Shown: piece by piece, positions 1 through 64,000 of the stretch | Position numbering within the stretch: position 1 is the stretch's first letter | Layout: each line of letters opens with the position of its first letter | DNA from: Pisolithus tinctorius | Lineage: Eukaryota > Basidiomycota > Agaricomycetes > Boletales > Pisolithaceae | DNA: 64,000 bases | NCBI GenBank assembly: GCA_024663395.1 | Contig: JANFAH010000058.1 | Coordinates: 124,001-188,000, forward strand | Direction: 5' to 3' | Translations under genes and position numbers: made by a program | The notes under the pieces: model-generated | The model's database searches: none | What the model saw: only the letters and a program-made list of their open reading frames with translations | What the model was told of the DNA's origin: nothing

Positions 1-845
1 CTGCAAGTGATATGAAGGAAAAGGAAAACAAACAATTGCCTACCTTATTGGTGAGTTGTTCTGTAGCACACTCACAGAGGAGTCCCCTATGGAAAGCCAA
101 CTAAATGCAATGAAGTGAAAAAGCCAAATCCTAACTTCACTTGGCCAACCCCTAGATGACTCACTCATGGCCATTGCAATGGTCATCTCACTTCCCCAGT
201 CCTATTCTACACTCTGCACCATCCTAATGTCCACTGAAAACAAGTTATCCACTGACTCCATAACTGCACAAGTCTTAATTGAGGAGCAATCACACAAGCT
301 ATCTGAAGCACAGACTGCACTTGTAGCTAAAGCAACCCCTAAAGGAAAGGGAAGGGCATCAGACAACAAGGAAAAGAAGAAGAGGAAATGTCATTACTGC
401 AAAATCCCTGGTCACCTCAAAAGGGACTGCTGAAAAAAGAAAGCTGATGAAAGTGCAAAGGCTGGGTTGTCAGGTGAAAAAGAAAAGGACAAAGGAAAGG
501 AAGGACTGGAACTCACAGCCAAGGTCACACATATCCTAAGCTCTGAGGACCCCCTCCAATTGTTCATGGTGCAAACACAGCCACAAGCCAGCACACAGGA
601 GTGGATTATAGATTCCAGTGCCCTGCAAATATGTCATGCCAGTGAAACTGGTTCACATCTTTTCATACAATAAACCCTCCACAGCTGGTCATCATTGGAG
701 ATGGGAGCTCTATCCTAGCCTTGGGGAAGGGCTGCATAGAGGTGGAAATGCATCTCCCAAATGCACAAACAAAAAGAACCATCTTGTGGGGCATGTATTT
801 TGTTCCAGAACTGGATACAAACTTAGTGTCAGTTCTGTACCTACA
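1..845 (+). pseudogene. Ty1/copia gag C-terminus and start of the protease region, decayed
   Basis: Fragment of a copia polyprotein entering from the left edge. The gag tail reads from the edge, and the longest open piece starts at 167. It carries a basic stretch and then a CX2CX4HX4C zinc knuckle (CHYCKIPGHLKRDC) at about 388-432, which packages the element RNA. The codon after the knuckle is TGA where a basic residue is expected, so CGA to TGA decay is likely. A second frame (467-673) carries the start of the protease region (IIDSSA, where D-S-G/S-A is expected). The reading then continues, shifted, to WGMYFVPEL just before the foldback insertion at 846. CpG is almost absent. The family is clear; the piece is incomplete and non-functional. 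Confidence 0.85.
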
Positions 846-1058
846 GTGAGGGACAAAAGCATTGCAATGTTTGTGAGGTGTGACTTGCTGCCAATGTAGC
901 TTGGGATATTCTGCACAGATAATCATGATACCTATACCATTAGAAAGGGGTGACTCTAGGCATTCCAGAGCACTAAGGTTCAGTCCAAACAAAGCAATAC
1001 ATGCTGAGATACACCCTATTCTTTCCAAAAAGTGCATTGCAATGCTTTTGTCCCTGAC
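846..1058. repeat. 213-bp MITE-like unit forming the left end of FB1
   Basis: Bounded by short inverted repeats: GTGAGGGACAAAAGCATTGC at the start and the complement ending CTTTTGTCCCTGAC at 1058. The same 213-bp unit is present in mirror image at 2201-2413, so each end of FB1 is itself a small terminal-inverted-repeat unit. Confidence 0.7.
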
Positions 1059-2200
1059 TGGTGAAATAGTGAAAAGTGACCGTCTGATGGGATTACTGGC
1101 ATGAAGGATGGGAAAATATGATGACATAATAGACCACATGATCTTCCAGATGATTTGTCAGTGTGTAAACAATGACAAACATTGAACTTGTACCATTAAC
1201 CCTCCCTCTTTTACCACAACTCATGAAACCACCTCTCTAGCTCACATGGTCATTTTCTCAAGGAATTCTTATCAAATACTGGTGGCCACCACAGTGCCAT
1301 CAGTATAACATGCTCTCAGAATCATCAGTGCCTTAAAAAACCTGCTGTCAGTCATTCCCTGGACTGTTTCCCCCCCATGCCTGATGTGTTCTGGGACTAA
1401 TCAGTACTTGGAAGGCTGAGAATGTTTTGGAGGTCAATCTGGTACTTCAGAACATGATGGACAAACTATCCCCCTATCAACCAATGCATTTCTGGCACAG
1501 GAACAGTGGTATGGAAGTTAGGGCAAGACAAAATCTTCTTTACCCCTGGGTGTCATCAGAAGGATATGCTACTGAACTGCCATGGAGCAGAATCCTGTGC
1601 TTCCATCTGGCCCTGAATATTGCCTTTGGTCACATATGACCAAATAATCCTTCCCCAGTCACCTACAGTTCAGATCAGAGCAAGATCTAGTGAACCCTCT
1701 TATGGTGCTCAGAGCACAAGGAGGTTTTGTCTCACCCCAACTTCCATACCACTGTTCTTGTGCCAGAAATGCATTGGTTGATAGGGGGATAGTTTGTCCA
1801 TCATGTTCTGAAGTACCAGATTGACCTCCAAAACATTCTCAGCCTTCCAAGTACTGATTAGTCCCAGAACACATCAGGCATGGAGGGGGAAACAGTCCAG
1901 GGAATGACTGACAGCAGGTTTTTTAAGGCACTGATGATTCTGAGAGCATGTTATACTGATGGCACTGTGGTGGCCACCAGTATTTGATAAGAATTCCTTG
2001 AGAAAATGACCATGTGAGCTAGAGAGATGATTTCATGAGTTGTGGTAAAAGAGGGAGGGTTAATGGTACAAGTTCAATGTTTGTCATTGTTTACACACTG
2101 ACAAATCATCTGGAAGATCATGTGGTCTATTATGTCATCATATTTTCCCATCCTTCATGCCAGTAATCCCATCAAAAGGTCACTTTTCACTATTTCACCA

Positions 2201-2413
2201 GTCAGGGACAAAAGCATTGCAATGCACTTTTTGGAAAGAATAGGGTGTATCTTGGCATGTATTGCTTTGTGTTGACTGAATTTTAGTGCTCTGGAATGCT
2301 TAGAGTCACCCCTTTCTAATGGTATAGGTATCATGATTATCTGTACAGAATATCCCAAGCTACATCAGCAGCAAGTCACACCTCACAAACATTGCAACAC
2401 TTTTGTCCCTCAC
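2201..2413. repeat. 213-bp MITE-like unit forming the right end of FB1
   Basis: Mirror copy of 846-1058, with the same length and the same terminal inverted repeats (GTCAGGGACAAAAGC at 2201, and the complement ending at 2413). Confidence 0.7.
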
Positions 2414-3280
2414 CATAACAAGATGTGGCCTAGAGGTCTTGTTTGGAGAACACACCTGCAACATCATGGCAAATGGGATAATAGTGGCTACTGCAGTCCA
2501 ATGAAGCTCATTATATGTGCTTGCAGCAACACCATCCTCTGGTAGCCACAGCACATACATTGTCAGCAACCCCACATTTTGCCTTGACCCTGAAACTACC
2601 CTAACCACACTTGCAACATGTGTTAAAACCTCCAAGGCCATGGTTCATACCTGGCATTGTCACCCAGGCCATGCAGATGTTAAGTCAGTCCTTGTGATGA
2701 GTAGCAAGGAAATGGTCAGTAGAATGGAAATTGTTGATTCCAAGAAGGGAGGTGACAAACCATGCAAGGCATGTCTAGAAGGAAAGCAACACCAAAATGC
2801 AATAGCAACCAAGTCAGGAGTGGAAAATCCAAGTGTCCTCTACAGGACATACTCAGACATGTGTGGACCAATGGAGACAACTGCATGAACTGGGTACCAC
2901 TACTTTGTCACCTTCATTGACAGCCACTCCCATCACCTTGTTATCAAGCTAATAAAGACTAAAGACAAGGTACTACAAGCAACAAAGGACTATTTTGCTT
3001 GAGTGGAGGCTGAGACTGGTGAACAACCAAATATTTTTCATAGTGATGGTGGAGGAGAGTACAGCTCCAAGGATTTTGAGGCCTATCTCAGGTCAAAAGG
3101 GGTACATCATGAAAAGACAAACAATTACACCCCTCAAGAAAATGGAGTTGCAGAACGGATGAATTGGACCTTGGTTGAGTCTGCCCATTCAATGCTAAGT
3201 GATGCAGGGCTACCCAACAAGTACTGGGCTGACACTGTCCTACATGTGGCACACATCATCAACAGAGTCCCTACATGCTG
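2414..3280 (+). pseudogene. Ty1/copia GAG-pre-integrase and integrase core, decayed
   Basis: Continuation of the copia polyprotein after FB1. The best open pieces are 2517-2888 and 3003-3377. Recognisable parts are the GAG-pre-integrase segment (HTWHCHPGHADVKS, then PCKACLEGKQH) and the integrase core: D in YSDMCGP, a second D in FHSDGGGEY, and E in TPQENGVAERMN, followed by YWADTVLHVAHIINRVPT. Integrase inserts the cDNA copy into the genome. In-frame stops are TGA (after METTA, and within KDYFA-VEAETG). Homology ends abruptly at 3280, where the LTR-R sequence begins. CpG is almost absent. Confidence 0.88.
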
Positions 3281-3502
3281 TCACACACCAAAGGTGCTGT
3301 GGACATGGTTACAGCTGACTCTGCCTAACTCATTGATGAGTTGCATGCAATGCCCATGCCATGCAGATGAAGACTAAAGGCCTCAAGCATAGAAAGACTG
3401 TTGGACATGAGCAGTCATCCTTTGCACAAGAATGAGTTGTCAGTGCTAAAGAGAAAAAGAGGAAGTGAGTTAAGTGCACATTAAAAGTTTTTAGTGCCCA
3501 TT
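3281..3502 (+). repeat. LTR-R, 5' fragment (first of two tandem starts)
   Basis: Begins TGTCACACACCAAAG and matches the first 222 bp of the full LTR-R copies at 36276 and 61115. It is cut at AGTGCCCAT by a second LTR-R starting at 3503. The other copies read CCCGTG or CCCATG at this point, so the second copy seems to have inserted into the first. Confidence 0.8.
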
Positions 3503-5172
3503 GTCACACACCAAAGATGTTGTGGACATGGTTACAGCTGACTCTGCCTAACTTGTCAATGAGTTGTGCACAATGCCCATGCCATGCAGATGAAGACTAA
3601 AGGCCTCATGCATAGAAAGACTGCTGGATGTTAACAGTCATCCTTCACACAAGAACAAGTCATCAGTGCTAAAGAGAAAAGAGGAAGCAAGTTAAGCACA
3701 CATTAAAGGTTTTTAGCACCTGTGTATGGCATTCCAGTTTTTGTTGTATCTCCACCATTTCCAAAGATATCAACTCCATTCTCACACTCACTTAAAGTGT
3801 TCAGCCATGTGATTCTGCCTTGCAGGTTTGGAGAGGATCCTCACACCCTATGCATTTCTACAGCACTCCATCCATCAGACACTCATTTCACTAAATCCAT
3901 CAATCATGGCCACCTCTTCATTGATCATCTTGCTTGTCTCATTTGCCAGAGACAGTGGCTATGTATATCTGCCAGGCATTCCCACCAGCTTCCATCCTGA
4001 AGCCCCCTGGTTCATCCCATCATTGTCAGCCCCATCCCATCCCATGCAGCTTGGTCAGCATGTTCTCCTTGTCAGTATGACTTCCAGAAGGATGTTTTTT
4101 GGTTGCCTCAGGTCTGTCACTTGGTTAGAAAGGTCTTATGTGGTTGTTTCAGTCTCCCCAGTTGATGAAGCATATGGATCATTCCTCCCTGCTCCCTGCA
4201 CTGTCTTTATTCCAATCTGGTCCATCATTCTTCCTGCATTGTGACAGTTGCAGCATAATCTACTGTTCTCCAGCCTCCCTGATTGCATTCATGATGAGTA
4301 TGACATGCATCTTGCCTTCTTACTGCAAGATCCAGCAGAAGACATCCCCCCTTCTCCTCCTCCATCAGAGCCCTGTTCATGAAGCTTTTGTTAACTTTGC
4401 TGAGAGGATGAAAGGGTGGGAGACACAATTGCTTATGCTCCCATTGCCCTAGCCCCTTTGATGCCTGACTCATGCCCTTCAATTCTGGAATTAATACTTC
4501 CCTATCTGGAAACACTGCCCATCTGTCATGCCATCTTTGGATCTAGAGATGTCTCCACCAAGATCTGACTTGCATCACCACCCCCTAATGTGATATCAGT
4601 GTGCTTACTCAGTTTCTGACATTCTTTGACTCATTCTGTGATATTTTGACTGTCCTTGACTCATTTATTGCCAATACTTACCAATCTTCTTTGCTTGCTT
4701 ACATTTCATTTCTTGCTTACTCATCATGATTACTCAGTCCTTACTCATTACTTACCAAGTGTTTGTGCCTTGTTTGTCACAAGCTGTGCTCCCCCCACAG
4801 TATATAAACCCCCATGTACTTAGCTACACCCCAAGCAATCCACAAGTGAACCAGAAGTCACTCAGCAGTCAGTTCAGCTCAGCTCAGCATAACTTGTTGT
4901 TGACAGTTGAGGCTCATTCGGAAGAGTCTATCTGTCTTCATTTGTATCATAGGTAGTTGAGGCTCCATCAAGGGTCTATCTACCTTTGTTCATTATCTGA
5001 AGTATCATCTGTGCTTTGTCAGCACACCTGCTTAGTCATCCATCCACTCCTGCATAACTTGACATTGACTTGTGCCAGGAGCATGTTTTATTGAAGTCCA
5101 TCATTCCAGAGGTCCTTTTGGCTGAACACCTTCACTCTGTTCAGCATCCCCTGTCCAGTCATTGCTTGCTTG
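3503..5172 (+). mobile_element. LTR-R, 3'-truncated copy
   Basis: Matches the full-length LTR-R units over about 1.67 kb, including the TATATAA promoter-like box at about 4801-4807. It is cut near 5172 by the 5' LTR of gypsy G1; the last shared stretch is GTTCAGCATCCCC. The remaining LTR-R end is not found downstream, consistent with G1 itself being truncated. CpG is nearly absent, so this is an old, decayed copy. Confidence 0.75.
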
Positions 5173-5696
5173 TGTCATAGCTGTGTCTCAACCCTGGTCA
5201 GACTCAGCCTCATATTCATTCAGTCCAGCCTTGGCCTTGCCAATCCCATATCTCAATTAGTCTAGCATGGTGAACACTGCTTTGCAGTGCCTGTCACTTC
5301 AGTTGAATCCTGCCTGGTCTTGTTCCTGGTCCACCCTGTCCTGGTCTCCACTACCTTAGTCATACCTCCCTAATACTTGTCTTACCAATCATCTTAGCAA
5401 TCCTTGCAAGACCAGCATTACCAGTCTCTGTACTATAGCTACTTCTAGTATATAAAGTCTTAGATACTCAGCCTGTACTTCCTCAGTCTGAAATCAACTA
5501 AGTTACTCTGATAATCCCACCTCAGCCTCAGACTCAGACTGAGACCCATGCAAGGGAATATTGCTGTAACCTCAGTCACTAAGTCCAATCAGTCCACCCC
5601 TCTGTATCTTCAACTTTCCTCCTGATCCTGATCCCTTGGCCTCACACCCACTTCAGTCTCTGGTCCAGCCTCAACCCTGACACCCCAAACTTGACA
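5173..5696 (+). repeat. 5' LTR of gypsy element G1
   Basis: Runs from TGTCATAG to CTTGACA (TG...CA) just upstream of the G1 gag. It contains a TATATAA-like box at about 5449 and a following CCTCAGTCTGAAATCAAC, which corresponds to CCTTAGTCTGAATATCAAC in the G3 LTR. It is followed by the leader shared with G3 and G4. The 5' boundary is inferred from where LTR-R homology ends. Confidence 0.65.
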
Positions 5697-5734
5697 GTAT
5701 TTCAGACTCACTACTTGTGTGGGTCTAGCACATC

Positions 5735-6302
5735 ATGGCAACCAAGACTTGTTTCCAACCTCCCCATGGCCACTCTGCCACCAACCCTGACTCTGCTTCA
5801 GCCAGTGGAACTCACTGTGAGACAGCACTAGCTGCCTTGGGCACCACTAGGTGCTCCCCAGATCTTGTCAGTCCTTTTAGGGGCTTTTCAGCCTGGACAT
5901 CCAATACTCCTACTCCACATTGCCCCATTGCTCCCATCCCCAGTGGTGATCCTGGGGATGAAGGGCTGGATGATGATGACAACAACAACCCTGATGATGA
6001 TGACCCTGGCAATGGTCCCAGTGATGATGGGCCTGGTGATGATAATCCAGATGAGAATGATCCAGAGGACAAACTGGTCTTCCCAGATCCAGACACCAAA
6101 CCCATGGTTGCAGTCTTCAACAGTCTTGCAAAGGCCATCAAGCTACTGGCCCACAACACCTGCACTAGTCCTGAATCCTCAAGCAGGACCAAGCTGCACA
6201 AGCCTGACACCTTTGATGGTACCAACCCCAAGAAGCTCCATGCCTTCTTCATCCAGTGTGAGCTTAACTTTCAAGACCAACCCTGGGCCTACTCTGACCA
6301 AC
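5735..6302 (+). pseudogene. Ty3/gypsy G1 gag, N-terminal part
   Basis: The start at 5735 (MATKTCFQPP) follows the LTR and leader and aligns with the starts of the G3 and G4 gag. The protein has an N-terminal low-complexity stretch, then a run of Asp, Asn and Pro (about residues 75-115), and then the capsid start KPDTFDGTNPKKLHAFFIQC, shared with G3 (EPDTFDGTDPKKLRQFLIQC). The reading is interrupted after 6302 by LTR element G5 (TSD CCAAC) and resumes at 9391. Gag forms the virus-like particle. CpG is almost absent. Confidence 0.9.
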
Positions 6303-7008
6303 TCTGATGCTAAACAAGGTCTAGAGAGTGGTTTGGAAGCAAGTCTGACATGAAAGAACAGAACTCTGACTGGTGGAGTGGTGGCAGGAATGAAGTCTGC
6401 CAAAGCAAAGGCAGAGTGGAGTGAGGGTGTTGGGTTTAGCTCATGTGCTACCCCCTTGCATGATCTCAGCCCTTGTATTTCAGAGGGAGAGTACAGACAG
6501 AGAGTCAGAGGTAACTCCGACAGACAGAGGTCAGAGACAGAAGGAGTAGGAACTAAGTTGATATTCATACTGAAGAACAGCAGAGTATGATACATGCTTT
6601 TATACTGTTACAGAGGTACAGTAACCAGAACCAGAACTGACATATGGAGACTTGTAAAACTTCAAGTAAAACCTCCTGGATGATGAATGAAGGGTAAATG
6701 GAGGACATACAAATGGGTAACACAGAACACCCAGAAAAGGAAACAGTCCAGGTGCTGAACCATGCAGTGTGTGCACTGCAGAGTACCTGACTGCATGCTG
6801 TCAGGGAGAAGTCTGAAGGTAGTCACATGACTCCTCAGAGAATGGTCTGCTCGGTCCAGTAGAAGGGCAACACAAGTCTGACAGCAGTTGGAGTGGAGAT
6901 GGTTTGTAACTGACAGAAGTTGGGCAGAGTTGGTGTGGAGTGAGCGAATGACCAGCAGAAGAGGGTGCAGAGTGAGTAAGGACCTGGAGTGAACACACAG
7001 TTATGACA
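6303..7008 (-). repeat. 3' LTR of G5
   Basis: 706 bp ending in TTATGACA. The part from about 6616 to the end is repeated at 8993-9385, which defines the LTR pair. The polypurine tract, read as CCCCCTTAGGGCCTGAAC on the plus strand, lies directly to the right at 7012-7035, as at the G4 3' LTR (52443-52470). Confidence 0.7.
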
Positions 7009-7202
7009 GTGCCCCCCCCCTTAGGGCCTGAACCCCTGAAGGCCGTATGTACAGGACAAGATCAACATGAGTTGATCATTTGAAATTATTTTGATGCCTT
7101 GAGGATGATGGCTTTAGCCATGGCGGAGCTCCATTGGAGTTTGAAGTACCACTTAAAAACATGTGTTAGGGTACTGAACCTTTGTCCTTTCCTCCCATCA
7201 TC

Positions 7203-7471
7203 ATGCCTTCCCAGTGCCAGAGCAAGACCCCCCAACCAACCCCTGGCCATGTCTGTGACTATTCCCAAGTCACAGATGAAGAGCTGGTTGTCCTGACTGA
7301 TGACTCCACCAACACTGAGTGAGAGAAGTCTGCAGAGAAGGTGTGCCAACAAGAGGAGGCTGAGTGGAGAGAGAGAGAGCACAAGGCCAAGTGTGAAGAG
7401 GCCAAGAGGTGGAAGGCAGAGGAGGAGCAGTTGGAGGTGGAGTGGAAGAAGAGAGCAGAAGAGGAGGCTCA
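7203..7471 (+). pseudogene. Antisense coiled-coil ORF remnant of G5
   Basis: Starts MPSQCQSKTPQPTP about 195 bp from the LTR and runs opposite to G5. After an acidic stretch (VTDEELVVLTDDSTNTE) there is one TGA, probably a former CGA, and then a charged coiled coil rich in Glu, Lys, Ala and Trp (EEAEWREREHKAKCEEAKRW, KAEEEQLEVEWKKRAEEEAQ). It breaks off at 7471, where FB2 inserted. Position and architecture match the antisense ORF of G3 (60548 leftward), which also has an acidic ITSDDEEAD segment followed by a Glu/Arg coiled coil. The zinc-cluster part is not present in what remains. The function is unknown. Confidence 0.55.
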
Positions 7472-8938
7472 ATGCAATAACCCCTAACCCTAGCCCTAAA
7501 CCATGAGTGTATGAAATAGGGTACTTACTCTTGGCTTTCTATTGGTCCATGAATCAAGTGATTTGGATAGGAATTGATAGAATAGCAGCCATTTGAAAAT
7601 GACATGTCATGCAGTCAGTTTTTTGACTTTAAGTTTTGATTACATAGTTTTGAGTTTAACAAAGTTTAAAATGCTGTGAGGTGCTTACTAATGCTTACAT
7701 GGTATATCACATGGTCTATTTGATGATTTGTTATCATACAAACAATGCCAAACAATGAATTGGGACCATCAAGGCTCCCTCTTCTACCCCAACTCATGAA
7801 ACCATCCTCCTGGTCCATCTGGGCCATTTTCTCAGAGTAATCCCCATAAATATTTGTGCCCACTACAGTAATGTCATCAGGGTATATGTCCAACACAATC
7901 AAACCCTTAAAAAATCTGCTTTCAGTCATCCCTGTGCTGTTTCCCCCACCCATACCTGACATGTTCTGCAACTAATCAGTACTGAGACAGCTGAAAAAGC
8001 CATGGAGGTCAATCTGGCACATCAGAAAATGATGAACAAACAAAACACCTTTTAACCAGTACATTTTCACTGCAGTACAATTAGTTTCAATGCTGGGGTG
8101 AGACAAAACATTCCTGTGCACTTCAGGTGGCATGGGAAGCATGGCTAGACTGTGCTCTCAGCTGACTGTGGATGACTGGGAATGGGTGATTTGGTCATAT
8201 AAGACCATAGGTAATACCCAGGCCTAGATGGATTGATGGAATCTCCTTCCTAGCAGTTCAGTGGACTATCCCCCCCAGGGCACCTGGACTGTAATGAAGG
8301 TTTTCAGCTCACCCTAGCCCTCAACCCAGCACCCTTGAGGTGGAAACCCACCAGATAAGAGGTGATTGGATTGTTGGTCATGTTTTAGAGTGCCAGATTA
8401 ACCATCATGGCTTTTTCAGCTGTCTCAGTACTGATTAGTTGCAGAACATGTCAGGTATGGGTGGGGGAAACAGCACAGGGATGACTGAAAGCAGATTTTT
8501 TAAGGGTTTGATTGTGTTGGACATATACCCTGATGACATTACTGTAGTGGGCACAAATATTTATGGGGATTACTCTGAGAAAATGGCCCAGATGGACCAG
8601 GAGGATGGTTTCATGAGTTGGGGTAGAAGAGGGAGCCTTGATGGTCCCAATTCATTGTTTGGCATTGTTTGTATGATAACAAATCATCAAATAGACCATG
8701 TGATATACCATGTAAGCATTAGTAAGCACCTCACAGCATTTTAAACTTTGTTAAACTCAAAACTATGTAATCAAAACTTAAAGTCAAAAAACTGACTGCA
8801 TGACATGTCATTTTCAAATGGCTGCTATTCTATCAATTCCTATCCAAATCACTTGATTCATGGACCAATAGAAAGCCAAGAGTAAGTACCCTATTTCATA
8901 CACTCATGGTTTAGGGCTAGGGTTAGGGGTTATTGCAT
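7472..8938. mobile_element. Foldback element FB2 with near-perfect arms
   Basis: An inverted repeat running from ATGCAATAACCCCTAACCCT at 7472 to its complement ending at 8938. The outer arms, 7472 to about 8028 and about 8392-8938, are mirror images without a difference that I can see: each encodes the same 101-residue open frame (7666-7971 minus, 8439-8744 plus, starting MQNMSGMGGGN). The inner 360 bp has diverged. The ends carry telomere-like CCCTAA/TTAGGG units. It sits in the antisense ORF of G5. The arm interior resembles FB1. Confidence 0.85.
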
Positions 8939-8992
8939 TTAGTCATAACTAATGTAAAACATACAAACATGTGGTCAGTTTTTTGAGCCACT

Positions 8993-9385
8993 GTACAGTA
9001 ACCAGAACTGGAACTGACATATGGAGACTCGTAAAACTTCAAGTAAAACCTCCTGGATGACAAATGAAGGGTAAACAGAGGACATATGAATGGGTAACAC
9101 AGAACACCCAGAAAAGGAAACAGTCCAGGTGCTGAACCATGCAGTGTGCACACTGTGGAGTACCTGACTGTGTGCTGTCAGGGAGAAGTCCAAAGGTAGT
9201 CACATGACTCCTCAGAGAATGGTCCACTCAGTCCAGTAGAAGGGCAACACAAGTCCAACAGCAGTCGGAGTGGAGATGGTTTGTAACCAACAGAAGTTGG
9301 GCAGAGTTGGTGTGGAGTGAGTGAATGACTGGCAGAAGAGGGTGCAGAGTGAATAAGGACCTAGAGTGAATGCACAGTTATGACA
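8993..9385 (-). repeat. 5' LTR fragment of G5
   Basis: Matches 6616-7008 of the other G5 LTR (shared block GTACAGTAACCAGAA...TTATGACA) and lies against the right target duplication CCAAC. The first about 310 bp of this LTR is missing, lost between FB2 and this point. Confidence 0.7.
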
Positions 9386-9390
9386 CCAAC

Positions 9391-10194
9391 CATGCAAAGG
9401 TCATCTTTGCCCAGTCTTACCTTAAGGGCATGGCCCTAGAGTGGTTTGAACTGGACCTGCTTGGACTTGATGACCCTGATGACCAGCCTCTCTGGATGGA
9501 CTCCTGGAAGGAGTTCATCCTAGAGTTGCAAACTACCTTCAGCCCCCACAACCCAGTTGCTGACACCAAGAGCCAACTCAACCATCTACATATGAAGGAT
9601 AGTCAGCACATTAATAAATACATAGTGGACTTCAATCAGCTTGCTTCACAAGTCCAAGGCTATGGAGATGGTGTGCTGTGCCGTCGCTTCTACTCTGGCC
9701 TCCCAGACTGAATCAAAGATGAGGTCTGTTGGGTTGGTAAGCCCCAGACATTACATGAGCTCTGCCACCTTGCCCAAGAGATAGATGCACACTATTGGGA
9801 GTGCAAGGAAGAAGTCCAACAGGTGAGTAAGCATCAAGGCTCATCCACCTCCAGCAACAATAAGTCTGGAGGCTCCAGCAACAACAATCAAGCCAAGACC
9901 AGCAACAATAATAACTCTGGATCTTCCCCCAAGCCAGCTTCATCAAAGCCAGGCAATAATAATAACAGCAATTCATCCAAGCCTGAGTCTAGCAAACTCA
10001 GCAAGGATGGAAGGCTCACCCCAGAAGAATGCAAGCACCACATTGAGGGCAACCTCTGCATGTTCTGTGGAGGCCCTGGTCATTTCACTGACAAATGCCC
10101 CAAGAAAGCTGGAAAGGCCAAGGCTTGTGCCATGGCCACCACTGAGGCCACACTGGCCTTGGGCTCAGGTTCTACTCCCAAGACAAAAAAATAG
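9391..10194 (+). pseudogene. Ty3/gypsy G1 gag, C-terminal part with zinc knuckle
   Basis: Resumes the capsid after G5: SYLKGMALEWFELDL, then MKDSQHINKYIVDFNQLASQ and RRFYSGLPD. An in-frame TGA at about 9709 stands where G3 and G4 have Arg (LPDRIKDE), so CGA decayed to TGA. After a Ser/Asn-rich linker there is an intact CX2CX4HX4C knuckle (CMFCGGPGHFTDKC) at about 10058-10100. The frame ends at a TAG directly after a run of seven A. The protein would package element RNA; here it is broken. Confidence 0.9.
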
Positions 10195-11580
10195 GTAGCA
10201 GCTCCCAGGACTCCACAATCCAGGAGCTGCATTGACTCTGGTTGTGCAAACTTGGAGGCTAGACTCAACATGTCCACTCTTTCCAGTCCAAACTCTTTGA
10301 CCCCATATGTCACATTAGAAAATCCAGAATTACCTTGGCTTCATACTTTAGTGGACTCTGGTTCCACTCATTGTTTTATAGATAATCAATTTGCTAATCA
10401 ACACTCATTTACCCTGTATTTGGTCTCCCCAATCCAACTCCAGCTCTTCAATGGAATGTCCGCTTTCACCATAACCCAAGCAGTAGATGTCAATATCCAC
10501 TTCACATCCAGCAATGTCACCCCAGTAACCCTGTATTTAGCCCTGTTGGATTCTGAGTGTAAGATAGTCCTTGGACATGACTGGCTCACCCACTACAATC
10601 CATTGATTGATTGGGTACTGAGCAGTCTAACATTCCAGACTCCTGCACAAAGAATGCCAACCCCATTGACACCCCCTGCAAGTCTGGATCCCACCAGCTT
10701 TCCTGACCCCAGTCCCAGTGGCCAACCTGGCCTTGCACCATCTGTACTGGTCTCCAACTCCCCAGCCTGCACCCCCCTGAAGGCCCCTCTTGTTTCCCTA
10801 ATCAATGCAGCTGCCTTTGTGTGCACCTGCAAACTAGAAGGGTCTGTCTGGTTCCAACTTCAGCTCTGCCCTTCAGACTCAGCTCAAGCCTGATTGGCCT
10901 TGGCTTCCCCTCCTCTGGCCTTACCCAATGTACCAGAAGAGTACCATGATTTTGCTGATGTCTTCAGTAAAGCCAAGGCCTCAGCACTCCTGCCTCACCA
11001 GGAGTATGACCTGAAGATAGAGCTTGAAGAAGGAACAACCCTGCCATTAGGCATCATCTACTTGCTGTCCCCAGTCGAGCTGCAAGCTCTCTGGACTTTC
11101 ATTGATGAAAATCTCACTACCAGTTTCATTTGGCCTACCTCTTCCCCCTATGCTGCACTGGTCCTCTTTGTCAAGAAGAAGGATGGCTCCCTCCAGCTTT
11201 GTGTAGACTTCTGTGGCCTGAACAAAATCACTAAGAAGGACTGCTACCCACTCCTGCTCATCTCCAACCTCTTAGATTCACCAAGCCAAGCCAAGATCTA
11301 TACAAAGATTGACCTTCAGCATGCCTACCATCTTGTCCAGATTTCCCTGGGCAATGAATGGAAAACTGCATTCTGGACTTGGTATGGTTCCTACAAGTGG
11401 TTAGTGATGCCCTTTGGCCTCACCAATGCCCCAGCTGCCTTCCAACACTTCATGAATACCATCTTCGCAGACATGTTGGATGTCTGCATAGTTGTCTTCC
11501 TAGATGACATCCTAATCTACTCCAGAGATAAGGAATCCCATAAGCAGCATGTCTGAGAAGTCCTCCACCAGCTTCAGCTT
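10195..11580 (+). pseudogene. Ty3/gypsy G1 pol: protease and reverse transcriptase, 3'-truncated
   Basis: The aspartic protease starts around 10250, with the active-site motif LVDSGSTHCFID and later VLGHDWLTHYNP. An in-frame TGA at 10891 precedes the RT region: [46 protein letters not shown] and the catalytic FLDDILIYS at about 11505. A further TGA follows KQHV. Homology stops at about 11580, before the RT thumb, RNase H and integrase, so the rest of G1 is missing. The join to CpG-containing sequence is abrupt. All stops seen are TGA. Confidence 0.9.
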
Positions 11581-12102
11581 CACACACAGCGAGTTTTCCA
11601 CTATATAGTACCCTGTTATATGTAATACAATACGTCAATCTCACACTTAGAGTTTGTGATGGCATACTGAAAAAATCCATACTTGAAGTTTAGATCCTTT
11701 TCTACACGTTTGCTCAGGTTTGAAGTCAGAGCGAACATCTAATCATTGTGTAAACAATAAGTATGGTTGAATAGCAGATGTTGTCCAAGATAGGAAGTTA
11801 TGTCAACACGTGCAGTGCAGGGTGAAACTTTAAGTTTTGTCCTAATTTGCATAACTGACAATACATGAAGTACTGCCAAAATTCCAGTAACAAATTTTAC
11901 TTCAAGTCTAGAATTAGTGTTCCTACACGTGCCTACACTTGAAGTTTTGCCACGGCCCATACTAATCGCCTGACAGTCACCTGTTCATTGCCCAATGATC
12001 GCCCTGTGGTCGCACAACAATCGCCTAGTGTGATCATCCATTTTCACGTAGATGTTCTTAGTATCTATATGTACATACACACACTACATTGGGTATCTAG
12101 TA
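11581..12102. other. Unannotated AT-rich stretch
   Basis: Follows the truncated end of G1. CpG reappears here. I see no coding pattern, repeat pair or terminal motif that I can support. Confidence 0.4.
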
Positions 12103-14885
12103 TCAGGCAATGGCTATCTCCATCCACAGAAATGGTTCCTCTGATACTTTCAGGCAGTCCCGTTCATGGTGAGTAAGCCCAGCAAGCCAAATGGAATCAT
12201 AGATAGACTGTGGTAAGCCCGGGACTGGAGTGCACAGACTTTGGGGGTTTCCAGGTGCACAAAACCTCTGGATAGGCTTTGATCCTTGGGGTGCAAAAAC
12301 ATCATTGTCAACAAGTCTCTGGAGGTCAATAATATCAAGTTCCCATTCGATACTGCATCGCCATGCCATATTCTTAACTCAGAGGATAGTCATGACGTTG
12401 TTGTCAATGTCACTGTCCTCGGAACTCATCCCATGCTCGCCCAGTGTGTGGATCAGCTGCAGGAGCCATTGCCAAGCACAGAGATCACCTTTGCCATTCA
12501 TGGAGTCTTTCTTGAGAGCAACCATATGTTCGAGAACAGCACATCGATGCTGATATTTCTAAAACAGGTTGAGTTACTGGTATGAAACAGCAAAATTAAT
12601 GCCCTACATTTCGTCATTGTGTGGTCTGTCTGCCCTCTTTGAGTACCTGGGTTCGTTCCACTACCAAGTGTTCTTCAATCTCAGCAGAAGTTTCTACTGT
12701 GCCCTTTGTTGTAATATGTGGCTGAGCTTTCCGCCATGTCATGTGTAGATGTCTGTAGCATTCATGTAGGATTTCCAACATGTAATCATTGGACTTCATT
12801 ACAGGCCAGTGTTCTTCATTGCCTCGTCTCTGAAATTCGTCAAGAAGGTGGTCAATGATGAAAGAATTCCACGGCAAGGAATAGCCCTGCGTGAGATCAA
12901 AAGTTGGTGAGTCCATGTCGGGTGGTGGACCATCTTCGTGTTCATATGCATGGACATCATTGGGGGGGGCATTTTGTTCAAAATAAATTCATGGTCCTGA
13001 CTTATTTTGAGTTTTTCCTTGAAGAAGCGACGGACTTCACTCTATCACAGCTGGTTTAGCACATGAACAGAATTAGCAATGTCACTTACCAGTATAAGAT
13101 CATGATGTCCTCGTGGCTCTGTAGCCTTCTCTATCTCCACTTCTTTATCCACCTCCTTTTGTTTTTGAGGTGACCGCCATGACTGCCCTGTTCATGGCAT
13201 AGTGATAGCACCATCACCAAGTACTTTCCAAAGTGCAGCTTCAACCCCCTTGGCAATCGCCTCTGCCATTGATACAGAATCACTGTTGTTTGCTTGTGAT
13301 ACCTCAGGTTCTGAAGCAGTAGATCAGAACTCTTCATTGTCAATAGGCTATTGATTGTGAGATATTCATATCAAATTGTATATTTCCTTACTTACCTTGT
13401 GAGACATGCTGATGAGGCGGGTTCTTCGTGAAGCTGCTCGGGTTCATTTGATCTTCTTGATAGCATCCAAATATGGAGTTCGTGCATGCTGGGGCAGTGG
13501 TGCAGTGGACGCTTGTCATGGTGTTTGTGGCTGGTTGTCCTGGCAGGTAGGAGACTCAGATTCAGCTGGAAAGCGTGCTGGTTCAGCTTGAGATGCTGTT
13601 TGAATTGTCTGAGGGCAGTCAGCATTGCCTGACAAACTACATAGTTTGTTCACTTACATGTCTATGTTGCATATTGTGTTGAACCATTGCTGCTAATTCC
13701 CTCTCTTTCTCTGCTTGGCAGCGTGTCACCACATCATTGCCAACCTTCTTCAGTTCTGATCGCAAGTGCTCTTCCATAGCAGCAGTATGTTGCACTATCT
13801 CGATTTCCTGTAGTCAATCACATTCCTTCAGTGTGATGTAAACTGTCAGGAGTGTATAGTGATCCACGACGACTCACCTGCAGTTCATTTCGGAACCTCA
13901 AAAACTCCTCCTTTTGAGCTGCCAGTAAGGTATCATGCTGACGGTGTTGTTCCTTCATTCATTGAGCAATGGCCTGACAGAGCACTGAGGATGGCATACC
14001 TGAATTTCATCTCTGAGCATGGTAAGTGCCTGGTCATGAGATTTAAGAAGACTTTCCTGCTGTCTGTGGTTTTCCTTTTGAACACATGAGTGTGATACTA
14101 AGTAAAGCTATGCACTTCTCACCTGAACCTCTTCTTGGAGGTTTTGCAAAACACTGTGCTCTTGGTGATGCTTGTTGGTTCACATGAATACAGTCCAAGA
14201 CAGTGATATGTGATGGCTGACCTGAATTTCATGCCAGAGTCTGCAGAGCTCTTGTTCTTGAGTAGCAAGCAAAGTATGCATATCAGATAGAACTTTCTTC
14301 TGCAAATCAAACTCATTCTTTGCAGTGAGAAGGCTGTTTTGTGTAGTCTTCTCAAGGGTGGCAAGTTCACACTGGCATGTTCATGATAGTCCATCAGCCC
14401 CAGTGACAAGTAGTAGGTTAGAGTTGGCTACTCACCGACCCTTTCAGACATAACTTGGCCTTCAGGTGGTTCAATTCTGCTCCCATTCCCTGGAGTTGCT
14501 GACGAAGTGAGTAGGAGTAATCTAGTTCTCTGTTATGACACTTCGCAATAGGCCATGGTTCGTCACCCTTGTTGCATCGCTTGTGATGTGCTGATGTAGT
14601 GGTCATGGTATGTGTGGTGGAAGCTGAGGCATGCGGGGGCTCATGTTTAGGGGCGATGCCAGCAGTGGTGTTGTGCTCTGCTGGTTTTGGCATGGTACAT
14701 CTTGCAGCAAGCTGGTCTGTGGAGGACGCATTGTAACTAGCATCTGTACACGAGTTGGCAATGGACATGCCATTGCCATCATCCTCACTGTGCCCGATGG
14801 TAAGCTGTTCTTCAATGGATGCATTGCTGCTGGTTTCCATCTGCAAACAGAAGTTGTTGTCATTATTGTCATCAAAAAGTGACAT
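12103..14885 (-). pseudogene. Decayed multi-exon gene of a basidiomycete high-copy family (coiled coil plus conserved C-terminus)
   Basis: Starts at 14885 (MSLFDDNND). The Ser/Thr-rich exon 1 runs to 14436, and exon 2 (14222-14371) is exactly 50 codons. Several very short exons follow down to about 13640, each ending in E-[IVL]-Q; together they form a long coiled coil (for example LHDM-type heptads and NLQEEVQ, LRDEIQ, FRNELQ). The C-terminal part has SLPWNSFIIDHLLDEFQRRG (12850 region) and LDIIDLQRLVDNDVFAPQG (12330 region), a conserved block I recognise from many hypothetical basidiomycete proteins. At least five in-frame stops occur and all are TGA, sitting where CGA would fit. The introns are short GT-AG. 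The function is unknown; the gene is probably dead. Confidence 0.7.
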
Positions 14886-15785
14886 GTCGCTATCAACGGT
14901 TTGTGTGCTTTCTCCTCCTAGTAGCTGCAGTTAGTTATCATTGTGGAATCCAATGCATACACGTACGGATACCAAATGCACCTGGCATTGAAAATGGGTT
15001 AGAGTTAGTAATTGCGGTGTGACTGGAGACCTAGAGGGTTAAATCGGAGGTGATCAGTGCCATGAGTCCCTAACAAAAAAAAAAAGGAAAGACAATAGAA
15101 AGTCACATGGAACAAAAGCGTCCATGGTCAGGGATCAGCAGACATGACAACAGAGTACAGCAACATGTAGCACACATCTGGAATGAGGTTAGAGGGAAAA
15201 AATGAGTTCAGCACTAGGCAAACAAAAGCAGACAAAAATGGGGCAGTCAAATGCAGGCACATCGCCATATGGGAAATAAGTCGATATCACAGGCATGCTC
15301 ACATACATGCATGCAGAGGTATGGGCCTATTGCCAATAATCACCCCAGGTGAACAGAACAGGTCTGGAGGAGGTAATCGCTCAAAAGAAAAGATCTGATC
15401 AGTCTCCAGCACAGCCAGGCAAATGCACCTCCATTGTCATTACAGGCATCTACTATTGTAGTTATGGTAGTAATTTAGTTGTGCCACTTCATTATTTCAA
15501 GTTGAGCTTTTTGTTCACCTTATTAAAATCAGATCGGGCATTCTTCCTACAATTAAACCTCACCTGAAATAATAGGCAACATCATAATGGTCATAGTCAG
15601 GAGGAAATGCACCTCCATTAGCCATGGTAGGCACTGTCGTGAGGGCGCAATAATAATAAAATTGTCGCATTAGCAACGCTCAGGTTATGCCTTTACAACA
15701 TTATGCAAATCAGCTGTTAGACAATAACAGATACAATGTATTTACATTGATGACGACTTTGCCTTACCAATGAACAATTTACCCG
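14886..15785. other. Intergenic stretch
   Basis: Lies between the divergent coiled-coil pseudogene (minus) and the WD40 gene (plus), so it should hold both upstream regions. It has a short poly-A run at about 15075 and no motif that I can support. Confidence 0.4.
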
Positions 15786-17161
15786 ATGATATTCAGCTCT
15801 ATTCTCAAGTTGCCGACGAAGTATGCACTCAGGTGCCGCTTGTGGGGGCACCAGGATGTGATCCTCTGTCTAGCGGTGTCGAACTCTGGAACACTGTTGG
15901 CAAGTGGGGGTAGGAATTCAGTAGTGTTATTTCAAATCCAATGCATATTAGCCAACAGGTTTCAATGGACTGAGGGTATGGGACTTACGCAAAGAGGTTC
16001 AGCTACCCCAACCTCTGCAGATGCGAAGTCCCAAAGATCCCATTACAACTATTACTTGGCTCACACAAAACGACAGTATACAGGAAACCTTGTGCTGCAG
16101 GACAGGACTGGGCTACTTGCTGATCTGGAGGCAGCGCCCACATACTGTGGTCAAATTCGAGGAAGTAGTTGCCAGGAGGATTAGTAGGGGGCATGAAATC
16201 ATGGCCATTGCTTCAGATGCAGGTAATGGCACAGGAACTCGTATCGTCGTAATGACACAGGACAAACGAGTTCAGACCTGGACAATAGATTCTAGGAATC
16301 GACTGTCAAATGTCTTCAGCGTCGAGTTAATGACGTCCATTCCACATGCTGTGTACCTCCAAGGCTGTGACATCATAGTTTTTTGGGATGTATGATGGAG
16401 ACATGTAAGACGATAGGCCTGAGACTCACGAATACAGATCTAATGAGATTGCCCTTTGCAAGCCATGTTCTACGAAGCGACAATGGGATGGTCGTCGAAA
16501 CGAGGTCTACAGGAATGACAACGTGAGTAAGAGATCTTCAGTCTCAGCAAACCAATTGATCTGACCTGTACTTAGGGGCTCTGCATGTGTCGACAAGACA
16601 GGAAGTTTATTCATCATAGACAATGCTATAAGTGGATTTAGCCTACATCGACTGAATGACGGAAGCTGCATAAGGACGTACAATACCAAACTGCTAAAAA
16701 TGTACCCCAAACAAGTAGCCTTTGCAGAGGATGGCATGACAATTGTTGGGGGATCTGATAATGGGTTAGTATATATCTTCGAAATGAATACTGGAACCAA
16801 GCGACAGGTGCTATGGCACTCAAGGATGGCACGGACACAGACAATTATGGTGAGCATCCCCATAAATGTAGAAACCATCTTACACCCACATGTACCAGAC
16901 ATACGATGGAGAGGATCATACAGGATCATTGCGGTGTCTTCCAATAACGATGCGGACAATATGATAACAGTCTGGAAAAAGCCGAAGAGGGATTTGCAAT
17001 TGCAGCCAGGGAAGAAAGAAAGCTCGTTGCAGGCCCTGTTCAGGGCTATACGTGCCACAATACAATTCTTAATGCAACTACTCACCATTGCCTTCACGGT
17101 GAAGCTTGCCTATGATGTTGTGGTTAGTTACCGCCTATCCAATCAACTTAATACTGACTGA
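15786..17161 (+). CDS. WD40-repeat protein with C-terminal membrane segment
   Basis: The start at 15786 (MIFSSILKLP) precedes a first WD repeat (WGHQDVILCLAVSNSGTLL). Exon 1 ends at 15909 and the intron is 15910-15958 (49 bp); splicing joins LASGG to FNGLRVWDL exactly in frame. Later parts are TITWLTQND, LGYLLIWRQR, KFEEVVARRISRGHEI, DKRVQTWTID, then an intron at 16523-16575, LFIIDNAISGFSLHRL, YPKQVAFAEDGMTIVGGSDN and VYIFEMNTG. The last about 35 residues contain a hydrophobic helix (FLMQLLTIAFTVKLAYDVVV). This matches a WD40 family that is common in basidiomycetes. Around 16379-16400 the frame shifts in a run of six T (VFWDV followed by TGA, against the expected VFGMYDG), so the copy is either mutated or miscalled. 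The role is unknown. Confidence 0.75.
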
Positions 17162-17286
17162 CCAAAGGCAGATCATAGGAAGGCCACTGTGGAGAATGAT
17201 TTAATGATCGAATTCATCAGTAAGAGACATAGAGTTGACATGTATGAACTTTAGCGGTGTCTTTTGATGTGGACAACAGGATGGAA

Positions 17287-18063
17287 GAATGGTCTAGGGG
17301 TATGTAGTCAGATTGATAACCAAGTAAACAGTGTACACTGTGCTTATCTTTATTGAATGCACATACACAATTTTATTATATCTTTGTCTACACTTGTATT
17401 ATAGATTATTTGGCTCATGTCGAATGTTTAACTCGTTGACGGTCGCATCACACCGTCTTCACAAATACTACATACTACTATCAATAGTGATATAATTCTA
17501 ATTATTCTAATGCTATGGTGTCTAACACTAATGGGCTGCGAGTGAAGAGGGTTAATAGAATGCCAAGTATTGAGAAGCGACGACTTACCTGTAGGTGGTG
17601 GAAAGAGGGAAAAGGTGTTCATGAGAAAAGTTGTTGTTGATATACTGAACACAACTCATGATCACGTGCTCATGTTTAGTAGTGGTGATCTTTGCTGCGG
17701 CTACCATGTGATCGTGAGTTGTGTTCAGTATATCAACGATGACTTTTCTCACGAACACCTTTTCCCTCTTTCCACCACCTACAGGTAAGTTGTCCGCTTC
17801 TCAATACTTGGCATTCTATTAACTGTCTTCGCTCGCAGCCCACCACTTTAGTGTTAGACACCATAGCATTAGAATTAGATTTACATCAATATTGATAGTA
17901 GCCTTTGCAATTAGAACTAGAATTAGATCAATATTCATAGTAGTCTGCGATGACGGTGTGATGCAACCGTCAACACAAAACCTAAACTTCAAATGATTGC
18001 TATCGACAGTAGTTCATACTGTGGCTGTCATCGATTTAAGCATCCGATGTGAGTTGAACAATC
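17287..18063. repeat. Palindromic MITE, copy 1
   Basis: A long inverted repeat centred near 17690. The left arm contains TTGATATACTGAACACAACT and the right arm its mirror; the loop is about 45 bp. The outer left end AATGGTCTAGGGGTATGTAG matches the ends of copies 2 (35056-35975) and 3 (41908-42322). The right outer end is truncated compared with copy 2. There is no coding capacity. Confidence 0.75.
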
Positions 18064-18136
18064 TACAGCTGCTCCAGTTAACCATATACATCCAGGTCCA
18101 TTACCATCATTGCTGATGCATATCTTGCTGCGATGG

Positions 18137-18268
18137 CAGCAATTATGTTGGTTCTTTTCTTTTCTTTTGTTTTTGCAAAGTAAGTCACTCATTTTTGCGA
18201 CAGCAGCGATTATGTTGGTTCTTTTCTTTTCTTTTGTTTTTGCAAAGTAAGTCACCCATTTTTGCGAC
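18137..18268. repeat. Tandem duplication of about 65 bp
   Basis: Two head-to-tail copies of a unit with TTATGTTGGTTCTTTTC followed by TTTTGTTTTTGCAAAG and AAGTCACYCATTTTTGCGAC. The second copy differs at only a few positions. No function is visible. Confidence 0.75.
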
Positions 18269-19437
18269 CGCATTTAATAACTAACACATGTCAAACACAA
18301 AAAATGCATCAATTTTCCATCAAAGAATCCCCTCCCCCCCTGTGGAAGATCCCTCAAATTAGTCATGTATTCAGGTGTATTTCTGACACTGCATACCCAT
18401 TACTACTGGCAGGTCGTGTACTAACCCCGTGTACATGTTTAATCAATCAACTAAGCATCTTTAGGTCGTTTCATTAGCCACCACGATTAATTTTTAGTTG
18501 TCCTCCAATGCGATATTGCAGTTTTTCTGGAATATTACATGTCAAACAAAAGGCCCATCAGCTGTTACTGCAATTTGGATGTAGTGATGTAAGTGGGTGA
18601 CAAGCACTATTACAATCAAATGAGGGCGGACCGTGATGGCAAGGTTGATATTGAGAGTTCCTGAATTCTGGCAACACTTTTGTTGCAGTAGTGACCAAAT
18701 GCAGTGTCAAGTTAGGTAGTCTATTGTGTTGTCTGATAAAGCCTCTGGTGTCCTCTGCGTATTTAATGGGTTAGCTGGTGCAACATCACCAGGTGTGAAG
18801 CCATGCTGGTGTGTACTAGATATTTTCTCACTCTTATTACTAAATGGTATGCTAACAGAAGAATTTGTGTGGGCAGGTTCCCAAACGCAAAGTAGAAGAT
18901 ACCCCGGGACCACCTTACAAAAAGGTGAGGGGTACTTCCCACCAGCCACCCATATGCGGTTGCAAGGCAGATCCTGGTGCGAAACCTCTCATGCAGTCAT
19001 TTGGGCGGTTCCCAAGTGCACAGCAGAAGACGATGCCATGGGGCTCCCCACAAAATATGTAAGTGGCCAGCAATGTCAAGATTTGACCTTTCCTCATAGC
19101 ATCTAGGAGGTGCCCCAGATTGCCATCTGTGAGTTCCAGATGAACTGCTACTGGAAATTGTGGACCTGTTGGACACAGATTCACTTCGAAGGTTGTCCCA
19201 AGTATCCCAAGACTACAATGTGCCGTCATTGTTATCTTGTCTTGGTAGGCTTCAGGCTGCCGATTGCTGGTTGGCTGGATGTGAATGAGGTAGTTTGTAA
19301 TGCCCTCCCTGTGTGGAGGCGTTGCATTTAAACCAGTGAAGACTTTGTGGTTCAGGTCTTCGCAAACATTAAGCAGGCGACAATTAGGTGCATGTTTGCA
19401 CTCTTCCTTAATGAAACATTAAGCAGACGGAAGCTAG
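18269..19437. other. Intergenic stretch with weak coding signals
   Basis: Holds a few short open frames (for example 18865-19062, starting MCGQVPKRKVEDTPGP) but no conserved domain that I recognise. It may contain upstream exons of the following F-box-type gene. Confidence 0.35.
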
Positions 19438-20490
19438 GTGCAATGTGTGTTCTTCGACTCCCTCAAGGATACGCAAGCAGTCTGTCAAGTGCACTTGCAC
19501 TTATATATTGATCCGACAGGCATGTCCCCCATATTTGGTTCTCTGCTAGAAAGTATACTAGGCTCTGGGTGCACTGAACTTCATGCAAGTAGCCACAGTG
19601 CTTCTGGTGGCTTGATCCGTATTCCTCGCATGACCCAATTGTTTCCAAGCACCTTGACATCTCTCAATATCTCGTCGCCTATGTTCTTTTTTCCACACTC
19701 TATCCGATTTACCCTCTCTGTGCTGCGAAGTGCTCCACTGGCAATTTTATGGCTTAATAATACAGGCCTAAGTCCTTTACAGTGGGCGTTACTCCTTGGC
19801 AAGGTAAACCTACCTTCCCTCATTGAATTGGAGGTGGACCAGACTTGCCTGTATGGTGCCCTCGCTACCTGTCTAATCGGCATCGGCTATCTCCAAGCTA
19901 ACTATCTCCCATTGTGGCTTTCCTACCATGTCTGTGGAAGATATCACTCCTTGTTCTGTCCTTCACTCCCTTCGAAAGCTTGCAGGACCCACTACCAGGA
20001 TCCTCCCCCTTCTGAAGGTAATTACCCTTCCCAGTGACTTCCAATGCCTATACATTACATTTCATCCCTACCATCCTGAAAGAAATCAAAATGTCTTTTC
20101 CGACATTTTGTCATGTGTGAATACCTCCCGCATCTTTCCCATCTTGAAATCTCAATGCCCATGATCACTTCGCACAGCTTGCAGCATTTGTCACATTCCC
20201 AATAACTGACAAGCATGTAATCCCTGTGAGAGACCTCACTTTTAGGGGAATCCACCCAATCCTTAGTACTCCAGATGTCTTCGATGCAATTGTAAGTTCT
20301 TCTCTGCACTTACTTTGTTGCCTCTAACTGTTTTTCAGGGTCACTGCGGCCCTTGGCTTAGAGCATTTCCTAATGTTCGCATGCTGCATATTGCATCAGG
20401 TAGACCCCTCCCTCTCGATAGATACAAGGCTATTTTCTGCCCCTTCACTCAACAAAATGTGGAGATCACGATTATTCCATACCAGTATTG
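19438..20490 (+). CDS. F-box/leucine-rich type protein, C-terminal part
   Basis: The open frame 19438-20037 contains short leucine-rich segments (STLTSLNISSPMFFFPHSIR, TLSVLRSAPLAILWLNNTGL and NLPSLIELEVD), and continues in shifted exons (RKLAGPTTRILPLLKV, FPNVRMLHIASGRPLPLD) to a stop near 20490. The spacing of Leu-rich strands separated by about 30 residues, with repeated Ser-Pro-Leu turns, resembles the F-box-linked leucine-rich proteins that are abundant in Agaricomycetes; these choose substrates for ubiquitin ligases. No F-box is visible, so the N-terminus is missing or lies in upstream exons. Exon borders after about 19880 are uncertain. It may be a pseudogene. Confidence 0.45.
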
Positions 20491-20974
20491 ATGATTTTAC
20501 TTGAATGTATGCTGTCTACAATGGACATGTTGGAGCATATTGAGATCGAGTAGAGAATTACCTTGAATACCAGCGGCGCCCTCTGCAATCAACAAGTTAA
20601 CCACGCTGACCACATCCCCCCAGGAAACGTACACCTCACTTCGCTCCCCTGCCACCCCTCCCGCTAACATGACACATGTTAGCCCCCTAGTGCCCCTTCC
20701 GCTCCACTCTATACTAGGATGGTCCAAGATACTAATCCATGTACTAACGCTGGAGCTCCTCTCTCCCAGGCATAGTACATACAGGATGTGATAAACTTGT
20801 AAAGATGCTTGTGTCAAAGGTAAATTATGTCAAAATATATACATAGTCAAATCGATAACTATATGATGCGACTATACGAGAAGCACTGACGAAATGTCAG
20901 TAAATTGATTATGATTAGGCTGAAAGACCTACCTTGTGGCATCAATCAGTCATGCAGCAACGACCAGGCAAACA
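20491..20974. other. Intergenic stretch
   Basis: Lies between the 3' ends of the F-box-type gene (plus) and the Spt5-like gene (minus). No supported feature. Confidence 0.4.
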
Positions 20975-22030
20975 TCATAACAGCTGAGTCCCATCCTCTA
21001 ATACCACCCCTTTCGGGGATTTCTTAGTTTGACATTTATTGATGCAGTGAATTTTGCCTTGGAGTGCGCCCTTCAGTATTAGGCAGAACTGACCAGTACT
21101 TGTCAGGTTGGTGGGGGACAAGTCATGTGCTGGAATAGTGTGGTGTTCGATGATGGTGCTTACCATGCTTGAGGTCACAGTAACCGACACATGCCCAGGA
21201 GGTGCCACGCCATGCTTCTCTGAAAAGAAACGATCTGGAATGGTGGTGCGAACCACCTGCTTGCCCAGGGTCCCACGATTGTAGGCAAGCCTGACTCTCA
21301 AGCAGACATGCCACTTGCTGAAGTTACAAAAGTTTGTCAAAGAGCCAAGACACGCATCCTAAACAACAAAGTCAAGAGAATGTGTAGCGAGAGGGGAGAG
21401 AATTGATGTACCGTAGTCAATGGTTTGTCGCTCCTGCTCACTGTGACGTTGCGGATTGACATCATTGGGAGTGGTGACCCAGGGGTTGCTTGGACCTGGA
21501 TCTGCTGAGGGATTTTCGCTTGGCAGTGGAGGTGGAGTGGTGCTGCGACATTGAGATTGAGTTATGAAACACCTCTGTCATATGGTTGAATGCCGCCAAG
21601 CATGAGGGACCTAGTGGTGTCCCATCAAGCAAGATGCCAAATCTAAAAAGGAAATATCAGCGCATGACCCCTAGCAATGAAGTGACTTACCTGGAGGCAA
21701 CTGCAGTATTTTTGAATGTCATGGTGCCGGAATGGATTGCAACCGTACACAAGTTTGGCCACTGATCGCAGCATCCCACTGTATCCCTTATTCGGACCCG
21801 AGATGATCCATACTTCACATCCAATATGTTGTTCTGCATCACGAAGGGAGTAGTCCCTTAATTTAGCGCAGAAATTAATAGGGATGTTGTGCTATGATGC
21901 CTTTAGAGATGGGATGACAGGCAAAGTAGAACCATGTACCCATGGACTGTCTTCAGACTCCAGTGTAAGGGTTGTGGTGATCAGGTTGACGCTGCGAACA
22001 ACTCCTTCGATGTCTACAGCAGGACCCCGT
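20975..22030 (-). pseudogene. Spt5-like KOW protein, 3' half, cut by retrotransposon G2
   Basis: Reads leftward from the G2 insertion. The exons include a KOW-like segment (EVWIISGPNKGYSGMLRSVA and, in the alternate reading, TMTFKNTAVASR), then FGILLDGTPLGPS, an NPWVTTPND segment, a 53-bp intron near 21360-21412, and the last exon 20975-21340, ending with HHTIPAHDLSPTN and CLILKGALQGKIHCINKCQ. These tail motifs are typical of a large basidiomycete family of Spt5-like proteins with several KOW motifs. True Spt5 is a transcription elongation factor; the role of the expanded fungal copies is unknown. The 5' half lies at 32360-34106, and the two halves join in frame across G2. Confidence 0.7.
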
Positions 22031-23005
22031 TGTAGGGAGCTGTATACTCCCTGAGGCTGGAACAGGAATCTGTCACTAAATTCCGCAGGCCTCTATGACA
22101 AACCCGTTTCGGAATTTTTCGGAATTTTTTCCCGCTCGTGTCCTCGCGTTTCCTCCCAACCCCTGTCCCCTTCGGAGTCTCTACCGACCTTCAGCGTGTC
22201 GCTCAGTCATCAAAACGCTGATCATTCAGTAGCCGTGCCATCGCTCAGCCACGTCACCAGTCGTCTGTGCCACTTACCTCTAAAAAACCCTGGTTTCCCC
22301 TGTCACCCTAAATTCCGCAAGCTGGACTTCGTGCCAGTACGCTACGCTCTGCCCTCCTGTGCCACTCAGCTCCACCTCCCACTTGTACGCATACTCTCGT
22401 TCTGTTGGAAGATACCCCTTACTGTTGTCCCGTTCTTACTCTTGTCTACTACCCACCGGACTATTTCACGTGCATCTGTATTTCGCTGATGTCTGACGTC
22501 CTTCCCTTTATTTTCCGGTCTTTTAGTTTTTCCGCCCCACCTTACTCTGACTTGTACCTACTTTCCCTGTACTATATAATTCTGCCATAGCATCGGAAAT
22601 AGGACACCCACCTTTTGGAGTCGCTATCTGTGTGTGTTCTGCGAGTTCGAGAGTTTCAAGAGTCTAAAGTGTGTATATAGAGTCTGCTGCGTCTTCAGTG
22701 TCCCCAGAGGTCTTTGTGTCTCCTGTGTCCTCCAGCCCTGCACACCTAATCCCGTGTCCCTTTTGCTTCGAATTCGCTCCTCTTGACGTGAAGCGACCCC
22801 TCGGAATTTCATATACCTGTCTTGCTGTTCCTCACGCGTCTACATCTGCCCAGAATTAAATTCCGCGACTCTCGCTTGAATTTCCCCACCGCTTCTAAGC
22901 CCATTCTCAACCTCTCCTTCCACACAGTACCCCTTGGGATGTTCCTAGGGAATTCTCCCTTCACCCTTCCTCTAGTCGCACGCTTCCCAGAAGTCGTGTC
23001 CCACA
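22031..23005 (+). repeat. 5' LTR of G2
   Basis: 975 bp, from TGTAGGGAGCTG to GTGTCCCACA. A TATATAA-like box lies at about 22573. It contains AAATTCCGC or CGGAATT at about 22079, 22111, 22122, 22312, 22801 and 22857. Confidence 0.92.
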
Positions 23006-23011
23006 ACGTTT

Positions 23012-23029
23012 TGGAGCCCACCGCGAGGG
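23012..23029 (+). other. Putative primer-binding site of G2
   Basis: TGGAGCCCACCGCGAGGG starts six bases after the 5' LTR and begins with TGG, as expected for pairing with the CCA end of a host tRNA. The tRNA is not identified. Confidence 0.4.
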
Positions 23030-23463
23030 TCTGTAGATCTGGAAAGGAGATCCTTACGACCCACTCGTCAAAGAACCGAACTCGAAGAGCTCTTAGAGCC
23101 CTTCCGCAGACTATCTATTTCCTCAGCAGAAATCTTAATTCCGGTAGCTGATCCTAGAGATATTTCAGAGCCACACTCGTCAGACTCAGATCTCGGTTTA
23201 GACGAGATCTTTCGGAGCCCAGAGTCCCCAGCATTTTACCCAGCGTTTCCAGGAGGCTTCGACTTCGACAAGCCCTTCGATCCTCCCACTGAACATCAAG
23301 AACTTTCGCCTCTCTCAGAACTAACTTCTTCGTCGTCCTCGCCATCCAGTGACTCAGAACTAGCCGCTGAACAGCTCCTACTTCCTTCCCATTCCTAATC
23401 ACAAATTCCGCTACCTCCCTTTCTACTCAAATACCCGTACAGAATTCTCTTGCCTCGACTCTC

Positions 23464-24549
23464 TTGAATTCCGCTCCTATCCTTCCCCGAATTCCGATCC
23501 AGATCCCCATACCACCTCGCATAATGTCTGGAGCAAGAGACATGCCACTCAGGGGTTCTAACAAAGCCCCGAAGTTTTCCGGTCATACTGAAGACATCAC
23601 TCGCTACCTTGAAGACGTCGAACAACTCTGCGTCGAAGCTGGCCTTGACACTGGGAAAGATAAGATCCACTGGGTCATTCATTACGCTGACCACAACGAG
23701 GCGGAGTTTTGGTCAACCTTAGACGCCGCAACCGACGGCTTCAATGACTGGGATGCGTTTTCCAAAGAACTCCTGAACTACTATCCAGGTGCCTCGATGA
23801 AAGATCGTCGCTATACTAAAGCTGACCTTGAAACCTTACTCTACCATCAAGTTCAGAAACCGATGGGATCACTGGAAGATCTCAGGAAATACGTCCGTGA
23901 ATTCCGACACATCCTCGGCCTCATCCAGAAGAAGAAGAAACTCCCTGAGGACTACATCAACGAGAAATTCCTTGAGGGGTTTCCCCCAAGATTTCGGAAT
24001 TCCTTGCTCACGCGATTGCAACTCTCTGACTTAGATCATGACATTGACGAACCATGGGAGTTCAATATAGTCTATAAACACGCCAACTACCTCCTCAGTG
24101 GGGCCAAACGGAACCTCCCTCAACCAGACTCGTCGGCACTGTTTCCCCAGAATTCTGCTCCATCTTCCTCACCAGCCGTTCCTACTATCCTGAAGCGAGA
24201 GTATGCTCATGTCGCTCAGCAACCTGTTCCTACCCCGCCCCCCCAACAAGGTCAAGAAGGACAATTCCGTCGTTCCTTCGATCCAGTGTGTTTCTTCTGC
24301 AGAGGAACAGATGGGCACAGAACTGCAGAATGTGCGCTGTGTCACGAATACGTACAAGCTGGGAAATGCTCCCTGATTGGAGGGAGGGTTTTCATGCCAG
24401 ACGGCTCTGATATTCCTAGGACAGCTGCAGGTCGTAATTTCAAGGAAAAGATCGATAACTTCCTCGCCATGCGCGACTCGATCATTGCCTCGGCAAACCT
24501 CGTCTCAGTTCAGCGACCCGCCAGCAGTCAACCTCATCCCGCGGCGTGA
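23464..24549 (+). CDS. gag: G2 Gag polyprotein
   Basis: 361 residues from the first Met; translation may instead start at 23524 (MSGARDMPLRG), where similarity to fungal gag begins. The capsid region runs from KAPKFSGHTEDITRYLEDVE to about residue 220 and includes AEFWSTLDAATDGFNDWDAF and LRKYVREFRHILGLI. A zinc knuckle near residue 280 reads CFFCRGTDGHRTAEC, which is CX2CX5HX4C, one residue longer than the usual CX2CX4HX4C. A Pro/Gln linker precedes it. Gag assembles the particle and binds the RNA. The frame is intact, unlike the RT. A second short frame (24571-24763) follows in another phase with an acidic segment and a Lys-rich end. Confidence 0.88.
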   Translation: MNSAPILPRIPIQIPIPPRIMSGARDMPLRGSNKAPKFSGHTEDITRYLEDVEQLCVEAGLDTGKDKIHWVIHYADHNEAEFWSTLDAATDGFNDWDAFSKELLNYYPGASMKDRRYTKADLETLLYHQVQKPMGSLEDLRKYVREFRHILGLIQKKKKLPEDYINEKFLEGFPPRFRNSLLTRLQLSDLDHDIDEPWEFNIVYKHANYLLSGAKRNLPQPDSSALFPQNSAPSSSPAVPTILKREYAHVAQQPVPTPPPQQGQEGQFRRSFDPVCFFCRGTDGHRTAECALCHEYVQAGKCSLIGGRVFMPDGSDIPRTAAGRNFKEKIDNFLAMRDSIIASANLVSVQRPASSQPHPAA

Positions 24550-25205
24550 AACTCCTCCCCATCTCGTCAGCACAATGTTCTTCAGCAACGAAGATGTTTC
24601 GGAATACCAAGTCGACCTACACCCCTCTTCCTATCTAGTCGACGAAAACCTAGAGGAGGATGCTGACGAAGAAGACCAACGTGCCTTAGCAAGGGCTTAT
24701 GCGCAGGTAGAAGAGTTGAAGAACGCTATCAAGAAAAAGAAGACAGCCGCTTCGACGGCGTAGAAGTCCCGTTCGTCGTCAAAGGCCGGCACTAGCAGTC
24801 CCAGCGTCGGCCAACGCGCCGTGCCTCCTATCCCAGTCAGTAATTCCGCTCCAGCTAACCTGCCTCGTCTTCGGAAGCCCCAGCCGGAAAAACTCCGGTT
24901 GCTCCTAATCTTACAGACCCCGGAAACTTAAGCCAACTACAAATTCCGCACCCCAATTCCGTTACCAAAGCAGTTTTGATGAGCTGCGGCGACCAAGCGG
25001 ATCGTAAACCAAGTCTTAGACGCAAAAATGGAAATCTCTACTAAAGATCTATTAGCTGTCAGCCCGAGATCGCAAGCAGATCAGAGAACTAGCTGCGACG
25101 AAGAAGATAACTATTGGGAGTTTAGAAACCGCATCAGACGCGACTCCCTCGGCTGCTTGGGCGTCCTATGAGCAGTACTGGGTCAGAGACACAGAAGGGA
25201 AGTGC

Positions 25206-25721
25206 GTGGGCCTCGCTACGGCTCCCTTACGTGCTGTCGACGGGATCTTGATGGACAAACTCCATGTCGAATGTATTTTGGACAGCGGATGCCAGGTAGT
25301 GGCCTTGCGACGGGAGTTGTGGGAAGCCTTAGAGGCCCCTCTCCGTACTGACATGACCATGACTCTGGAGGCCGCTAACCAATCTAAAGAAAGCACCCTT
25401 GGGGTCATAGAGAATGCCACTTTGCGCATAGGAAACGTCGAGGCTCATCTACAAATCCAGGTCGTTGATCGCGCGCCTTTCGACTTACTTCTCGGTCGAC
25501 CCTTCTTCTGCCTACTCTCCAGCGTCCTTCGCGATTTCCCTGACGGAGAACAGTCTCTAGAAATCCGCGACCCTAATTCCGGTAAACAAGTCTTAATTCC
25601 GACACGACCTCGCAACAGGCTGCAACCCCTTCCACGTTTCGTAAATTCCGAAGACGAAGAAGACTTCTTTGCGCGAAAACAAATGCGTCGCCACATGAAT
25701 CCACCCGAGCAGGGTTTTTAG
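25206..25721 (+). CDS. pol: G2 aspartic protease region
   Basis: 172-residue open frame. The active-site segment is HVECILDSGCQVVALRREL (D-S-G at about residue 27), followed by LGVIENATLRIGNVEA and the second conserved segment FDLLLGRPFF, as in retroviral-type pepsins. It cleaves the Gag-Pol precursor. The start Met is probably internal to a longer Pol precursor. Downstream it runs into an acidic linker, and the RT is in broken frames. It contains two AATTCCG copies that encode N-S or I-P dipeptides, so the motif is tolerated in coding sequence. Confidence 0.82.
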   Translation: MGLATAPLRAVDGILMDKLHVECILDSGCQVVALRRELWEALEAPLRTDMTMTLEAANQSKESTLGVIENATLRIGNVEAHLQIQVVDRAPFDLLLGRPFFCLLSSVLRDFPDGEQSLEIRDPNSGKQVLIPTRPRNRLQPLPRFVNSEDEEDFFARKQMRRHMNPPEQGF

Positions 25722-25979
25722 TATCGGTCGAGGACTCGTACGATCTGAGGAGACCAGGACTGCGCTTTCTCCGTGTGTTCACTTTATGTTTCTGATCTGT
25801 CTTTATACCCTTTGAAGTCTTCCACGTTTTTACCCACAGACACTGCCGTAAATTCCGCTGTGGCGTTTATCTACGACTTTCGAGGCAACATACGCCTCCT
25901 GTCGATCCCTTTGACACCAGTTCCGTTTCTCCGACTGATCCTTTCCTGTTCTCGACCGCTACTACCATTTCTCCACTGA

Positions 25980-27300
25980 CAATTTCTGCCTTACGCTCTA
26001 CTTATCAGTTCGATCCCGTTTATCATGTCTTAAAGTACAAACCTGTAGCGAGGAAGGTGAGGCCGGTACCGACGTCGATGCCAGCAGAATTCCGGGTAGA
26101 GCGTCGGGAGGCCGAAGACCCACTCGCAGATCTGCCTGTTTACCTACTCATCCCCCTCCGTTCGTGCCAGGTTCCAGGTTTACTCAGGAAAGAGCTGACG
26201 AGCTCGATTGGACCCGGCAAGGTTCCTTTGGCCTACAGAATTAGACCTAGTACGGTGGTTGGTCAGGGAGCATGAAGATGCCTTTGCTTGGGACGCTTCG
26301 GAAAGAGGGACCTTCGAGAGGACATGTTCCCGCCCCTGAAGATACCTACGCTAGCCACAAGCCTGGGTCGAGCGGAATATTCCCATTCCCCGCTATTTTC
26401 CGTGAAGTCGTTAATATCATCAAGAAAAGATTTCCGCAGGGGTTTATGAACCGTCTACTTCGTCTTACCGCTCAAAATGGTTCTGCGTGTCAAGAAGGAC
26501 GGAAAATCTCTGCGCCTCGTACATGACTTACAACCTCTAAACGCCGTTCTATCCAGGACTCAGCTGTTCCCCCCTTCGTCGATTCGATTGCTGAAGCCTT
26601 CGCTTGTCATTCGTCTACGGAATTTTAGATCTTATGGTCGGATATGATCATCGCACCATACACGACGATTACCGAGACCTCACTACCTTCCAAACTCCTA
26701 TAGGTACCTTCGACTCACCAAACTTCCTATGGGCTACACGAATGCCGTCCAAATTTTCCACGGAGACGTCTGTTGGATTTTAAAGACGAAATTCCGGAAG
26801 TCACCATCCGTTTATCGACGACTGTCCCATTAAAGGCCCAAATCTCGCTACCAAAATCCCGACGGGACCTACGAAACGATTCCACAGAATTCCGGGATTA
26901 GACGCTTCATCTGGGAGCACCTGCAGAACGTCAACCGAGTCTTACACCGTCTGCGTCATGCAGGAGCCACCGTGTCAGCAAAGAAATGCGTCATTGCTGC
27001 GCCGTCTATCATAGTGGTTGGGCACAAGGTGTCGTTCGAGGGTAGAATTCCGGACGAATCTAAAGTCCAAAAGATTAAAGATTGGCCGTACTGCACAAAC
27101 GTCACTGAAGTACACGGATTTTTAGGTCTCTGTTCGTACTGCAGGATCTTCATCAAAGACTTCGCCAAACATGCCCGTCCCCTCGTCGAGCTGACCAAGA
27201 AGGACGTCCCCTTCGAATTCCGTGACGAGCATAGGGAAGCGATGGAGTACCTCCCGTGCGATGATCGTCTCGTCCCCTGCGTTACGAACTATCGACTATA
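25980..27300 (+). pseudogene. pol: G2 reverse transcriptase, several frame breaks
   Basis: RT motifs are spread over three frames: RVKKDGKSLRLVHDLQPLN (about 26485), LTTFQTPIGTF (about 26690), the catalytic-site segment PFIDDCPIKGP (about 26810, FIDD in place of YIDD), and then 26972-27301 (MSAKKCVIAAPSIIVVGHKV, IKDWPYCTNVTEVHGFLGLC). The I-D-D-x-P-x-K-G-P pattern belongs to a fungal gypsy group distinct from the chromoviruses G1, G3 and G4 (YLDD or FLDD). At least three indels break the frame, so this copy could not make RT by itself. Confidence 0.8.
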
Positions 27301-27947
27301 ATTCCGAAAAAAAGTCATTTTAGCTGTCGACACTTCTAACATCGCTGTTGGGTACTCCTCATGCAGGAGGGGGAAGACGGCAAACGCTACCCTGCTAGGT
27401 TCGGCTCGATAACTCTCAACGATGCGAACGCGCTACAGCCAAGCTAAGCTAGAATTATTTGGGCTTTTCCGAGCCTTGCATGACGTCCGACTTCATATCT
27501 TCGGCGTGCGGAATTTAGTCGTTGAGGTGGATGCGGTACATCAAAGGGATGATTAACAATCCCGACCTACAGCCTAACGCGACCATAAATCGCTGGATCG
27601 CCGGAATTCTCCTATTCGACTTCGAGCTCATACATGTTCCAGCACACAAGCACGCAGCGCCGGACGGACTTTCGAGGAGACCGAGAGCAGAAGAAGATGA
27701 GGAGGGAGACGAGGACTATGAGGATTGGATCGATGAGTGTGGGGCTTTTGCAGTCGAGCTCTTGAATCGTAGGGAAGCGCGTTTCGAGTCCCATCCTTAC
27801 CCCTTGGAAATTCCGAGCGTCGTGTCAGACTCATCCCTCCCCCTGTCACAGAGTCTAGGTATCTTTACCGCCGAAGAATCGATGCCGGAAAACCTCGAGC
27901 CGAAATTCCGAGGTCAGAAAAAGCGAAACAGAGAGAGGAGAGGATGA
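27301..27947 (+). pseudogene. pol: G2 RNase H and tether region
   Basis: RNase H pieces: VILAVDTSNIAVGY (about 27317), SQAKLELFGLFRALHDVRLH (about 27440) and the open frame 27522-27947 with MINNPDLQPNATINRWIAGI and FELIHVPAHKHAAPDGLSRR. The last is the usual end of gypsy RNase H before integrase. It degrades the RNA strand of the hybrid during reverse transcription. One or two frame breaks separate the pieces. An acidic linker follows (EEDEEGDEDYEDWIDE). Confidence 0.78.
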
Positions 27948-27962
27948 GAGTGGTGAAGGTTT

Positions 27963-29176
27963 TTGGAGACGAAGAAAACGCCCGAAGGGTTAGAGGAGGC
28001 AGAATTGGAGAGCCTAGTGCGCCTTGCGACTCGGTATTTCGTAAAAGGGGGAGAACTGTGGAGGAAGGATCCCCAGGGACGGCATCAGCTAGTGGTACCC
28101 TCACACAAACGCCTTGGAATTCTCCGCCAGGCCCACGACGACCTAGGGCACAAGGGTATCTTCTCGACCCGTATGCGTTTGCTGACTCGCTTTTGGTGGC
28201 CCATGCTAGAGCAGGACGTCCGTTGGTATGTTAAATCGTGCCACGAGTGCCAGATCCGTCGTTTGGATCGCATTCATATACCGCCAGTTGTCGCCATCCC
28301 CGAACCCCTGTTTTACAAGGCTTATATGGACACGTTCTTAATGCCGAAGTCGAACGGGTTTCGCTACGTTACCCAAGCCCGCTGTTCACTCACCAGTTAC
28401 CCCGAATGGGCTATGCTTCGTGCAGAGACAGGCAAGTCCATTGGAAAGTTCATCTTCGAACAGATTCTGTGCCGTTGGGGTGCCGTTGCGGAGATTGTCA
28501 CAGATAATGGGGGACCATACGTCCTCGCTCTCGACTGGCTCTCCAAGACCTTCGGAATTCGCCACATACACATCTCCCCTTATAACGCAGGCTAATGGAG
28601 TCGAAACGGCGGCATTTTGATGTAAGAGAGGCGATGGTAAAGAGTTGTGGTGGGGAAGCGTCGAGGTGGTCAGAAGTGGCTCCTGCGTATTTTGGGCAGA
28701 GAGGGTTACGGTTCACAAGGCAACCGGGTTTCTCCATTCTATATGGCTCACGGTGTTGAACCCAGACTCCCTTTCGATCTGGTCGAAGCGACGTTTTTAG
28801 CCCCTTCGAGGCGGAATTTTACTCGACTACAGACCTCATTGCTCACCGTGCTCGCCAACTCCAGAAACGCCCCGAGGACCTCGCTCGCATCCACGATATG
28901 GTCCTAAAATCCCGCTTTGCCTCAGCCAAGGATTTCGTCGATCGTTTTGCACGGTCCATCAAAGACTTTAACTTCGAACCAGGGTCGCTTGTCCTCGTTC
29001 GGAATTCCCGTATCGAACTAGAACTCGACCGGAAAACCAAACCGCGCTACCTAGGGCCTATGATCGTCATCAGACGCACTAAAGGCGGCTTCGTACATAC
29101 TTGCGGAATTAGATGGCGCAGTCTCGAAATTCCGTTTCGCTGCCTTTCGCCTATACCCCTATTTCCCGCGGAATAA
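27963..29176 (+). pseudogene. pol: G2 integrase (near-intact core, broken C-terminus)
   Basis: The open frame 27963-28595 holds the HHCC zinc domain (RQAHDDLGHKG, then CHECQ) and the catalytic core with the first Asp in KAYMDTFLM and the second in VTDNGGPY. The third acidic residue, in QANGVE at about 28590, lies after a frame break. The C-terminal part resumes at 28898-29176 (FNFEPGSLVLVRNSRIELEL, PRYLGPMIVIRRTKGG). No chromodomain is seen. Integrase inserts the cDNA. The pol sense ORF ends near 29176, leaving 2.2 kb before the 3' LTR. Confidence 0.85.
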
Positions 29177-29410
29177 CGCTCGTATCGAAGTCACCCAGCT
29201 GACTGGTGCTTCCCCACAAGACCTGGATCGTCTTGAAGACGAAGCGTTCCCGGACCCTACGCTCGCTGGCGTCCCGTTGGACGAGTCAGATGAGTAGCCC
29301 GTCCTTCTCTCTACCTCTTTTCTTTTCTTTCTCTCTTCTTTCTTTTATCGATACCCGTTTCATCTCATATATAAATTCCGCACCGCTCACATGAAAGAGA
29401 CAAAGTCGCT

Positions 29411-29436
29411 AAAAAAAAAAAAAAAAAAAAAAAAAA
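29411..29436 (+). repeat. Run of 26 adenines in G2
   Basis: Uninterrupted A26 downstream of pol, directly followed by TTCCGC, so that its end forms another AATTCCGC motif. It could be a fossil polyadenylated end, a transcriptional pause element or replication slippage. Confidence 0.8.
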
Positions 29437-29560
29437 TTCCGCACTACTTTTCCTTCAGAAGTCTTACATTTCCTTACTGTAGTACTAATTCCAACGCACG
29501 AAAGACTCTTTCACATTCGGGACATACGAGTACAAAATTCCGCAGACACTAGTACGCTAT

Positions 29561-31129
29561 TTACAGGTCGCGGAGATCGTCCTTCAACCTTCGCAACTCC
29601 TCCCGTCTAGCCCGCGCAGTCTCGATGCGATATGTCACCCGCCTCGCCAGCATCCCCAGCAGCCGGTAGACCTGCTCCAACTCGAACTCCTCGTCCTCGG
29701 CCCTCGCCTCGAGCACTCGCAGACGCTCGACGATGTTCGCTGTCGACCGCTCTCGCGTGGGTACTCGACCTCCGAATTTCCAGCAGAAGGAGTGTTGCTC
29801 TGGGCCGTCGCTTCGACGTCTCCAGGTTCGTCCAGTAAACTGGTCGCAGTCGCAAAAAATGGCTCGAGCTCGACTTGCGGTTCGTCGACAGGGATGGGAG
29901 AGGGCTTGAATGAAGGTCCGGGCATTGGAGTAGCCCCGCGGAAAAAGAGACGAGGTGTTGGTGGAGGATCGTGGGGTGAAGGGGTCGGTTGTGGCGAAGG
30001 AGAACGTGTGGGAGTCGGATCAGGCTGCCGTTTTCGAGCCGGAATTTTCAGAGTGAGCTTCTTAGCAGGTCCAGTCGCAGGTTCGGCCGGGGACGCCTTC
30101 GCGGTCGTAATCGATTTGACCCGTTTGTGGGACGGGCCTGCTTCCCCAACGGTACCGGAGTTCTTTCGCTGAAGGTGGTGTCAGCCCGTTCCCTTGCGGA
30201 ATTTCACCTGTTCGGTACTCACCTTTCTCCCTACCCCTCGAGAGCGCGAGCACTTGCTTCGCCTTCTGGCACCGTTTACAGGATGACTCTGGCTCCCCGC
30301 GCACCTGAAGTTCGCCTGCGCACACGTCTCGCAGGGCTCGTTGTCTCCAGCCACGTGAGGTCTCTTTGCAGAAGGACCTGGTTCGCCTTCGCCTTCGCCG
30401 TCGCCCTCGTCATCGTCGACGTCATCAGCCAGCTCGTCCTCCTCGCTGGTGGCCTGCGGAATTTTCGTTGAAGTCAGCACTCACTCGGGGTTGTCAAGGA
30501 CGTGGAACGCACCTTCTGTTTCCCTTTTCCTTTGCTCGCGCTTCCAGAGCCCCCCCCTGTCGAACGTGCAGCTCCTCTTGACGGGTTTCCTTCGGTATCT
30601 TCTGGTGCGTGGTCTTGGCCCTCACCTCTTGCTGCTTGGCCGGGGTGCATGGATGGTGCCTTGGCCAACCTCTCAGCCTCTAAGCGCGCTCTCTCCTCGA
30701 CCCGCTCCTGGTAGTCCTCGAAGACGTCGTCGATGTGGAATCTTCGCTGCCCTTCTGGCCGACGAAGATCTGCTATGGCTATGACCACCGGGATCACCTC
30801 GTTCTGCTCCATCGCGGATTCTTCGGTCATGTCGCGTAGGTTGGTGTCGCGCACCTTCGGGATGGGATCTCGTTCTCGTCGACGTACTTCCACCACGAGT
30901 AAATGCCGCCTGGAGATCTGTTAGCGCGGGCTGTACGAGTATCTAGTGCACTCACCCAGGTCTGGTCCCAGTCCGCCACCCACTCGTATATCGCCTCTAG
31001 GCTCTCTTCGGGTTGCGGCGCCGTGTCGATCAACACCCTAACGTGCCTCAGAGCTGCTGACAGCGAGATAATGGCCTGGTCCCTCATGCTAAACACCGGT
31101 CGTGCGTCGCGGATCGAGTAAGCTTGCAT
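29561..31129 (-). CDS. Antisense gene of G2: coiled-coil protein with zinc-cluster-like cysteines
   Basis: Runs against the element and starts 265 bp inside the 3' LTR. Exon 1, 30956-31129, is 58 codons (MQAYSIRDARPVFSM...). The intron 30918-30955 is GT-AG. Exon 2, 30513-30917, is Arg/Glu-rich and ends in a Gly/Ser/Lys stretch (GSASKGKGKQK). The next acceptor is AATTCCGCAG at 30454-30463, and exon 3 starts ATSEEDELADDVDDDEGDG. It then carries PCETCAQANFRC (CX2CX6C), followed in a neighbouring frame by CKRCQKAK, which resembles the second half of a Zn(II)2Cys6 cluster. Further left: KKLTLKIPARKR, a Pro-rich part, and a C-terminal coiled coil (VERLRVLEARAEDEEFELEQ) to the stop at 29561. Exon borders beyond exon 3 are unsure. 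This may be a DNA-binding regulator. Confidence 0.6.
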
Positions 31130-31393
31130 GTCGACGGGTGGATGACGTTGGGAGCAAGATAAGTGGGCGAGGGTGTTGTTGGGGGAGTTTGACGAGCGGT
31201 GGGCCACCTTCTGGGCGAGTTTAAATTCCGCAGGGCCATCTCGTACAATGCGGAATTTCCCTCTGCACGAGGCGAATTCCGACCATGCGCCATCATTGTT
31301 ACGTAACGTCTGCCGAAATTCCTCTGTGCTCGTCTCTGTCGCGTCTCGGTTCGGTCTGACCAAGGACGGTCAGCATTCGAAGTCCCCGGGAGG

Positions 31394-32359
31394 TGTAGGG
31401 AGCCGTATACTCCCTGAGGCTGGAACAGGAATCTGTCACTAAATTCCGCAGGCCTCTATGACAAACCCGTTTCGGAATTTTTCGGAATTTTTTCCGCTCG
31501 TGTCCTCGCGTTTCCTCCCAACCCCTGTCCCCTTCGGAGTCTCTACCGACCTTCAGCGTGTCGCTCAGTCATCAAAACGCGATCATTCAGTAGCCGTGCC
31601 ATCGCTCAGCCACGTCACCAGTCATCCGTGCCACTTACCTCTAAAAAACCCCAGTTTCCCCTGTCGCCCTAAATTCCGCAAGCTGGACTTCGTGCCAGTA
31701 CGCTACGCTCTGCCCTCCTGTGCCACTCAGCTCCACCTCCCACTTGTACGCATACTCTCGTTCTGTTGGAAGATACCCCTTACCGTTGTCCCGTTCTTAC
31801 TCTTGTCTACTACCCACCAGACTATTTCACGTGCATCTGTATTTTGCTGAGTCTGATGTCCTTCCCTTTATTTTCCGGTCTTTTAGTTTTTCCGCCCCAC
31901 CTTACTCCGACTCGTACCTACTTTCCCTGTACTATATAATTCCCCATAGCATCGGAAATAGGACACCCACCTTTTGAGTCGCTATCTGTGTGTGTTCTGC
32001 GAGTTCGAGAGTTTCAAGAGTCTAAAGTGTGTATATAGAGTCTGCTGCGTCTTCAGTGTCCCCAGAGGTCTTCGTGTCTCCTGTGTCCTCCAGCCCTGCA
32101 CACCTAATCCCGTGTCCCTTTTGCTTCGAATTCGCTCCTCTTGACGTGAAGCGACCCCTCGGAATTTCATATACCCGTCTTGCTGTTCCTCACGCGTCTA
32201 CATCTGCCCAGAATTAAATTCCATGACTCTCGCTTGAATTTCCCCACGCTTCTAAGCCCATTCTCGACCTCTCCTTCCACACAGTACCCCTTGGGATCCT
32301 AGGGAATTCTCCCTTCACCCTTCCTCTAGTCGCACGCTTCCCAGAAGTCGTGTCCCACA
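31394..32359 (+). repeat. 3' LTR of G2
   Basis: 966 bp, from TGTAGGGAGCCG to GTGTCCCACA. It differs from the 5' LTR by scattered substitutions and a few 1-4-bp indels (for example GGGATGTTCCTAGGG against GGGATCCTAGGG), so the insertion is fairly recent but not brand new. Confidence 0.92.
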
Positions 32360-34106
32360 CCGTATGACTTGTATTAGGTCGCCTTTAGAAACATCCCACC
32401 CCTTCTCCTTCGAGAACTGCAGCGTTGGTCGAGCTGTCACTTGGACGTCGTCCAAGCTGACAATGATCACCTCCTCATCGTCAGCCCCATCGCTGTCGCT
32501 GTCCTTACCAGGAACCTCTGGTACTTGAGCCTTGGACTTGCCTTTGTCCCCCTTGGCATCTTCGTCGTCAATGCCTTTTCGATGTGCTGTGTGACCCATA
32601 TTTGTCTGAGGCTGCAGGAGAAGTATTGCACTCGGCCTGCAGGCCCCTGTAGGGTCCGCTGATGATACATACCATGTCCCCGGGCTCTATGAAGTGCTCT
32701 TCAACTGGGGGATGGTCGCAGTTGATCGTGGGGGTCTCGGTTGGGATAGCTCAGCAGCACTCTGTGTGATGCTAGGAAGATCGTAGGGATGTCCATCTAT
32801 GAGCAAGCGTTAGCAAAGGATTTTACTCCGAATACCCTGACTTGCCTGTTGTCCTGTTGCCACACAAAAGAGCCATGTCCTCGATCACGTCGACACTGAG
32901 TACCATGCCCTCAAAGCCACGATGAGGGCTGGCAATGACATCTACTGAATCACCACTGCGAAACTTGCATTTGAAGTCATGAATTGAAATCTCCAGAGAT
33001 GTAGGCAATTCCAGAGTAGGATTATCCAAAAACAATCACTGATTCACCTTGGACGTCCATCGCGACGTATGCTACCTCGTTGACAAACTCCCGCCTGAAT
33101 CTTGCCACAATCTCCTACCTGCCACTTTTGAGCAGAGAAAAGTCAAGGTACATGCAACCAAAGTGGGATCCACGTCCGACATGACGAACCATGCAATTTG
33201 CTCAGGAGTAGGCAAGCTCACCGCTCGACGTTATGCCTCTGAAAACCTGTGAAGAAGGCCGCAGTGGTACTGAGACTGGAGGCAGTGGGCAATAGTACAC
33301 CCCTCCAGGACTCGGGGTAAGGATTACCTCCAGGCCATGTTGGCAGGCCAGGTCCACGTCAAAAAGCTCCCAGTGGGCTGCAGAGTTCTCACCTGGAGAT
33401 AGGGCAAATTCCAAGGAACGACAGAAGGTACACCAGTCACCTTCGACGTGCTTTACATAGGCAATTTCGTTCTTGAGACCACTTGTTAACAAGTGAACCC
33501 AAGAGTGAACAGGTATGTCGCTGGGCTGTGCAAAGGGTTCCATTTCTTCCATTGGTACTGGCATGATCTGTGGGACAAGATTGGCGTGAAGGGGGAAGCC
33601 TGAGTCGGACGTCTTGCACGCTGGGAGCTTCCACATAAATGTGGTGAGGGACCAATGGAAAGTCTTGCATTTTAGGCCTTCCAGCTTGAAGTGCTGGAGG
33701 ACAATCCTGCAGAACGAGCTAATGGAGACCAGGTGAGTTCCCAAGCAAAGGAGTGAAGAGGAGACAGGACGTACCAGAGGGCAGCACGACCTTGAATACT
33801 CTTGGCTGAGTCCGATTCGTACCCACCTCCATACGACCTTCGACACTGTGAACTGGGCCCTGCTGATGCCTTCGCCCTCGACCCTTCTGCACTCCCCTCA
33901 CCACTGTAGCAACGAAAAAGGCTTTCAAGCTGTTGAGTTAAATTTGCATGCCCCAACGGAGGTATCTCGGTCACCCTTGGACAACAGTTAGCTTCGTCGT
34001 CTAGTTCGTCTTCCTCTTTGTCCTCTTTGTCCTCTTGTTCTCCCGTGCAGAAATATCCAGATATCGGGAAGCGGACTTGCTCATTCTTGGACGCTTTGCT
34101 GGGCAT
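32360..34106 (-). pseudogene. Spt5-like KOW protein, 5' half, cut by retrotransposon G2
   Basis: Probable start at 34106 (MPSKASKNEQVRFP), followed by an acidic stretch (EQEDKEDKEEDELDDEA), as in Spt5 family members. Then IYVEAPSVQDVR, VPMEEMEPFAQ and WVHLLTSGLKNEIAYVKHVE (first KOW-type unit), FKCKFRSGDSVDVIASPHRG with FEGMVLSVDVIED (second unit), and LQFSKEKGWDVSKGDLIQVI, which runs directly into the G2 target site. Across G2 the reading continues at 22026 leftward with GPAVDIEGVVRSVN, completing a KOW motif. Several exons and possible indels occur. G2 must abolish the normal product. Confidence 0.7.
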
Positions 34107-34199
34107 AGAGAGTGGTGGGATCTGCGCGAGCTTTTGCCTGATTGAGTGGTTAGTGAGGGATCCAAAACCGAAGGTGAACATTAGCTTACGAGTCTGCGA

Positions 34200-34854
34200 T
34201 GAAGAAGCTTGGGGGAGAGGACCACATGGGAGACGTCGCCTGCAAGATACAGTATGAATTGGTTTACGAAATTTCTTTGAGAAATTTACTTACGGGAGGA
34301 AGAAGCCTGAGCAGGGGGGGCATCGCGTGCACCTGGAGGATGTCAGTAAATCGTGAGGATTTAAAGATCTACTTACTAGAAGGCTCAACGACACCACGCT
34401 CAGCCATGGCTGCCCTAATGACCTCAACAGCGTACCCTCCCGAGACACTTCGAATACTTGGTCGAAGATGGACTTCCACTCGAACTGGTACCTGTCACTG
34501 AATTTCTCCATCTCCATCAAGAAATTGGCAAGGAGAGGCTATCATCAGCTGCCCAACGCAAAACCAACTGCCATGCAGCAGCATCTTCCAACAGGGGAAC
34601 TACTGTGACTACCTTAGCTTGTGCGAGCTCCCATGCAGCCTTGATGGCGTTTATCCCTATGCCCTTTGGATTCAATATGATGATATCGATCAGGTCTATC
34701 CATTCCTCCAATTTGAAGGCATACCCGACGCAAGCTCGATTTCGACATTGAATAGAAGGGAGGTGTCAGTGACATCATCGTGCACAAACCTCTCAAGAAA
34801 GGCGAAAGCCTTGTCATTGAGGAGAGCGGGGGTGATTTCGACCTTTGGTTCCAT
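34200..34854 (-). pseudogene. Unknown multi-exon gene upstream of the Spt5-like gene
   Basis: The reading starts at 34854 (MEPKVEITPALLNDK) with FLERFVHDDVTDTSLLFNVE. After a one-base break it continues EEWIDLIDIIILNPKGIGIN and VTVVPLLEDAAAWQLVLRW. A further exon has MEKFSDRYQFEWKSIFDQVF. Two short exons with GT-AG borders follow (about 34278-34380). The hydrophobic and acidic pattern looks like real protein, but I do not recognise the family. It could be the N-terminal part of the Spt5-like gene instead of a separate gene. Frame breaks suggest decay. Confidence 0.4.
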
Positions 34855-35055
34855 TGATAGCAGGGGTGTTGTCGAAAGAGCTGGAAGTAACTAGTGAGCG
34901 TAAATGGAGTGAGGGGGGAAGTACTAACAAAGCAATATAAGGCAATGATTTCTGCTATTTGAGGGGGGGGCGCTAAGCTTGGCAAGCAGAACTGCTATTG
35001 TCCTGGACAATAGGACAAAAGACAGTGTCTTTTGATGTGGACAACAGGATGGAAG

Positions 35056-35975
35056 AATGGTCTAGGGGTATGTAGTCAGATCGATAACGAGTAAGCAGCG
35101 TACACTGTGCTTATCTTCATGGAATGCACTTCATATCGTTGCTTCTAAGCCATCGCCTCATGTATACCCAACTTTATTATATCTTCATCTACATCTACAC
35201 TCGTATTATAGGATTGTTCGGCTCATGTCGAATGTTTAAATCGATGACAGCCACAGTATGAACTACCGTCATAGCAATCATTTGAAGTTTAAGTTTCGTG
35301 TTGACGTCCCACACACTCATCGCAGACTACTATGAATATTGATCTAATTCTAGTTCTAGTTGCAAAGGCTACTATCAATATTGATGTAAATCTAATTCTA
35401 ATGCTATGGTGTCTAATGCTAGAGTGGTGGGCTGCGAGCGAAGAGGTTAATAGAATGCCAAGTATTGAGAAGCACGACTTACCTATCGTGGTGGAAAGAG
35501 GGAAAAGGTGTTCATGAGAAAAGTCATTGTTGATATACTGAACGCAACTCACGATCACGTGCTCGTGTTTAGTGGTGGCGATCTTTGCTGCGGCTACCAC
35601 GTGATCGTGAGTTGCATTCAGTATATCAATGATGACTTTTCTCATGAACACCTTTTCCCTCTTTCCACCACTGACAGGTAAGTCGTCGCTTCTCAATACT
35701 TGGCATTCTATTAACTGTCTTCGCTTGCAGCCCACCACTCTAGCATTAGACACCGTAGCATTAGAATAACTAGAATTATATCAGTATTGATAGTAGTATG
35801 TAGTATTTGCAAGACGGTGCAACTGTCAATGCAAAACATTCGACATGAGCCGAATAATCTATAATATGAGTGTAGACAAAGATATAATAAAATTGCGTAT
35901 GTGCATTCAATAAAGATAAGCAGTGTAGCTGTTTACTTCTTGGTTATCAATCTGACTATATACCCCAGGACCATT
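35056..35975. repeat. Palindromic MITE, copy 2 (most complete)
   Basis: About 920 bp. The left end AATGGTCTAGGGGTATGTAG mirrors the right end ATATACCCCAGGACCATT, with the centre near 35565. Internal blocks are shared with copies 1 and 3 (for example TTGATATACTGAAC, CACCTTTTCCCTCTTTCCAC). The homology continues past 35975 as an inverted repeat with 41645-41907. Confidence 0.75.
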
Positions 35976-36250
35976 ATGTCTGTGCAGGTCCCTGTAACCC
36001 ATGACGTCGCATACCTGTCACCATGCCCAGGTTGGTCTTAATTTAATCATTTACGCATATCTAGGCCTTCCTACCCAATTAGTGGCCATCATGGTGATGA
36101 TTTTTTATTGTTTTTCAATCTGAATGCATGTTTCCAAATGGCTTGATGACCAATTGTCAAGGTCGTGAAGCTAGAAACCAAATGTCATCAAGATGCGCAT
36201 GAGTGAGTTCAACCTTAATCCAAATGCGACTCCAATCTGTATTGTCTAAA
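35976..36250. repeat. Left arm of long inverted repeat around the Tnp2 region
   Basis: Pairs in reverse with 41645-41907: shared blocks are TAGTGGCCATCATGG, TTTTTTATTGTTTT and AAGCTAGAAACC with GTCATCAAGA. Together with the MITE copies outside it (35.59-35.98 and 41.91-42.32 kb), the inverted repeat is about 680 bp per arm. Confidence 0.7.
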
Positions 36251-36275
36251 ATAGCACCCATTCATTTTTTCCCAT

Positions 36276-38110
36276 TGTCACACACCAAAGGTGTTGTGGA
36301 CATGGTTACAGCTGACTCTGCCTAACTCATTGATGAGTTGCGCACAATGCCCAAGCATGCAGATGAAGACTAAAGGCCTCATGCATAGAAAGACTGTCGG
36401 ACATTAACAGTCATCCTTCGCACAAGAACAAGTTGTCAGTGCTAAAGAGAAAAGAGGAAGTGAGTTAAGTGCACGTTAAAGGTTTTTAGTGCCCGTGTAC
36501 AGCATTCTGGTTTTCGTCATATCTCCACCGTTTCTAAAGATATCGACTCCGTTCCCACACTCGCTTAAAGTGCTCAGCCCCACGATTCTTCCTTCCAAAT
36601 TTGGAGAGGATCCTCGCACCCTGCATGTTTCTACAGCACTCCATCCATCAGATGCTCATTTTGCTAAGTCCATCAATCATGGCCACCTCTTCATCAATCA
36701 TCTCGCTTGTCTCATTTGCCAGAGACAGTGGCTATGTATATCTGCCAGGCATTCCCACCAGCTTCCGTCCTGAAGCCCCCTGGTTCATCCCATTGTTGTC
36801 AGCCCTGTCTCATCCCATGCAGCTTGGTCAGCGTGTTCTCCTTGTCAGTATGACTTCCAGGATGTTCTTTGGTCACCTCAGGTCTGTCACTCGGTTAGAA
36901 AGGTCTTATGTGGTCATTTCAGTCTCCCGGTTGATGAAGCATATGGATTGTTCCTCCCTGCTCCCTGCACCATCTTTATTCCAGTCTCGTCCATCATTCT
37001 TCCCACATTGCAACAGCTGCAGCATAATCTACTGTCCTCCAGCCTCCCTGATCACATTCATGACGAGTATGACATGCATCTTGCCTTCCTACTGCAAGAT
37101 CCAGCAGAAAACATCCCTCCTTCTCCTCCTCCTCCATCAGAGCCCCATTCATGAAGTTTTTGTTAACTTCACTGAGAGGATGAAAGGGTGGGAGATGCAA
37201 TTGCATATGCTCTCGTTGCCCCACAGACCCCCAACGCCCTAGCCCCCTTTGACGCCTGACTCATGCCCTTCAATTCTGGAATTAATACTTCCCTATCTGG
37301 AAACACCATCCATCTGTCATGCCATCTTTGGATCTAAAGATGTCTCCACCAAGATCTAACTTGCATCGCCACCCCCTAATGTGATATCAGTGCACTTACT
37401 CAGTTTCTGATTCTATTCAACTTGTTTTGTGATATTTTGACTATCCTTGACTCATTCATTGCCAATACTTACCAATCTTCTTTGCTTGCTTACTTTTCAT
37501 TTCTCACTTACTCATCATGATTACCCAGTCCTTACTCATTACTTACCAAGTGTTTGTGCCTTGTTTGTCACAAGCTGTGCTCCCCCCACAGTATATAAAC
37601 CCCCGTGTACTTAGCTACCAAGAATCAATCAGAAGCAGTCCAGCAGTCAGTCCAGTGCCTATCTTGTCATCAACAGTTGAGGCTCCATGAAGGGGTCTAT
37701 CTGTCATCATTCATATACTTGGTAGTTGAGGCTCATTCGGAAGAGTCTATCTGCCTCCATCATTCATCTGAAGCTTCCTCTTAGTCAGCAGTCTTAGTCA
37801 TCCCTCCACTCCTGCATAACTCGTCAATGACTTGCACCAGGAGCACATTTTATCAAAGTCCATTATTCCAAGAAGTCCTTTCAGCTGAACACCTTCACTC
37901 TGTTCAGCATCCCCTCCTCAGTCATCATCCATTCATCTACTCCTGCGTAACTCGTCAACGACTTGCGCTAGGAGCACCTGCCATTGAAACTCCCCCCACT
38001 TTAGGTTTCTCTGCACTCCAGGTTCCATGGAGGCAAACCACCACTCACTCTTATTTGTCTTTGTGTTGGATTTGTTTGGTTTTCACCAGCATTCCACACT
38101 TTGACTCACA
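36276..38110 (+). mobile_element. LTR-R, full-length copy
   Basis: 1,835 bp, from TGTCACACACCAAAGG to TTTGACTCACA (TG...CA). A TATATAA box lies at 37592-37598, with repeated GTTGAGGCTC and GAGTCTATCTG blocks downstream of it, as expected in an LTR with its own promoter. A conserved open frame (starting near 36601, MERILAPCMFLQHS) is shared by all copies, but I recognise no domain in it. The flanks CCAT (left) and CCGG (right) do not match each other. It may be a solo LTR; no internal region of such an element is present in the window. Confidence 0.7.
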
Positions 38111-38329
38111 CCGGATTGTGGTTGGTGGGGAGTCGCTGGAGAACACTGATTAAGTGCTTGAAAGGAAAGGTCCACCATGAATGGATGGGTCCAAAAAGGA
38201 TAAGGTAGTCATATATATGAAAGGCAGCATGATGATTTGGACACAAGTTGAATGTCAGATGTACTTGTTTCAGGTTCCCGACATAACATGCAATGTACGA
38301 GCAGTATGCATTAGCCCTTTGAGTACTCA

Positions 38330-41240
38330 TTATCCGGGAGCATGCGATGTTGACCAGGGAAACAGGTCCATAGTATGATCCAGAATAAACTTGTCACCTG
38401 GCTTCAGTTCATCGACATCAGGTGCTCCCCACAAGCTGATGAGGGCAAGAGGGATATGAACAGTGATGAGTGTCCACCACTCATCTGCTTTAATTGTTCC
38501 AGCAGATGGATGGCCAAAGTTAGCTGGTGCTGAACTGAACCATGATGGCAGTACTGTGTTCCGTATAACATTGCAGATGCAACCTAAGATCTTTGTTGTG
38601 TCATAGCAATCTTGTACATGCTTTTGCACACTGGAAAACAATGGCATCGTTTGGCGCTAAGAAGACTATAAACAATCGCAATCTTTGTGGAAGAAAGACG
38701 ACACCTCACCCATTCAACTAAAGCTTTGGCATAAGCAACCTTATACACTCTGCTGGTCTTCAATGGTGCACAGCCCAGACTCTGACAGACAAATTTGAGC
38801 GCGTTGAAGTTTTTGCAGTAGAGTGATTCCTGAAGAGTTGTGAATGCTGAAGCCAGAGGTGTGTCTTGTGAAGATATCAGAGAAACGAGCAGTGTATGAA
38901 TCACAGATACTTGAATGATTTCCTTCCGAGTCAGCAGGTAGTGGTTGGGTCAGCTTGGATGAAGTCATGGTGGAAGGCAGGGAATTTCGAGGTTGTTGTC
39001 ACTGAATCTTCTGTAGATAACCCCAACAGAGTGTGTACGTGGTGTTGGACCAGCCCCTCCAGAATGCAATGCATTGAATCAATGATGAGTTGATGTGTGG
39101 GATCCCAGTAAGGAAGACCCAAAGTTCCGAGTAGCGTACACCATGATCTTTGAAGAGTCGCTCTCGGTCTGCAGATGAGACTGCATCCCATTGCTCAGCA
39201 TGAAAACGAAGTTTATCTCGATCCCAGGGAGCCCAATGCTCAGTCAACTCTACCATAGTTATTCTTATGATAGCAATCACACACACTGCAGAAAAAGTGG
39301 CTGCTGATGCCAGCGAGTGCTGCCAGATGATGAGCAGCAGGAAGATCACACACGACAAGTGCGATGGCACTGCAAGTGACCCAACCATCAGGGAATTTAG
39401 CTGTTTTTGAGAAGCGGATGCCACATTCCCAAGCAACGAGCAAGTTGTCGATCAAGGGACATATGTAATGATTAAGTTTTTCTAGGGATGGCTGTTTCGG
39501 GCCAGGAATAATACCTGCTGAACATGAGTGTTCATTCTCCGGACACTCTTGTGAATGAGAATGTACCAGCTAAGTATAGGTTTTCTGGCTTGTAGCGGAT
39601 GTCCAGCGGTAAATTAAGGCAAGCCATGGATATGATTCCTGAAGATACGGTCGCCCCATGCTGATGCATCCCCTCTGGGTTGAAGAAATCGACATGTAGC
39701 AAAAGCATAGCAGCCTTCATCTCCCCTGTCAACAAGAGTTTACCTGGTTGGGGACCTGTAAACTGGTGGAGGAACTCAGCTTCAAAGGGATTCTGACAAA
39801 GCGAGGTGGTGACAAGTGGAGCGACTTTGCGAGGTCATTGCAAGCTGTGTCCATCATAATTTCGATGTTGATGGGAAAGGAGGCCAGCGAGGTAGTCTTT
39901 GAAGTCATGGTACAGAAAAACTTTCTTGGGATGAAGCTGACCATCAGAACGTTCGTCCAGCAGTGGTTCACCACAGACAGTCTCAGGTGTAGGATGATTG
40001 GTACAGTGGGGGGGGTAACTTGCGATCTTGGAGTCATTCGCATATGTTGGTGCATATGTACAATGACAACTGCAGATAGCATAAGGAATGGTGTTACCCA
40101 TGAGCTTGAATTTGCCGAGGGCACTGGCGATAGACGATGGGATTTGTGCAGGATGTTTTCATGAGAGACACTAAGCTGTCCACTGGTATCCTTGAAGGCA
40201 AGGAACAGTAGAAGGGAAAGGGCGTTCATGATAAAGTTGCCTGCCCAGTACCGACATCCATTACTATACTGCAGATGACACCAATGACCAGTGTGACTTG
40301 TGTGATAGTGTCCATATGATTGACAGGAGAGCAATATTGGTCATCTGCCAGAAATGTCACCTTGAGTTCAGAGCTAGGGCTAGGGCTAGAATCACTACAC
40401 ACCGGCCATGAAAGGTACAGGCTGAAAGTCTTCAGGGGATGGTGTCACAGGCCTACTTTTGAGTATGGATTCTAGCTCATCCATAGTTTTGATGACCACT
40501 CTCTTGCGCAACTATGCAATTGGCACAGCACTTTATGTTGTTGGTTGCCTGGCAGAGCAGACTAAGTTCTCTGCTGATGGTAGTAAAACTTTGTCCATCC
40601 AGCAGAAGGCAGGAACATCTTTGTATTCAGTCAATATTTGATAAAACCTTCATAGCCCTGCTAGTTTGCTGACGAACATTCCTGATCTGAGGACGGTATC
40701 GTGTGGAATGGCTTTGGCAGTCAATAATGGTGGCTGAGCACTCATGGGGGCGCAGGAGAAGCTTGATGTATTCATGAGATGGTGGAGAGATTGGGTGATA
40801 CTGGAAGTGATAGAAATAGGGTTTTGCGGACCAGCCAGGATGTCAGCAGTGGCTCCCATCTGCTGGAATTCCTCATGGAGTTCCACATTTTAGAAGCACG
40901 GGACATGGAGTTCAGACCATCGTCAGTGATGGTAAGAGCCACTAAATGGCTAGCTAGGGCATCTGAAGGAGAGGCTAATTCTGATGATTCAAGTATGTGT
41001 TCCGGAAGAGTTCTATCTAGAGCACAGGTAGTGTTTGGTGGGTATGGGGGTCTGCTCGAGGGGATTCACTTTGCTGTTTTATGTGTTTCAGATGCAGCAC
41101 AAACGATGGGAGTCCATGAGAACACCCCTGCCATTTTCCCTGACGCATTCTTGCAGGTGCACCACTTCAGGATGGGTGAGGCAGGCATAACAGCAACCTG
41201 TAATTGTATTAGTACAACATTCACATATGCCACTATGTAG
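38330..41240 (-). pseudogene. Tnp2-type (EnSpm/CACTA-like) transposase, decayed
   Basis: Pieces in N-to-C order on the minus strand: WCTCKNASGKMAG (about 41160), NTIPYAICSCHCTYAP and HPKKVFLYHDFKDYLAGLL (about 39900), EFLHQFTGPQPGKLLLTGEM and LLHVDFFNPEGMHQ (about 39700), ISMACLNLPLDIRYKPENLY, DGWVTCSAIALVVCDLPAAH with FFCSVCDCY (about 39350), HWAPWDRDKLRFHAEQW, YWDPTHQLIIDSMHCILEGL (about 39080), and near the end NFGHPSAGTIKADEWWTL with LISLWGAPDVDEL (about 38450). The order and motifs match the Tnp2 family of fungal CACTA-type transposases, which cut and paste the element. The frame is broken many times. Long inverted repeats lie on both sides, and an LTR-R copy separates the left one from the gene. 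Confidence 0.8.
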
Positions 41241-41644
41241 TCATACCTAGAATGATAGACAGTGAGCTCACAAATGAAGCAGTAGAGGAATATCTGTGTC
41301 ACAGCACAAGAACAAGTACGGCAATGGCCAAGACTGGGCAGGCTGCAGTCGCTTTTATATCCTAGAATGAGAAGAAGAACAAGACAAATTGCCATTGACT
41401 GGTACATACTTGCGATGAAACACAGACCCTGCCAAGTGCTGTTCATCCTCCGCTACGATTCATACATCATGAAAAACAAGATCCTATATAAAGAAAATTC
41501 ATCAGCATACATGAGTTGAGAACAAGGCCGCCAACTGGCACTATGGAGTAGCATAAGAACAACTGCCACTGGTCAATACACAACTATAAAATGAATGTAG
41601 TCCTACAATGATCTATTGATGAATTGAATATGGTAGATGTTAGA

Positions 41645-41907
41645 CAATATGGATTGAAACCATATTTGGATTAACGTTGGACTCACTCATGCGTGTCTTG
41701 ATGACGTTGGGTTTCTAGCTTCGCGACCTTGTCAATTGGTCGTCAAGCGGTTTGGAAATGCATTCAGATTGGAAAACAATAAAAAATTATCGCCATGATG
41801 GCCACTAAAAAGGTAGCAAGACCTAGGTATGCTTAATTAATTAGATTAAACATGTACGCAGAGTTAGTACGTACGTCATGGGTTATAGGGACCTGCAGAT
41901 AATTATT
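41645..41907. repeat. Right arm of long inverted repeat around the Tnp2 region
   Basis: Reverse partner of 35976-36250. It lies between the Tnp2 remnant and MITE copy 3. Confidence 0.7.
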
Positions 41908-42322
41908 AATGGTCCTGGAGTATGTAGTCAGATTGATAACCAAGTAAGCAGCATACTTTGTGCTTATCTTTATTGAATGCCGCGTCATATTGTTGCTTCC
42001 TCAGGCATATGAATTTTATTATATCTTTCTACACTCATATTATTGAAATTCTACAGTACTCATCAGTTTCATGTTGATGGTCACATCGCACCATCTTCGC
42101 AAAGACTACTATTAATATTGATGTAATTCTAATTCTAATACTACGGTGTCTAACGCTAAAGTGGTGGGCTGCGAGTGAAGAAGGTTAATAGATTGCTGAG
42201 TACTAAGAAGTGATGAGCGACTTGCCTGTAGGTGGTGGAAAGAAGGAAAAAGTGTTTGAGAAATTTCGTCGTTGATATACTGAACACAACTCATGCTCAC
42301 ATGCTCCCGTTAGGTGGCGTAA
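41908..42322. repeat. Palindromic MITE family, half copy 3
   Basis: Only one arm of the palindrome is present: AATGGTCCTGGAGTATGTAG to TTGATATACTGAACACAACT and then GTTAGGTGGCG, ending where the loop of copies 1 and 2 begins. It is the mirror of 35590-35975. Confidence 0.7.
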
Positions 42323-42617
42323 GCTTACCACTGATATAACCGTGCTGTGGAAGTTTCAATGTTATCACACTCTAAAGAGTATTCCAAAATGAAAATGACA
42401 TCACATTCATACGAGATGACATGCAAGATGACTGCAGTCATCTAAACAATAGGGCATATAAGTGGGTATGCAGGTTATAGCTGTAAGTTTGTGCAATGTA
42501 CACATATGATAGATTCTAGGCACAAAGGTACAAGTTATTGGGGTTGGCTGTATCCAGCACATTGACTACTCACCTACAGTTCAAGTCGGACAGTTCACTC
42601 AGGTGAGGAGTCTCTTC

Positions 42618-43388
42618 TTATCTTTTGCCGTGCCTTGATGAAAGGTACTTGAGATGAAGGTGGATCATATCGATAACAGGCCAACAGTGCTCGTAGTCCT
42701 CGAGTCACGGGAACATTGCCTGGCCTAAAATGAGTGAGTAAATTCCCTCTGGACACAATAAATAACCTACAATGCCTGTGACTTTCTGAACAGCCTTGAA
42801 ATCCTGGTAGCTCCTGCTTTTCGTCATATCGAGATACTTCTTCACTGCAGTGTGGACAACTCGCTGCCAGGTCTTACCTTAGTTAATGAAGCACATCGTC
42901 AACAATGTACATACCTTGAGTTTACGCATCTCATCGTCACTCCATTGCAAGTGCTCCTCAAGGTTGTATCCACCCCTTCCTGGGCAGCCTACCTCACTGG
43001 GTGGTTTCCGAATTTTAGTGGTAAGCTCAATAGACTTGAGGCTGGTGAGTGAGGGGTCTGACAGTGAAGGCGAAGATCATGGTTCCCCAACATCAACACT
43101 GGCAAAACTGACTGTCTTTGGTGACCAAGGCGATTTGGGTGTATCCTGATCGGGTGACTGTGGCCGAGGTGATTTGGGTGTATCCCAAGCGGACATCTGG
43201 CTGGACTGGGGTGACTGTGCCCTACATAGCTCCTTTCTATTCTCTAAAGAGGTCTGATGGCTCATGGGGCTCATTTCTTGCTCCACTACCACTATGACAT
43301 GCCAGACCTGCTGATACACCATCTCGGCCTGCGAGGATAACAAGGGTAAAATCTCCACTGGGTGGGGAACAAGGGGGGAACGGATCAA
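42618..43388 (-). pseudogene. Decayed host gene, high-copy basidiomycete family of unknown function
   Basis: The N-terminal part (43388 leftward) is Ser/Pro-rich with a repeated DTPKSP motif. Then KPPSEVGCPGRGGYNLEEHL (about 42960), VVHTAVKKYLDMTKSRSYQD (about 42830) and LEDYEHCWPVIDMIHLHLKY (about 42670). The P-G-R-G-G-Y-x-L block and the final Y-E-x-x-W-P block recur in many hypothetical basidiomycete proteins. At least two in-frame stops are TGA at positions where CGA fits (after VDVGEP; before LEDYEHC). Short GT-AG introns separate the blocks. The gene is probably dead; its role is unknown. Confidence 0.6.
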
Positions 43389-44719
43389 GACCTTGCATGT
43401 TGCGACCTGACAGGAGGCATGGGGATTCGGTTTGATTCAGTCACTGGGAGGAATTTATGAGAGTATTTATGAGATGGGCAGGTTATTGTTACCCACATCA
43501 TTGTTTCCGATCAATCAATCATGATGGCATTCTCATTGTGTGGAGTTAGTTGCCTGGTTGTGAATGCCATGCTTCTCTGTATTTTTCTTATTGGTTCATC
43601 CCTAATATAATGATTTGTACCTTGATCTAACAACAGACATCCAATTGGCACCATGCACCAGGAATGAACAATTTCTTCGACACTACTGATTCTGTTCGCC
43701 CCTGCTGCTGGCACATTATCTTAGATAGAACATAACATAGGAGGGTGGAGAAACAGACCTGAGTGGAATTGCAGGAGTCATCATTATGTGGGGAGCAACT
43801 TCAGAAAGCTGTCAAGGAAGCACTAAGCAGAGACACAGTCAAGACAAAGGATGCCCTACCCTTCTCGTGCACCTCTGCATGATTCCAAAAGCTAAACCAA
43901 TGGCATCTGCAGTTACACACTCAATATCATCGCAGAATTTCTCATCCATCGGTCCCTGGAAATCTGCTAAGTGGTACCGCACTATACTAATGATGTGGGC
44001 TTCGAGATTAACCAAAGACAACTGGGTATCTTGGAACGACATTCGATTGAGGCAAAATAGATTGAACAAAGTAGATACTCACTGCCTGAGCTAGCAGAAG
44101 ACTGGATATTGGTATCTTGGAATGATGTTGAGTTGAGGTGAAGTGGATTGAGTGTAGTAACAATACTTACCAGTGTCAAGGGAAGGCAAGAGTGCACTGC
44201 CAGAGGTAGCACTGAAATACTGTGTTGCTTGTGTAGAAGTACTGTCGCTCCCACTAACTGCTGCATATGTTTGTCAAAAATCAGGCATTCAAATTTCATT
44301 GCGCACCAGAGTTACCAGAAGTGCCCCAGACCATCGCACCACATCGGACCAGCCGGGAGGAGCGTGAGCATGCAGATGGGGTGGAGGCTGATAATGATGA
44401 ACCAGGGCAATGCATGTAGGGATGGAGACAGTTGTGGGAACACTTCGTGTGATGAGTAGGTTCTGCCATGTGTGTGGTGAAAATCGGCTACAACAGGAGA
44501 TGTTATATGGTAAGATTGTTATTGTCGGCACAGGGCATTGCAGAAAATGCACAAGACAATTGTCATTGCCAGCATCACACCTTGACCAAGATAACGAAGT
44601 CAAACCTAAATAAATATGAAATGAGAATCAAACATTCATAATGAGAACTATGCACACCGATTATTGCCGTCATTGCCAAATGTTTGCATAGGTGATGTTT
44701 ACATATGGTCTAGATAGTG
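43389..44719. other. Stretch without a firm gene call
   Basis: Contains possible exon pieces: minus 43839-44069, with ISIVRYHLADFQGPMDEKFC, and plus 44410-44613, with FCHVCGEN and CRKCTRQ (paired cysteines). A short block, GTATCTTGGAAYGAYRTTSA, occurs twice (44026 and 44113). I cannot join these into a gene. Confidence 0.35.
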
Positions 44720-45022
44720 TTACTTTGCTACTTCCTCTATTGGGAGTTCAATACCAAGGGCTGCACCCCACACGAGTAATACAACGTACATACAGAACAA
44801 GCAAACTAACACACTGCAAAAACCTAGCATCAGGGACAGAATGAAGGAAGCCAAGTCTACCAGGTAGGCGAAAAAGAGCAGGGCGCAAAATGCCATGAAG
44901 CTGGAGGACAACACGGACCAAATGCCAACTTTCGCACGAGGGACACCTGGTCTGGCACCTCGTACAGGGATGTTTCTTGCATGTACGCCTAATCCAGTCA
45001 TGAATGCAGGTTGTAGAACCAC
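44720..45022 (-). CDS. Small hypothetical membrane protein
   Basis: 100 residues starting MVLQPAFMTGLGVHARN. Two adjacent hydrophobic segments (about residues 37-55 and 58-90: SSSFMAFCALLFFAYLVDL and FCSVLVCLFCMYVVLLVWGA) suggest a hairpin in a membrane, with a charged C-terminus ELPIEEVAK. CpG is retained here. It may be the last exon of a larger gene; I do not recognise a family. Confidence 0.35.
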   Translation of the reverse strand: MVLQPAFMTGLGVHARNIPVRGARPGVPRAKVGIWSVLSSSFMAFCALLFFAYLVDLASFILSLMLGFCSVLVCLFCMYVVLLVWGAALGIELPIEEVAK

Positions 45023-45423
45023 GGAATTTTACTCATGACGAGCAGGGTGACAGCCTGAACTTATGAAGTGGCTTTCTGTTTGAGCAGGAAGCATGCTGAA
45101 TCATTGACAGTCAGTTCAGTGTTCACTACAGGGGTTTGGGGTTATCAACTCACACTGGTTGCAGGAGTAGGGACTGAATCTACCACAAGTCCCCCCCCCT
45201 TGTGCTATATACAGAAGGGACCTAACTCCTGGCTTGATACTAGCCTTATTTGTAATAGCATAGACCAACTTGATGACCGTGGGCTTTTGTTTTCACTCGA
45301 GGGAAGAGCTGTATTAACGGGAAGCGTCGTAGGAATGAGGTGAGCGCACCCATTGTCAGGCGCCGTGAAGGGCGATATATATGCAATGTGTTGACAGGTG
45401 GGGGGACTGCTGCAAGGGCATGG

Positions 45424-47260
45424 TGTGAGTCAAAGTGTGGAATGCTGGTGAAAACCAAACAAATCCAACACAAAAGACAAATAAGAGCAAGTGGTGGTTT
45501 GCCTCTGCAGAACCTGGAGTGCAGAGAAACCTAAAGTGGGGGGAGTTTCAATGGCAGGTGCTCCTAGCGCAAGTCGTTGACGAGTTACACAGGAGTAGAT
45601 GAATGGACGATGACTGAGGAGGGAATGCTGAACAGAGTGAAGGTGTTCAGCTGAAAGGACTTCTTGGAATAATGGACTTTGATAAAATGTGCTCCTGGTG
45701 CAAGTCGTTGACAAGTTACGCAGGAGTGGAGGGATGACTAAGACAGCTGACTAAGAGGAAGCTTCAGATGAATGATGGAGGCAGATAGACTCTTCCGAAT
45801 GAGCCTCAACTACCAAGTATACAAATGATGACAGATAGACCCCTTCGTGGAGCCTCAACTGTTGATGACAAGATAGGCACTGGACTGACTGCTGGACTGC
45901 TTCTGATTGATTCTTGGTAGCTAAGTACACGGGGGTTTATATACTGTGGGGGGAGCACAGCTTGTGACAAACAAGGCACAAACACTTGGTAAGTAATGAG
46001 TAAGGACTGGGTAATCATGATGAGTAAGTGAGAAATGAAAAGTAAGCAAGCAAAGAAGATTGGTAAGTATTGGCAATGAATGAGTCAAGGATAGTCAAAA
46101 TATCACAAAACGAGTCAAATAGAATCAGAAACTGAGTAAGTGCACTGATATCACATTAGGGGGTGGCGATGCAAGTTAGATCTCGGCGGAGACATCTCTA
46201 GATCCAAAGATGGCATGACAGATGGATGGTGTTTCCAGATAGGGAAGTATTAATTCCAGAATTGAAGGGCATGAGTCAGGCATCAAAGGGGGCTAGGGCA
46301 TTGGGGGTCTGTGGGGCAACAAGAGCATACATGATCGCATCTCCCACCCTTCCATCCTCTCAGTGAAGTTAACAAAAACTTCATGGATGGGGTTCTGATG
46401 GAGGAGGAGGAGAAGGGGGGATGTCTTCTGCTGAATCTTGCAGTAAGAAGGCAAGATGCATGTCATACTCATCATGAATGTGATCAGGGAGGCTGGAGGA
46501 CAGTAGATTATGCTGCAGCTGTTGCAATGTGGGAAGAATGATGGACGAGACTGGAATAAAGACAGTGCAGGGAGCAGGGAGGAACGATCCATATGCTTCA
46601 TCAACCGGGGAGACTGAAATGACCACATAAGACCTTTCTAACCGAGTGACAGACCTGAGGTGACCAAAGAACATCCTGGAAGTCATACTGACAAGGAGAA
46701 CACGCTGACCAAGCTGCATGGGATGAGACAGGGCTGACAACAATGGGATGAACCAGGGGGCTTCAGGACGGAAGCTGGTGGGAATGCCTGGCAGATATAC
46801 ATAGCCACTGTCTCTGGCAAATGAGACAAGCGAGATGATTGATGAAGAGGTGGCCATGATTGATGGACTTAGCAAAATGAGCATCTGATGGATGGAGTGC
46901 TGTAGAAACATGCAGGGTGCGAGGATCCTCTCCAAATTTGGAAGGAAGAATCATGGGGCTGAGCACTTTAAGCAAGTGTGGGAATGGAGTTGATATCTTT
47001 AGAAATGGTGGAGATACAACAAAAACCAGAATGCCATACACAGGCACTAAAAACCTTTAATGTGCACTTAACTCGCTTCCTCTTTTCTCTTTAGCACTGA
47101 CGACTCGTTCTTGTGTGAAGGATGACTGTTAACATCCAACAGTCTTTCTACGCATGAGGCCTTTAGTCTTCATCTGCATGCTTGGGCATTGTGCACAACT
47201 CGTCAACAAGTTAGGCAGAGTCAGCTGTAACCATGTCCACAACACCTTTGGTGTGTGACA
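45424..47260 (-). mobile_element. LTR-R, full-length copy, inverted
   Basis: 1,837 bp, reverse orientation compared with the copies at 36276 and 61115. The open frame 46381-46935 (minus, 184 residues) is the longest version of the conserved LTR-R frame. The left flank is CATGG (minus-strand downstream flank CCAT) and the right flank CCAG, lying inside the G3 5' LTR. The flanks do not form a duplication with each other. Confidence 0.7.
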
Positions 47261-47532
47261 CCAGTAACCCCGGCCTTCAGGTTGCTGGTCTTTGGTATAT
47301 ATACTCTACATACGTTGTACTTAGTTCCTTAGTCTGAATATCAACTTAGTTCACCCCAAGTCTCCAGCTTAAGCCTGAGTTGACTCTCGGCTTTTGCTCC
47401 TGATCCCCCTCAGCTTTCTCTGACTTCAACCCAGCTTGCGCAAGGGTCTAGCACATGAGCTAAGACCAAGGGTTGTTGCCCCTGGCACTCAGCCTTCGGC
47501 CTTCGACCCCCATCCCAGTCACGGACTTAACA
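47261..47532 (+). repeat. 5' LTR of G3, 3' part only
   Basis: Matches the G3 3' LTR from GTAACCCC onward (60864 to the end). It contains GGTATATATACTC as TATA box and CCTTAGTCTGAATATCAAC, and ends GGACTTAACA. The first about 210 bp of the LTR is missing, its place taken by LTR-R. Confidence 0.8.
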
Positions 47533-47572
47533 GTATATCCAGACTTCCACTTGTGCAAGTCACTCACCACCC

Positions 47573-48942
47573 ATGACCAGAACTCGCACCCAAGCTCGAG
47601 CAGACCACACTTTAGAATCTGCCTCTGCCTCAAGACCAACCCAACCTGAAACCTCAGATGACCTTCACTGCCAGTCGGCCCTCAGTTCCCTCGCCAGTCA
47701 CCGCCGGACTTCTGCAGTCGTGCAGCAGTTCCAAGGATTCTCAGCCCATCATTCTGGTACTGCACCAGCTTCCAACAATCGAGGTACACCAACACCAGCC
47801 AGTCGTCGACCTCCTGCTCCCTTTGGTAACCCTGGAGGTGATGGTGACATCGACCCGGACAACTCTGACCATCACTCCAGTGATGACGACAATGATAACA
47901 ACGACGATCCTTTCGGGCCTAATCCCGAGGAAGGTGAACATGAGGAAACTGAAGGAAACCTACAGCTAAGGGTCTTAGACAGCCTCACCAGGGCCGTACA
48001 GTCCCTCGCCCAGTCTTCCCGCCAAGACACTGAAGGAAGCTCAGGATCAGCCAAGGTCCGAGAGCCAGACACCTTCGATGGCACTGACCCAAAGAAGCTC
48101 CGACAATTCCTCATCCAGTGCGAGTTAACTTTCCAGAACAAACCCCAAACCTTCCGCAATGACCGCCAAAAGGTAACCTTCACTCAATCCTACCTCAAGG
48201 GAATGGCACTCGAATGGTTCAAGCCAGACCTTCTTCTCACCAGCGAACCTGAGGACCCACCCCTGTGGATGGACAGCTGGCACAAGTTTGTCATCGAACT
48301 CCAGTCGACCTTTGGTCCCCATGACCCAGTAGCAGAAGCCGAGAACCAGCTCGACCACCTAACCATGAAAGAAACCCACCGCATCAATAAATACATGGTC
48401 GAGTTCAATAGGCTAGCTACCCAGGTCTGGGGATACAGTGACAGGGCTCTCCGCCACTTCTTCTATGCTGGTCTCCCTGACCGAATCAAAGATGAGATAA
48501 GCCGGGTAGGCAAACCCTGCACCCTTGAAGACCTTCGCTGTCTAGCTCAGGACATAGATGCCTGCTACTGGGAATGATGCGAGGAGGTCCAACGCCAGAA
48601 CCGGTCTTCCGGTAACCAGAACTCGTCAAAGACTGGCAATAGAGACTCAAACACCGACAAAGGGAAAACCTCGGCATCCAACACCTCCCAGTCCCCCGCT
48701 GCACCAAAGACCAGCAGTACCAGCACCGGGTCTTCAAAGCCCGAAACAGCCAGCAACAAACTCGGCAAGGATGGAAAGTTAATGGCTGCCGAGCGAAAGT
48801 GATGTTTCAACTTAAAACTCTGCATGTTCTGCGGAGGGGATGGTCACATAGCCAAGGAATCCCCAAGAAGGTGGCCAAAGCTAGAGCAGCTGCAGCAGCT
48901 CCGGAAGCCACACCAGAGGCCTCCACTGAGGCAAAAAAATAG
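47573..48942 (+). pseudogene. gag: Ty3/gypsy G3 gag
   Basis: The start at 47573 (MTRTRTQARADH) is 40 bp after the LTR. Like G1, it has a Ser/Pro-rich head, an Asp/Asn-rich block (SDDDNDNNDDPFGP), and then the capsid (EPDTFDGTDPKKLRQFLIQC, YLKGMALEWFKPDL, MKETHRINKYMVEFNRLATQ). The 334-residue frame ends at TGA (48575) where Arg is expected (CGA decay). The knuckle CMFCGGDGHIAKE at about 48822 lost its last cysteine through a one-base deletion (ESPRR instead of ECPKK). A Ala-rich tail ends at A7-TAG (48933-48942). Moderately decayed. Confidence 0.88.
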
Positions 48943-51650
48943 TCGGCGGTCCTCAGAACCTCGCACACCCGAGGACCGCATTGACTCCAGTGGTGTGCTC
49001 TCGGAGGTTAAGCTCAACGCATCTGCTCTTTGTAACCCAAATAGTCTTATGCCTACCATTTCTCTAGCATCCTACAATGAGCCGGCATTCCCAGTACTTG
49101 TCGACTCTGGCTCTATGCACTGTTTTATAGATATAAAGTTTGCAAATAAAATCTCTGTTCCCCTTTACTCCGTCCTGCTGGTCCAGCTTTGGCTGTTTGA
49201 CAGCACATCCAACTCAGTCATCACCCAGGCAGCAGACCTCATCTTCATTTTTCCCTCCAGCGATGCAACCCCGGTCACCCTCTATGCAACCCTGCTGGAC
49301 TCTGAGTGCAAGGCAGTCTTAGGATACAACTGGCTCACCCAACACAATCTGTCAATTGACTGGGTCTCGAGCAGTATTAGATTCCAGACGCCTGTACAAT
49401 GAGTGCCAGACCCCCCGACATCACCCCCTGACCCCGAGCCTTCAGCTCCCGGACCAACCACCCTCGGCTCTAGCGAGCATCTGACCCCGCAATTAGAGAA
49501 ACTGGTTGCACTGGGCTTGACTTGCCCACCTATCGCCTTCATCAATGCCATGGCCTATGTCTGGGCATGTAAACTTGAAGGGTCCTCTCAGTTCAGCCTC
49601 CAGCTTCATCCCTCGGCCCTCACCTCTCTTCGGTCTTCAAGGGTAGAAGACGCACCAAACCTCTCTGGCATTCCACCAGAGTACCATGAGTATGCTGACA
49701 TGTTCAGTAAATCCAAAGCCACTACCCTAGCACCCCACCGAGAACACGATCTTAAGATCGAGCTGGAAGGAGACTCATCACCACCCCTTGGCCCCATCTA
49801 CTCCCTGTCACTGGTAGAGCTTGAAGCTCTCCGGGCCTTCCTAGACAAGCATCTGGCTACTGGGTTCATCTGACCGACCTCTTCCCCCCACAGAGCGCCA
49901 GTCCTCTTTGTCAAAAAGAAGGATGGCTCCCTTTGGCTTTGTGTCGACTTCTGGGGCTTGAACAAGATCACCAAAAAGGACTGATACCCACTTCCCCTCA
50001 TCACCAACCTCCTAGACTCGCCATCCTGGGCCAAGGTTTACACCAAAATTGACCTCAGGCATGCGTATCACCTAGTCCGGATCGCTGATGGTGATGAATG
50101 GAAAACCACATTCCACACTTGGTATGGGTCCTTTGAATGGCTTGTCATGCCTTTTGGTCTGTCCAATGCCCCGGCGGTGTTCCAATGCTTCATCAATACA
50201 GTGTTCGCTGACCTCCTAGACGTGTGTGTCATGGTCTACCTGGACGACATACTCATCTACTCCAACGATGAGAACTCACACCGGCAGCATGTTAAAGAGG
50301 TCCTGCACCAACTCCAGAAACATGGCCTGTATGCCAAACCAGAAAAATGTGAGTTCCATTCCAAATCGGTAGAATACCTAGGCTACTGTCTTTCGCTGAC
50401 CGGCCTCACCATGTCTGGTGAAAAGATCAAAGCTGTCTGTGACTGGCCTGAGCCCCGGAAGGTCAAGGACATCCAATCCTTCCTAGGCTTCGCCAACTTC
50501 TACTGGTGCTTCATCTATAACTACTTGGACATCATCATTCCCTTAACCCGCCTTACACGAAAAAACATACCCTGGAACTTCTCTGAGGAGTGCCAGTCAG
50601 CCTTCAATATGCTCAAAGAAGCTTTCACCACTGCTCCTGTCCTTACTCACTTTGTTCCCAGCACCCAACTCACAGTGGAGACCGATGCTTCGGACTATGC
50701 CATTGCCAGCATACTGTCCATTACCGGTGAAGACAACCAACTTTGCCCAGTCGCCTTTTACTCCCGGACACTGTCTGTGCCAGAACTCAATTATGACACC
50801 CACAATAAGGAGTTGCTTGCTATCTTTGAGGCCTTCCGGGCCTGGAGACACTACTTGGAGGGTGCCCCTCTACCCATTGATGTGGTCACCAACCACAAGA
50901 ACCTTGAATACTTCTCAACCTCTAAGGTACTCACACGCTGGCAAGCCCAGTGGTCCAAGTACCTGTCACAATTCAACCTTGTCATCCATTTCCGCCCAGG
51001 TAAGCTCGGTGCCAAGCCTGATGCTCTCACTAGACAATGGATGTCTACCCCAAAGAGGGGGATAGGGGCTATGCCCAGGCAAACCCCCACAACCTCTGAC
51101 CGGTGTTCACGCAAGAACAGTTGGTCTCGGCTCTCCACGCCACATGCTTGGAGTACCCCATACTACGTGCCAGCCTTCTAATGGACGTAGAGCAACTCCA
51201 CAACGAAATACTCGCCACACTATCCCAACACTGACTCACAGACACCTCCGATCCCCGGTGGTCGGTTGATAGCACCGGTCTGCTGTGCCTCGATAACCAG
51301 ATCTATGTACCAGATGCCAATGACCTTCGGCTCAAGGTCCTTCGGTACAAGCATGATCACCCACTGTCAGGGCACTTCGGCCAGAATCAGACATTGGAAC
51401 TGATCTGGTGAGAGTACACCTGGCCCGGTGTCCGCACCTTCATCAAAGAGTATGTGAGGTCCTGCACTACATGCACGAGAGCCAAAACACCCAGACACCG
51501 ACCATATGGCACCCTGAAACAACTGCCAATACTGGAAAAGCCATGGAATTCCATATCTATGGATTTCATTGAGCACCTACCGGCGTCCGATGGTCACACC
51601 GCTATCCTGGTGGTCATGGACCGACTATCCAAGCAGGCTGTGTTCATACC
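48943..51650 (+). pseudogene. pol: G3 pol: protease, reverse transcriptase, RNase H, start of integrase
   Basis: Protease PVLVDSGSMHCFID (about 49095). [50 protein letters not shown] and the catalytic [10 protein letters not shown] (about 50240). RNase [16 protein letters not shown] and [20 protein letters not shown]. Integrase: the zinc domain HDHPLSGHFG with CTTC, and the start of the core, WNSISMDFIEHLPASDG. Premature stops at about 49399, 49870, 49981, 51231 and 51409 are all TGA in place of Arg. The 50147-51181 frame (344 residues) is open. G4 (TSD ATACC) interrupts the integrase core at 51650; it resumes at 58334. Confidence 0.9.
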
Positions 51651-52442
51651 TGTCAAAGTCGGACAACACCCCTGGCTCCTTCTTAGGGCGGAGTTGGAGC
51701 GGGTTGGGCTGCGGAGTACAGCGGTCAAAGTCCGAAGCGAATCCGACCACTGGGTGGCGAGATATTCGACGAACAGTGAGCGGAGGGGTATGAAGGAAAG
51801 TCTCGGAGGCTGAGGTCGGAGTCGGAGGTCAGAGGTCGGAGGTCGGATGAGAGGGCTTGGGTTCAGCTAGTGCGCTGCCCCCTTGCGCGAGCTCAGCCCT
51901 CGTATTTCAGAGGTGGAGCGGACTCAGAGGAAGTGGAGACGAAACTCCGGAGGGGACTGAGAGGGAGTCGAAGGTGGGGACTTTATTCGATATTCGTACT
52001 GATTACATCGGAGTACTACGTGGCCTTATATACGATGTAGGTCAAGGGCGGTGCAGTACGGAATGTAAACCAATAAGTGTATAGTGGGTTAGAGTCCTTC
52101 CGACAAGGGATAGAGGGTAGGGATGACGGGGACCTTAACTGAGACAAGGAAACTACTACAACGAGGAAAGAGGGTAAATACCGAAGGAGCGGAAGAATGG
52201 AGAAAACCGACACGAGGGCGGAACCCTATCTAGAATGCAGGGCCGCAAGTCCGACAGCCCACGTGACCAACCTTAGGGCGGAGTTGAGCGGAGTTGGTCA
52301 GGGGACCTGGAGAGGTGTGGAGATGTGTCGGGAGGGTCGGAGGAGCGCGGGAACACGTCGGAGAGGGCGGAGAAGCGCGGGAACATGTCGGAGGAGGGCG
52401 GAGTAGGTATTAGGGGCTTACGCTGGTGTCATGGTCATGACA
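51651..52442 (-). repeat. 3' LTR of G4
   Basis: On the minus strand it runs from TGTCATGACCATGACACC to ACTTTGACA. About 20 CGGAG/CTCCG copies within 792 bp. The polypurine tract (minus GGGGTTCAGGCCCTAAGGGG) is at 52446-52468, beside the LTR. Confidence 0.95.
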
Positions 52443-52486
52443 GTATCCCCCCCTTAGGGCCTGAACCCCTGAAGGCCATAGCAAAG

Positions 52487-55400
52487 CTACGACGGAGGTG
52501 AGTAAGGTCCAGGTTTATGAGGATAGCGAGCATGGTAAGCAGCCAACAACTCGGAGGCATGTTCTAACTCCGTTGCCAACACCCAAGAGGTCTCGTCTTC
52601 AGTATTCTCATAGCCTGCCCAGCGGACTAGATACAGCAACTGACAATGACGGCGGCGGCGATCCACCTTTGAGTCGAGGATCTCCGAAATCTCGTACTCA
52701 AGGTCACCATCCACCTCAACAGGCGGAGGCGGAGGTTGGTGCCGATCAGGGAAGGGGTTCGGAGTAGCAGGCTCTAACTGCGACACGTGAAAGACAGGGT
52801 GGATGGCCCGCATCGCATCAGGTAAGCGGAGGGTGACGGAGTGCGTACCAGGCCTAGCTATGATAGCATAGGGGCCCAAGTTCTTCTCCGCAAGTTTAGC
52901 CGAAGGGCGGGTGGAGCGGAAGTACTTGGCCTTGACATAAGCCTGGTCACCGACTTTGAACTCTGGTGGCGGAATGCGTCTAGCATCAGCCGGACCTTGA
53001 TAGCGGAGTTGAGCGGCAGCCATCTCAGTGCGGAGGAAGTCGTGCAGGGCGGAAAGCTCCACAACATAGTTATGGGCCTTCGGAGAGGTGAGGTCGGTCA
53101 GAGTAAACTGACAAGTTCGGGTGGTACCCCTTATTAGCGAAAAAGGGAGAGACTCCAGTAGTAGCACTCGGCGTTATTACAAGCAAACTCCGCTAGTGGG
53201 AGTAACTCCGACCAATCGTCTTGCTGATAGTTACAGTAGGTGCGGAGATACTGCTCAAGGGTCTGATTCATGCGCTCTGTTTGGCCATCGCCTTCTGGGT
53301 GGTAGCCCGATGTAAAATGAAGGCGCATATCTAAGGCCTTTCCAAGGGAGCGGAAGAAGTGCGACACAAACTCTGGACCCCTGTCGGAGGTGACATGAGC
53401 AGGTACCCATGCTTGGAAAAGACGTGGGTAAGGAAGAGTTTTGCTAGGTCAGCGGAGGTGATGGAGTCATGGGTCGGAATGAACACGGTCTGTTTAGAAA
53501 GGCGGTCTACAACAACCAAGATGGCGGAGTAGCCTGCAGAGTTGGGGAGATGCTCGATGAAATCCATCGAGATGGAGTTCCATGGCTTCTCAGGGACAGG
53601 AAGCTGCTTCAGTAGGCCGAAGGGGCGGTGACGAGGGACCTTGCTGCGACCACAAGTGGTGCAGGACCTGACATAGTTCTTTACATCAGTGCGGAGGTTA
53701 GGCCATACGTACTCGCGGCGAACAAGCTCTACAGTGCGACTCTGCCCAAAGTGACCCGCAAGCGGATGGTCATGTTTAAACCGAAGCACTCGGAGGCGGA
53801 GACCATCAATGTCGGGGACAAAGATGCGGCCATCGAGGCGGAGGAGACCCTCGTGGTCTAATGACCAGCGGAGGTCTGTCGGAGTTGGGAGATGGGAAGC
53901 GGAGATGGGGTCGGAGGGTAGTGCGGAGATGATGTCGGCATGGAGCTGCTCAACATCGAAGATCATGGCGGCTCGGAGCACAGGGGCCAAGAGGTGGGTA
54001 GTACGGAGGGACGAAGCGAACTGTTCCTGGGTAAACACAGGGCGGAGGTTATGAGGGTTTACCTGCGCGTAGTCCTTATCCCCCTCTTTTGGGTAAACAT
54101 CCCAGCGGCGGGTAAGTGCGTCGGGCTTGGCTCCAAGGCGGCCAGGGCGGAAGCGGATGGCTAGGTTGAACTGGGAGAGGTACTCCGACCAACGAGCCTG
54201 ACGGCGGGTTAGGACCTTAGAGGTGGAGAAATACTCCAAGTTTTTATGGTCAGTCACCACGTCAGCAGGGGTGGCGGACCTTCCAAGTAATGTCGCCAGT
54301 GGCGGAAGGCCTCAAAAATCGCCAACAGCTCCTTATCATGAGTGTCATAGTTGAGCTCCGGAGCAGTGAGTGTGCGGGAGTAAAAGGCAACCGGGCGGAG
54401 TTCACCATCGGAGCAGGTAATCGAGAGGATACCCGCAATGGCATAGTCCGATGCGTCGGTCTCAACTGTGACTGGGGCATCAGGCACCCAATGAGTAAGG
54501 ATCGGAGCGGAGGTGAAGGCGGTCTTAAGGCGGAGGAAAGCGGAGCGGCACTCTTCGGAGAAGCTCCAAGGAGCGCCCTTCCGAGTGAGGCGGGTGAGCG
54601 GAACAACTATGTCGAGAGTAGTTACGATGAACCGACGATAGAAGTTCGCGAACCCAAGAAAGGACTGGATGTCTTTAACCTTGCGTGGTTCAGGCCAATC
54701 ACGAATGGACTGGACCTTATCAGCGGACATGGTCAGACCGGATGGGGAGAGGACATAGCCGAGGTACTCGACAGAGTCTTTGTGGAACTCGCACTTTTCC
54801 GGCTTAGCAAAGAGGCTATGCTGGCGGAGGCGGCGGAGGACCTCTTTTACATGTTGGCGGTGCAACTCCTCGTTGTGGGAGTAGATGAGGATGTCATCAA
54901 GGTAAACAACAACACAGACATCGAGCATGTCGGCAAAGATGCTATTAACAAACCGCTGGAAAGCCGCTGGCGCATTAGTAAGACCGAAGGGCATAACCAA
55001 CCATTCATAGGAACCATAGCGAGTGCGAAAGGCAGTTTTCCATTCGTCACCAGCACCGATTCGGACTAAGTGGTAGGCATGGCGGAGGTCGATTTTACTA
55101 TAGATTTTAGCGGCTCGGAGAATCGAGCAAGTCGGAGATGAGAGGGAGCGGGTAGCGGTCTTTCTTGGTGATTTTATTGAGTCCTCGGTAATCCACACAG
55201 AGGCGGAGCGAGCCGTCCTTCTTCTTAACGAAGAGGACAGGAGCACCATGGGCGGAGGTTGACTGTTTAATGAAACCGTAGCTGAGGTGCTCATCTATGA
55301 AGGTGCGGAGCGCCTCAAGCTCGGGCGGAGAGAGGGAGTAGACAGTGCCTAGAGGTGGAGAAGCCCCTTCTTCGAGATCTATATTTAAATCGAAGCTGCG

Positions 55401-56260
55401 GTGCGGAGGGAGTTCAGTAGCCTTTGCTTTACTAAAGACATCAGCGAACTCATGGTAGTCGGAGGGCACCGCAGAGAGATCAGGAGGTGCGGAGGGCATC
55501 GAAGAGGCTCGGAGTTTCATATCTTCGGGCGGAGGTGCAAGCGGAACTGTGCGGAGCCAGGAAGGGCACATGCACGGACAAAGGCTGCAGCTCCGATGAG
55601 AGAGATATGCGGAGCAGTGCGTGGCAAGCCAGCTGTCGGAGTAGGCAGCGGAGCTGATGTCGGAGGAGCGGACGGAGCGGAGGGTGTCGGTACTGAAGCG
55701 GAAGTCGCAACAGAAGGTGACGGAGGGCCAAGGGCGTCGGCATTCTTTGTATCGATGGTCGGAACGAGATACTGCTCAATACCCAGTCAATCGACGGATT
55801 GTAGCGGGTGAGCCAGTTGTGTCCCAAGACCAATGAACAGGCGGAATCCAACGGAGTTACATAACAGGAAACAGATGTGACATCGCCAGAGGCAAAGCGG
55901 ACGGAGAAATCTACTACTTGGGAAATGGCGGTATTACTAGTACCATCAAACAGTCGGAGAGGAATAGGCGGAGAGACATTTTTTGTTGGGATTTTATATT
56001 TTTAACTAAAGAGGGGTCGACGAAACAGTGCGAAGAGCCTGAGTCGACCAGAGCGGGGAAAGTATCTACGGAGAAATCAGGAAGAGAAATAATCGGAAGA
56101 AGAGAATTAGGGTCGGAAAGAGCGGATGCGTTGAGGTGGACTTCTGCACGGATGGGATCAACGCTTCCTCCAGGACGTACAGGCTCCCTGGAGGAGCGGG
56201 TTAATTTTTTGGCTCTGACCTCTCGCAGGCGGAGCGGTCGGAGTGGCGGCCTTAGCAGCA
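52487..56260 (-). pseudogene. pol: G4 pol: protease to chromodomain, with a few frame breaks
   Basis: Protease TFPALVDSGSSHCFVD (about 56060). [50 protein letters not shown] and the catalytic [10 protein letters not shown] (about 54890). RNase [16 protein letters not shown] and [20 protein letters not shown]. Integrase: KHDHPLAGHFG with CTTC, WNSISMDFIEHLPNSAG, TSGYHPEGDGQTERMNQTLE. A C-terminal chromodomain lies at about 52560-52740 (YEISEILDSKVDRRRRHCQL, YLVRWAGYENTEDETSW), which targets integration to heterochromatin in chromoviruses. Frame breaks occur at about 55130, 54257, 53400 and 53150. Because the LTRs are almost identical and CpG is intact, some of these breaks could be sequencing errors. 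Confidence 0.9.
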
Positions 56261-57481
56261 CGGGCCTTGGCAGCGGGAAGTCGACTTTGGGCAGTCCTTG
56301 GCGGAGTGACCAGGTTCACCACAGAAGAGGCACAGCCCACCAGTAAGGCGGCGGAGCCGCTCAGCTGCTGTGAGCTTGCCATCTTTTCCGAGGAGATGGT
56401 TGATGTCGGACTTTGGCGCTTCGGCCTTTTTAGAGTCGGACTTAGGGGCGGAGGATGATGCGGAGGGTTTCGGCTTTGAGTCGGAGGTGCGGAGCGGAGT
56501 TCTTTCGGCAGGAGGAGGCTTGGCGGAGTGGGAGACTTCTGACCTGCGCTCCCAGTAGCGTGCATCTACTGTCTGGGCCAACTCGCGGAGTGCATGAAGA
56601 GTGGGCTTGCCGACACGGGACACTTCATCCTTGATGCGGTCAGGGAGACCCGAGTAGAAGCGGTGGCGGAGTGCGCCTTCGCCATAGTCCTTTACCTGAG
56701 AAGCCCAGCGGTTGAACTCCACTAAGTACTTCGCAATACGCGAAGAGTCCTTCATGGTAAGATTTTCCAGATGCTGGACGGCATCGGCAGCAGCATCATG
56801 AGGGCCGAAATTGGTAGTGAGCTCACGGAGGAACTCGCGGTGGTCATCCATCCACAGTGGACGATTAAGGTAATCATCCGGATTGAGAAGGTCTGGTTCG
56901 AACCAGGCCAATGCCATGCCCTTAAGGTAGGACTGCGCATATGTGACCTTGGCTCGGTCGGAGCGGAATGCCCGAGGGCGGTCCTGGAAATTGAGCTCAC
57001 ATTGGACCAGGAACTCACGGAGTTTTTTAGGGTCGGACCCATCAAAGGTGTCCGGCTCGCGGACTTTGGTTCGCGGAGCGGAGTCTCCGGAGCGCTGGTT
57101 GGAGCGGGCTAGGGCATGGATGGCCCGGGTCAGAGCAAGGACGGGTCATCAAGGGGATCCCCGAGGTTGTCGGGATCATCCTCATCATCAGGCCCATCAC
57201 CAGGATGGTAGTCAGGATCGTGGGGTCATCGTCGGGGTCGCCTGGTCCATCTCCGCCAGGGTGAATGACGATAGGAGGTGGCGGAGAGCGGAGGGCGGAC
57301 TGCTGACGGATGGAGGGTGCAGCGCGTGAGGCGCTGTCTGGAGCAGGGTCGGAGTTGGAGCGCCCCCTGGAGGAGAAGCTCCGGAAGGGCTCAACAACGA
57401 AGGGAGACGTCGGGGGTTTGCCAAGGCTGTAGCAAGGGCCTCGGTAGCATCCCGTTGTCGGAGACGTGTCATGGGAGGCAT
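56158..57481 (-). pseudogene. gag: G4 gag
   Basis: The start is at 57481 (MPPMTRLRQRDATEAL), about 53 bp after the 5' LTR. The head is Ser/Pro-rich, followed by an Asp/Pro-rich block in a shifted frame. The capsid in the 56252-56917 frame includes MALAWFEPDLLNPDDYLNRP, LTMKDSSRIAKYLVEFNRWA and HRFYSGLPDRIKDEVSRVGK. An intact knuckle, CLFCGEPGHSAKDC (CX2CX4HX4C), lies at about 56300-56340. At least two frame breaks are needed to join head, capsid and tail. The layout is the same as in G1 and G3. Confidence 0.85.
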
Positions 57482-57533
57482 AAGATGTGGTAGGGAAGTG
57501 AGAGAGCTCGTACAAGTGATAGTACGAATATAC

Positions 57534-58328
57534 TGTCAAAGTCGGACAACACCCCTGGCTCCTTCTTAGGGCGGAGTTGGAGCGGGTTGGGCTGCGGAGT
57601 ACAGCGGTCAAAGTCCGAAGCGAATCCGACCACTGGGTGGCGAGATATTCGACGAACAGTGAGCGGAGGGGTATGAAGGAAAGTTCGGAGGCTGAGGTCG
57701 GAGTCGGAGGTCAGAGGTCGGAGGTCGGATGAGAGGGCGTTGGGTTCAGCTAGTGCGCTGCCCCCTTGCGCGAGCTCAGCCCTCGTATTTCAGAGGTGGA
57801 GCGGACTCAGAGGAAGTGGAGACGAAACTCCAGAGGGGACTGAGAGGGAGTCGAAGGTGGGGACTTTATTCGATATTCGTACTGATTACATCGGAGTACT
57901 ACGTGGCCTTATATACGATGTAGGTCAAGGGCGGTGCAGTACGGAATGTAAACCAATAAGTGTATAGTGGGTTAGAGTCCTTCCGACACAAGGGATAGAG
58001 GGTAGGGACGACGGGGACCTTAACTGAGACAAGGAAACTACTACAACACGAAAGAGAGGGTAAATACCGAAGGAGCGGAAGAATGGAGAAAACCGACACG
58101 AGGGCGGAACCCTATCTAGAATGCAGGGCCGCAAGTCCGACAGCCCACGTGACCAACCTTAGGGCGGAGTTGAGCGGAGTTGGTCAGGGGACCTTGGAGA
58201 GGTGTGGAGATGTGTCGGGAGGGTCGGAGGAGCGCGGGAACACGTCGGAGAGGGCGGAGAAGCACGGGAACATGTCGGAGGAGGGGGAGTAGGTATTAGG
58301 GGCTTACGCTGGTGTCATGGTCATGACA
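57534..58328 (-). repeat. 5' LTR of G4
   Basis: 795 bp, near-identical to 51651-52442; the differences are a handful of 1-4-bp changes. It is directly followed, on the minus strand, by the leader GTATATTCGTACTATCACTT, shared with G1 and G3. Confidence 0.95.
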
Positions 58329-58333
58329 ATACC

Positions 58334-59318
58334 CACCCACGACACTATTACCTCCCCCGAGCTTGCTAAGCTCTTTCTACTCCATGTCTTCTCAAAACAC
58401 AGTGTCCTGGCACATGTAACCTCCGACCGAGGCTCTGAATTCGTCTTGCACTTCTTCTGGTCCTTGGGTAAAGTGCTGGATATGCGCCTACATTTCACTT
58501 CTGGATACCACCCAGAAGGAGATGGCCAGACCGAACAAACAAACCAGACCTTGGAACAGTACCTCCGGGTATATTGCAACTACCAACAGGACAACTGGGC
58601 CGAGTTGCTTCTGTTGGCTGAGTTTGCCTACAACAATGCCCCGAGTGCCACCACCAGTGTCTCCCCTTTCTTCGCCAACAAGGGCTACCACCCTAACCTC
58701 TCAGTCTTCCCTGAAAGGGACTTATCCTCGGTACGGGCTAGGGACTATGCCATGGACCTAGATGAACTACACCAGTTCCTACAAGAAGAGATGGCACTAG
58801 CCCAAGCCAGATACCAAGGTCTGGCAGATGCGAAAAGGCTACCGGCACCCGAGATCAACCTCAGCAACCAGGTCTACATCAAAGCCAAGTACTTCCGGAC
58901 CACAAGACCATCACAGAAACTCGCAGACAAGAACCTAGGCCCTTACCCGGTAATAGCCCAACCTGGCACCCACTCATTCACCCTTCACCTCCTGGACTCC
59001 ATGTGTGCGGTACACCCGGTGTTCCACGTATCACAGTTAGAACTGGCACACCCCAACACCATTCCGAACCGAACTCAGCCACCACCACCTCCGGTCGAGG
59101 TTGACGGTGAACCAGAGTACGAGATCGCCAAGATCCTTGACTCAAAGGTAGACCGACAATGGAGGTGTAAGCTACAGTACCTGGTATGCTGGGCTGGCTA
59201 CAAGGGCACCGACGAAGAAACATCCTGGCTACCGGCCACCGAGCTGGGTAATGCTGAAGATCTGCTCACTGCATTTCATGCTGCCTACCCTGGTAAACCC
59301 AGTCCAGTCACTAGTTAA
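58334..59318 (+). pseudogene. pol: G3 pol: rest of integrase and chromodomain
   Basis: Continues the G3 integrase after G4: HDTITSPELAKLFLLHVFSK, SDRGSEFVLHFFWSLGK, TSGYHPEGDGQTEQTNQTLE (with the catalytic acidic residues), FAYNNAPSATTSVSPFFANK, a GPYPVIAQPGTHSFTLHL segment and HPVFHVSQLEL, then a chromodomain (YEIAKILDSKVDRQWRCKLQ, YLVCWAGYKGTDEETSW). It ends at a TAA at 59318. This 3' part is a single open frame of 333 codons, much better preserved than the 5' part of pol. It is functional only if joined to the first part, which G4 prevents. Confidence 0.92.
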
Positions 59319-59507
59319 AACATGCCTTTCTCTTCTTTCTCCCTTGTTTCCTTACTCTTGTTTTTCCTTACTATACCAAGGACGGTTCATTCCACTAGTA
59401 CTATGTACATACATCGGCATTTGGTCCCAACTGGTTTTCACTCGGAGTCCCCCTCGAACACCTCCCCATCGCTTGCCCAAAGCTCCTTTTCCTCCCCGTT
59501 CCCCAAG

Positions 59508-60548
59508 TCAGACCACCGACCCTTCATGTGCACGTCCTTGGGCCGGCACATGATCCCCTCGTCCAACTCCACCCCACTCTTTCGTGATCCGACTGGAGGC
59601 TCTCGAGCTCCAGATCTGCCATGTCCGAGTGCAGCTCTTCGCTGGACTCAGATAACAGGGTGGACAGGTGAAGAGTGAACTCAAACTCACCCAGTAAATC
59701 ACCCAGCCGACTGTTGAATCGGCACTGGGTCTCCCTCCAGGCTCACATCTCAGCGGTCTGACGGTCCATGGCTGCTGCGATCAGCTCGAAACCTTTGACC
59801 ACCACCACAACCAGAGGGTCGGAGGAGGCAGTGGCAGGCGCAACCACTCCCAAGGGGCCGGCTTCTGACTCACTGGGCACCCCAGACTTGGTTTGGGTGA
59901 CTTTCTTCTTCTCCCTGGCCCTTGGCAACATAGCATCCTCCAGTGCTCTTTTCTTCCAGCCTTTGCCCCAGCCTCTTCAGTCTCGGGCTCCACTCCCTCG
60001 GGCAACTCACATTTGACCTTCATCTCAGTGCACTGGTCGCATGTTCTCTTCTTGCGCTTACTCTGCTGTGCATGACTAAAGGTGCATGGCACCCACCCCT
60101 TCTTGCACTGTCGACACAATATGGTGTTCACAACACCGGTACTTGTAGCCCATGCCTTGCCCTTCAGCTCCCCTGTCTTCTGTTGTGCCTGGATCTCCCG
60201 TTCCCAGCGTTCGGCTTCCAACCACTCCTGCTCCTTCCTCTCGGCCTCCAACTGCTCCTGCTCCTGCTTTTCAGCCTCCATCCGCTCCCTTTCACACTGC
60301 TCAGCCTCCAGTCGCTCTCTCTCGAGCCTTTCCGCCTCCAACCGAGTGGCCTCTTCCCTCAACACCTTGCGCCACTTGTGCTCAGCCATCTTGGCCCGGA
60401 TGTCGGCCTCCTCGTCATCACTGGTGATCTGGAGTTCGGGTGTGGTGGCCTTCTGGAAGCCGGATGAGTTGGTGGGTATGCGTGGGGAGACTGACGAGAA
60501 GACATGATGAAGAAGTCGGGAGAAAAGCAGTCTTCGCAAAAAATGCAC
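59508..60548 (-). CDS. Antisense gene of G3: coiled coil plus Zn(II)2Cys6-like zinc cluster
   Basis: Open frame 59781-60548 (255 residues), starting 100 bp from the 3' LTR and running against G3. The N-terminal acidic segment is LQITSDDEEADIRAKM, followed by a long Glu/Arg coiled coil (about residues 50-115, for example LEAERLERERLEAEQCERER). Then comes a cysteine cluster at about residues 143-180: CRQCKKGWVPC (CX2CX6C), 14 residues, CDQCTEMKVKC (CX2CX6C). This is the spacing of fungal Zn(II)2Cys6 DNA-binding proteins, with a slightly long loop. After about residue 195 the likely reading shifts frame (59743-59931, PLGVVAPATASSDP, ELIAAAMDRQTAEM) and continues with RFNSRLGDLLGEFEFTLHL. The role is unknown; it may be a transcription or silencing regulator of the element. 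Confidence 0.6.
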
Positions 60549-60630
60549 CTTTTAACCCTGGGGAACACATGTTCTATCAGCATGGCGACTGCCAACCTCG
60601 TGTACCTTAGGGCGGGTCTCGAGGGCTCGA

Positions 60631-60647
60631 CCCTAAGGGGGGGATAC
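60631..60647 (+). other. Polypurine tract of G3
   Basis: CCTAAGGGGGGGATAC lies directly before the 3' LTR start TGTCATATACC, the same arrangement as in G4. It primes plus-strand DNA synthesis. Confidence 0.75.
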
Positions 60648-61114
60648 TGTCATATACCAGGAAACCCGTGGGTCGGTCTTAGGTTCAAAACGCCAGGTCA
60701 ATGCCAACTGCCGAAATGAGCTCTGTTTTCTTACTATACTTTTCTAGTTAGGCTTTGTACTGCCCTTGCTTGTGCCAGGGCAGTGTCTGTCTTCAGCTCT
60801 CCGATCCCTGCCTTCTCGTTTAACCTTTAGTTAGTTCTTTGCACAGCTATTTAGTTCCTCACTGGTAACCCCAGCCTTCGGGTTGCCAGTCTTCGGTATA
60901 TATACTCTATGTACGTTGTACTTAGTTCCTTAGTCTGAATATCAACTTAGTTCACCCCAAGTCTCCAGCTTAAGCCCAAGTTGACTCTTGGCTTTTGCTC
61001 CTGATCCCCCTCAGCTTTCTCTGACTTCAACCCAGCTTGCGCAAGGGTCTAGTGCACAAGCTAAGACCAAGGGTTGTTGCCCCTGGTGCTTGGCCTTTGG
61101 CCTTCAACCCCCAT
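60648..61114 (+). repeat. 3' LTR of G3, 5' part (interrupted)
   Basis: Starts TGTCATATACC and carries GGTATATATACTC as TATA box. It is interrupted at CCAT (61111-61114) by LTR-R and concludes at 62981-62999 (CCCAGTCATGGACTTAACA). The reconstructed LTR length is about 486 bp. Confidence 0.85.
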
Positions 61115-62976
61115 TGTCACACACCAAAGGTGTTGTGGACATGGTTACAGCTGACTCTGCCTAACTTGTTGACGAGTTGCGCACAATGCCCAAGCATGCA
61201 GATGAAGACTAAAGGCCTCATGTGTAGAAAGACTGTCAGACGTTAACAGTCATCCTTCGCACAAGAACAAGTTGTCAGTGCTGAAGAGAAAAGAGGAAGC
61301 GAGTTAAGCACATGTTAAAGGTTTTTAGCGCCCATGTACGGCATTCTGGTTTTCGTCGTATCTCCACCATTTCTAAAGATATCAACTCCATTCCCACACT
61401 CGCTTAAAGTGCTCAGCCCCATGATTCTTCCTTCCAAATTTGGAGAGGATCCTCGCACTGTGCACGTTTCTACAGCACTCCATCCATCAGATGCTCATTT
61501 CACGAAGTCCATCAATCATGGCCACCTCTTCATCAATCATCTCGCTTGTCTCATTTGCCAGAGACAGTGGCTATGTATATCTGCCAGGCATTCCCACCAG
61601 CTTCCATCCTGAAGCCCCCTGGTTCATCCCATCGTTGTCAGCCCTGTCTCATCCCATGCAGCTTGGTCAGCATGTTCTCCTTGTCAGTATGACTTCCAGA
61701 AGGACATTCTTTGGTCACCTCAGGTCTGTCACTCGGTTAGAAAGGTCTTATGTGGTCATTTCAGTCTCCTGGCTGATGAAGCATATGGACCGTTCCTCCC
61801 TGCTCCCTGCACCATCTTTATTCCAGTCTCGTCCATCATTCTTCCCACATTGCAACAGCTGCAGCATAATCTACTGTCCTCCAGCCTCCCTGATCGCATT
61901 CATGATGAGTATGACATGCATCTTGCCTTCCTATTGCAAGATCCAGCAGAAAACATCCCTCCTTCTCCTCCTCCTCCATCAGAGCCCCATTCATGAAGTT
62001 TTTGTTAACTTTGCTGAGAGGATGGAAGGGTGGGAGATGCGATCGCATATGCTCTCGTTGCCCCACAGACCCCCAATGCCCTAGCCCCCTTTGACGCCTG
62101 ACTCATGCCCTTCAATTCTGGAATTAATACTTCCCTATCTGGAAACACTGTCCATCTGTCATGCCATCTTTGGATCTAGAGATGTCTCCGCTGAGATCTA
62201 ACTTGCATCACCACCCCCTAATGTGATATCAGTGCACTTACTCAGTTTCTGATTCTATTTGACTCGTTTTGTGATATTTTGACTATCCTTGACTCATTCA
62301 TTGCCAATACTTACCAATCTTCTTTGCTTGCTTACTTTTCATTTCTCACTTACTCATCATGATTACCCAGTCCTTACTCATTACTTACCAAGTGTTTGTG
62401 CCTTGTTTGTCACAAGCTGTGCTCCCCCCACAGTATATAAACCCCCGTGTACTTAGCTACCAGAAAGCAATCAAAAGCAATCAGAAGAAGTCACTCAGCA
62501 GCCAGTTCAGTGCATATCTCATCATCGACAGTTGAGGCTCATTCGGAAGAGTCTATCTGTCACCATCCATCATCCTTGGTAGTTGAGGCTCCATCAAGGG
62601 TCTATCTACCTTCATTCATCATCAGCAGTATCATCAGTGCTTAGTCAGCAACCTCTTGTTTAGTCATTCTTCCACTCCTGCATAACTCGTCATCAACTTG
62701 CGCCAGGAGCATATTCTATCAAAATCCATTACTCCCAAGTCCTTTTGGCTGAACACCCCTGCTCTGTTCAGCATCCCCTTCTCAATCAGCATTCATTCAT
62801 CCTCTCTTGCATAACTTGACAACGACTTGCACCAGGAGCCCTCTACTTGAAGTCCCCCCCACACATTTAGGTTTCTCTGCACTCCAGGTACTGCAGAGGC
62901 AAACCACCACTCGCTCATATTTGTCTTTGGTGTTGGTTTGGTTGGTTTATACTGCCTTTCCACACTTTGACTCACA
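61115..62976 (+). mobile_element. LTR-R, full-length copy with target duplication
   Basis: 1,862 bp, from TGTCACACACC to TTTGACTCACA, with CCAT on both sides (61111-61114 and 62977-62980). It splits the G3 3' LTR, which proves that it is a mobile unit with TG...CA ends and a 4-bp duplication. It carries the same TATA box (about 62435) and conserved open frame (from 61440) as the other copies. Confidence 0.85.
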
Positions 62977-62980
62977 CCAT

Positions 62981-62999
62981 CCCAGTCATGGACTTAACA
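62981..62999 (+). repeat. 3' LTR of G3, last bases
   Basis: CCCAGTCATGGACTTAACA equals the end of the G3 5' LTR (CCCAGTCACGGACTTAACA at 47514-47532) with one C-to-T change at a CpG. Confidence 0.85.
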
Positions 63000-64000
63000 A
63001 CAGGTGACATTGAGAAGTACAAGGTGCACCTCATCACTAGGGGGTTCACTCAAGTTCATGGAGTGGACTATACTGATATGTTTGCCCCCATTACAAAGTT
63101 TACTACTATTTGAATCTTGCTCACTCTTGCAGCCAAGTATGACAAATGGATGTCAAGTCAGCCTTCCTGAATGGAAAACTGGATGAAGAAGTCTTCCTTC
63201 AACCCCCTCCTGGGTTCTGTACATCTGCAGATGTAGTTTGGCACCTTCACCATGCCCTTTACAGCCTAAAACAAGCTCTGAAGGCTTGGTATACCTGCTT
63301 GAGGGAAGTTTTCGAAGCCCTAGGCTTCATGTGCAGCAATGCAGACCACAGTTTGTTCTACAAATTTGAAAGTGGAGTTCTGATTATAGTCACTGTCTAT
63401 GTGGATGATAAACTCATCTTGTTGAAGAGTCATGATGCTATTGACTGGCTCAAGACTCAGCTCTCCTCAGAGTATGACCTATCAGATTTGGGTGAGGCAC
63501 AATGGATCTTAGGAATGGAGATCATCCGAGACCATGATAAAGGAGAAACCAAGCTCTCACAGGAAAGATATGTCAAGTCTATACTCTGGCACTTTGGGTT
63601 GCAGGATATGCACCCTGTGGGTACACCTATTGAACCCAGTCTCAAACTCAAGAACTTGATCAGGCTGAGTCAGATGTTGCATGCTATCAGAGTGCTCTTG
63701 GAGCCCTGATGTATGCTATGTCAGCTACTTGCCCTGATCTTGCCTATGCAGTGGGTGTCCTTAGTAGGCATGCAGCAACTCCAGGTGAGTGCCACTGGGT
63801 GGCCCTCAAAAGAGTCTACCACTACCTTTGAGGGACCACTACCTTGCATCTCCACTATTCTGCAGCATCAGGACCCACTCCAGCTGGGTATGCTGATGCA
63901 GACTGGGTGTCTGATGTGAATGATTGATGTTCTATCACTGGCTATGCCTTCGTCCTATGTGGTAGTGCAGTGAGCTGGTCATCAAAGAAGCAAACCTCTG
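63000..64000 (+). pseudogene. Ty1/copia reverse transcriptase and RNase H, decayed, running off the right edge
   Basis: Copia RT from just after the G3 LTR: TRGFTQVHGVDYTDMFAP, MDVKSAFLNGKLDEEVFLQP, SLKQALKAWYTCLREVFEAL, the catalytic VYVDDKLIL (about 63400) and LSDLGEAQWILGMEIIRDH. RNase H-like parts follow: LMYAMSATCPDLAYAVGVLS, YADADWVSD, then TGA where DRCSITGY is expected (CGA decay). The frame 63146-63709 is open for 187 residues. A frame break lies near 63660. Its outer parts lie beyond the window. CpG is almost absent. It may be the same family as the fragment at 1-3280. Confidence 0.9.

Follow-up and report, generated by a model that had tools for sequence, protein, structure and literature searches.

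A short DNA word saturates a Gypsy retrotransposon of Pisolithus tinctorius and may be the recognition site of the element's own antisense protein

In Arabidopsis, the VANC protein binds short motifs that are densely clustered in VANDAL transposons and lifts silencing over the transposon, according to the portions of the reports available to us (PMC5735166, PMC10398659). Plant LTR retrotransposons are already known to have antisense genes that may code for DNA-binding proteins, and the accessible sections of two accounts describe the role of these genes as unknown (PMC7264820, PMC11963269). Fungal DNA transposons encode TET/JBP dioxygenases that are proposed, in the available part of the source, to counter methylation silencing (PMC12730594). 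Zinc-cluster proteins, for their part, often recognise CGG triplets and are able to bind as monomers, as stated in the consulted part of one paper (PMC11087348). Here we describe a fungal LTR retrotransposon in which a single 7-mer containing CGG is greatly over-represented and which has an antisense gene for a zinc-cluster protein; we recognised no comparable described case among the open-access literature listings searched.

The window analyzed is a stretch of 64 kb (C58:124001-188000), and the genome searched comprises 92.5 Mb in 221 contigs. The window holds an element, G2, which is a Ty3/Gypsy LTR retrotransposon with two LTRs, a target-site duplication (CCGT immediately flanking both sides), gag, protease and integrase. 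Among its open pieces, aspartyl protease and Integrase_H2C2 score above the cut-off, rve and Retrotrans_gag (E 0.011) fall below it, and the domain search of the six window pieces returned no match to reverse transcriptase. The features to which we refer are as follows.

22031..32359, plus strand: G2, Gypsy (Ty3-type) LTR retrotransposon, from its LTRs, the CCGT at both outer ends, aspartyl protease and Integrase_H2C2
22031..23005, plus strand: 5' LTR, 975 bp, 6 words, from LTR search and word count
23371..24546, plus strand: gag open frame, from the ORF list and genomic matches to a 341-aa part
25056..29173, plus strand: pol, split into several open pieces in the window copy (interrupted frames), from ORFs and domain matches
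29561..31129, minus strand: antisense gene between pol and the 3' LTR, from sequence, ORFs and protein joins, its frames disturbed in the window copy
30250..30333, minus strand: zinc-cluster region of the antisense gene, split across frames in the window copy
30454..30463, minus strand: end of a putative antisense-gene intron, consisting of the word plus CAG (AATTCCGCAG), from sequence
31394..32359, plus strand: 3' LTR, 966 bp, 5 words, from LTR search and word count
about 51650-58338: nested Gypsy with the word CTCCG/CGGAG

By exact count, AATTCCG or its complement CGGAATT occurs 51 times in the window, with 50 occurrences inside 22031-32359 and the sole other one starting at 45022, which agrees with the original prediction of about 50 copies in 10.3 kb, against about 1.3 at random, and of one copy elsewhere near 45024. 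One LTR-to-LTR unit (22031-31393, 9363 bp) contains 45 words against 1.58 expected from the element's own second-order Markov model (Poisson log10 P -47.8), nearly 30 times chance, and the word is the most deviant 7-mer among those listed for the unit, so the excess stands against a Markov background. The signal is sharp, the commonest of the 21 single-mismatch neighbours being AATTCTG (9 vs 1.7 expected in the unit), while preferences in the adjoining bases are weak (a preceding A at 25/45 words, a preceding C at 2/45 and a following T at 5/45). Spacing is irregular, with a mean of 209 and an s.d. of 192, and Tandem Repeats Finder run on 20000-34000 reports just an A run, in line with the earlier claim that the words form no tandem repeat. 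Three of the words in the 5' LTR start 48, 79 and 89 bp from the LTR start. The palindromic dimer site CGGAATTCCG is absent from the G2 unit and is ruled out. Across the 92.5 Mb of the genome, AATTCCG is found 9983 times, compared with 5364 times for its letters in reverse order, and same-strand pairs of the word 0-30 bp apart number 250 versus 1 for the reversed pattern.

The excess recurs at other genomic loci. Matches to the 341-aa part of gag number at least 121 and those to a 58-residue antisense exon at least 125, both lower bounds in which fragments are included. The 60 best-matching places comprise 30 gag loci and 30 loci at the antisense gene; the word occurs 10 to 24 times per 4 kb in the first group and 2 to 16 times per 2.7-3.2 kb in the second, and AATTCCG is the leading 7-mer at all 30 of the former and 22 of the latter (the exceptions being L046, L048, L050, L052, L053, L054, L058 and L059). 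In decayed copies AATTCCG is replaced by AATTCTG and AATTCCA, both products of CpG deamination; in L064, where CpG observed/expected is 0.20, these forms occur 20 and 17 times against 2.3 expected each. Related lineages with a zinc cluster like that of G2 (L064, L075) or with a related antisense exon (L063) likewise have CpG-decayed words in excess. L065, which has a similar cluster and whose CpG is almost gone (observed/expected 0.04), has no clear excess (8 decayed words vs 4.7). The decayed words of L062, a 68% gag relative (7 and 7 vs 1.9 and 2.5), were not counted, as this locus is rich in tandem repeats.

Two subfamilies of the element, A (represented by L002) and B (L024), share 77% identity across the 4 kb compared, and their alignment has 16 word columns in common, of 24 in L002 and 20 in L024. 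From L002 to L024, 15/24 words are retained where 5.4 would be expected from local 7-mers (0/2000 draws), and because so many persist at this identity, AATTCCG looks selected as DNA. Ten directed comparisons of this kind, which overlap in copies and hence are not independent, gave 0/2000 in eight cases and 3/2000 for L002-L030; L002-L026 was not significant (8/24 words, 234/2000 draws). Moreover, codons of conserved residues show fewer third-position changes inside words than outside, both from L002 to L024 (3/23 vs 248/675, Fisher P 0.025) and in the reverse direction (2/22 vs 249/676, P 0.006), and the same trend, as counts without P, is seen for L021 (4/27 vs 242/761), L022 (5/25 vs 241/739, reverse 2/19 vs 244/745) and L030 (5/21 vs 224/709). 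At six words confined to L002 or L024 within the shared frame, the partner differs by 1-3 bases, synonymously in three cases and not in the other three. Word CpGs are not significantly protected in 15 subfamily-A copies (deaminated at 88/353 vs 1043/3620 elsewhere, P 0.14), and we read this similar decay as selection having acted in the active lineage. Collectively, selection on AATTCCG as DNA is well supported, and its sharpness, its presence on both strands and its extent along the whole element point to a sequence-specific DNA-binding protein.

The antisense gene encodes a candidate for such a protein. By eye we assign it four putative exons on the minus strand, at about 31129-30956, 30909-30513, 30453-30223 and 30168-29561, with exon joins seen in P. 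tinctorius proteins at the first intron (P0001) and the third (P0004). All three proteins matching the antisense exon come from this species, and in a comparison by eye one of them is identical to copy L041 except at one residue. In intact copies of both subfamilies the gene encodes CX2CX6CX7CX2CX6C, and this pattern lies in a single frame at 24/30 antisense loci; L031, which is the window copy, and L044, L046, L054, L058 and L059 lack it in that form. Nine aligned cluster sequences have six invariant cysteines and two invariant lysines before the last cysteine. Between L036 (A) and L066 (B), pN is 0.31 and pS 0.80 over 44 zinc-exon codons, and 0.15 and 0.65 over 58 exon-1 codons, a low pN relative to pS which indicates that the antisense protein is under purifying selection.

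Fungal zinc clusters of the PF00172 family have the spacing CX2CX6CX5-12CX2CX6-8C, which the antisense cluster fits, and the UniRef name of P0004 begins Zn(2)-C6 fungal-ty. Against the curated PF00172 cut-off of 21, subfamily B just reaches it at 21.3, subfamily A scores 11.7 and P0004 10.8, and the antisense clusters of L078 and L077, two other Gypsy lineages considered below, score 18.9 and 17.9. The cluster of subfamilies A and B aligns crosswise with PF00172 and with Lac9/Pho7-type domains, its first half against their second and its second against their first, in weak matches (E 3.8-9 in one comparison, 0.28 and 0.00029 in another). A half-swapped order is a reading of these matches, not a proof, since they are weak and the cluster of L078 matches PF00172 in the normal order. 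The predicted structure of 44 residues is poor (pLDDT 62.8), and a search with the model found no PDB match with E below 9.

Judged from sequence features, the antisense protein fits the part of a CGGAATT reader. In our proposal, CGGAATT is a candidate DNA recognition site that would have accrued along the whole of G2 by point substitutions under selection, and its likeliest reader would be the zinc-cluster protein of the element's own antisense gene, which may bind each CGG-AATT site singly, given that the unit holds no palindromic site. Bound over LTRs and gene bodies alike, the protein would activate G2 or avert its silencing. By analogy, the antisense protein would thus keep G2 active as VANC does for VANDAL, and an unrelated Copia element that has gained the same word would exploit the protein in trans; we regard this account as evenly poised between right and wrong.

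The Copia in question, L061 (RVT_2, copia gag), contains 23 AATTCCG words in 5.4 kb against 1.1 expected, 20 of them in one LTR-to-LTR unit, and 16 words against 1.97 expected by codon shuffle. A cysteine-pattern scan of both its strands found no zinc cluster, and 1.5 kb read of a sister Copia of 46% identity contains no word. If self-recognition by G2 holds, the Copia would therefore be a hitch-hiker. The main rival, which we consider unlikely, is that CGGAATT is bound by a zinc-cluster protein of the host, a transcription or chromatin factor, and that both G2 and the Copia evolved sites of their own to attract it. Fungi possess many such host factors, and this explanation accounts for the Copia as well as self-recognition does. 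It is also favored by the two elements that have a word but no zinc cluster: in addition to the Copia, the nested Gypsy contains 109 copies of CGGAG on one strand and 12 on the other, with 82 CTCCG/CGGAG in its coding pieces against 33.6 by codon shuffle, and again no zinc cluster in a cysteine-pattern scan of both strands. On the other hand, a host factor acting at promoters would presumably have no need for sites across gag and pol, and among these Gypsies the word tracks lineages with a G2-type antisense gene.

The sister lineages bear on both explanations. L078 is 70% identical to G2 in integrase and also encodes an antisense zinc cluster, whose residues differ (CDRCRVARAVCSGALGLKCARCRQLRYTC); 3.8 kb read of it contain no AATTCCG (about 18 would be present at G2 density) and no other strong word. 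Similarly, L079, a Gypsy lineage of 63% identity, has neither words nor a zinc-cluster pattern in the 3.4 kb read. In L077, kin of the outer Gypsy at 47260-61114, an antisense frame of 396 codons is open and includes a zinc cluster, and no saturating word occurs in the stretch read; gapped words (3+3 bases, gaps 3-15) revealed nothing comparable in L077, L078 or L079. The word and the zinc-cluster gene are thus not always together across elements, and L077 and L078 break any rule that an antisense zinc cluster means a saturating word: the gene does not always bring one. Extended to all of these elements, self-recognition would amount to private passwords of LTR retrotransposons, with a half-swapped antisense zinc-cluster protein acting over the whole of G2, the Copia copying the password, and the nested Gypsy using CGGAG with another reader, a generalization that we put forward tentatively and find doubtful.

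Another function of the element itself might read the word as double-stranded DNA, for example an integrase or gag complex in cDNA import or targeting. The element-wide spread of the word on both strands would suit this, but the Gypsy and the Copia differ in gag and pol families and yet have the same word, and we know of no such use of a word by integrase or gag; we judge it improbable.

Selection at the RNA or codon level, such as packaging, splicing or codon preference, is more improbable still. Sense words predominate in gag-pol (21 to 8), and the word followed by CAG forms the end of one putative antisense-gene intron, as this explanation might lead one to expect, but the 5' LTR has 3 words in each orientation; the antisense gene has 2 sense and 4 antisense words and the rest of the unit 4 and 0. 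Codon shuffles that keep protein and codon usage leave the excess in place: six gag-pol open pieces (1260 codons) contain 20 words against 2.98, and the 945-codon frame of copy L002 contains 14 against 2.12, with 0/500 shuffles matching in either case. The sense-strand words in coding pieces occupy all three reading frames, and codon or amino-acid bias is ruled out as the cause. Chance, mutational bias or repeat spread has a negligible probability. The word does contain a CpG, and CpG is scarce in the flank at 1-21900 (0.22 observed/expected), which lowers the word counts there, but element-matched Markov and codon controls contradict such an origin, retention holds against local CpG-containing 7-mers (5.1 expected from L002 to L024), and differing site flanks and the lack of a tandem array rule out tandem or dispersed spread. 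The regional counts bear out the original prediction that the word lies on either strand in LTRs, gag, pol, antisense gene and non-coding parts, and at the synonymous level the excess outlasts codon shuffling, with fewer third-position changes inside words (L002/L024). Its further suggestion of selection as a protein-binding site is borne out as to selection on a DNA word (shuffles, retention in nine of ten comparisons, third positions, both strands and non-coding sites), whereas binding, with the antisense protein as binder, would fit the zinc cluster and the CGG but has against it two Gypsy lineages that encode an antisense zinc cluster and lack a saturating word in the stretches read.

Recognition of CGGAATT by the antisense protein would give the antisense genes that LTR retrotransposons carry a testable function, and sequence-specific anti-silencing a possible counterpart in fungi, with sites that pervade even coding sequence. 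If true, the sharing of one word by two superfamilies would show in nature how a transposon exploits the protein of another, and the 45 sites are a ready substrate to measure how selection builds binding-site arrays.

The G2 protein resembles fungal zinc clusters (PF00172; Lac9, Pho7) in cysteine spacing, a basic second motif and the CGG of its candidate site, and differs from them in the swapped order of its halves in subfamilies A and B, as read from weak matches. Like the TET/JBP transposons, G2 is a fungal transposon with a proposed anti-silencing gene; theirs encodes an enzyme in DNA transposons, for which the available part of the account names no word, whereas G2 has a candidate sequence-specific binder. 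The plant Retand TRP28 gene is alike in position and orientation, and its protein is predicted to bind DNA, but TRP28 is seemingly confined to flowering plants and the consulted portions of its description name no recognition word, whereas G2 combines a zinc cluster with a candidate word. For VANC/VANDAL, as far as the accessible sections go, binding and methylation loss have been demonstrated, whereas for G2 binding and anti-silencing are predicted. In both, a transposon has a short motif that is dense within it and rare elsewhere (the G2 word being dense also in one Copia), and VANDAL encodes the binder of its motif as G2 encodes a candidate one. VANDAL motifs, as presented in those sections, lie mainly in non-coding tandem repeats, whereas G2 words are dispersed and occur also in coding sequence. 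VANDAL elements are a class of DNA transposon, whereas G2 is an LTR retrotransposon with a zinc-cluster protein and a word that is common to a second superfamily.

Besides G2, the Gypsy element saturated with AATTCCG/CGGAATT, the following features were observed, two of them in a nested Gypsy and in the outer Gypsy retrotransposon into which it is inserted:

Window 51650-58338, minus strand: nested Gypsy, with near-identical LTRs
Window 59781-60551, minus strand: antisense ORF of the outer Gypsy, with a zinc cluster (CRQCKKGWVPC...CDQCTEMKVKC)
G000:C4:3998300-4003700: Copia L061
L063, positions 621-3975: inverted repeat of 860 bp (100%)

In the nested Gypsy, the excess of CTCCG exceeds the codon-shuffle level. 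This word saturates the element, mainly as CTCCGC and CTCCGA, with 109 CGGAG on the plus strand of the window versus 12 on the other. A scan of both strands of the nested Gypsy found no zinc-cluster pattern.

Copia L061 has numerous relatives (153 RT matches, with 45-100% identity among those listed). Both of its strands contain the G2 word; a second word, CGGAGTT, occurs seven times versus 0.7 expected.

At locus L063 the G2 antisense exon has a decayed relative; the large inverted repeat and accompanying arrays of 21- and 43-bp repeats lie upstream of it. Strong CpG depletion in the flank (window 1-21900; observed/expected 0.22), together with the abundance of repeats across the window, points to methylation-driven decay in this DNA.

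The outer Gypsy antisense ORF has 66 matches in the genome. Among the listed protein matches to its kin at locus L077 (E 1e-10), 22 of 24 are from Pisolithus, and the remaining two have query coverages of 11% and 6%. The word of the nested Gypsy shows a strand bias that is absent in G2. As in G2, a zinc cluster is encoded antisense in the outer Gypsy.
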